A stretch of 64,000 nucleotides of DNA from Eunapius fragilis (Eukaryota > Porifera > Demospongiae > Spongillida > Spongillidae). The stretch spans positions 7,569,118 to 7,633,117 of the forward strand of contig OY811980.1 in NCBI GenBank assembly GCA_963681505.1. The letters run 5' to 3'. Position 1 is the stretch's first letter. Each line of letters starts with the position of its first letter. Of the stretch, positions 1-64,000 are shown one piece after another. Under the pieces are notes generated by a model that was given only the letters and a program-made list of their open reading frames with translations, was not told the DNA's origin and did not search any database. The position numbers and the translations under genes are program-made.

Positions 1-135
1 TGAATTTTTTTAAATTTTTTTATATTGCAGTAATAAAACATTCTAACACACACAAAATGAAATCAAAAAATAATAAATAAAAATGATTAAGAGATAAACA
101 ATTAAGATTTTAAAGCATGACATTCAGGCAAAGAT

Positions 136-735
136 AGTGGGCAACCCTGCTCCATCGTCCGTACCAATTGCACTCCTCCATTTGGTGCGAGAGCCCCTCA
201 GACAGAAGTTTGTTGCTCTGAGTATGGCGAATGAGAATCGTGTATGGCGAATGAGAATCGTGCTAACATCCATCCTAGTACTTCACTGTTGGATTTGTCC
301 CACTTATGGGCAAGTTTCTGAGCAAGTTGTTTGACAAAAAATTTGCTTCTCGACCCAGGACTCCGTCAACTGACACAACAAGAGGTGTGAAGGAGGCTCA
401 GCGAAGAGCTGCTGCTTCTGAGTATTTCTTCTTCAGAATGGCAGTAACAACTCGTTATGAGTGCGACGAGGCGTCAGTGTCTGTGACACGTACATCAAAC
501 AACGCCACTGTCTGGGGCTGCCATACACCTCTGATACTCAGATCAGCAATTAGGGAGGGTACACCTTCTGCATCATTTGCCTCTTGTACGATTGGTTCTT
601 TTACGACTTCCTTGTAAACAAGTGATGCTAGGTCGCCAATAACATCTCTAACTTCATTACGACGTGTTACAAGACCTCCCTTCTTGCAGTCAAGAGCATG
701 TTCCAAACTGGTTGCAGCTCCGCATCCATCGCAAT
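136..735 (-). pseudogene. 3' end of a decayed non-LTR-type retrotransposon ORF
   Basis: Read on the minus strand, this encodes the C-terminal end of a reverse-transcriptase polyprotein type that I associate with sponge genomes. A CDGCGA...HALDCKKGG segment (CxxC...H...C, zinc-finger-like) is followed by a nuclease-like stretch containing PSLIADL and ALFDVRV, then SVDGVLGREA and a tail with CLRGSRTKWRS. The frame is broken in several places. One break is an exact 20-bp tandem duplication near 221-260 (GTATGGCGAATGAGAATCG twice), and there is an in-frame stop in the KKKYSEA region. It is therefore dead. The endonuclease interpretation (restriction-like fold) is inference from the D...DxR pattern. 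Confidence 0.7.
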
Positions 736-2216
736 TGGCTGGCACAAAAATGTAAATACGACTAATTATGTTTATAATACGTACAATATTATGTGTAGTC
801 GTCATGTAATTTGATTTTCACCAAAAGTAAAAATGAATTTATATGAGACACTTACCATTTTTAATCGTGCATGTCATTGTTTTCATGCATTGATGGCCCC
901 CAATTAATCTATATATCTGATAATGTCTAACAATTCTTCCCTAGTGTTCTGGTGTTTTACTCCATGTCTTCTGCATTGAGCTTTCACAAACAATTAATAC
1001 TTGTTCTAAATTCAAACTGGTATAACGTTCATGCAAAATTTGTTTCCATGCATTAACACTTGCTGCACACTGTGCTAGCAGAGCTCTAGCATTGGCCCTT
1101 AACTGATTACTTGGGATTTGGAACAACTCAGCTGAAAAGTGAAACATGTTCAAAGCTAGTCAATATATATGTTTGCCTACATTGTTTCCTATTGGCAACA
1201 TGCGTAATTCTTGACTGCAAGGGTGTACAGACCCAACCAATTTCCTTGCACTTGGGGATCACTAACAGCATGTTTCATTAACTACTTCAGGCTGCCGACA
1301 CAGCTGTAACACTCATTATCAGTATTGAGTAGTGGTGTAATGTAAGGCAAAGTGCAGCTGACTTGCTTAGTGACCAATTAGGAATCAGAACATCACAGCT
1401 AGATGGCTGAGTCCTGCTCTTGTCTGATCCCTCGAGCACTCTTATCTATACTTTACAGCCCGCACAGGACAAGGCAATAATAGTGTGGTATGTAACCACA
1501 TCAGCATCATGCTTGCATGTCAGGAAGCGATGGCCAAGGCCAGTGATCCAGTGAAGGTTTAGAACAATCCAAGCAAGTTAACCTTATATATAACTTCAAA
1601 CCCACACCTGTAAAAAATACAGGTAAAATATTTGCGGCTTGGAGGTAGGGACGGGGGGTATAGTTACATGTATATATGGACTGTGTCCCTCTGGGAGGAT
1701 TAATTGTACGTGAAGACAATAATGCAGGAGACGAAATTTGTTAATTGTACCATAATCTACTAAGATGTAAGTTCTGTTGAAAACCAGGTATGTTATTGAA
1801 TTATTCAGGCATTTAATTAAAAAAATACCTGATTAGGGATTGTGTTACATTGCTTCATTGGCAAAAATGAAGGCTTTAATTCAAAAACAGCACAAGTTAT
1901 GTGCTTGCATAGCTATTGCAATTAGAGAATGTAACTTGTGGGAAGGTTGGTCATTCAAGATGCAAGATAAAATCTTTGCAGCTAGGTGGTATGGCGAAGT
2001 ACAGCCCCCCCCCCCCCCCCCCCCCCCCCCACCCCCATTGGTTTCTGGGGCAGAATCTTTGCAATTCTGGTGAAAATCTAACAGTCCTTCCTTTATCCAG
2101 GCATCATTGCCTCTACATATTGAAGTGTATAAAAGTATTATTTGGCAGGACACCGGAATTGGTAGATGTAAGAGAGATATCCACAATGCTAGAGACCATC
2201 TTTTGATTACATGGTT
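736..2216. other. Gene-poor flank, no supported gene
   Basis: No multi-exon gene could be supported here. A 70-codon minus-strand frame at 941-1153 (ending SMQKTWSKTPEH) reads like coding sequence but I do not recognise it, and no convincing splice partners were found. A poly-C tract lies at about 2005-2030. Confidence 0.4.
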
Positions 2217-2362
2217 AGGGGCCGTTCATAAATTGCATCACGCTGAGGGGGAGGGGGGTATCAGCCAGTGTGACGATGTACGCATTAAGCAGACATCAGT
2301 ATGTGATGAGGGGGGGGGGGGGGGGGGGGTCCATAATGTGACATAATTTATGAACGGCCCCT
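2217..2362. mobile_element. MITE, 146 bp, with 18-bp perfect terminal inverted repeats
   Basis: AGGGGCCGTTCATAAATT at 2217-2234 is the exact reverse complement of 2345-2362. The interior is G-rich and non-coding. It is a non-autonomous DNA element; the class is not certain. Confidence 0.75.
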
Positions 2363-2798
2363 TTCATGCTAGATTTTAGAAGTGCGTATCAACATGAGTT
2401 TCTGTGCAAAAGTAATTGTAGCCATACAATCCTTTATCTCAATGCATCGATTTCTGACCTCAGCTGGAAGCCAAAAAAGAAGCGCTCTTAGAAATTGACA
2501 CAATTGCCAATTATGCAAAGTTACACTCTAGATACTGCATGTACAATTTTGCAAACAATAAAGGTCTGGCATCAGTATTCTGCCAGTTTCGTCCAATAGG
2601 GTGTATGATATTCAGTTTGTAATCACGCACATGCATACATGGGTAGCATCATTGTCATGAAATGGGAGAAGTAAGTAATGGAATGTGTGAGGGCCAGAAT
2701 GGAGTTCTCTACCCTTTTGCCAGTGTTACCTGCATATATCCAGAGTCATGTGGAGAAAGGTATTAGCATGGCATGGGTAGTCAGTCATACAGGTCTTC

Positions 2799-3507
2799 CT
2801 GAATATTCATAGCCTCGTGCTAATCTTGTTCCATACAACAGCTAAAATACACCCACAATCATTCATGAAGTATAAGGTAAGTGTTTTTTTTTTTTTCAGC
2901 TCCACTGCCCGCTCTTGTTCAGATCAGTTTGTCAGTATAGATAGTATAGGGATTACGTTAAAGGCTTCCATCGGCTTCAAGGAACCCAGTGGAAACAAAT
3001 TCAGATCTGAAGCGGTTCACACTGCATTACAACAAAAGACGTCATCATCCCCTCCCCCCCCCCTCTCTCATCCATCACTGTATGAGCTGACACACACATA
3101 CACACACTTTAACATACACATACATAGTCACCTCATGGTGGGGCAGGAGGTGCGTTAAATTGTGTTCATTACTCTCGCTTTCAATTCGCTCAACTACCAA
3201 TGCTCATAATAAGGACAAAATCTGACCTGAACAACAATTTAATGTGGGCAGTGGAGCTGAGACAAATAATACTGGCTTTATACAATTATAGCTTTCAATA
3301 TCTTCTTTCAACGGGCCTTGCACACATGATCTGAAAGATGTCTGAATAGCCTTCTACAACTTTATAACATAGGCATATAGCTGTAGAGATTTAATTTCTT
3401 GCAAAAGAAGGCTGGTATATAGTTATGGCATTTTTCTATCATGAACGAGTGTGAACGTATTTCAGCTGTTGTATGGAACAAGATTAGCCGAGGCTATGAA
3501 TATTCAG
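2799..3507. mobile_element. Non-autonomous DNA transposon, 709 bp, with about 45-bp inverted ends
   Basis: The first 45 bases (2799-2843, beginning CTGAATATTCATAGCCTCG) recur inverted at 3464-3507 with a one-base indel. The interior has a CA-rich microsatellite-like stretch and no transposase. Target-site duplications were not clear. Confidence 0.75.
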
Positions 3508-4935
3508 CAGCTTCAAATAATGAAACATGTTGTTTTAAATTCATATATGCATGCATGAACGTTATTAAATCAGTGTTCTAATTTGTATTCAAAAGTGTGG
3601 AATACATTAATACCTAACATTGATAATAGGGGGTTAATGGTGCAAAACGATTATTTTGTGTTGCCTCTTTTAGAATAAACGATTTCAATGTATTGCTAAT
3701 ACATATAATGACAGTTGCGTACTTTATGTGCACAATCAGAGCTCACATGCAGTTGACATGTGAAAGAGGGCTACTGCACATGCTCAGAACTATCAATACA
3801 ATAGAGGTATTTCAACATTTGATTGTAATGAATATGAGATCATATATCTGGGAGCCTAGTTATCGCAACATGAGAGCAGAACATCTAAATAGACATTATT
3901 ATTGAGATGTAGATTAATTGAGGACCATCAATGAAAACTCATTATCAACATTGAATGACATGCATGATTATAAATGGTAAGTGTGTCTCATGTATCAAAT
4001 TACATCACCACTACATATCATATTATTTGAATAATTATTCGTATTTACATTGTTGAGTTACTATATATTACTTTATACACAGAACCGATAGCACATCAAT
4101 CGTTTACCCCTCTTTCACCGCCCCCCCCCCCCCCCCCCCCCCACCCCTTCTCTTACACCCCCCACCCCCCTCGTTGATGATAGCACCCCCCCTCCAAATC
4201 ACGTTAATGAAATTCATGAATTAATGCTGGGCGCGTAGGTATTATTTTGGGGCGCGTAACGTGCACATTACGGGGCGCTGAAATATAATTCATTGCTAAC
4301 TACATGGCCCGCTCCCTGGTGAAAAGTTTTGCAACATACGGCGTTCCATATTCGTGTCGGGTTTAAAGCGGACAGCATCACCTCCCCCCCCCGGGCCCCC
4401 CCCCCCCCCCCCCCCCGCATTTCCCCCCCCCCCCCTTTTGGAAAACCCTGTATCCGCCCCTGAAAGTCTTGCGCAGCGTTGCATTACAGTTGCCGTGTCC
4501 CTGTCGCGTGCACGTGATCATGGATCAAGTGGTGGCAAGCGGCGGGATCGTCGTCGGATAGAGCGAGTTGTATCATTAGCACACGGTCTGGGCGTAAGCA
4601 TACGAGTGCGGTAACACAACATCGAGGAGAGACAACAGCAGATATGGGCGATACGAATTGCAGCAATACAAGAACTTTTCAAAAGCCTACATTGTCTACA
4701 TATATACTAGACAGATGTGGGGGGGAGGGGGGGTTAACCCCATAGCAGGAGATTTGTTTCAAAGTGTATCTATTAAGGGGGAAAAAACATACATACGTTC
4801 AATATAGTGTCATACAAGAAATTATATGAATAGAAAAAGATGTTAACTATAGCAATACATGTGCATCACATAGTGAACCTAGGCTGGGTGGGTGATTAAC
4901 TTGAGTAGGTTAGAAGATACAGCCTGTGTACACAG
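3508..4935. other. Intergenic sequence or first intron of gene A, with poly-C tracts and a MITE end
   Basis: Contains poly-C runs at about 4120-4142 and 4383-4436. Near 4435-4465 it has a terminus (revcomp CAGGGGCGGATACAGGG) of the kind seen at MITE ends. The signal-peptide exon of gene A should lie here or further upstream, but I could not find a convincing one. Confidence 0.4.
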
Positions 4936-17661
<12,726 letters not shown>

Positions 17662-18215
17662 GGGATAGCCTCACAGTATCCATGGTTACAAGTAGTTGCA
17701 TTGCTGACATCATTATTTTAGTTTGTAAAACTAATTGCATAGTGTGCGTGTACTTCATTGAGTGCAGAACATAACAAAGGGATGCAGAAGGGAAGTGTGG
17801 AGAGGAAAAGAGCCAGAGGTTGTAAGGGAGTATGACGGTTTAGGAGCAAGTAGCATACCTTTGTTGGTTGATTAAAGATATCTGGTTGGCTGTGTTTAGT
17901 CTTCTGCAACTACATTGCCTGCAGATCCCACTGATATAGTGGTTGCAAATGATGTTCCCACAGCGTGCCATATGTTTCAGTGAGCAAGTGTTAGTGTTGT
18001 GACCACTGCATGGAGATGTCACACAACTTCTTGTCCACTACAACAAACAATTCACACCGCATGTTTAACTGAAGAAAGAGTTGCTATGTACAAACACAGT
18101 TGCTGGGAACAAGCCATGCATAAACAAGGGCATCACTGTTGTAAGTGTGCTAGCAGACAGCTAGTCGGAGGATATTACCTATTCATTGTCAAATAGAAGC
18201 TCATTGCTCTGTGCA
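17662..18215. other. 3' flank of gene A
   Basis: Unique sequence after the gene A stop, presumably holding its 3' UTR. No further gene seen. Confidence 0.4.
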
Positions 18216-18224
18216 TCACATGTT

Positions 18225-20510
18225 TGTAGCTGGTAGCTGGTCCACACATCTCTGTAGCTGGTCCACAGGTGTGTAGCTGGTCCACACATCTCTGTAGCTG
18301 GTCCACACATCTGTAGCTGGTCCACACATCTGTAGCTGGTCCACACATCTCTGTAGCTGGTCCACACATCTCTGTAGCTGGTCCACATCTCTGTAGCTGG
18401 TCCACACATCTCTGTAGCTGATCCACATCTCTGTAGCTGGTCCACATCTCTGTAGCTGGTCCACACATCTGTAGCTGGTCCACACATCTTTAGCTGGTCC
18501 ACACATCTCTGTAGCTGGTCCACACATCTGTAGCTGGTCCACACATCTGTAGCTGGTCCACACATCTTTAGCTGGTCCACACATCTCTGTAGCTGGTCCA
18601 CATCTCTGTAGCTGGTCCACACATCTCTGTAGCTGGTCCACACATCTGTAGCTGGTCCACACATCTTTAGCTGGTCCACACATCTCTGTAGCTGGTCCAC
18701 ACATCTCTGTAGCTGGTCCACATATCTCTGTAGCTGGTCCACACATCTCTGTAGCTGGTCCACACATCTGCAGCTGGTCCACACATCTCTGTAGCTGGTC
18801 CACACATCTCTGTAGCTGGTCCACACATCTCTGTAGCTGGTCCACACATTACTGTAGCTGGTCCACACATCTGTAGCTGGTCCACACATCTTTAGCTGGT
18901 CCACACATCTGTAGCTGGTCCACACATCTCTGTAGCTGGTCCACACATCTGTAGCTGGTCCACACTTCTGTAGCTGGTCCACACATCTGTAGTTGGTCCA
19001 CACATCTCTGTAGTTGGTCCACACATCTGTAGCTGGTCCACACATCTGTAGCTGGTCCACACATCTGTAGCTGGTCCACACATCTCTGTAGCTGGTCCAC
19101 ACATCTCTGTAGCTGGTCCACACATCTCTGTAGCTGGTCCACACATCTCTGTAGCTGGTCCACACATCTCTGTAGCTGGTCCACACATCTCTGTAGCTGG
19201 TCCACACATCTCTGTAGCTGGTCCACACGTCTGTAGCTGGTCCACACATCTCTGTAGCTGGTCCACACATCTCTGTAGCTGGTCCACACATCTCTGTAGC
19301 TGGTCCACACATCTCTGTAGCTGGTCCACACATCTCTGTAGCTGGTCCACACTTCTGTAGCTGGTAGCTGGTCCACACATGTGTAGCTGGTCCACAGGTG
19401 TGTAGCTGGTCCACAGGTGTGTAGCTGGTCCACACATCTCTGTAGCTGGTCCACACTTCTGTAGCTGGTCCACACATCTGTAGCTGGTCCACACATCTCT
19501 GTAGCTGGTCCACAGGTGTGTAGCTGGTCCACACATCTCTGTAGCTGGTCCACACATCTCTGTAGCTGGTCCACATCTCTGTAGCTGGTCCACACATCTG
19601 TAGCTGGTCCACACATCTGTAGCTGGTCCACAGGTGTGTAGCTGGTCCACACATCTCTGTAGCTGGTCCACACATCTCTGTAGCTGGTCCACACATCTTT
19701 AGCTGGTCCACAGGTGTGTAGCTGGTCCACACATCTGTAGCTGGTCCACACATCTCTGTAGCTGGTCCACACATCTCTGGAGCTGGTCCACACATCTGTA
19801 GCTGGTCCACACATCCCTGTAGCTGGTCCACACATCTCTGTAGCTGGTCCACACATCTGTAGCTGGTCCACACATCTCTGTAGCTGGTCCACATCTCTGT
19901 AGCTGGTCCACAGGTGTGTAGCTGGTCCACACATCTGTAGCTGGTCCACACATCTATAGCTGGTCCACACATCTCTGTAGCTGGTCCACACGTCTGTAGC
20001 TGGTCCACACATCTGTAGCTGGTCCACACATCTGTAGCTGGTCCACACATCTCTGTAGCTGGTCCACACATCTGTAGCTGGTCCACACATCTGTAGCTGG
20101 TCCACACATCTGTAGCTGGTCCACACATCTCTGTAGCTGGTCCACACGTCTGTAGCTGGTCCACACATCTGTAGCTGGTCCACACATCTGTTGCTGCTCC
20201 ACACATCTCTGTAGCTGGTCCACACATCTGTAGCTGGTCCACACATCTGTAGCTGGTCCACACATCTGTAGTTGGTCCACACATCTCTGTAGCTGGTCCA
20301 CACATCTGTAGCTGGTCCACACATCTGTAGCTGATCCACACATCTGTAGCTGGTCCACAGGTGTGTAGCTGGTCCACACATCTGTAGCTGGTCCACACAC
20401 CTGTAGCTGGTCCACACATCTGTAGCTGGTCCACAGGTGTGTAGATGGTCCACACGTGTGTAGATGGTCCACATCTGTAGTTGGTCCACACGTTTGTAGC
20501 TGGTCCATGC
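18225..20510. repeat. 19/21-bp minisatellite between genes A and B
   Basis: More than 100 copies of GTAGCTGGTCCACACATCT, with or without an added CT, plus a GTGTG variant. The three minus-strand frames lack stops for long stretches (up to 794 codons) purely because of the repeat. Confidence 0.95.
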
Positions 20511-20880
20511 GTGTGCAGCTTTAGCTGCTCTGCTCTGTGCACCACAGCTGGTCTGGTTTGCAATAATAATAGCCCACTAGTATGATGGACTCATGTGGTC
20601 AAAAATCTAGGAAATGTCCGCAGCTGTTGGGAACCTAGGTCTGTGTACGAGACATGTGTGATCTAATGAAATTCACTGCTTACAGGCACAAGCAAGTTTC
20701 CGGATGAAGTACATGTAGCTACATGTATATTAATTATTTCCTGAAATGCAGACATACCAAGTCTCACGCCTCAGGCTTCTATCTCACGCTCACACGCCCA
20801 ACGAATGTTTTCTCACGCCTAAACTAAAACACACAGAACAAAAAGTCATCGCAAATTACACAACCAATTCTTGAAACGCC

Positions 20881-21058
20881 GTGACGTGAGCGGTACCCAA
20901 CTTTGGCGTGACGTTAGCGTATACGGGCCCGTAACAGTGCAAGTAAATGAATAATGATATGTTATTCATTTAACAGGGCTATTACGGTCCCGTATACGCT
21001 AACGTTACGCCAAAGTTGGGTACCGCTCACGTTACGGGCGGGATAAGAATTGGTTGTG
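20881..21058. repeat. Palindromic element with about 55-bp arms
   Basis: GTGAGCGGTACCCAACTTTGG at the left pairs with CCAAAGTTGGGTACCGCTCAC at the right. The arms are about 55 bp with a few substitutions and enclose a loop of about 60 bp. It is probably a foldback MITE. A second short inverted repeat (ATTTATAGCAAG/CTTGCTATAAAT) follows at about 21125-21165. Confidence 0.7.
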
Positions 21059-21723
21059 TAATATTGGATAAAGTAAATCATTACACGGCATATACGGTAC
21101 CCGCCCTCACTATTGAGCCCGGTTATTTATAGCAAGTTATTTGATTATTTATGCTTGCTATAAATTATACCGTACCGCGCGCGCGAGATGGAGCATGGCA
21201 GTCCGAGCTGAAAGGTTAGCTTCAGAAGATCAAGAATTAGATGTGGAATCGGATGCCGATGATGAAAGCCTATAGTTGCTTGATCAGTAGAATTTGGTTT
21301 GCTAATTGCATACTATTTTTACTACATGCATATGCATCAGAAATAATCACAATGAAACTCGTTACGTATTCATATTGAACGTTACGTGCGGTTGTATCTA
21401 CTCGAGGCGCCTGAAAAAGCGACTAAGGACTTGACCCCAGGCGCGAGAAACGCTAATAATTGTTTTTCTCACGCCCAGACAGGGCTATCTCACGCCCAGT
21501 TTAACATCGTCTCCCGCCTTGGAAGGTATACCCCTTGGCATCTCTGGAAATGCGGATGTGCTAATTACAATAGTAGTACTAATGAGTAGTAGGTTAAGTG
21601 TCGGATTGAAACTGCTATACAGAACGACGCATGGTTAATATCAAGGCCCAAATGTACAATTAAATAGACGAAAGTTGGATAACACAGCTGCATCCGAACT
21701 TGCAACGCCATGAATTAGATCTT

Positions 21724-21775
21724 TACGTCATTACGTACGTCACGTGATCACATTTTCCTGCGAGAAAATATAACC
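21724..21775 (+). promoter_or_regulatory. Possible gene B core promoter
   Basis: A TACGTCA (CRE-like) and CACGTG cluster at 21724-21746 and an AAATATAACC TATA-like string at 21766-21775, 67-118 bp before the gene B ATG. Position and composition fit a promoter, but nothing further supports it. Confidence 0.3.
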
Positions 21776-21841
21776 TTCATCATCGCTGAAATAATACGCA
21801 TTTCACAATATACGGTAGCTCGTTCTTAGTATGTTAGGATA

Positions 21842-22601
21842 ATGTCGTTCGTAGTCATTACGCTTGTCACTTTGGCCATCTTGGGCACCCGTATCGGTAG
21901 GTTTGACATGGTTACCGTACGTAAAACTGCATTGATCGTGCGGGTAATCCGTAAGCATGAATGCCTTCGCACCTGACCCACACGGTGGTCTGTGGAATGT
22001 TGTCGTTAATATAACTTTCAACAGGTTCCAACGGGCAGACGTGTAACATCAGTCAGAGTGCGCCCGTAAATTCGAGCAGCAGTGTGAGGGAGATCAGGGA
22101 ATTGATTGGCGCCAACATCACGCTCACCTGCGTCTGTGACAACAGCGATGAATTCTGGACTTTGCCGCGAAATACCACTGAAGGCGGTTTCTTGAACATC
22201 TTTTCACTGAGTGCAGCTAATGCAGGGTCGTACACGTGCGATAACGGCAATAAAACGGAGAATGTTACAGTCATCGTTCAAGCAATCAGTAAGCCCTTTC
22301 CAAATCAATTTCATCTCATTCTATTTGTTGCCACCCTCAGATGTTACTGTCTCTCCAACCGCGCCCACAACCGTCATCTATGGTGCCTCATTCTCACTGA
22401 ATTGTTTGCTAAACTTTCAACCATTGGTTGGCAATGCCAGCTACTCATGGCTGGTGAATGGAGCAGTCCTTCCCAATGCTAATGCCAGCGCTCTAAGCAT
22501 CCCCATGGTTACCGTCAGTCATGGAGGCAGTTACAGCTGCCAGGTGCGTCTCCATGGTGTTGCTCTGAGCTCCCAAAGTGGCGTGCTCCTTACTGTTACT
22601 G
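21842..22601 (+). CDS. Gene B signal peptide exon and first two Ig domains
   Basis: The ATG at 21842 opens a hydrophobic leader ([18 protein letters not shown]) of 55 bp, phase 1, like the first exons of genes C and D. Exon 22025-22288 encodes an Ig-like domain (TLTCVCDNS...SYTCDNG). Exon 22341-22601 encodes a second (SLNCLLNF...SYSWLVNGA...SYSCQVRL). Confidence 0.88.
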
Positions 22602-25600
22602 GTAGGTGACCATGTTGTGTGCAAGCAGGTTGGAAAGTGTCTGTATTTTTGCTGGCTTGGGGGTGGGGATAGGGAGGGGGCAGTCGGTGTTATACAACAT
22701 GGTCTAAAGGTTCAGAGTACTCCTCAGGAGCCTTGTGGGTGTGGCCTCGTGTGGTTCAGTCCCTATGGTAAAAAGCTATGTGATTGTTTAACCTTGGGAT
22801 GCCTAAGCCCCTCCCCCCAGTGCAGTGATGGGGACAAAGGCTAAGGGATGGTTTTTTTTACTAGCAGACATTGATTTCCCAAGTTCTGGACCATTTTGTT
22901 TCTGTCCATTACAAATTAGGCTCATGAAATGGTTTCTTCATTCCTCCTCACACATCACGAGATATGGAAGATTGATGTAACCCAGTAGACGTGGGGTAAT
23001 GTATGTACACGCCAAACTATGTATGGTGTGTACCAGAATATAAATACACTTTCCCTGGTGAAAGCGAAACAAACAGGAATCAACCATTAACCAACACATG
23101 GAGGGTAGTACATCCCGATACTGTGTTTGAACCAACACATGGGGGGTAGTACATCCTGGTACTGTGTTTGCAGCTTTTGCTTCAACTAGAACAAACATCC
23201 TTAGGAAATTGTAAGTCCAAGTGTTGTAAAAACACACACACACACACACACACACAAGTAAAATGACACACACACACACACACACACACACCATGCAATT
23301 ACTTACACTACTACATCATGTTAATGCCCTCCCCCCCCCCCCCCCCCCCCCCCTTCCCGCACCCCCCCCAACCCCTTTTTCCCACCCTGTTAATGTCTTG
23401 CGGTCCTGGGTTTGCCCGACATATACGGGATTAACCCCGAATAAATTTTTGGTTTCATATAAGCTCGATTTACTAACAAATAGCGATCAGTGGAATATCG
23501 ATATTTGTACCGAATATTCATCTATCTTAGCCTGAGATAATTGCCACATTCGATGTCACTAATGTGTTTCGATGTAAAGTTATAAAAGCACGAAGTACTC
23601 CCTCTTTTTACAGAAATACCGCGATTTCAGTTTGTTTGCGCAAAAGCTATATGTCTTAAAACGATCATTTTCCCGATGACCTGGTAAGCGAATAGGATTG
23701 TTAATATAACTAGTTCTACCACTGAAAAGACGGTTATCTTCTGCACCGTAGCCCAATTCTAGCGCCAGTGGCATCTTTTTGCGACACTGTTCACTTGCCG
23801 TGTACTTAATTATATTCATTGTAGATGGTTGTAACATCACTGCGGTTTGAGGTTTACATGTTTGTGTGAAAATGGCTGCTTGTAGCTCTAGTACTTGTAG
23901 TTCTGAATTGTACCTCACTACGCCGTCTGGCTGGCCTGCAATCGGCTGTAACATCAATGGGTAGAAGGCTATCCGAGTTTCCTCAAATCAAGGGGTTATC
24001 TAAGTAAGACGGTTAGTGACATAGTGATGAGGATGTCAGTGGGGGATGTGACCAAATGTATAGTAAGGTGGAAGTCAGCGAGCGCGACATCAGACCAATA
24101 TGTAGATTTTCCTATGCCAAAAAGAAAATTAAACAACTTGTTCAGCGAGGTCGAGAGCGGCAGTGCATGTAGACAATAATAGTGCCGGCCTTTCGTCAGT
24201 ACCAGTAGTGGAATCGTGTAGCTCATCATCTGATGACGATGAAGATGCAGACGAGGACAGTGCTTCGCACAACTGTTACATCTGAGAATCCAATATTAGG
24301 ACTCTTAATTGGTTTAGTGGTTTACAGTTGCTACATATGAATGTCAATTGTTTGCATAGTGAAATACCTTTAACAAACGGAAGACCATCAGCAACAACGA
24401 AGATTTCAACCGTTTACATTTATAAGTAACGTGGAATGACGAGTGCCAAACTAGTCGACTGGTTGCTCTAACGATCGGTTTGATTTGTTTTAGAATAGTG
24501 TTGAATTTAGCCATCAATTTTAACTTCCAAAAAGTTCAGGGTTAATCCCGTTACGGACTGCAAGACATTTAACTTTCCACTTTCTCATCAGTTTACATTG
24601 GTGGTGGTAGTATGGTTAGAGGCAAGTATGATAACGTTTGACCTGCAAGTATGGTTAGAGGCAAGTATGATAACCTTTGACCTTTGCCTAGAGGATCATC
24701 ACCTAAACATACACCAAAGTGATTATTAAAATTATATGTATCTTCCATCTTTGAATGACCTAATCACATTCATCCTCAGGGTAACCATTAGAAGCCATGG
24801 AATTCCCAATATGAAATGTCCATTGGAAACATATTCTACAGCACCCAGTCCCCCAGTGTAGTAGTGATCTGTAGGTACCCCCCAGTGTGATGATCTGTAG
24901 GTACCCCCCAGTGTGATGATCTGTAGGTACCCCCCAGTGTAATGATCTGTAGTACCCCCCAGTGTAATGATATGTAGGTACCCCAAGTGTAATGATCTGT
25001 AGGTATCCCCCAGTGTAATGATCTGTAGGTACCCCCAGTGTAATGATCTGTAGTACCCCCAGTGTAATGATCTGTAGGTACCCCCAGTGTAATGATCTGT
25101 AGGTACCCCCAGTGTAGTGATCTGTAGGTACCCCCCAGTGTAACGATCTGTAGGTACCCCCCAGTGTAATGATCTGTAGGTAGCCCCTAGTGTAACGATC
25201 TGTAGGTACCCCCCAGTGTAATGATCTGTAGATACCCCAGGTGACCACACTTTTGTTCCACTTGAGATGCATGTATCCTTATTACTACTACCAGCAGTGG
25301 TGTATTGTTAAAGTTTCATACCACTTTATGAGAGACACAAACTGGTTGCCAGGATATGGTATTGAGGTGTGGCTGGTTGCCAGGATATGGTATTGAGGTG
25401 TGGCTGGTTGCCAGGATATGGTATTGAGGTGTGGCTGGTTGCCAGGATGTATGGGCTAGTTGGTACGACCACCTGAGATAGCTGCACCACATCAGTAAGG
25501 TTTCATTACAGCCAATTAGACTTCATTATGCATTCCTATGGGCCTCATGTCTTGTCTCCCTATGGAGGCCTCATGTCCTGTCTCCCTATGGAGGCCTCAT

Positions 25601-28600
25601 GTCCTGTCTCCCTATGGAGGCCTCATGTCCTGTCTCCCTATGGAGGCCTCATGTCTTGTCTCCCTATGGAGGCCTCATGTCTTGTCTCCCTATGGAGGCC
25701 TCATGTCTTGTCTCCCTATGGAGGCCTCATGTCTTGTCTCCCTATGGAGGCCTCATGTCCTGTCTCCCTATGGAGGCCTCATGTCCTGTCTCCCTACGGA
25801 GGCCTCATGTCCTGTCTCCCTATGGAGGCCTCATGTCCTGTCTCCCTATGGAGGCCTCATGTCTTGTCTCCCTACGGAGGCCTCATGTCCTGTCTCCCTA
25901 TGGAGGCCTCATGTCCTGTCTCCCTATGGAGGCCTCATGTCTTGTCTCCCTAGGTATGGAGGCCTCATGTCCTGTCTCCCTATGGAGGCCTCATGTCTTG
26001 TGTCCCTATGGAGGCCTCATGTCTTGTCTCCCTATGGAGGCCTCATGTCCTGTCTCCCTATGGAGGCCTCATGTCTTGTGTCCCTATGGAGGCCTCATGT
26101 CTTGTCTCCCTATGGAGGCCTCATGTCCTGTCTCCCTATGGAGGCCTCATGTCTTGTCTCCCTATGGAGGCCTCATGTCTTGTCTCCCTACGGAGGCCTC
26201 ATGTCCTGTCTCCCTATGGAGGCCTCATGTCTTGTCTCCCTATGGAGGCCTCATGTCCTGTCTCCCTATGGAGGCCTCATGTCCTGTCTCCCTATGGAGG
26301 CCTCATGTCTTGTCTCCCTATGGAGGCCTCATGTCCTGTTTCCCTATGGAGGCCTCATGTCTTGACTCCCTATGGAGGCCTCATGTCCTGTCTCCCTTGG
26401 CACAGGCGTCACATTCCCCAGGGCCAAGGGTATACAAGATGCATTAAAATGTAGCAAGCAATGCGAAAATTACACTACTCCTATGTGTTATAGTGTCAGG
26501 GTTCAGGTATGCAATGCTCCCTATGGCCAATCCATTCAGGGAGAGCCTCTGGCCAATCTATACAGGGGCCAATCCATTCAGGGAGAGCCTTTGGCCAATC
26601 TATACAGGGGCCAATCAATACAGGGAGAGCCTCTGGCCAATCCATACAGGGAGAGCCTCTGGCCAATCCATACAGGGAGAGCCTCTGGCCAATCCATACA
26701 GGGAGAGCCTCTGGCCAATCCACACAGGAAGAGCCTCTGGCCAATCCATACAGGGAGAGTTCCTCATACAGGACTCACAATAAAGGGTCTACTGCATATT
26801 GTGCAGAAGTAATGGCCATTGTTCCACAGCCCTACTTTGACTCATACGTTTGGTGTAAAAGTGGTCAAGGGGCTGTAAATGTAGTTTCAGTGATTTTGTT
26901 ATGGTAACCTTATTCTAATATGGGACAACAAATGCCATAGGTGTTGTTAATGTGAGACAGGGCCAGTCTCTCTCTTGAGAATGTGTGTTGGTTCACACTT
27001 TTACCATCCAAATGAAGGGCTCGATATGATGGACATGCATCCACCTCCACCATCCCCAAAATGGTTGCAAAGGCTACTTCCTTGTCCCCCATTCTTCCTT
27101 AAGTGCCAGCGAACCCTTGGCAAAGGTTGTTATGAACATCTATCTTGCTAGCACTTTCAAAGAATTCTTCAAATGTTCCTTTGGCCGTTTCAACACTCTT
27201 GTAAAGGATATCTACATGGTCCTCCATCATCAGACACACATGGTCCTCCATCATCAGACACACATGATCTACATGGTCCTCCATCATCAGACACACATGG
27301 TCCTCCATCATCAGACACACATGATCTACATGGTCCTCCATCATCAGACACACATGGTCTACATGGTCTCACCAGTGAGGCTGTAGGCTTCAAGGTCTCA
27401 CCAGGGAGGCTGTAGGCTCAAGATCTCACCAGTGAGGCTGTAGGCTCAAGGTCTCACCAGTGAGGCTGTAAGCTCAAGGTCTCACCAGTGAGGCTGTAGG
27501 CTCAAGGTCTCACCAGTGAGGCTGTAGGCTCAAGGTCTCACCAGTGAGGCTGTAGGCTCAAGGTCTCACCAGTGAGGCTGTAGGCTCAAGGTCTCACCAG
27601 TGAGGCTGTAGGCTCAAGGTCTCACCAGTGAGGCTGTAGGCTTCAAGGTCTCACCAGTGAGGCTGTAGGCTCAAGGTCTCACCAGTGAGGCTGTAGGCTC
27701 AAGGTCTCACCAGTGAGGCTGTAGGCTTCAAGGTCTCACCAGTGAGGCTGTAGGCTCAAGGTCTCACCAGTGAGGCTGTAGGCTCAAGGTCTCACCAGTG
27801 AGGCTGTAGGCTTCAAGGTCTCACCAGTGAGGCTGTAGGCTTCAAGGTCTCACCAGTGAGGCTGTAGGCTCAAGGTCTCACCAGTGAGGCTGTAGGCTTC
27901 AAGGTCTCACCAGTGAGGCTGTAGGCTCAAGGTCTCACCAGTGAGGCTGTAAGCTCAAGGTCTCACCAGTGAGGCTGTAGGCTTCAAGGTCTCACCAGTG
28001 AGGCTGTATGCTTCAAGGTCTCACCAGTGAGGCTGTAGGCTCAAGGTCTCACCAGTGAGGCTGTATGCTTCAAGGTCTCACCAGTGAGGCTGTAGGCTCA
28101 AGGTCTCACCAGTGAGGCTGTATGCTTCAAGGTCTCACCAGTGAGGCTGTAGGCTTCAAGGTCTCACCAGTGAGGCTGTAGGCTTCAAGGTCTCACCAGT
28201 GAGGCTGTATGCTTCAAGGTCTCACCAGTGAGGCTGTAGGCTTCAAGGTCTCACCAGTGAGGCTGTATGCTTCAAGGTCTCACCAGTGAGGCTGTAGGCT
28301 TCAAGGTCTCACCAGTGAGGCTGTAGGCTTCAAGGTCTCACCAGTGAGGCTGTATGCTTCAAGGTCTCACCAGTGAGGCTGTAGGCTCAAGGTCTCACCA
28401 GTGAGGCTGTAGGCTTCAAGGTCTCACCAGTGAGGCTGTAGGCTCAAGGTCTCACCAGTGAGGCTGTAGGCTTCAAGGTCTCACCAGTGAGGCTGTAGGC
28501 TCAAGGTCTCACCAGTGAGGCTGTAAGCTCAAGGTCTCACCAGTGAGGCTGTAGGCTCAAGGTCTCACCAGTGAGGCTGTAGGCTCAAGGTCTCACCAGT

Positions 28601-31600
28601 GAGGCTGTATGCTTCAAGGTCTCACCAGTGAGGCTGTAGGCTTCAAGGTCTCACCAGTGAGGCTGTAGGCTCAAGGTCTCACCAGTGAGGCTGTAGGCTC
28701 AAGGTCTCACCAGTGAGGCTGTAGGCTCAAGGTCTCACCAGTGAGGCTGTATGCTTCAAGGTCTCACCAGTGAGGCTGTAGGCTTCAAGGTCTCACCAGT
28801 GAGGCTGTAGGCTCAAGGTCTCACCAGTGAGGCTGTAAGCTCAAGGTCTCACCAGTGAGGCTGTAGGCTCAAGGTCTCACCAGTGAGGCTGTAGGCTCAA
28901 GGTCTCACCAGTGAGGCTGTAGGCTTCAAGGTCTCACCAGTGAGGCTGTAGGCTCAAGGTCTCACCAGTGAGGCTGTAAGCTCAAGGTCTCACCAGTGAG
29001 GCTGTAGGCTTCAAGGTCTCACCAGTGAGGCTGTATGCTTCAAGGTCTCACCAGTGAGGCTGTAGGCTTCAAGGTCTCACCAGTGAGGCTGTAGGCTTCA
29101 AGGTCTCACCAGTGAGGCTGTATGCTTCAAGGTCTCACCAGTGAGGCTGTAGGCTTCAAGGTCTCACCAGTGAGGCTGTATGCTTCAAGGTCTCACCAGT
29201 GAGGCTGTAGGCTTCAAGGTCTCACCAGTGAGGCTGTAGGCTTCAAGGTCTCACCAGTGAGGCTGTATGCTTCAAGGTCTCACCAGTGAGGCTGTAGGCT
29301 CAAGGTCTCACCAGTGAGGCTGTAGGCTTCAAGGTCTCACCAGTGAGGCTGTAGGCTTCAAGGTCTCACCAGTGAGGCTGTAGGCTTCAAGGTCTCACCA
29401 GTGAGGCTACACGTGTTCAACAAAGCTGTTGATGTCAGCACCTTACTCACCATTTTGCTGCCCTGGTCCTGCTCCTACCTCTTCAGTTATACTTCCCAGC
29501 ATGTGATAATTCAAATATTAGCAGTAATGGCTCCATTGTGGTCTACTGCTCTGTTGTGATTGGTCTAGTGATAAGGCAGGTTAGCCAATGAATTGATATG
29601 GCACAAAGAGTAACCTCATTCTTCTGTGCTTCCCCCTACTTTGTTTAACATAATGTTTTAATGACATTCATGCATTACCATCTTGTGGTTGTGAAGATAT
29701 ATGAATATAAAATGTGACTTGTAGAGATCACTTTCTCTCTTTGTTACTGTGGGAACAATAATTGTATGGAGATGGACTGTGGGCCTTCTTGCATACAGTC
29801 CATTTTGCTCCTGCATATGTGTGTGTTGTTGTGCAAGTGTTTGTGTGTATGGGGGGGAGGGGAGGGGGGTTGTTACAAGTTTAGGGCCTGAAGTGTGTAC
29901 AGTAACATCTTCTTTGGGTGCAACATTGAAATGTTCAATAACTGATGTCATTGCTATTTCCACCGTCTGTAATACCATTATCTCAATGAGATGTATTCAC
30001 ATACATGTAACATTGTTTTAATTAAAGTCTTGTAGTCATGTGACCTGATCATGTGATTTATTTCCGCAGTGCCTCAGCCAGCGGTCAGTACTAGTACACC
30101 TCAGGTTGCCATAGGAACAACAGCCACCCTTAACTGCACCACCTTTGTTGGTGGTGTCAGTTATCAGTGGACCAAGAACGGCGTGACCCTCACAGATAGT
30201 GGTACTATCAATGGTAGTGCCCAGTCCATTCTGGTCATCACCAGTGTTGGCGTTGTGGATCAGGGTGCATATGTATGTCGTATCTCTGTGGGTGGAGCCA
30301 ACAGTACTTCAAATCCAGTCAACCTTATTATTCTTGGTATGTAATGGTGTGTGTGTGTGTGTGTGTGTGCTTTTGTGTGTGTGTGTGTGTGTGTGTGTTA
30401 GTGCACAGAAGCCAATATCTTCTTTAGGTGTGGAATTTCTGACTGTAGATGTATTCACATAACATTGTTTTAATTTAGTAACGTTTGTAACTTGTAGTCA
30501 TGTGACCTGATCATGTGATTGATTTCCGCAGTGCCTCAGCCAGTGGTCAGTACTAGTACACCTCAGGTTGCCATAGGAACAACAGCTACCCTTAACTGCA
30601 CCACCTCTGTTAGTGGTGTCAGTTATCAGTGGACCAAGAATGGCGTGACCCTCACAGATAGTGGTACTATCAATGGTAGTGCCCAGTCCACTCTGGTCAT
30701 CACCAATGTTGGCGCTGGGGATCAGGGTGCATATGTATGTCAGATCTCTGTGGGTGGAGCCAACAGTACTTCAAATCCAGTCAACCTTACTACTCTTGGT
30801 ATGTGTGTGTGTTAGATGGGATATGAATTTTTATCTTGGTCCAGATAATGACCACACAACAATCGTTTAATAACTATTGATAAGCTCCTTCATGATGGGA
30901 GGGTATGGGTGTGCTCACAGGGATGGCTGTTAGTCCTCATTCAAATTGAGAACTGCTTCACCTCCTCCCCAGGCCCAACTTTTAACATATCCCTCAGTCC
31001 CTCTGTCAACGTCACAGTGAATACAAACCTTTCTCTGGTGTGTGCTGCCTCTTCCCCATCCCCTACCCTGGTGCCCTCCTGGACCATCCCATCAGGTGCA
31101 AATACTACAGGAGGTGCGGTCATTGTCAGCAGTATCCAAGGGGGTGTGGTCACCAGTACCCTCATTGTACCTATTGTGGGTACTGGGGGGAGGGGTGTGT
31201 ATGTCTGTAGCTTCAGCAGTCGACTGCCAGAGGATGGTATCAACAGTTCTACCACGGTTGTTGTATTGAGTAAGTCTGACCATCATCACTAACCACACCT
31301 ACCATCACATCACCCATCATCTCTAACCACACCCACAATAATCATACCCTAACCTTGCCCACCATCACACATTACCCATCATCACTAACCACTCCCACCA
31401 TCACACATTACCCATCATCACTAACCACTCCCACCATCACACATTACCCATCATCACTAACCACTCCCACCATCACACATTACCCATCATCACTAACCAC
31501 TCCCACCATCACACATTACACATCATCACTAACCACTCCCACAATAATCATACCATCATTACTAACCACACCCACCTACCTATACCACAACATTATCACT

Positions 31601-31942
31601 AACCACGCCCACCATTATATCGCCATCCCATATTCAACTTATGTTCCTCCACACCAGGTCCTGCTGCTTTCCCTGCCGATAATACAAACTTTACCACGGC
31701 GACCACAAATGCCACGTTCACCATCATATGTAGTGTGGAACCTGATACACTGCCCGTCCCCTCCATGTCCCTACGGAGGGTGCTAGCCAATGGCACAGCT
31801 GTGGAGCGGAATACAACCATCTCAACATCCATCACCCTCACACTCCAGCCACCATTGCTTAGCGATACAGGTGTTTATGTGTGCTATGCTAATAACTCCC
31901 TTGGCAACGACACCAGACAGCTGAACCTCATAGTCCAAGGTA

Positions 31943-31994
<52 letters not shown>

Positions 31995-32011
31995 GTGTGT
32001 GTGTGTGTGTG

Positions 32012-32058
<47 letters not shown>

Positions 32059-32991
32059 CATAATGGCTGGTCTGGGCCACCTGTTATGCGTGCCCCTGGT
32101 TATAGTAGTGATCCCTCCTCCCCAGACAAGCCTGATGCGGTGAACGCCTCCTCCATCACTGGGTCTCTCGTCACCCTCAACCTCATGCGTATCAGCTGGT
32201 CCGCCCCCTCAGGCAACAATGCTCCCATCACCTCCTACACCGTCACCTACTGTGTGGCTGATCCCAACAGCTTGCAGACTCCGTACCAATGTGCCAGTAA
32301 TGCTGCTGTCAACTTGACAATGACAGTGCCAACTGCAGACATCTACCCTCTGACGGCTAACCGCCTCTACAAGGTGACCTTGGTGGCCGTGAACAGTGTG
32401 GGGTCCAGCAATGCTACGGAGTACTTTATGAACACAACCACTTCTGGTGAGTGGAGAGGGGAGGAGGTATGGGGTTGGGTGGAGTGATGGGGAGGGGGAG
32501 AAGGGTGCGGGATTGTGAGGACAGTTAGGGAGAGATTAAGGACAGCGTATGAGGGATGTACAAGTGTATTTAGGCATTAGTATCTCATTCCCCCCCATCC
32601 TCCTCCTCCTCCTCCTCCCCCTCCAGCGGATGCAGCTCCAATCAACTTCACACCCGTCTTTGTTTCACCATCTTACATCATAGTTTCCTGGCTCCTCCCA
32701 CCTCTAAGTGTATTCACATCATCTGATTCACAGTCTGCTGTGCAGTTAAAGTCCTTTTACCTTTCCTATGGACGAGTAGGTGCCACTTCTTATGGATTTC
32801 AGACTGTCTCGTTCAACCAGCTCATGTACCGGCCAAACCAACTGTTGAACGCCACTGTCTCCTTAAGTGGAATTACTATTGGACCTGATGACCGATACAC
32901 CTTATATATGACACTCATATCAAATTATTCATCTCCATCATTAGACAGTACTGCTGCCACAACAAGTACTCAAATTAAACCCCTGAGAGGT

Positions 32992-33029
<38 letters not shown>

Positions 33030-36000
33030 TTATACATACCTCCATCCCATGTAGGTACCAATGCCACCGCTGCCTCTATCAATCCGGCCACTAATATGAC
33101 CACCTTCTCTTGGGACAGTCGTGTTCTCCCCCCCGTCCAGGGATCTTTCATCTCCGTGTTCATATTTCAGTACAACGTCGCCAGTTGGTACCCTGCCCCT
33201 CAGAGGACCCGAAGACAGTCCCCAGCCTCTACCGTGACCTACAATGCCACCACCACCAGCACATCCATCCAGGTCCCTCTCTACCCTTACTCCCTGTACA
33301 CCTACCAGGTCTTTGCCGTGTCACCTGACTTCACCACACCCATCACCGATGTCTCCACCTTCAGTACTCTTAACTATCAGACCGGTGGGTCACGTGACTT
33401 ATTTTGTAGCCCCTCCCTCAACCCCTCCCCCTCTGATTGTTGCTCACAGCTGCTAGTCCACCCCTTTCATTGGTTGCCACTGGTAGCACGTACAGCTCCC
33501 TCTCCATCCAGTGGGCAGTGCCAGCCATGCCCAATGGAAACATTACTGGCTATATAGTGACAGTTGTAAGTGTAGTGTGCTGTGCTCTACAGTTACAGGT
33601 TGTGACAGGTGGTGTGTCATTTACACAAATATAGCTAATTGTGTGTGTTGATTGTATTCAAAGCAGACAAAGAGGCCTGGGTTGGTGGGACAAAGAGGCC
33701 TGGGTTGGTGGTAAAAAGAGGCCTGGGTTGGTGGTACAAAGAGGCCTGGGTTGGTGGGACAAAGAGGCCTGGGTTGGTGGGACAAAGAGGCCTGGGTTGG
33801 TGGTACATGTACAAAGAGGTCTGGGTTGGTGGGACAAAGAGGCCTGGGTTGGTGGGACAAAGAGGCCTGGGTTGGTGGGACAAAGAGGCCTGGGTTGGAG
33901 GTATGACTGGCTCACCTTTTTTTTTTTAAATCTTCCCAGAATAGCACCACTCCCAACACCCAGGTACTCCCCAGTGATAAGTTCTTCACAGCAGTTGTAG
34001 GGGGACTGAGGGGGTACACCTATTACAACGTCACTGTGTCTGCCACAAATGGAGCAGGCCTTGGAGCAGCTGCCCAGCTGATTGCTATCACACCATATGC
34101 TGGTGAGAGAGAGGGAGGGGAGTGATGAGAGAACTAAGAGAGAGGGAGGGAGGGAGTAGTGAGAGAACTAAGAGAGGGAGAGGGGAGTGGTGAGAGAACT
34201 AAGAGAGGGAGGGGAGTGGTGAGAGAACTAAGAGAGGGAGGGAGTGGTGAGAGAACTAAGAGAGAGGGAGGGGAGTGGTGAGAGAACTAAGAGAGGGAGG
34301 GAGTGGTGAGAGAACTAAGAGAGAGGGAGGGGAGTGGTGAGAGAACTAAGAGAGGGAGGGAGTAGTGAGAGAACTAAGAGAGGGAGAGAGGGGAGGGGTG
34401 AGAGAACTAAGAGAGAGGGAGGGGAGTAGTGAGAGAACTAAGAGAGAGGGAGGGGAGTGGTGAGAGAACTAAGAGAGAGGGAGGGGAGTGGTGAGAGAAC
34501 TAAGAGAGAGGGAGGGGAGTAGTGAGAGAACTAAGAGAGAGGGAGGGGAGTGGTGAGAGAACTAAGAGAGAGGGAGGGGAGTGGTGAGAGAACTAAGAGA
34601 GAGGGAGGGGAGTGGTGAGAGAACTAAGAGAGAGGGAGGGGAGTGGTGAGAGAACTAAGAGAGGGAGGGGAGTGGTGAGAGAACTAAGAGAGAGGGAGGG
34701 AGTAGTGAGAGAACTAAGAGAGGGAGGGGAGTAGTGAGAGAACTAAGAGAGAGGGAGGGGAGTGGTGAGAGAACTAAGAGAGAGGGAGGGGAGTAGTGAG
34801 AGAACTAAGAGAGAGGGAGGGGAGTGGTGAGAGAACTAAGAGAGGGAGGGGAGTAGTGAGAGAACTAAGAGAGGGAGAGAGGGGAGGGGTGAGAGAACTA
34901 AGAGAGAGGGAGGGAGTAGTGAGAGAACTAAGAGAGAGGGAGGGGAGTAGTGAGAGAACTAAGAGAGAGGGAGGGGAGTGGTGAGAGAACTAAGAGAGAG
35001 GGAGGGGAGTAGTGAGAGAACTAAGAGAGGGAGGGGAGTAGTGAGAGAACTAAGAGAGAGGGAGGGGAGTGGTGAGAGAACTAAGAGAGAGGGAGGGGAG
35101 TAGTGAGAGAACTAAGTGAGAGGGAGGGGAGTAGTGAGAGAACTAAGAGAGAGGGAGGGGAGTAGTGAGAGAACTAAGAGAGGGAGGGGAGTAGTGAGAG
35201 AACTAAGTGAGAGGGAGGGGAGTGATGAGAGAACTAAGAGAGAGGGAGGGAGTAGTGAGAGAACTAAGAGAGAGGGAGGGGAGTGGTGAGAGAACTAAGA
35301 GAGAGGGAGGGGAGTAGTGAGAGAACTAAGAGAGAGGGAGGGGAGTAGTGAGAGAACTAAGAGAGGGAGGGGAGTAGTGAGAGAACTAAGAGAGAGGGAG
35401 GGGAGTAGTGAGAGAACTAAGAGAGAGGGAGGGGAGTGGTGAGAGAACTAAGAGAGGGAGGGGAGTAGTGAGAGAACTAAGAGAGGGAGAGAGGGGAGGG
35501 GTGAGAGAACTAAGAGAGAGGGAGGGAGTAGTGAGAGAACTAAGAGAGAGGGAGGGGAGTAGTGAGAGAACTAAGAGAGAGGGAGGGGAGTGGTGAGAGA
35601 ACTAAGAGAGAGGGAGGGGAGTAGTGAGAGAACTAAGAGAGGGAGGGGAGTAGTGAGAGAACTAAGAGAGAGGGAGGGGAGTGGTGAGAGAACTAAGAGA
35701 GAGGGAGGGGAGTAGTGAGAGAACTAAGTGAGAGGGAGGGGAGTAGTGAGAGAACTAAGAGAGAGGGAGGGGAGTAGTGAGAGAACTAAGAGAGGGAGGG
35801 GAGTAGTGAGAGAACTAAGTGAGAGGGAGGGGAGTGATGAGAGAACTAAGAGAGAGGGAGGGAGTAGTGAGAGAACTAAGAGAGAGGGAGGGGAGTGGTG
35901 AGAGAACTAAGAGAGAGGGAGGGGAGTAGTGAGAGAACTAAGAGAGAGGGAGGGGAGTAGTGAGAGAACTAAGAGAGGGAGGGGAGTAGTGAGAGAACTA

Positions 36001-37106
36001 AGAGAGGGAGAGAGGGGAGGGGTGAGAGAACTAAGAGAGAGGGAGGGAGTAGTGAGAGAACTAAGAGAGGGAGGGAGTAGTGAGAGAACTAAGAGAGAGG
36101 GAGGGGAGTAGTGAGAGAACTAAGAGAGGGAGAGAGGGGAGTAGTGAGAGAACTAAGAGAGGGAGGGGAGTAGTGAGAGAACTAAGAGAGGGAGAGAGGG
36201 GAGTAGTGAGAGAACTAAGAGAGGGAGGGGAGTGATGAGAGAACTAAGAGAGAGGGAGGGAGTAGTGAGAGAACTAAGAGAGAGGGAGGGGAGTAGTGAG
36301 AGAACTAAGAGGGGGAAGGAGAGAGAAAGGGTTGAGAAAGAGGGAGGTAGCTACTGTATGATACAAGGCTGCTTGATCTTAATTCAAAATGAACATTAAC
36401 CCTTTCTCCTCAGTGTGCCAGCCCACTCTACAGCTCATGAAGAATTATGATCCCTTCGAGGTCAAAATCTCCACCAGTGATTATTGTGGCCCTCTAAGGT
36501 AGGGAAGGGGTGTGGTCTTGTATTGTCTTTTTTTTTTTTTAACACTTGCACATTCACTCCTTGGATACAATCACTATCTCCTTGGATACCAATCACTATC
36601 TCCTTGGATACCAACCACTATCTCCTTGGATACTATCTCCTTGACTGTGGACACATCTCTCAGTTCTGTTGCAGTAATTGTTACAAAGAACTCAAACCCG
36701 CTCAATGTACCGAATTCCAACTTCAAGTACTGGTCATACTGGTCCAGCCAGTCAAAGTTTGACACAGATGGAAATGGCTACTATGTGCTCTACACTGGTG
36801 AAGCTCCTGCTTTAAATGGCACTGTGTCCTTTACGTTCTCAAAGACAGCTCTCCCGCGCACCTATGGAGGGGTAAATTATTCTGTTGTTGCCCCTGAATC
36901 TTCAGGAACATACTACCTTGTGGCATATCTGTACTCCAGGGTGGTAGGTCTATTCCATTTATTGCACATCAAGCTTGGTTACTCTTAATAATTTCCAGGA
37001 CCAGGTCACGTTTCAAAAAAGCATCAGTATATCATTCAGTAAGATAATTCTGTTCATGTTATGGTATATAATTAACAATGGCACCGCTCTGTTGATTGCT
37101 GATATG

Positions 37107-37178
<72 letters not shown>

Positions 37179-37185
37179 CTCTCTT

Positions 37186-37280
<95 letters not shown>

Positions 37281-39231
37281 AGCGATCCCGATCCCTACAC
37301 CTGTGAATGATGTTCAGGGTATAATCATTGGTGTGGTGGCGAGCATAGCCATCCTTCTCCTCATCATCTTCCTGGTACTGCTCTTCTTGGCCATCTTGTG
37401 AGTCATCCCCCCCACCCCCTAGGCTGGCTGCATGTGCAGGTGACTCCATCTGGTGTTGCCTAGACAACCATGATTGCTTACTTGTTACTTGGGTTGCCCA
37501 GGCAACTGAATTGCTACTAGTTGTAAATAAGAAATTTATGTGTATGTGTTCCTAGGAAAGCTGTGATACTTTTGGGGGTGTGGTTTGGGTTTGCAGCCTT
37601 CGTAGACCCAGAGTTAAACGGAGCCATGACCTAACTCATACCAATGGAGATGGAGGGAAGGCTCATGGTGGAGAGGTGGAGCTGAAGAGAAGAACCAAGA
37701 TCTTAAGTGAGTTCCCCTAAGTCTAGTAGTGTACTACAATATCCTATGCAAATACAACAATATCCTATGCAAATGCATCACGTGATCATGTGTGTGTATA
37801 AGCCTCATGTACATTTATACATGGTACATCACATGACCTTATACACGACATTCAGGGTTTCAAAAACCTCAGGGGGGGGGGGGGGGGGTGAAGGTTCAGT
37901 TTGTACTTTTTAGAGGGCGGTACATTTTTCCTTGAGTGTCGTGCCACGCTTGAACTAAGGGCTGACAAAGTAGTAGTCTTAGAAATCTGGACGAGGTGGG
38001 AAGTCCCATATGAAGAGGTGGGGAGTCCCATATGAAGAGGTGGGGAGTGTGCCTTCTTCCATATGAAGAGGTGGGGAGTGTGCCTTCTTCCATATGAAGA
38101 GGTGGGGAGTGTGCCTTCTCCCATATGAAGAGGTGGGGAGTGTGCCTTCTTCCATATGAAGAGGTGGGGAGTGTGCCTTCTTCCATATGAAGAGGTGGGG
38201 AGTGTGCCTTCTTCCATATGAAGAGGTGGGGAGTGTGCCTTCTTCCATATGAAGAGGTGGGGAGTGTGCCTTCTCCCATATGAAGAGGTGGGGAGTGTGC
38301 CTTCTTCCATATGAAGAGGTGGGGAGTGTGCCTTCTTCCATATGAAGAGGTGGGGAGTGTGCCTTCTCCCGCATGAAGAGGTGGGGAGTGTGCCTTCTTC
38401 CATATGAAGAGGTGGGGAGTGTGCCTTCTTCCATATGAAGAGGTGGGGAGTGTGCCTTCTCCCATATGAAGAGGTGGGGAGTGTGCCTTCTCCCATATGA
38501 AGAGGTGGGGAGTGTGCCTTCTCCCGCATGAAGAGGTGGGGAGTGTGCCTTCTTCCATATGAAGAGGTGGGGAGTGTGCCTTCTCCCATATGAAGAGGTG
38601 GGGAGTGTGCCTTCTCCCATATGAAGAGGTGGGGAGTGTGCCTTCTCCCATATGAAGAGGTGGGGAGTGTGCCTTCTTCCATATGAAGAGGTGGGGAGTG
38701 TGCCTTCTCCCATATGAAGAGGTGGGGAGTGTGCCTTCTCCCATATGAAGAGGTGGGGAGTGTGCCTTCTCCCATATGAAGAGGTGGGGAGTGTGCCTTC
38801 TTCCATATGAAGAGGTGGGGAGTGTGCCTTCTCCCATATGAAGAGGTGGGGAGTGTGCCTTCTTCCGTATGAAGAGGTGGGGAGTGTGCCTTCTTCCATA
38901 TGAAGAGGTGGGGAGTGTGCCTTCTTCCATATGAAGAGGTGGGGAGTGTGCCTTCTTCCATATGAAGAGGTGGGGAGTGTGCCTTCTTCCATATGAAGAG
39001 GTGGGGAGTGTGCCTTCTCCCATATGAAGAGGTGGGGAGTGTGCCTTCTCCCATATGAAGAGGTGGGGAGTGTGCCTTCTCCCACATGAAGCTTGAAAAT
39101 GTTTTTGGATGCATGTAAAGAAAAAGTAACACTCGTGGTTTTGAAGAAAAAAATTTAATACTTAACCACCACCCCTGCCCCTCCCCTCCATGAAACCCTG
39201 GATCACATATATGTGCATAACACACCTTGTG

Positions 39232-39309
<78 letters not shown>

Positions 39310-41247
39310 CCCAACCTGACTGTTGGGTCGACAGACGTGTTCACCTCTGCTGGGCAGCCTACCACGCTTGTCTGTGAGGTATCCGGAACTCCGCCCCCTG
39401 AGGTGACATGGGAGAGGGTGGGGGTGAAGGAGAAGGTGCAGGGGGAGGGGGCACAGCTGCTGGAGAAGTGTGAGGAACAGTCTCTGGACAAGCAACGCTT
39501 TTTGAAGCTGTCTGACAACTCTCTCTTCATCATGGATACTGACCTCCAGGATGAGGGTGTTTACGTTGTCAAGGCTACCAATCCTGGTGGGGTGGCTGAA
39601 GGAACTGTTAAGGTCACAGTAACCAGACCAGTACCACCTGAGCGTAAGTGTGGGAGTGGTCTAATGGGCGTGGCACTTCCTGTCTGTGACCTATGCAAGG
39701 TGATGCGTTGTGTTCATGTTATTCCCATGGGTATGAGGCAATATGACCAAATATGGGCATTTTCACATGTTGATGGTACAGTGTTGTTTGTGTGTGTAAC
39801 CAGGATGTGACCTGTGTAATCAGGATGTGACCAGGTTGTAACAAGCTGTGAACTTTTCTCTCCTCCCCCTCCCTATCAGCTGACTGTGAACACCCCTCCA
39901 TTCCTGTGGACAGCTTCACTGAAAGGATCGCCATGTTGAGGAATGACAATGGAGCTGGCTTGGAGGATGAGTATGCGGTGAGTGTAGGGAGAGGGGAGGA
40001 GGGAAGGGAGACATTTTAAGGTCATTCCTCCATTAGGATGTTGAGCTGGAATGGAACTTCACTAGTTACGCTGCAAACATCAATGTTAACAAGAGCAAGA
40101 ATCGCTATGTCAACATTATTCCTTGTAAGGTCATGGGTACTTGTAGGGCGGGGCTTATGGCTCGTCTCTATGGCTACAGATGACCATTCCAGAGTTGTTC
40201 TACCTCTGCAAGACAACACGCTTGGATCAGACTACATTAACTCATCCTTCATAGATGTGAGGGCATAGAAGGGGTTAATAGAGAGAAGGGGGTGGGGGTA
40301 AGGAGGAAAAGGTAAAGGAATGAAAGGGGTTTATAGACAGAAGAGATTAAGGAGGAAAAAGTAAAGGAATGGAAGGGGTTAATAGAGAGAAGGGGTTAAG
40401 GAATGGAAGGGGCAAATGGCTCTAGAGAAGGGGTTAAGGAGGAAAAGGTAAAGGAATGGAAGGGGTTAATAGAGAAATAACACTATGGGTGCAGAGGCTG
40501 GTTTCCAGTCCATGATGTGCTTAGGAATGTTACATATGTGAGGGTGAGGATAGTTGTGATAGAGAAAAGGTGATCCAAGGGCACCCCTTACCCCATTATT
40601 CAAGGGTACCCCCTACCCCATTATTCAAGGGTACCCCCTACCCCATTATTCAAGGGTACCCCTTACCCCATTATTCAAAGGGTACCCCCTACCCCATTAT
40701 CCAAGGGTACCCCCTACCCCATTATCCAAGGGCACCCCCTACCCCATTATTCAAGGGCACCCCCTACCCCATTATCCAAGGGCACCCCCTTACCCATTAT
40801 CCAAGGGCACCCCCTACCCCATTATCCAAGGGTACCCCTTACCCCATTATCCAAGGGTACCCCTTACCCCATTATCCAAGGGTACCCCCTACCCCATTAT
40901 CCAAGGGTACCCCCTACCCCATTATCCAAGGGTACCCCCTACCCCATTATCCAAGGGTACCCCCTACCCCATTATCCAAGGGTACCCCCTACCCCATTAT
41001 CCAAGGGTACCCCCTACCCCATTATCCAAGGGTATCCCCTACCCCATTATTCCCTCCTCTCTTATATGTTTAGGGTTACAACAAGACTAACTGTTATATA
41101 GCCACCCAAGGTCCCATGCCTTCCACCTTTGCTGACTTCTGGAGGATGGTATGGGAATTTGACTGTCCAACCATCATCATGGTAACAAACCTCCAGGAGG
41201 AAGACAAGGTAAGCAGAAGTAGGCACATTACTATTGACTCCACCCCA

Positions 41248-41303
<56 letters not shown>

Positions 41304-42313
41304 CAAATGCCACCAGTACTGGCCTGCCTATGGATCAACCACCTATGGCCACCTCAAGGTCACTCTGAAGGAGGTGGAGAACTTGGCTGAATACAGCATC
41401 CGCACGTTCAGCGTCACTCCGGTCAGTGACCCTCCTCCCCAGTCCTATCCTCCCGGTCCCCCTCGCCAGTCCTATCCTCCCGGTCCCCCTCCCCAGTCCT
41501 ATCCTCCTGGTCCCCCTCCCCAGTCCTATCCTCCCGGTCCCCCTCCCCTTCATTACCCCCTCCCCCCTCCCCCAGATATCAGGCCAGAGTCGCTCCCCCA
41601 TGCCCGTGAGGGAGGTGAGGCAGTTCCACTTCCTGGTGTGGCCGGACCACGGTGTACCCCAGTACGCCACTGCTCTGCTCAGCTTCAGGAAGAGGATCAC
41701 CAAGTACCACCCCACCAACAGGGGTCCTATGGTGGTCCATTGCAGGTGTGCGGACTGGGGAGGAGGGAGTGCACTCATTAGCAATGTTCAGTAGCAGGCT
41801 GTGTGATTGTCATGGCCCCACCTTGGGGGTGTGGCTTGTAGTTGGCTCCTGATTGTCATGGCCCCACCTTGGGGGTGTGGCTTGTAGTTGGCTCCTGATT
41901 GTCACAGCCCCACCTTGGGGGTGTGGCTTGTAGTTGTCTCCTGATTGTCACGGCCCCACCTTGGGGGTGTGGCTTGTAGTTGTCTCCTGATTGTCACAGC
42001 CCCACCTTGGGGGTGTGGCTTGTAGTTGCATACATGTTGCAGTGGTTTGTACTGCAGTAGGTGTGGCTGTACAAAAAGCATAACTATCACCCCCTCCCTC
42101 CCCTCACCCAGTGCTGGTGTGGGAAGGACTGGTACGTTCATCTGCATAGACTACGTTCTGAAGCAGATAGAGGGAGAAGCCATTGTTGACATCTTCAACT
42201 TTGTGCGTCACATGCGTTACAGAAGGAACTACATGGTCCAGACCTCCGTGAGTGGTCTGGGGAGGAGGGGATGACCAGGGGGGTGACACAAAGGGCATGG
42301 AAAGAGACAGCAT

Positions 42314-42372
<59 letters not shown>

Positions 42373-45300
42373 CACATACACACATGCACATACACATGCG
42401 CATACATACATGCACATACACGCATGCACACACCTTCAATGACACAGGCTCAGTATATATTCATTCACGACGCCATCTTGGAGTCAGTGATGTGTGGGGA
42501 CACCTCCATCCCGGCCTCTGAGCTCAAGGATCGCATGGTGGCCATGAAGGAGATGGACCCTGAGGCACAGAGGATGAAGATTGAGGTCCAGTTTGAGGTA
42601 AGAGTAGGGGACTATGGAGGTAAGGGCTGGGGATCATAAAGGTAAGGGCTGGGGACTATGGAGCTAAGGGCTGGGGACCATATAGGTAAGGGCTGGGGAC
42701 TGAAGGTAAGGGCTGGGGTATAACACATAGTGGCAGCAAGTTGGATGGACCCATGGGTGTGTATCAAGTAGTAGTTTATTTTTGACACTACCTTTTATGG
42801 TAAGTGCTATTTATAACTACCTTGGGTTATGCAGCAACAAGATTAGTGGTGTCTTACAACTGTCATGTTTTCTTTGAACAAAGTTGGCACCTATTTGTTG
42901 ACGATATCCTTTGATGGGCACTAATTGAGCTTATTAGCTGCCCTATGGAGGAACCCACTCCCCACGCCTCCATCATCCATATTTACACACCATCCCCATG
43001 GCTATGGTGTGTTACAATATCAGCTCTGAAGTGCTGTTGTGTTGCGTGGATATGTAGAGATGATGATCTTGATTTTGTGGGTCATTTATTTCAACCCATG
43101 GTGTTTCATAGGTTATCTATAATCTTGATTCATGGGGGTCATTTATCCTACTATGATCTTATATATTTGGGGTTGTGGCAGTGAAAAGGGATCTAGCACA
43201 TATAAAATTTTCCAGGAAGGAACTTCAAAGTTGACATGTGCAATTAAAATGTACGCGTAATTACAAATTCAGGCCACTATAACTCCATGATGGACAGACT
43301 AATTTCCAGTGTGTAAGAAAGAAGTTGTAGAGGACATAGGTGTCTCATGTCTCATTACCCTCACGTCTCATTACCCTCATGTCTCATTACCCTCATGTTT
43401 CATTACCCTCATGTCTCATTACCCTCATGTCTCATTACCCTCATGTCTCATTACCCGCATGTCTCATTACCCTCATGTCTCATTACCCTCATGTCTCATT
43501 ACCCTCACGTCTCATTACCCTCACGTCTCATTACCCTCACGTCTCATTACCCTCACGTCTCATTACCCTCACGTCTCATTACCCTCATGTCTCATTACCC
43601 TCACGTCTCATTACCCTCACGTCTCATTACCCTCACGTCTCATTACCCTCACGTCTCATTACCCTCACGTCTCATTACCCTCACGTCTCATTACCCTCAC
43701 GTCTCATTACCCTCACGTCTCATTACCCTCACGTCTCATTACCCTCACGTCTCATTACCCTCACGTCTCATTACCCTCACGTCTCATTACCCGCATGTCT
43801 CATTACCCTCACGTCTCATTACCCGCATGTCTCATTACCCTCACGTCTCATTACCCGCATGTCTCATTACCCTCATGCCTCATTACCCTCATGTTTCATT
43901 ACCCTCATGTTTCATTACCCTCATGTCTCATTACCCTCATGTCTCATTACCCTCATGTTTCATTACCCTCACACCCTCATGTCTCATTACCCTCCCCTCA
44001 TGCCTCATCACCATCATGTCTCATTACCCACATGTCTCATTACCCTCATGTCTCATTACCCTCACACCCTCATGTCTCATTACCCTCATACCTCATTACC
44101 CTCATGTCTCATTACCCTCATGTCTCATTACCCTCATGTCTCATTACCCTCACACCCTCATGTCTCATTACCCTCATACCTCATTACCCTCATGTCTCAT
44201 TACCCTCATGTCTCATCACCCTCATGTCTCATTACCCACATGTCTCATTACCCTCATGTCTCATTACCCTCACACCCTCATGTCTCATTACCCTCATGCC
44301 TCATTACCCTCATGCCTCATTACCCTCATGTCTCATTACCCTCATGTCTCATTACCCTCATGTCTCATTACCCTCACGTCTCATTACCCTCACGTCTCAT
44401 TACCCTCACGTCTCATTACCCTCACGTCTCATTACCCTCATGTCTCATTACCCTCACGTCTCATTACCCTCACGTCTCATTACCCTCACGTCTCATTACC
44501 CTCACGTCTCATTACCCTCATGTCTCATTACCCTCACGTCTCATTACCCTCACGTCTCATTACCCTCACGTCTCATTACCCTCACGTCTCATTACCCTCA
44601 CGTCTCATTACCCTCACGTCTCATTACCCTCATGTCTCATTACCCTCACGTCTCATTACCCTCACGTCTCATTACCCTCACGTCTCATTACCCTCACGTC
44701 TCATTACCCTCACGTCTCATTACCCGCATGTCTCATTACCCTCATGCCTCATTACCCTCATGTTTCATTACCCTCATGTTTCATTACCCTCATGTCTCAT
44801 TACCCTCATGTCTCATTACCCTCATGTTTCATTACCCTCACACCCTCATGTCTCATTACCCTCCCCTCATGCCTCATCACCATCATGTCTCATTACCCAC
44901 ATGTCTCATTACCCTCATGTCTCATTACCCTCACACCCTCATGTCTCATTACCCTCATACCTCATTACCCTCATGTCTCATTACCCTCATGTCTCATTAC
45001 CCTCATGTCTCATTACCCTCACACCCTCATGTCTCATTACCCTCATACCTCATTACCCTCATGTCTCATTACCCTCATGTCTCATCACCCTCATGTCTCA
45101 TTACCCACATGTCTCATTACCCTCATGTCTCATTACCCTCACACCCTCATGTCTCATTACCCTCATGCCTCATTACCCTCATGCCTCATTACCCTCATGT
45201 CTCATTACCCTCATGTCTCATTACCCTCATGTCTCATTACCCTCACGTCTCATTACCCTCACGTCTCATTACCCTCACGTCTCATTACCCTCACGTCTCA

Positions 45301-47754
45301 TTACCCTCATGTCTCATTACCCTCACGTCTCATTACCCTCACGTCTCATTACCCTCACGTCTCATTACCCTCACGTCTCATTACCCTCATGTCTCATTAC
45401 CCTCACGTCTCATTACCCTCACGTCTCATTACCCTCACGTCTCATTACCCTCACGTCTCATTACCCTCACGTCTCATTACCCTCACGTCTCATTACCCTC
45501 ATGTCTCATTACCCTCACGTCTCATTACCCTCACGTCTCATTACCCTCACGTCTCATTACCCTCACGTCTCATTACCCTCACGTCTCATTACCCTCACGT
45601 CTCATTACCCTCACGTCTCATTACCCTCACGTCTCATTACCCTCACGTCTCATTACCCTCACGTCTCATTACCCTCACGTCTCATTACCCTCACGTCTCA
45701 TTACCCGCATGTCTCATTACCCTCACGTCTCATTACCCGCATGTCTCATTACCCTCACGTCTCATTACCCGCATGTCTCATTACCCTCATGCCTCATTAC
45801 CCTCATGTTTCATTACCCTCATGTTTCATTACCCTCATGTCTCATTACCCTCATGTCTCATTACCCTCATGTTTCATTACCCTCACACCCTCATGTCTCA
45901 TTACCCTCCCCTCATGCCTCATCACCATCATGTCTCATTACCCACATGTCTCATTACCCTCATGTCTCATTACCCTCACACCCTCATGTCTCATTACCCT
46001 CATACCTCATTACCCTCATGTCTCATTACCCTCATGTCTCATTACCCTCATGTCTCATTACCCTCACACCCTCATGTCTCATTACCCTCATACCTCATTA
46101 CCCTCATGTCTCATTACCCTCATGTCTCATCACCCTCATGTCTCATTACCCACATGTCTCATTACCCTCATGTCTCATTACCCTCACACCCTCATGTCTC
46201 ATTACCCTCATGCCTCATTACCCTCATGCCTCATTACCCTCATGTCTCATTACCCTCATGTCTCATTACCCTCATGTCTCAATACCCACATGTCTCATTA
46301 CCCTCATGTCTCATTACCCTCATGTCTCATCACCCTCATGTCTCATTACCCACATGTCTCATTACCCTCATGTCTCATTACCCTCACACCCTCATGTCTC
46401 ATCACCCTCATGTCTCATTACCCTCATGTTTCATTACCCTCATGTCTCATCACCCTCATGTCTCATTACCCTTATGTCACCCTCATGTTTCATTACCCTC
46501 ATGTCTGGTAACAAGCCTTCCATCAGCTGTCACACGTAAAGGATGCTCAAATGGTTTCAGTGTTCTTAGTGTGCTCAATTGATGATAGAAGTGTGTTACT
46601 ATGATCTTGATTCTGTTGGGCCATTATTTCAACTTACTTTTATCATACCTTTGAAGCTTATATGACGCATCAGAAAACCAATAATAAATCCATCCCCCCA
46701 CCAAGGCAGTTATTAATAGATGTCATTAATAGTCCCTCCCACTTCCAGAGGTGTAGGCAGCAATCAATACCTTTTATCCTGTCAGTCTAAATACCTCCTA
46801 ATTTGCCTAATGAAAATTTTTATCTCAGCCACCGTACATGTGTCATGGGTATGTGCAGCTAAACATGTAGCTATAGCAACACCACAGGCCCAGACCTCTG
46901 GGCCTGGGCCTCACTTACATATCACTGGCCAACTTTTTTGTCTGATAGTCTTTGCACCTTTGCCATGGCAACCGTTCTTGCAATGACAGTCACCCTGGCT
47001 AGGCGACATATTGGGGTGTTGGGGGGGAGAGGGAGGTATTGAGGGTTGAGAGAGGCTCCCACACAAACTGTGACACAGACCAGCTGTGTGTGTGTACAGA
47101 TGTGGTGAGATGTGGTGTGTACAAACCAGCTGTGTACACATGCTAATGTTACCTGATGACTTTCAGGGGCCGCACCCCACATTCTCCAGGGCCCTAGTGT
47201 GACCTTGTATGGCTGCTCTTGGCAAGCTGGCCAGGGTATGTTTTTCATTCCGTCTTTAAAGTTTTTTGTTTCCTAGAACTTCACAGCTTCACTAGGGGGT
47301 TTTCAGTGTAGGTGTTTACAACCTATCTGTGATGTGTATGGCAAGCAGCTGTCTGCTATCCCATACAGTTCTGTGGGATCTTCCCTCTACATGTACATAT
47401 CTTAGCTATGTTGTGGCAAAGGATAATCTGTGTTGTGTGTTGTGTTGTGTGTGTGTGGTGTATAACATCTTGGAGGTTCATTTGCATCACACACATTGTA
47501 TATTGTTCTCATCCCCAGACCCTGAACACTGCCTCTCCCATGGATAAGGACTTTGAGTGTTCCATAGCTGAACTCCCTGACAACCAAAAGAAGAACCGTT
47601 TTGACGTCCATCTCCCATGTGAGTCTGGGGACTAATGTTGTGTTGGTGTCATGTGACCCTCTGCTTCTGTATCATCCAGCCAATAACTTCAGAGTCGCCC
47701 TATCAGGAGATAAGAACCAGTCTGACTACATTTGTGCCAGCTTCCTGGATGTAA

Positions 47755-47798
<44 letters not shown>

Positions 47799-49159
47799 CA
47801 CTTACTGTCCTTCATACCTCCATCTTTGCCATGCACACACACACACACACCATCACCTCAGGGTTATCGTCAGAGGAGTGCCTTCATCATCACCCAGGCA
47901 CCCATGAAAGATACAGTAGGAGACTTCTGGAGGATGATATGGGAACACAAGTCTGCTGCCATAGTGATGTTGGCACAGCTGGTGGAAGATGGGAAGGTGT
48001 GTGAGGTGGGAGGGAGTAGGTAAACAGATCTCCCATGTGGTTATGGAGGAGTTACCTAAACCACAATGTTCACATACCTCTGGTGGTATTGATTTCACCT
48101 ATCTCTTTGCTCAGTCTCCTTCCACACCTGTTGTTTCCTTATAAGGAATCCCTCCAGTGCTCATCCCCAGTCCACCCCTCATCCCCATCCCACCCTGCAG
48201 GAGGTCTGTGCACGTTACTGGCCAGAGGAGCTGAACCACGCAGAGGTGTTTGGGAAGTACCAGGTTGAGAAGAGCACAGCTGACCGTAACGAAGGCACCT
48301 ATGTCATCAGGAAGTTCAAGATATGCTCACTTGATAATGTAGGTGGTCCCATTAACCCTTTGTGTACTACTACCTCCACCCCTTCCTACCTCCACCCTCC
48401 CCTCTCACCCCTCACCTCCCTCCCGCAGCCCCAGGACAACAGGATTGTCACACAGTTCCACTACATGATGTGGCCTAACCGTGCCGCTCCTGAGAGCACC
48501 AAGTCTGTAGTGGAGCTCATCGATGAGCTGCAGCGCGTGCAGCGAAAGTCTGGGAATGGACCAATCACAGTTCACTGCCAGTGGGTGGCTGTTGTTGTTG
48601 TGTTGGGGGAAGCATGGGAATAGTGTAGGTAGTTATTCATGGCAGCCTACTAGTTATTTCATAGTAGGCTAGGTATTCATAGTAGGGTAGTTATATTCAT
48701 AGGGGGTAGTTGTAGTGGGGGTGGGCTGTATTGCTGAGGTGGGGAGGAATGGATGAAAGTGAAGTTATTCCTTTAAGCTTTCATTGTGCATAAGACTACA
48801 TTGTCTACAACTGGTGTGGGCCAGCCCAAGGGGGTTAGCCATTTGATCACCTCTCTGTCTCACAGTGATGGGATTGGTCGCACTGGGACCTTCTGTGCAG
48901 CGTACTCCATGATGGACAGAGTCAAGGTGGAGCAGGTGGTTGATGCCTTCCAGACTATAAAGTCCATGAGAATACAGCGTGCCGGCCTTCTGGACTCACT
49001 GGTTCGTTCTCCCCCTCTGCTAAATCACTTTATGTCTTCACCTCCTCCCCACTCCTTTCCCGCCCCGCCCCCTTCCACCCCCAGGCGCAGTACGTTTTCC
49101 TTCATTCTGCTCTCCTTGAATTCCTGAGCACTTTCGATGCATATCAGAACTTTAAATAA
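21842..49159 (+). CDS. Gene B: RPTP with six extracellular Ig, four FN3 and one intracellular Ig domain
   Basis: Complete 33-exon model, 1,910 residues. Exons: 21842-21896, 22025-22288, 22341-22601, 30070-30336, 30532-30798, 30973-31269, 31658-31939, 32126-32446, 32627-32989, 33055-33384, 33450-33565, 33940-34102, 36414-36498, 36664-36943, 36999-37038, 37283-37397, 37597-37706, 39308-39643, 39880-39977, 40037-40124, 40180-40256, 41074-41208, 41302-41421, 41576-41745, 42112-42247, 42448-42597, 47519-47618, 47680-47750, 47862-47996, 48201-48338, 48429-48580, 48866-49001, 49085-49159. Phases agree at every join. Residues: signal 1-18, Ig 19-564, FN3 565-995, membrane-proximal 996-1130, TM about 1144-1168, cytoplasmic Ig 1206-1317, D1 1318-1642, D2 1643-1910. 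Weakest joins: the donor at 36943 and the donor after 49001 (GTTCGT). It lies between gene A (same strand) and gene C (convergent). Confidence 0.9.
23394..24568. mobile_element. Degenerate DNA transposon with inverted ends and TTAA flanks
   Basis: The left end (TGTCTTGCGGTCC ... ACGGGATTAACCC) reappears inverted at the right end (GGGTTAATCCCG ... GGACTGCAAGACA). TTAA stands at both borders (23390-23393 and 24569-24572), as expected for a TTAA target duplication. The interior carries a 125-codon minus frame at 23580-23957 and a short acidic plus-strand stretch near 24200-24290. Neither is recognisable as a transposase. Confidence 0.6.
24848..25240. repeat. About 26-bp minisatellite
   Basis: About 15 copies of GTACCCCCCAGTGTAATGAT followed by CTGTAG, 24-26 bp each, in gene B intron 3. 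Confidence 0.92.
25343..25450. repeat. 31-bp tandem repeat, about 3.5 copies
   Basis: GGTTGCCAGGATATGG followed by TATTGAGGTGTGGCT, repeated without change until the last partial copy. Confidence 0.9.
25541..26398. repeat. 26-bp minisatellite
   Basis: About 33 copies of TCTCCCTATGGAGGCCTCAT plus GTCCTG, with T/C and tat/tac variants. All three plus-strand frames are open through the array; this is not coding. Confidence 0.95.
26522..26760. repeat. 26-bp minisatellite, about 9 copies
   Basis: Unit GGCCAATCCATACAGGGAGA plus GCCTCT, with two shortened copies near 26565-26620. Confidence 0.93.
27213..27366. repeat. Short tandem array of a TGGTCCTCCATCATCAGACA unit
   Basis: Six copies of a roughly 24-bp unit, three of them followed by a GATCTACA insertion. 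Confidence 0.88.
27361..29408. repeat. 28/29-bp minisatellite, about 2 kb
   Basis: About 70 copies of AGGTCTCACCAGTGAGGCTG plus TAGGCTCA or TAGGCTTCA. Variant order (TAGGC, TATGC, TAAGC) repeats on a scale of about 0.9 kb, so higher-order duplications have occurred. There are no unique spacers, so it is not a CRISPR array. Confidence 0.95.
30070..31939 (+). CDS. Gene B Ig domains 3 to 6
   Basis: Four phase-1 exons: 30070-30336, 30532-30798, 30973-31269 and 31658-31939. The first two (both [20 protein letters not shown]) are nearly identical and the introns before them share a TGTGACCTGATCATGTGATT block. They are a recent tandem exon duplication. All carry N-glycosylation sequons. The last has CSVEPD...VYVCYANNS, a typical Ig F-strand. 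Confidence 0.88.
31361..31560. repeat. 36-bp tandem repeat in a gene B intron
   Basis: About 5-6 copies of CATCATCACTAACCACTCCC plus ACCATCACACATTACC. A GT/CA microsatellite at 31947-32056 lies in the next intron. Confidence 0.9.
32126..34102 (+). CDS. Gene B FN3 domains 1 to 4
   Basis: Exons 32126-32446, 32627-32989, 33055-33384, and a split fourth domain on 33450-33565 plus 33940-34102. FN3 signatures include [20 protein letters not shown] and NNYTV-like strands ending in [10 protein letters not shown] and [12 protein letters not shown]3-2 and FN3-3 are more divergent. FN3-3 contains an RTRR furin-type site at 33204-33215. The split intron (33566-33939) holds a 23-bp minisatellite. Confidence 0.82.
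33663..33905. repeat. 23-bp minisatellite
   Basis: About ten copies of CAAAGAGGCCTGGGTTGGTG plus GGA or GTA in the intron splitting FN3-4 of gene B. Confidence 0.93.
34105..36325. repeat. About 26-30-bp purine-rich minisatellite with higher-order repeats
   Basis: About 80 copies of GTGAGAGAACTAAGAGAGAG plus GGAGGGGAGTG/A. The block from 34796 is repeated at 35408 (offset 612 bp) with identical translation, and a shortened third copy lies near 35929. It is entirely purine-skewed on this strand and starts within three bases of the donor at 34103. Confidence 0.95.
36414..37038 (+). CDS. Gene B membrane-proximal domain
   Basis: Exons 36414-36498, 36664-36943 and 36999-37038 encode about 135 residues with no clear family match, ending in a beta-rich stretch ([10 protein letters not shown], then [13 protein letters not shown]). 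The position matches the membrane-proximal region of RPTPs. The 40-bp exon restores the phase between its neighbours and has a good acceptor (TTTCCAG) and donor (GTAAGA). Confidence 0.7.
37110..37276. repeat. CT microsatellite ahead of the gene B transmembrane exon
   Basis: Almost pure (CT)n ending six bases before the GTATAG acceptor of the TM exon, so it supplies the polypyrimidine tract. Confidence 0.95.
37283..37706 (+). CDS. Gene B transmembrane exon and juxtamembrane exon
   Basis: Exon 37283-37397 encodes a proline-rich stalk and a hydrophobic segment of about 25 residues ([20 protein letters not shown] then LFLAIL). Exon 37597-37706 starts [12 protein letters not shown], a strongly basic stop-transfer, and continues with charged sequence. 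There is no second hydrophobic segment downstream, so everything after this point is cytoplasmic. Confidence 0.88.
37853..39200. mobile_element. MITE-like element expanded by an internal minisatellite
   Basis: CAGGGTTTCA at 37853-37862 is matched by TGAAACCCTG at 39191-39200, each followed inwards by a G-rich (C-rich on the right) stretch. Between them sits the 31-bp minisatellite at 37996-39085. The ends resemble a common MITE terminus; the link between the two ends is inferred. Confidence 0.5.
37996..39085. repeat. 31-bp minisatellite
   Basis: About 35 copies of CATATGAAGAGGTGGGGAGT plus GTGCCTTCTTC/CC. Open minus-strand frames of 368-457 codons through it are artefacts of the unit. Confidence 0.95.
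39235..39306. repeat. CA microsatellite forming the acceptor region of the intracellular Ig exon
   Basis: Pure (CA)n running directly into CAG|GTCCCAACC, the 3' splice site of exon 39308-39643. Other CA/GT tracts in gene B are at 31947-32056, 32991-33028, 41252-41301, 42318-42370 and 47757-47797. Confidence 0.95.
39308..39643 (+). CDS. Gene B intracellular Ig (I-set) domain
   Basis: One 336-bp exon, phase 1 at both ends. I-set features in order: [13 protein letters not shown] (B strand), TPPPEVTWE (C strand Trp), a long charged C-D insertion, [20 protein letters not shown] (E-F strands) and [15 protein letters not shown] (G strand). The F-strand cysteine is Val (VYVVKA). It follows the TM and basic juxtamembrane exons and precedes PTP D1, so it must be cytoplasmic. 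The function is unknown; docking or dimerisation is possible. Confidence 0.88.
39880..42597 (+). CDS. Gene B PTP domain 1 (predicted active)
   Basis: Eight exons. Motifs: [67 protein letters not shown] (Asp about 1514) and [13 protein letters not shown] (Cys about 1546, Arg about 1552), split by an intron after HC-AG, then NYMVQTS and [12 protein letters not shown]. All catalytic residues are canonical. The ATQ|G intron of genes A and C is missing. Confidence 0.9.
40270..41050. repeat. Two minisatellites in a gene B D1 intron
   Basis: 40270-40470 has several copies of a GGAATGGAAGGGGTTAATAG-type unit. 40570-41050 has about 20 copies of a 25-bp unit, AAGGGTACCCCCTACCCCAT plus TATCC. Confidence 0.92.
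41430..41545. repeat. About 25-bp tandem repeat in a gene B intron
   Basis: Four to five copies of CCCCAGTCCTATCCTCCCGG plus TCCCC between the donor at 41422 and the acceptor at 41575. Confidence 0.9.
41790..42035. repeat. About 46-bp tandem repeat, five copies
   Basis: Unit contains CCCCACCTTGGGGGTGTGGC and TTGTAGTTGTCTCCTGATTGTCA, in the intron that splits the D1 catalytic loop. A further short GGTAAGGGCTGGGGACTAT repeat lies at 42598-42716. Confidence 0.9.
43330..46505. repeat. 16-bp minisatellite, 3.2 kb, in the gene B D1-D2 intron
   Basis: About 200 copies of TCTCATTACCCTCACG/ATG. All three plus frames stay open for over 1,050 codons because the unit has no stop in this direction. A marker variant (CCTCCCCTCATGCCTCATCA) occurs near 43991, 44860 and 45906, showing three large higher-order blocks. 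Sequence before it (43200-43320) resembles the interior of the MITE at 60318. Confidence 0.95.
47519..49159 (+). CDS. Gene B PTP domain 2 (probably inactive or weak)
   Basis: Seven exons. Motifs: [55 protein letters not shown] (WPD Asp is Asn, about 1807), [12 protein letters not shown] (Cys about 1840 and Arg kept) and [14 protein letters not shown]. It ends at TAA 49157-49159. Exon sizes 135, 152 and 136 equal those of gene C D2. Confidence 0.88.
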
Positions 49160-49507
49160 TTAATCATCATCCGTACTCTTTAATAGACGGCTGATTAACA
49201 TTTTGGTTTGATTACACATAGCATTAATTCAGTTCCCTGTGTAGCCATCAAATGAGTACTTGCCACAATATCTGTACGCATGCATACTATCGATTGTTAT
49301 TGTCTGTGATTACCTCATCAACTCTAATTAAAGCACACATACACTGAGGGTATAAAATCATTTCAACCATGTACATATGAAGTAACATCAAAATCAGCGT
49401 GTCCGTTTGGATAATGTTTAAAGTCCAATGTAAGAACACAAACTCAAGTTAGATACAAAAAAATATTCCACTCTCTGAGTATAAACGATGACCTGCGGTG
49501 GGCGGGA
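49160..49507. other. Convergent 3' region between genes B and C
   Basis: Only 348 bp separate the two stop codons. AT-rich, no coding sequence; it must hold both 3' UTRs, which may overlap. Confidence 0.6.
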
Positions 49508-50762
49508 CTATGTTCTGAAATTGGAGTAGTTGTTGAATGAATCCACAAACACCAGTACAGCCTTGAAGATAACCTTGTACTGGTCCTGGGGAGGAGGCAA
49601 ATCAGGTGATGTCACCATCACCAGAGAGATCACATGATCCACAGCTTACCACAGTGAGCACAGCTCCAGGCTTATGGGTACGAATAGCCTTTACTGACTG
49701 GAACACATCCACCACTCCTTCTGCCTTACACTGCTGGGTCACCATGGTGATGGCACAGAACATACCAGACCTTCCCACTGTGTCACTGGAGGGGGAGGAG
49801 GAAGCATCATGTGACCTCACATGATCCAAAGGGGGCTATGGTTGGGATGGGGAGGAGGTACCTGCAGTGTACCACAATGGGGTGGTTCCCAGTCCTTCTC
49901 TGTACCTTGTCCACCTCTTCAATGACATCAGTGATGGTGGCAAGGTTAGCACACACCCCATCAGGTGTCCAGTTGGTGATGTGGAACTGGGTCACCTCTT
50001 GGACCTCGGAGCTCTGAGTACATACCCACATACATCACACAGTGGTGCCAACACACTGGCCTACTAAAATGTTACCTTGGTAGCCACCAAAAATGTCCTC
50101 CTGGTGTAGCCATCATGTGTTTCCTGCTCAGTTGCCTCTACAGTGAATTCATTGTACGTCTCTATCCCTTGCTCTGGCCAGTACTGGTGACACACCTCCT
50201 ATATACCACATGGGACTGATAATGGTCTGGGCACCAGCTCAGGCTCCACCCACCTTCCCCTCCTCCTGAAGCTGGGATAACATGACAATGGCTCCACATT
50301 TCCTGTCAGATACCATCTTCCAGAAGTCTCTACATGTGGACTTCAAGGGACCTTGGGCTATAATGAAGGCCTTCTGTTGCTTATATCCCTGGGGTGGGAG
50401 GAGCAATGTAGTCATGGCAACCCTAGCCTTAATGACAGGCAATAACCAGTACTGACATTAACAAAGCAGGCATTGATGTAATCAGGATATTCCTGTTTGA
50501 GGATAACACGAGACCTGTCAGCTGCACACAAAGAGAATGTGCACATGATGAAAATCTAACACACTGGCCAGGCAATTTCCTCATCCCTCTCCTCCCCTTC
50601 CTTCTACCTCCCTCCCCTCCCCACCCTTCCCACCCTTCCTTTCCCTCTCCTCCCCCCTCCCTACTCACGTGGGAGGTAGTCCATATTGCGGTTTCTGTCT
50701 GCTGCCTCCATGGCAACGTCTCTGCGGACCGATGTGGGATCAGGGGACACTTGTCCCAGGAC
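49508..50762 (-). CDS. Gene C PTP domain 2 (probably inactive or weak)
   Basis: Motifs: [67 protein letters not shown] (the WPD order is disturbed to W-T-P-D), [12 protein letters not shown] (Cys about 1127 and Arg kept) and [20 protein letters not shown] stop at 49510-49508. Confidence 0.87.
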
Positions 50763-53700
50763 CTGCACAGGTATAATCAACCAATCACATCAGAGGAATT
50801 CATGTATGGGTAACACACATGGTACAGTCTATGTTAGAACCCTGTCATATTACTAACCTCTAACTGAGACTCCATTCCAGTCAAACCAGTTTTAGGATCC
50901 CTCTTATCAAGCCCATTCAGTGATGTTAGGATATCAGAGACCTGGACCTGAGTGTTCCCACACATCACTGACTCCAGAATGGCATCATGGATAAATATGT
51001 ACTGATCCTGTGATAGAGGAAGTGGGAGGGGCATGAGAGAGGGGTGGGAGGGGCTACAGGAGGTGACCTACAGGTGTCTGAACCATCTTCATCCTCTGTC
51101 GTCTCATCTTCCTGATGGTACCAGCTATGTCCACTACTCCCTCCTTCTCTACCTGCTCCAGGACTGTGTCGATTGCAATCAGTGTTCCTGTGCGCCCCAC
51201 ACCAGCACTGTAGGGTCACAGGGGTCACCATGACACCCCTCTCCCTCCTCCCCTCACCCACCTGCAGTGCGCCAAGAGGGGTCCCCTGCCCCCATCATGT
51301 TGGGACTTGACCTTCCTGTGGAAGGCCAAGAGGGAGGTGGCATACTCTGGTACCCCATGGTCAGGCCAGCCAGTGAAGTGATACTGGATCACCTTCCTTT
51401 TGGGTACATCTGACCCTGACAGCTACGGGAGAAGGATGAGAGGGTGGAAGGACTGGGGACCAAGCATGTATACAAAGCATTTCAATCTACTGGCATTCAT
51501 TCCAAAAGGCCCTTTTTGAACACTTACACCAGTAGTTGTGACAATAACCAGAGATGCAATAACTAGCCAATGTGACAATTACAATAGAATTTATCTACAG
51601 CCCTGCACTAACTACTACTGTTGACACAGCTAATGGTTAGGAGTGCATAATTCTATTTGCAACCCACCATATGCATTAGAAAAGCATACATATGTAACCA
51701 AGGAATGTAAAAACACTTTTAGTGAAAACATAGATGGCAGTCATATCACTGAACAAAAGGGACACAACAAAATGAACACAGGTCATTCTGGTGCCCACAC
51801 CTATTGTCATGGTTCATCCCATAGTATCCCATACCCACAGTATCCCAACGTATCCCACAGTATCCTGAGCATCAGTTGCCCACTAAAACTCACAGACACT
51901 TCAAAGGCCCTGATGACATAGTCTGCAAATTCCTTTTTCTCAGTGGTGGCTACAGTGAAGGGTCCATACTTCTGATGGCCTGACTCTGGCCAGTACTGCT
52001 GACACTTGATCTTGCCATCCTCCTTGATGTTGGTCACCATGACGATGGAAGGCACACCCTCCTGCCACACCAGCCTCCAGAAGTCCACAATAGTAGGTGG
52101 AAGAGGACCTTGGAGAGAGGGGGAAAGATGGAGGAGGTAAGAGGTCACATGCTTCACGAGAGGTGAGCTACCTTGAGTGGCTATGAACTTCTTTGGTCCT
52201 GAGTATCCCTGTTAAGAAGGAACACATCTTGTGGGTCATGGAACTCACCATCAATTCAGTGCTCACAGAAATGTAAGAAGCATTGATGTAGCTCCTCTGA
52301 CAGTCTTGTTGGCCCTCCATTGGAGAGAGCTGGATTAGATTCTCATCATCTGTGGGCATGAGGGTGTGGCACGTGATCCCTCATCCCCAGTGCCTACACC
52401 CCAAACTCACAGGGCACAATGTTGGCAAATCTGTTAAGTGTCTTATTATCAGCACTAGTGGCCACAGTGGAGGGACGTTTGGTACTGGACTCCAGAGACT
52501 AGTTTAGAGCACATAAGGGTTAGAGCCCTCTTGTTACCATGGAGATAGCCACACCCACTCACCCTGTACTGATTGTTGAATCCAACATTGTTTTTCTCGT
52601 GATTCTTTGATACATGTTGTCCAAACTTGGCCAATGGTATTATTGGTATGGTCATCTGGTAGTCCCCAGGCAGCTCTATCTCACTGCCGTACACACCAAG
52701 GGACACTTTACGTCTGTCCACACCTAGTTCATTGGCCACCTCCAGTTCATACACACCAGCTTGTTCCATCTCTGCTGTGTGGATGACAAGGCTTCCATCC
52801 TCCCCAATGGTGAGGGAGTGGTCTGTGATGACCTTGGTCCCATTATGGTACCAGGTGAAGGAGGGCCTTGGATATCCTGTGACACGAACATTGAAGACCA
52901 CCTCCTCCCCATCCACCACATCACGGTTAGAGGGGAACTCCTTAATGGTGGGAGCTGGAATGAGAGGAGGTATTGGTGAGAGGAGGGAAGGAGAGGTGGA
53001 AGGAGGGGGGAGGAGGAAGGTACCTGTCTTTGCAATGTTAAGATATTGAAGTTCCGCATTATCTTGGGTGGTAACCGTGGTCTGGGCACTGGGCATGGTC
53101 TGGGGACTTGCAGTAGTATGAGGAGGTGGTTTGGTGGGAGTTGGTTTTCTGGAAAACACCAACACATGTGACATCCCATAATACCCCTCCTAACCCCTCC
53201 CTCCCAGTGCATGACCAGTGCAAGGGCTTATGCTATTAATTATTTCCTGTGTAACTTTAGGTGGTTATTAAGTCCTCCATTACAGCCATGTTACCATGCA
53301 ACTTACTTTTTGTCCACAACTTCATAAGTGACACCTTCAGCATTAAGAGGAGTACTGGGAACGGTGGGTCTGGGTGGAGAGTGGGAGGAGGGAAGGGAGA
53401 GGAGATGTGAAAGAGAAAGGGAGGAGGAGGAGGAAGGGGAGAGCTTTAAATTGTCATTGGAGGAATTAATTATGCTCACAGCATGTGGTCAAGTTACAAT
53501 GTAGTATGTGCCCCTATGTGTGGGAGCTCAGGGTGTGATGCATGAAGTGTGTGAGATACGCATGAGGTACGTTGGGAGGAGAGATGTGTGAGAGAGGGAC
53601 AAAGGTGGGGGATGTGGGTAAGAATGACGGCGAAGAGAGGTGGAGGAGAGGGGGAGGAGGAGTGTGAGAATAAGGAAGGAATAGGAACTATTAGGAGCTG

Positions 53701-56553
53701 GAGGTGGAACATGAGAGGAGTGGAGAGAGAGATGGAGAGGGAGAGGGAGGTGGTGGGTGTGCATTTGAGCTTACTTCTTGTCACCCACAGCTTCATAGGT
53801 CACTGCTTCAGACTTATGAGCACTGGGTCTAAGGAGAGTGATAGTCATGGTATGAGGAGGTGATGGTCATGGTATGAGGTGATGATGATCATGGTATAAG
53901 GAGGTGATGGTCATGGTATGAGGAGGTGATTGTCATGGTGTAAGGAGAGGTTGACATAATCGACCTTGGTATCATTAATAATGGTTATTAATAATGTCCA
54001 CTCACTTCTCTTCCATGTCATAGACTGCTTCTGGTTTGGTAGCTCCATTTTCCCTACGTCTGTGGACAATGGTAATGAATTATACATACTGCTGGGCAGC
54101 CTACCTCAGGAGGAGTATTGCTATGGCAACAATGATGATAATCAACACCACAACCACCAGTGCTCCAATGATCCCACCAATTATACCACCAATGGGGGAG
54201 GAGGAGGAGGAGGGGAAGGAGGAGGGGACAGTACTTGGAGAGAGGATGGTAGTTGTAGGAAGAGGGTAGCCACTTGAGATGACCACCAAGGTATTAACTG
54301 TGGTGGAGATACAAACACTGAGTAGATCACGATCACACAGGATGAGAGAAGGCATGATATGCAGGGGTATACATGGATATGCAGGGGTATACATGGATAT
54401 GCAGGGATATACATGGATATGCAGGGGTATACATGGATATGCAAGGGGTGTGGGTTAGGTAATGTGTTTACTGACTTACTCATCACTTTATCAATTATTA
54501 ATGGCCATTCCAGTTTAGCATCTTAAATATTTAATTGGTATGGAAGTATGTTTAATACACAGTGTGTGGGATGATGGAAGGATGCGATGCTTTCAAAATG
54601 AATACCCAACTGCTGCTGGATACCCTTGTATATCCCTGTGTACCCCCCTGCATAATAAACATCATTATAAGTAGAATACATAAAAATGTTATGCACAGCA
54701 TCCTAATGTTCAATAACATACTCCATCATACCACACATTATTACAATAATCGGATATGATTTAGCTGCCTCACATGAGGCAGAGCCCCTAACAAAAACAT
54801 CTGCTAACACACTTTCAAAAAGATAGAAAATGATGTGCCTATATTATAAGTCCCCTACACCTCGCATGTCCCCCACATCATCCTCTACTGTGTGTCCATT
54901 ACATTTACATGGCCAAGAAAACATACCACTCTGAGAAATAAAATGAAGTGATTAGGCAAAATATAAAAATGAAAATGAGCTTCTGTTACTTTCATTTCTT
55001 CATGGAAATGTATGTACAAGAAGAGCACTATCGTGTCCTTAAATAAGGACCGAGAGCTGGTATAAATGCACCTCTTGTTGTGATATGGCATATTTATCCA
55101 ATAATTGCATCACCATTGCATACCTAAAAAGGCACTCTGAGATGGCATATAAGTGCCCACAGCTATGACAGAGATGTTGTACTGAACCCCAACTTGAAGG
55201 TTGGTTAGGACATAAGAGGTAGAAGTGGTTGAACCACCACTTGTACTTGGAACTCCATTAGCCACATAGTAGATATCATATCTGCTCACTGGAACACCTG
55301 AGGTTGGTGCAGTCCAAGAGACACTGACAGATGTGGGACCAGACTGCACAGCAGTGACACCAGTGGGTGGGGCAGGAGGACCTGTATAGAGGTACATGTC
55401 TATAGGTACAAGACACTCGTCATAGGCAGTACTTACCTGATACACTGAGGGATGAGGTAGCGGATCTTGGATTGAGAGTAAACGTACATATACTTGTGCA
55501 GGGATTGGTGGTAAGGGTGACAGTGATTACATTGCATGTGTACATCCCAGGTGCTCTCCCAGTCACAATCAGGGTGTTGTTGTAAGTAGATGTTGGTCGA
55601 TCTGTCACTATCTGAGAGGAAGCATAGTTACCACCATTCACTGGACTTCCATTGATGGTCCACTGCACAGTTGTAGGAGGAGAACTAGTGCTGGTGCAGG
55701 TCAACTGGAACACTGGTGGATCAACATTTGTAGGTGTCAACAGCTGAAACTGGACACCTCCTGTGATGTTAGGACCATCTGTGGGAGAGTCAACACTTCC
55801 ATAACACATGTGATGTACTTTCCTCTCTACTTACAAGTGGCTGCTACAGAGAGAGCATAGCTAGTAGTTCCATTTATGCCTGATGATGCTGCTAGTTTGA
55901 GATCAGTGTACATTCCAACACAGAGTGTGATGGTGGTATTGGTACAACATTGAACACCATGTGGGAAGTCAGAAGGAGCTCCACGATACAGCTCTACTCC
56001 TAATGGCCCATTTCGTTGACCCAACCCTCCAGGGGTGGTTACAGGGTCTGGTGTTGCTAGTGGAAACAGGGCTCCATTTGGTTGATACCACTGTCCACCT
56101 GTTATACCCTGGCACACCAGAGGATACTGGGCTTGAAACTGGAGTAGTGTGTTCACTCTTGCTGTAACTGCTGAGAGGGACACCAGACTGTTGTTCGCAA
56201 TCAGTGACTGATTATACCAGGCTATCCCAGCAGTCTGACCTGTATGAAATATCTAATATTATAAACATCATCATTTAACGAGGGTAAGTATTCGTAATGA
56301 CGTCCTTACTGATAATGCTTTAGCTAATAGGCCTATAGGCTGACCTTTATTACATCGACACATAATTTAGTACGCGGTGTGCGTTCGTGGCCCTAGCATG
56401 CAAAAGAGTGAATGCGCGGAGCCTAGGCAACAGTGATCATTGTCCCATCCACCTCTGTCTAGTATTTGAAAGATTCGGTTGAAACTTTGACTTACCTGCG
56501 GCTAAGAGCGGGAGCGCACACGCACAGAGGACACTACAAGCGAACGAAATCAT
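49508..56553 (-). CDS. Gene C: RPTP with short ectodomain, tyrosine mini-exons and an intracellular Ig domain
   Basis: Complete 24-exon model, 1,198 residues. Exons in transcript order: 56553-56496, 56239-55835, 55778-55437, 55381-55124, 54297-54105, 54059-54006, 53828-53775, 53369-53307, 53148-53024, 52954-52563, 52498-52411, 52349-52267, 52208-52172, 52108-51894, 51422-51262, 51207-51072, 51007-50858, 50762-50669, 50521-50457, 50388-50254, 50198-50076, 50013-49862, 49785-49650, 49585-49508. All joins have GT/AG and matching phase. Residues: signal 1-19, N-terminal module 20-154, Ig 155-268, FN3 269-354, Ser/Pro stalk, TM about 390-418, tyrosine segment 419-475, linker 476-517, cytoplasmic Ig about 518-610, D1 to 938, D2 939-1198. 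It converges on gene B. Confidence 0.9.
50858..52498 (-). CDS. Gene C PTP domain 1 (predicted active, altered substrate loop)
   Basis: Motifs: LNRFANIVP (Tyr is Phe), then DDENLIQL where the usual DxxRV Arg is Asn, [49 protein letters not shown] (Asp about 810), [13 protein letters not shown] (Cys about 842), MVQTP and [12 protein letters not shown]. The catalytic triad is intact. The intron after the DGK motif, present in A and B, is absent; the ATQ|G intron is present as in A. Confidence 0.88.
52563..52954 (-). CDS. Gene C intracellular Ig (I-set) domain and linker to PTP D1
   Basis: One 392-bp exon. I-set pattern: [13 protein letters not shown] (B strand, Cys replaced by Asn), [12 protein letters not shown] (C strand Trp), [20 protein letters not shown] (E-F strands, Cys replaced by Glu) and [16 protein letters not shown] (G strand). 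Neither disulphide cysteine is present. It lies after the TM and the tyrosine exons and before PTP D1, so it is cytoplasmic. In gene B the Ig and the linker are on separate exons; here they are fused. Exon 53148-53024 just upstream is a Pro/Thr-rich linker. Confidence 0.88.
53307..54059 (-). CDS. Gene C tyrosine mini-exons (ITIM-like)
   Basis: Three small exons (54059-54006, 53828-53775, 53369-53307; 54, 54 and 63 bp), all phase 2 to 2 and clearly related. Each encodes Glu, Ala or Gly, then Val and a tyrosine: [36 protein letters not shown] and VTYEVV fit the ITIM consensus (I/V/L/SxYxxI/V/L). Symmetric phase would let any of them be skipped without a frameshift. Tandem repeats of about 22 bp (53828-53945) and 20 bp (54345-54445) lie in neighbouring introns. 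Confidence 0.82.
54105..54297 (-). CDS. Gene C stalk and transmembrane exon
   Basis: A Ser/Thr/Pro-rich stalk ([15 protein letters not shown]) is followed by a Gly-zipper-like [15 protein letters not shown] and a hydrophobic run to ILLLR. The GxxxG-type pattern could favour TM dimers (inference). The next exon starts with Arg and Glu, consistent with the cytoplasmic side. Confidence 0.88.
55124..56553 (-). CDS. Gene C signal peptide and ectodomain
   Basis: ATG at 56553; leader [19 protein letters not shown], 58 bp, phase 1. The exon at 56239-55835 encodes the unassigned module shared with gene A ([34 protein letters not shown]). 55778-55437 encodes the Ig-like domain and 55381-55124 an FN3. 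Against gene A the FN3 differs at only a handful of residues. The ectodomain is far smaller than that of A or B. Confidence 0.88.
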
Positions 56554-56663
56554 TGTTCGTCATCCCCGGTATTAGAAAAACTCTTATTATCAGATGGGAA
56601 CGTGACATATAATGAATTTGTGAGTATATACAGTACGACCATTAGGTCAACTAGGATCACTGT

Positions 56664-57033
56664 TTGTACTGGTTACCAACAACAGCCTGGTGACAAGTTG
56701 CAGCCACTAGGCCTATCAGTATACCAGTTTCCTCTACCAAATGGAGCCCTGTTTCCACTAGTAACACCAGACCCTGTAACCATGGGAGGGTCCTGTCTTC
56801 CCACATGGTGTTCAATGTTGTACCAATACCACCATCACATTCTGTGTTGGAATGTACTCTGATCTCACACTAGCAGCATCATCAGGCATAGCTGCATCAG
56901 GCACTATGGGCTATGCTCTCTCTGTAGCAGCCACTTGTAAGTAGAGAGGAAAGTACATCACATGTGTTATGGAAGTGTTGACTCTCCCACAGATGGTCCT
57001 AATATCATAGGAGGTGTCCACTTTCAGCTGTTA
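56664..57033 (+). pseudogene. Broken copy of the shared RPTP N-terminal exon
   Basis: Reading plus strand, it matches gene C exon 2 from the AACAACAGCCTGGTGAC region through the exon end, the following short intron (GTAAGTAGAGAGG...CCCACAG) and the first bases of exon 3, where it stops at about 57033. An internal deletion after CCTGTAACCATGGGAGGG breaks the frame. It lies head to head with gene C, about 110 bp from its ATG. Confidence 0.82.
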
Positions 57034-57394
57034 ATTAAGGAGTGTCAGTTTGTGATGCTCATATATATACGTTCTTTCGAGTAACATTGTGCATGTAGTG
57101 TGAGTGCCCTTTGACGACTTCATAATTACATGAGAGGAGGAGAGGCTGGCCAATCTAGCATTTGCTGCTCACATTCACCATGAGCAGAAAATTGATGTTG
57201 ACAGAGTTGTGGACACTTTTTCCCGTCTTCATCCAAGACCAATTGGAGTTTGAATCACTATTGTTATTTCTGACCTTCCAAATAGTATTGTTGATAATGG
57301 GTATCTTACAATATAATGTATACAATATTTAAAATATCATCAGTAGATCTCGCGTGATGAAGCAAATACACAAAGTCAAAAGTCAAAAGCTATC

Positions 57395-57560
57395 CTAGCT
57401 GTTGAGTTGGCACAAACAAGGTTGAGGTTCAACAGGGCCATAGATCTCATGGAATACTATGGACTTTGGCCGGCATGTGGAGGTGGCAAGTCTGGAGGCA
57501 ATTGTGGAGATAATGGGAGTGGCTTCCTTACTCCAAGCTCCATATGTTCCCACCCACCAT
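57395..57560 (-). pseudogene. Retroelement C-terminal fragment, minus strand
   Basis: Encodes YGAWSKEATPIISTIASRLA, then PKSIVFHEIYG. This YGxWxxEA...SRLA...EIYG pattern belongs to the C-terminal end of the sponge reverse-transcriptase family. It is truncated and inverted relative to the next fragment. Confidence 0.55.
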
Positions 57561-57609
57561 ACACATACCCACTCTTGTTCGGAACATTTAGGGTAATTGG
57601 ATTGGCGCT

Positions 57610-57895
57610 TACTTGACTCAGTGGCTTGGGCAGCAGCTGTGGCCAACACTCCCACTTCCAACAAGCTAGGTTGGGTCTGCATCCCCTTAGCGACCTATGG
57701 GTGTTGGGGTGAAGAAGCGCATAGCTCAGTTTCCCGCCTGGCAGCCCACCTGGCCTTGCAGCTGCAGTGCAACAATTCAAAAGCCACAACAAGCATATAC
57801 CAGAGACTGAACCTGACCTTAGTTTGCTCTCCCATGCAAGGTTTCAGCATTCAGAAGACAAGGATTGAGGTGTGTGTGGATGCTTCTATAACTTA
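57610..57895 (+). pseudogene. Retroelement C-terminal fragment, plus strand
   Basis: Encodes GWVCIPLATYGCWGEEAHSS, then SRLAAHLALQLQCNNSKAT and IYQRLNLTLV. It is the same domain end as the fragment just upstream on the other strand. No upstream reverse transcriptase is attached. Confidence 0.6.
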
Positions 57896-58118
57896 GATTT
57901 TGTTATTGTGCTGTACGTTTCATTTATCCTTACTTGTAATTAATTTTAATTCTATATACAATAATAATATATATATAATTATATAACACATGGAAAAGTA
58001 TCTATATAGTGGTGGACTGCTTAATTATAGTACTCTCTCTGCACCTGTGGTTGTAGGCGTGCGCTTCAGCCTTACCAGCTGCTGTAATATACTAGTGTGA
58101 TGATATTATTATTAATTA

Positions 58119-58600
58119 TTGTCATATTACAAACACATCTCTGCTATGGAGACATCAGGTGCCTTTGGCCCAGTGACTTTTGACATCTCATGCAATTTGG
58201 CTCACAAAATCAAAGCCACATCCAACGAGCCTAATTCAAGGCATACCTTTTCCAACAAATATCCGTTGTGGTGTAGAGAGGCAATGCTGCATCTGTTCTT
58301 GGGTGTGCTGGTTTAGCTTTAGATGTTCTGATGATGGATTGGAATTAGGTGAACCAGCTGCTTTCGATTTCACTATCACATCTCCACTCACGCTGCCATT
58401 CTGGCTAAAGCTAGTGTAGATACTGGTGTTGCTGGTGCCAGAAAAAATACATTCAATTACCCTGCTGGGCTGAGTGTTGGGCTGAGTGTGTGTGCCTTTG
58501 GCAGTGGAGAGCTACGGCAACAGGGGTGAGGAACTTTACCCCTCTTGCAAATTGTCATTGATTTGGCTCCACATTAAACAAGGCTAATGACATTTAAGGG
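58119..58600 (+). pseudogene. Retroelement C-terminal region, frameshifted
   Basis: Pieces in different frames read METSGAFGPVTFD, EPAAFDFTITSPLT and VCVPLAVESYGNRGEE. They match in order the end of the same reverse-transcriptase family, with stops between them. Confidence 0.55.
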
Positions 58601-58706
58601 AGGCACCCTACAGGTCGGATGCATTGCAAGAGCTATACTAGCTATGTTAGTTTTTTTTTTCAATCTATATATTATATATCATCAATAGTTAATTTTATTT
58701 ATTTTA

Positions 58707-59674
58707 GGGCAGACATGAAAAATGCTTTTAATGCTGTATCTAGACAGGCGGTTGTGGAAGAATGTGCCACCTTTCCCCCGAAATTCTGCCTTGGGTGTCT
58801 TGGTGTTATGGATCATACCTCTGTTATGGCACCCTCTAGTTCAGAGTCAGGGGTTCAACAGGGGGATTGCGCTGGTCTTGCATAAACTAATTTCCAGTGT
58901 GGATGCTAATGATGAATGCATCGACCTCCTCTACCAGGCATGGTACCTCAATGATGGTGCCTTAGCTGGGAACCATTCAGCCAGCTGTGTGTTGCGGGCC
59001 ATGGACATCATGGGACCTGCTCTGGTAATGGACATCATTGAAGAGATGGGACCTGCTCTGGGCCTTTGCATAAAATTTGCCAAATGTGAACTCTTCAGCA
59101 GTAAAGGCAACGCCACTTTCCCACCAGCCGTGAAGTGCTCCCTTCTACCAAACCTTGACATTCTTGGTACTCCTGTTGGTGACTACTTACACTGTTCTAG
59201 ATTTATCACTGAAAAGTGTTGTGAGAAATTGCTCGCAAGTCTGGTGGATGTGAAGGGAGTTCAATCTCCAGGTGGCGTTCACATTACTGCACATGTGTGG
59301 AGGTTTTGCAAATTGGTCCACCTAACCTGGATAACTCCTCCTAGTTTGGCTTCAAATGCTCTAGTATCCGTTGATGAAGATGTGAGGCAGTGTTTTGTGC
59401 TCTGCTCAGCCATTGAAATCTCAGATACTGTAGAAACAGGCTCAGCTTAGTTTGTGAGATTGGGGGGCTTAGGCCTTCGTTCCCTCTCTTGCCATGCCAC
59501 AGCTGCCTTTATTGCCTTGCTTTCCTTATCAGTCCTGGGCCAATCCAACAATCACCATCTTCAGCAGGCAGTCATAGCCTATAACTCCAAGGTCTCCTCA
59601 CATCATGCAATCACGGCAATCCCGGCTGAGTCTGCCCTCACTTCTCCCACCACTCAGAGAGAGCTGTCTTTGTA
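58707..59674 (+). pseudogene. Reverse transcriptase domain, decayed
   Basis: Starts ADMKNAFNAVSRQAV (RT motif), then after a frameshift GVQQGD, AWYLNDGALAG (the catalytic YLDD is YLND), FAKCELFS, PNLDILGTPVGDYLHC and GGLGLRSLS. At least two frameshifts plus the active-site change show it is dead. The 5' part of the element is missing; a related 3' end lies at 136-735 on the other strand. Confidence 0.75.
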
Positions 59675-59811
59675 ATGTTTCAGTTCAGTCTTTACTTGCA
59701 TGGTCCTTGAGTATGATATTTATACAGGAACTTTGTATACTTACCTTGCCCATGGGGTGGAATGCTCTGAATCCCACGCCTTCAGAGCATTAGCACGTGG
59801 ATACAATCACT

Positions 59812-60279
59812 GGCATCTGGGCGGTTGGAGCAGCTTCAAGTGCAGACAATGCATCCTCAGTATTGTCATGTTCATGGTACTCTAACACCTTCCATGGAAC
59901 CAGGGACTTACAACGTTTACCTCCTAATAAATCGAGTGTGTCATGCACTTACAACTGGCAACATGTGAATATGCAGCTGGGTAAGCAGAGTGCTTGTATC
60001 CACGTGCTAATGCTCTGAAGGCTCCGTGGGATTAAAACTAAAAATCAATTTATATGTATACATGTGTGTATATATATTTATATATAACAAAAGGCATGCA
60101 CTCTGCTTACCCAGCTGCATATTCACATGTTGCCAGTTGTAAGTGCATGACACACTCGGTTTATTAGGAGGTAAACGTTGTAAGTCCCTGGTTCCATGGA
60201 AGGTGTTAGAGTACCATGAACATGACAATACTGCGGATGCATTGTCTGCACTTGAAGCTGCTCCAACCGCCCAGATGCC
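59812..60279. repeat. Large inverted repeat, 182-bp arms, 104-bp spacer
   Basis: 59812-59993 and 60098-60279 are reverse complements with about two mismatches over 182 bases. A second inverted pair (59771-59805 with about 59996-60034) overlaps its left side. It could be a foldback element or a recent inverted duplication, and a transcript would fold into a long hairpin. Confidence 0.85.
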
Positions 60280-60317
60280 TTTTGTTATATATATATATAT
60301 AATATATATATATATAT

Positions 60318-60567
60318 GGGACAGTGTCCAGCAGAATCACCCTTATGGTACTTTTTCAAAATTTCCATAACAAGCAAAAGAAAAGTAACGCTCGCATTGA
60401 AATGTATGGCTAATTATAAATTCAGTGCCTAATAACTTTGTGATGGATAGTCCGATTTAGGATGCGTAAGGACCATTTCACAGAAGCTCATGGGTGTTCA
60501 AGGAAAATCAAAAAATTTGAAAACTTGAAAAACTAGCCAGAAGGGTGATTCTGCTGGACACTGTCCC
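60318..60567. mobile_element. MITE, 250 bp, 27-bp perfect terminal inverted repeats in a TA-rich site
   Basis: GGGACAGTGTCCAGCAGAAT plus CACCCTT (60318-60344) is exactly inverted at 60541-60567. Both ends abut (TA)n, consistent with TA-targeted insertion of the Tc1/mariner type; the class is inferred. The outer flanks (AATCAATTTATATGTATACA) are also inverted around it at about 60041 and 60590. Confidence 0.85.
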
Positions 60568-60624
60568 ATATATATATACACACATGTATACATATAAATT
60601 GATTTTTAGGAGGTCATCAGCTAG

Positions 60625-61440
60625 TTGCACCCAAGTGCATGTCTGCTAGCTGTGCTGCATGCACTTGTTGCAATGAGTAGCACTGGCCAACTGCAACCTC
60701 CAGAATCTTATGATGTTGTACAGGAGGCTGAAGAAGTGGCTGTGCCTGTAACAACATATCTTTGCCAGTGGAAGATTACAAAGAAAGGGAAGAATCAAAC
60801 CTTCAAATGTCAGCATCGCATGATTATCATAAGCATTAAAAGCAAAGAGTTAGCGTCACAGAAGATTTTGACCCTCGACCAACAGAAAACTACAAGGCAA
60901 TGCTTTGTCTTTGCTTACTGCCTTTCTTAAAAGGTTGAAGGTGATCACTTGGAATATCAATTCTCTTGGATCCTCTACAATGTCTCATAACCATTCCGAC
61001 TGATGCACCCAACATTCCAACCATTTCTGAGCTAAGAGACGCATTTAAGGAGAGTCTTAAAGTGTCTTTAGAGAAATTGGCTGAGATAGAAAATAATACT
61101 AGGGAGCATTGGAATTGCTTCATGTGGCAATCAGTTCGCAAGTATAGAATAACTGTCAAGATATGGTGAAACTCTCCAAGTACTCCTCCAGATGTAATAG
61201 TTAGGAGTATATTGTATCCACGCAACTTCACTTCAGATGCAATAGAATGGGGTATACAGAACGAGCCTAAAGCCATTCAAGCATATGTAGCATACCAGCT
61301 AGAACAAGGCAGACATGTAACTGTTAGATCTTCATGCTTTATTAGTTAGTGAATCACATCCATTTCTTTGGAGCATCACATGAATATGGTTTGATAGAAG
61401 TGAAGTGCCCATATTCACATAGGGATGTTATTCCATTGCA
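60625..61440 (+). pseudogene. YqaJ-type exonuclease-like pseudogene from a transposon
   Basis: Fragments in different frames read VQEAEEVAVPVTTYLCQWKI, SVRKYRITV, RNFTSDAIEWGIQNEPKAIQ, then GLIEVKCPYSHRD. The last carries the ExK of the YqaJ/lambda-exonuclease fold. Stops and frameshifts separate the pieces. Such genes occur in mobile elements of sponges and cnidarians (recognition from memory of the family). Confidence 0.6.
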
Positions 61441-61760
61441 TTCATTACGTGACCTTTCAGAATTGTAGAACATGCACCAGCAATTATCAATTAAATTGTG
61501 TACCAGTAAATCAGCACTAAGTATAAATCAAAATACTATAGTTCATCACTATCACAGTCAAATTCAGAACTGTCATCAGACATGTCTTCAAAAACATTGT
61601 CTGCTGATGCGGATTCAGGAAGCACAAGAACTGGCTTGAAATTTATGCACAGACAAAACAATTTGATTAGAAAGCCTAGCTAATAATATTGGTAGGGTAT
61701 TCTTCAAAATTGTGAATGATTTTATCCTACCTCTATGATGTTTCTAGAAGAGGCAATGCA

Positions 61761-61985
61761 TCATCCTTCTTGAATTAATAGCTGCTGCCTGCCATTAAAA
61801 AAAGGAGAAATGTTAAAGCCTACATTTATACCTTCCAAGAAAGTGAACCCTCGGTCTGCCATTATTGAAATTCCAGGCTTGCCTTTTAAGACAATTTTGA
61901 AGGAGGCAAGGTTCGTTCGACTGATGGCATCCAATCTACTTCTTTCAAATGGTGATACAAAAAGCAAATCCATGTTGTTATGCAC
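61761..61985 (-). pseudogene. DDE-type transposase fragment
   Basis: Minus-strand peptide with SIMADRGFTFLEGINVGFNI, then PPF-like SPFFNGRQQL. This fits the second-Asp region (xxxDRGF) of DDE_4-type transposases. Only this piece remains. Confidence 0.55.
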
Positions 61986-62279
61986 CGTAAGGCATGTTGA
62001 AATTCCAAATCGCAGTGATAAGTCTTGGGTCTTCAGGTTTAGCCTAAGCTTAATTAAATTGATCCATTGGCTTCAGTTTCATTCTTCTTTGCCGCTGTTT
62101 CTGTGTTGCTTTGCTACGCCAGTACTTCAACTTATATACAGCTGGACCAAGGAACTCAATTATATGATTTGAATCCAGTATAAAAACACAGTAAAGTATT
62201 GCTGTCCTTCAGATTCAGTCAATATTCATTACTGATACTGCATTAATTAAACCTATCCTTTAATTTAGCATTCTCTGCC

Positions 62280-62470
62280 GATAAAAACATTCTCTATGAG
62301 AACGTTGGTGGTAGGGTCTAATAAGAGATTCGCACACAATACAAATGTGCGAAATATAGGACTCAGTATTGCATTTCCCCTTCTTATTAGACCCCTGTTT
62401 CCTTCCTTTTTACATCACTATTGCCTTCCAATCCTATATGGCCCCAAAGTTCTCTATGAGAACGTTATTA
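62280..62470. repeat. Duplicated TTCTCTATGAGAACGTT with inner inverted repeats
   Basis: TTCTCTATGAGAACGTT occurs at about 62291 and 62452. Between them GTCTAATAAG and CTTATTAGAC are inverted, as are TTCGCACA and TGTGCGAA. It is probably a small foldback element. Confidence 0.5.
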
Positions 62471-63858
62471 TTACTTGTGTCATCGTTTTATTTATTTATT
62501 TATTTTCTTTGTTCTTCTTCCCTTTGTGTGAATTTGAGTCATTACTGTTGAAAAAAAAAAATTCTTCATGAGATGAGAGATACAATTTTGAAATAAGACC
62601 ATTTAATAATGTGGTGTTATTCATCATTCTCACTCCAGACGCACAATTGACAAATTTGAAACTAAGCAATTTGCACTATAAATACTAGCTAATACAAATA
62701 TCCATATACATAGTCTGTCAGTGATAATGACATGGTGTCCAATTGGAATATCAGACCCCTCTTCCCAGGTACGAAGATGGTGTATTAGGATCCCCCAAAT
62801 GGTGTCTACTTGTGGAGGTGGAAGTGGGGGTTGCATCTACTGGTGGAGCAGGAGGGGTATACTATGTGGAGGGGGAGGGAGCATCAACGGAGGCCCTGGG
62901 AGGGGGCCAATGGGAAAATGCGGCATCTATGGAAAAGGGGGTGCCCTGATGCGGAGCTTGTAGTGGCGTGGATGTCCCAACATGAAGGGAAATTGATGAA
63001 GCTAGCGAGGTGTCCACTGGTGGAAGTCCAATGGATGCTCTTACAGTACAACTTGCGGAGCTTTTTCAAGCACCACCATTATACTCCTGGGTTAATACAG
63101 GGAGTAGCTATAGGAAATGATTGCAGTCATTAAATCATTTTTTTTTAGATTTTAGCCACCAAGTATATGCAACTCAATAACAGTGTAATTCCCACCAGCA
63201 TGGACACCAGGTATTAACAAGGCATGCACAGACCTGCGTGTAGTGTATAATAGTGACGCCATACACAGGTTCCGATAGTCTAGTACATTGATGAACCCTA
63301 CATGTATTAGAGTAAACTATCAGGTAAATTACTAATTTAATGGAGTCTATCTAGCTCCTGCAAGGTGTATAGTTGCAGGATTACTGGAGATTCTGGCGTC
63401 CAAAGTGGCATTCTAAGAGATTGGGCATGTTGTTATTTTAGTGTCTGGTCTTGTGTTGTGTTCCATTGCCACAGAGCTCTACCTTAACCCCATGCAGCGC
63501 TATGCAGATAGCTAGAGTGCAGTTGCTGGACTAAAAGGCAGAATGTATTGGGTCTTTCTCCACTGTGTGATTTTTTCCTCAATGACGTTTTTTCTGCAGT
63601 CAGAGTTTTTTTCCCCCTGAGGAAGGTGTGCTCCAAATAGCACACATTTCAGACTGATGCACATGCATGCACGTATCCATGCAGTCTGTTATGTATGTCC
63701 GCGTGTTTGTGTTAAGTCTAGTTGTGATGTATGTACGTGTTTTGTGTCGTGCACAGTCAGCGAACATAAATGTTAAATGTTGCTACAGTATACTATTGTG
63801 GTCTCTTGTATGAGCATGATTTGCGTGATTACGTCATGTGCAAATTATGTACCGAGCA
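62471..63858. other. No gene recognised
   Basis: Low-complexity and unique intergenic sequence, with a GGAGGTGG-rich stretch at 62800-62960. It presumably includes the 5' flank of gene D. Confidence 0.4.
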
Positions 63859-63913
63859 ATGTACTACGTGTACGTTTTTAACGTTCTCTGTGTGCTCCCG
63901 CTCCAAACTGCAG
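63859..63913 (+). CDS. Gene D: signal-peptide exon of a fourth RPTP family member (window-truncated)
   Basis: ATG at 63859, leader MYYVYVFNVLCVLPLQTA, then G|GTAAGTG. The exon is 55 bp and ends in phase 1, the same length and phase as the gene B first exon and close to the 58 bp of gene C. The nucleotide stretch GTTCTCTGTGTGCTCCCGCT aligns with the end of gene C exon 1 (GTCCTCTGTGCG...GCTCCCGCTC). The downstream exons lie outside the window. Confidence 0.65.
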
Positions 63914-64000
63914 GTAAGTGCATGCATGTTACCTGCACGGGTAGGAAACGAAGTTGAAATTGGGCACGTTCAGGGAGGGGGAGTCGGTGGCCGCCACCCG

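Follow-up and report, generated by a model that had tools for sequence, protein, structure and literature searches.

Immunoglobulin (Ig) domains of receptor protein tyrosine phosphatases (RPTPs) are known as outer, ligand-binding parts of these receptors. A gene of the sponge Eunapius fragilis raises the question of whether such a domain can also reside inside the cell, between the transmembrane (TM) segment and the first phosphatase domain (D1). This gene, here called gene B, lies together with two further RPTP genes, A and C, in a window of 64,000 nucleotides (assembly GCA_963681505.1, contig OY811980.1, positions 7,569,118 to 7,633,117). The first-pass annotation of the window had proposed a new RPTP architecture for gene B, with TM, basic stop-transfer, I-set Ig and D1 exons joined in phase.

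Gene B and its segment between membrane and phosphatase

The gene B model comprises 33 exons on the plus strand (21842-49159) and 1910 aa, and runs from a signal-like N terminus through six Ig exons, FN3-like exons and one TM to the inner Ig, D1 and D2. The 5′ part (21842..22601) holds the N-terminal hydrophobic, signal-like exon (21842-21896, in-phase GT-AG model) and Ig exons 1 and 2 (22025-22288 and 22341-22601); Ig exons 3-6 follow within 30070..31939 (30070-30336, 30532-30798, 30973-31269 and 31658-31939), each with two cysteines and three to six sequons. Four of the six outer Ig exons pass the Pfam cut-off, the second matching Ig_2 at E 1.2e-9, while the first (weak, E 1.7e-3) and 30973-31269 fall below it. 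The neighbouring exons 30070-30336 and 30532-30798 are almost identical and are read as a recent exon duplication; the N terminus of the related Ephydatia muelleri protein carries four near-identical Igs. The FN3-like exons occupy 32126..34102 (32126-32446, 32627-32989, 33055-33384, 33450-33565 and 33940-34102), and the fn3 cut-off was passed by one of the four exons scanned, the first (E 6.5e-9), with 33450-33565 not scanned alone. Three phase-consistent membrane-proximal exons complete the ectodomain (36414..37038: 36414-36498, 36664-36943 and 36999-37038); the last, of 40 nt, precedes the TM exon and accommodates extra residues of the E. muelleri protein, which match there.

On the other side of the TM, D1 continues over seven exons (40037..42597: 40037-40124, 40180-40256, 41074-41208, 41302-41421, 41576-41745, 42112-42247 and 42448-42597) and D2 spans a further seven (47519..49159: 47519-47618, 47680-47750, 47862-47996, 48201-48338, 48429-48580, 48866-49001 and 49085-49159), with a PF00102 match over D1-D2 at E 6.2e-161. 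D1 has WPDHGVP and the P-loop HCSAGVGR (HCX5R); in D2, WPN replaces WPD and the P-loop reads CHDGIGR. From these family features we presume that only D1 is likely to be active, and that D2 is probably weak or inactive. With its predicted ectodomain, one TM and a D1 with WPD and HCX5R loops, gene B is a predicted sponge RPTP gene. Its introns contain long minisatellite arrays (25541-26397, 27365-29408, 34106-36311, 38028-39091 and 43344-46506) with periods of 26, 29, 31, 31 and 16 and up to ~204 copies.

The segment in question is encoded by four exons, which are exact to the base and GT-AG bounded: a TM exon (37283..37397), a stop-transfer or juxtamembrane exon that starts LRRPRVKR and holds 10 K+R (37597..37706), the Ig exon (39308..39643) and the start of the D1 wedge (39880..39977). 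All acceptors are AG, the donors are GTGAGT, GTGAGT, GTAAGT and GTGAGT in order, and when the exons are joined one phase is open, with many stops in the other two. The order is thus one TM, RRPRVKR, I-set Ig, D1 wedge and intact D1, and coordinates, splice sites, open frame and Pfam all agree with the first-pass reading of this segment. The claim that no further hydrophobic segment follows the TM also stands, as a hydropathy scan of gene B finds one TM, with a best 19-mer mean of 3.64, the next-best stretch being the N-terminal signal-like one at 1.88.

The Ig exon itself has 336 nt, or 112 codons, with phase 1 introns on both sides. In hmmscan against Pfam the TM-to-wedge segment matches I-set at E 2.2e-13, and the score of 50.5 bits against a cut-off of 23.7 means that the match is not due to chance. 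A structure prediction, which the first-pass annotation had called for, returns an Ig beta-sandwich (AlphaFold2, five aligned sequences, mean pLDDT 83.4, pTM 0.73). Strand B retains its Cys and strand F (YVVKA) is without one. A short, Pro-rich linker, identical in Ephydatia, leads to the wedge, of which the first 33 residues are all identical in Ephydatia (33/33); we take the sequence after the Ig to be the usual start of an RPTP D1.

The host gene is known here from genomic DNA alone, and the Ig exon could on that account be an annotation artefact, a relic or an exon from elsewhere, with the mature receptor passing from TM directly to PTP. Such a reading has to contend with the open frame, the matching phases and the consensus donors, with the occurrence of this domain, in an equivalent position, in proteins predicted for other sponges and with the stop-free Ig exons of gene C-type copies described below, and is very unlikely. 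The architecture TM-Ig-D1 is, on the evidence of the sequence, very probably real.

The side of the membrane

The position of the inner Ig after the TM predicts a cytosolic location, and several properties of the protein are in keeping with it. The 1151 aa that precede the gene B TM contain 42 sequons, versus 6 in the 734 aa beyond it (Fisher p 6.7e-5). In the inner Ig exon 27 of 112 residues are charged and there is one sequon, compared with 1-12 charged residues of 87-99 and three to six sequons in the six outer Ig exons. Both cysteines of the classical B/F pair are found in all seven outer Igs examined in genes B and C versus only one of nine post-TM Igs, that of Corticium candelabrum, and the inner Igs of gene B and Ephydatia keep only the B-strand Cys of the pair. 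Loss of the B/F pair in eight of nine post-TM Igs would be fitting for domains in the cytosol. According to a proposal cited in PMC5766482, only 40% of the I-band Igs of titin have the classical B-F pair; a cytosolic Ig may thus normally be without it, and the Corticium Ig, which has the pair, could still be cytosolic.

An extracellular gene B Ig would require that the annotated TM is unused. We found no support for this, and it is at odds with the TM hydropathy of 3.64 followed by RRPRVKR, with the lack of any other strong TM candidate in the model, with the fall in sequon density across the TM and with the fact that PTP domains work in the cytosol; we consider it extremely unlikely. Post-TM place, sequons, charge and lost cysteines together are fitting for a gene B Ig located in the cytosol, between the stop-transfer sequence and the D1 wedge.

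Recurrence in sponges and in the E. fragilis genome

A search with gene B residues 1157-1345 retrieved one protein, E. muelleri EMCRGX_G018961, which is 80% identical over 99% of the query. By exon, computed on a 1898-aa version of the gene B model, identity to Ephydatia is 78% in the Ig, 58% in the TM exon, 65% in the juxtamembrane exon, 86% in wedge plus D1 (a lower bound for D1, two exons of which are garbled in the Ephydatia model) and 91% in D2; for the 13 ectodomain exons in which 28 or more residues align, it is 32-67%.

A wider search with D1-D2 gave 7985 matches, of which the best 120 were compared; many of these are isoforms of one another. Five of the 120 carry an Ig between TM and D1: the Ephydatia protein, two from Dysidea avara, a JGI protein and one from Corticium candelabrum. 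Their TM-D1 gaps measure 159-210 aa. All five have an I-set match in Pfam, as do, above cut-off, all nine post-TM Igs scanned. In the other 115 (many isoforms, two without a name and none named as a sponge protein) TM and D1 are 77-110 aa apart, with no Ig between them, in line, for the best 120 of 7985, with the first-pass statement that no family with an Ig at this place was known; rarer Ig-bearing RPTPs lower down would escape this comparison. Its Ig profile was built partly from post-TM Igs; the positives were confirmed by Pfam and the negatives also rest on the short gap. A search with the Dysidea Ig region was swamped by hemicentin and obscurin, and PF00102 was present in one of its 19 matches, the query itself.

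The JGI protein has 1634 aa and its longest contig 6677 bases; with so little space for introns, the contig may be transcript-derived. The predicted Corticium protein starts with D1-D2 and continues with Ig, FN3, TM, Ig and again D1-D2; the annotation has probably merged two adjacent RPTP genes here. The public entries (a Dysidea RPTP S-like and an uncharacterized protein, a Corticium RPTP S-like protein and EMCRGX_G018961) share the TM-Ig-D1-D2 layout of gene B and are named by similarity, the inner Ig being absent from the names seen. The search of sponge proteins that the first-pass annotation had suggested reveals a wider occurrence of TM-Ig-PTP than it held, in Ephydatia, Dysidea, JGI and Corticium proteins. 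Its new architecture turns out to be a real layout that is conserved across sponge lineages, and no description of TM-Ig-PTP was found in the literature searched.

Most of the non-sponge matches listed are LAR-type proteins, ~44-46% identical over D1-D2. LAR or type R2A RPTPs (PTPRF, PTPRS, PTPRD and Drosophila Lar) resemble gene B in their Ig and FN3 ectodomain, one TM and tandem D1-D2; unlike them, gene B has an Ig between TM and D1, a feature of none of the 115 other matches among the best 120 of 7985.

The exon of 336 nt with phase 1-1 boundaries could be skipped in frame, and alternative splicing might switch a docking site on or off. About 70 bases of CA repeat, with no pyrimidine tract, precede its acceptor (39238-39307) and are possibly relevant to regulated splicing, and the representative of the Dysidea cluster is named 'isoform X2'. 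The listed Ephydatia, Dysidea and JGI proteins, on the other hand, include the Ig, with no skipped form among them. Regulated inclusion, which would be compatible with the explanation preferred below, seems unlikely.

Within the genome, gene B at first appeared to be single-copy, its own Ig retrieving itself and one distant outer Ig. This was abandoned when the match in gene C and a search with the gene C Ig showed others; the gene B Ig is too divergent as a query, and so the other members had been missed. TM, Ig and PTP occur in this order at 18 loci: gene B, 15 gene C-type copies on contig C10 (a count that includes gene C itself), one on C16 and one on C17. Locus counts from the gene C Ig search are lower bounds, and seven further matches on C7, C8 and C1 (E 4.1e-6 to 6.9e-4) stand outside the 18. 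In all 17 loci besides gene B the Ig is followed on its own strand, at a distance of 443-1423 bases, by a PF00102 exon match. A TM-like segment lies ahead of the Ig, again on that strand, in all 15 C-type loci as well as in the C16 and C17 genes; these TM segments derive from hydropathy or tblastn on unspliced DNA rather than from full gene models. One C-type copy (L029/L049), with a damaged TM and a shortened Ig, is probably decayed. Contig C10 also bears a very large RPTP array, mainly at 6.98-8.2 Mb, and of 192 exon-level PF00102 matches in the genome most among those listed are on C10.

Gene C, on the minus strand, follows the order TM (approximately 54104..54304), RRRENG stop-transfer, exons with VTYEAV, VTYEVV and LQYLNI, an Ig-plus-wedge exon and D1. 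Its post-TM I-set Ig and wedge form a single exon (52563..52954, I-set E 3.2e-16); the Ig has neither classical cysteine, and AlphaFold predicts an Ig followed by two helices (pLDDT 85.4). The three motifs between TM and Ig (53032-54060, minus strand) have related counterparts in several other C-type copies, and fit an ITIM-like (V/L)xYxx(V/I) pattern. Twelve Ig exons were translated from the 15 C-type copies and none contains a stop; in these 12 copies the Ig half has a pN/pS of 0.64, which is indicative of weak constraint at low divergence.

Other relatives seem to do without the domain. Gene A (12780..13462, plus strand) has a TM near 12808 and an exon at ~12926-13462 that runs from the juxtamembrane part into the wedge, and its TM-to-wedge segment shows no inner Ig and no Pfam family. 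Copies of the gene B D1, 56-82% identical, are present at C12:5271644-5275091, C9:3331309-3333033 and C1:21493263-21493690; on C12 there are three in tandem, and several matches contain stops, which makes pseudogenes or partial duplicates likely. The C9 and C1 paralogs each have an outer-type Ig, with both cysteines and with sequons, as the last one ahead of D1; right after it comes a TM-like run of Val that a GTG repeat would encode (L011 near 5742 and L013 near 7299, both minus strand). This stretch is their only TM candidate, an uncertain one; no Ig was seen between it and D1, and an inner Ig is probably missing from both paralogs.

An inner Ig could persist as a passive spacer, an exon shuffled into a phase 1 intron and kept as folding and harmless, with no partner. 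Shuffled Ig exons are usually marked by phase 1-1 symmetry, which the gene B Ig exon shows; gene A and probably the C9 and C1 paralogs lack the domain, which seems dispensable in these related receptors, and constraint on the 12 C-type copies is weak. A mere spacer is harder to reconcile with the identity of the gene B Ig to Ephydatia, which exceeds that of every measurable ectodomain exon (78% versus at most 67%), and with the persistence of the layout in Ephydatia, Dysidea, the JGI sequence and Corticium, and we regard it as rather unlikely. By its sequence, gene B belongs to a group of sponge RPTPs with an inner Ig.

Origin and possible function of the inner Ig

The first-pass annotation likened the inner Ig to those of titin or obscurin, a view that holds in part. 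In an Ig tree of 49 domains, a small one, the B-type post-TM Igs (gene B, Ephydatia, both Dysidea proteins and JGI) form a clade with support of 100 and are sister to the Igs of one obscurin (99). Being without the cysteine pair, the B-type agrees with the likeness; its kinship with obscurin Igs, coming from one small tree, is a lead only. The likeness does not extend to the C-type clade (gene C, C16 and C17; 90), which lies near outer sponge Igs (67), nor to the Corticium Ig, which stands apart from both clades. Foldseek gives the titin M10-obscurin-like 1 complex as best match of the inner Ig (E 1.6e-7), but the fold comparison ties with extracellular Igs and does not tell I-set domains of the cytosol from those of the cell surface.

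The D1 tree without C17 unites gene B, Ephydatia, both Dysidea proteins, JGI and the C9 and C1 paralogs (97), and the inner Ig was probably lost or replaced in these two paralogs. The D1s of gene C and C16 pair with a support of 99, and gene A is closest to them (68); the C17 D1 was included in the first tree and dropped from the second as a long branch. Sponge D1s come together with a support of only 62, and deeper splits, including the relation to bilaterian LAR, are weak. The intron before the Ig is in phase 1 in gene B and is read as phase 1 from the sequence of gene C and C16, and in C17 the Ig and the juxtamembrane part seem to lie in a single exon. The post-TM Igs, of three kinds, are not united in a single clade, so that several origins are possible; one gain followed by losses and divergence would fit, and so would independent gains at one position.

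Order, phase, the single TM, conservation and recurrence are direct readings of the sequence, beyond which we infer a rigid interaction module. The inner Ig would be a cytosolic protein-interaction module mounted on the D1 wedge, to which the short Pro-rich linker would tie it. Binding of a partner, or of the Ig of another receptor, would determine how D1 is spaced and oriented relative to the membrane and would control clustering or substrate reach. The model comes from titin, obscurin-like 1 and myomesin, whose cytosolic Igs pair with partners; the Igs of these proteins, of myotilin and of MLCK have the I-set fold of the gene B inner Ig.

A study of RPTP-gamma describes an 86-residue TM-D1 linker as part of a dimerization model that requires this linker to be flexible (PMC2638020); gene B, by contrast, has a folded Ig in that place. 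The same source indicates that the role of the wedge in RPTP dimer control is disputed. By analogy with the cytosolic Igs named above, a docking or clustering function of the inner Ig appears plausible, if somewhat short of probable. Taken as a whole, the statement that gene B is a sponge RPTP with a cytosolic I-set Ig serving as a rigid interaction module is one to which we attach reasonable, not high, confidence. More tentative still is the extension to a sponge RPTP class, spanning at least demosponges and Homoscleromorpha and represented here by 18 loci, in which a wedge-mounted cytosolic Ig would regulate the phosphatase by way of a partner or of the inner Ig of another receptor.

TM-Ig-PTP is a variant of the RPTP, undescribed in the literature searched, and not a new kind of enzyme. 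An Ig inside the cell and beside the wedge offers a natural way to test how the structure next to the membrane governs phosphatase activity. An early animal lineage has built receptor signalling from a combination that is absent in the 115 other receptors compared and, if the proposed function holds true, Ig recognition inside the cell would have been part of receptor signalling early in animal history.
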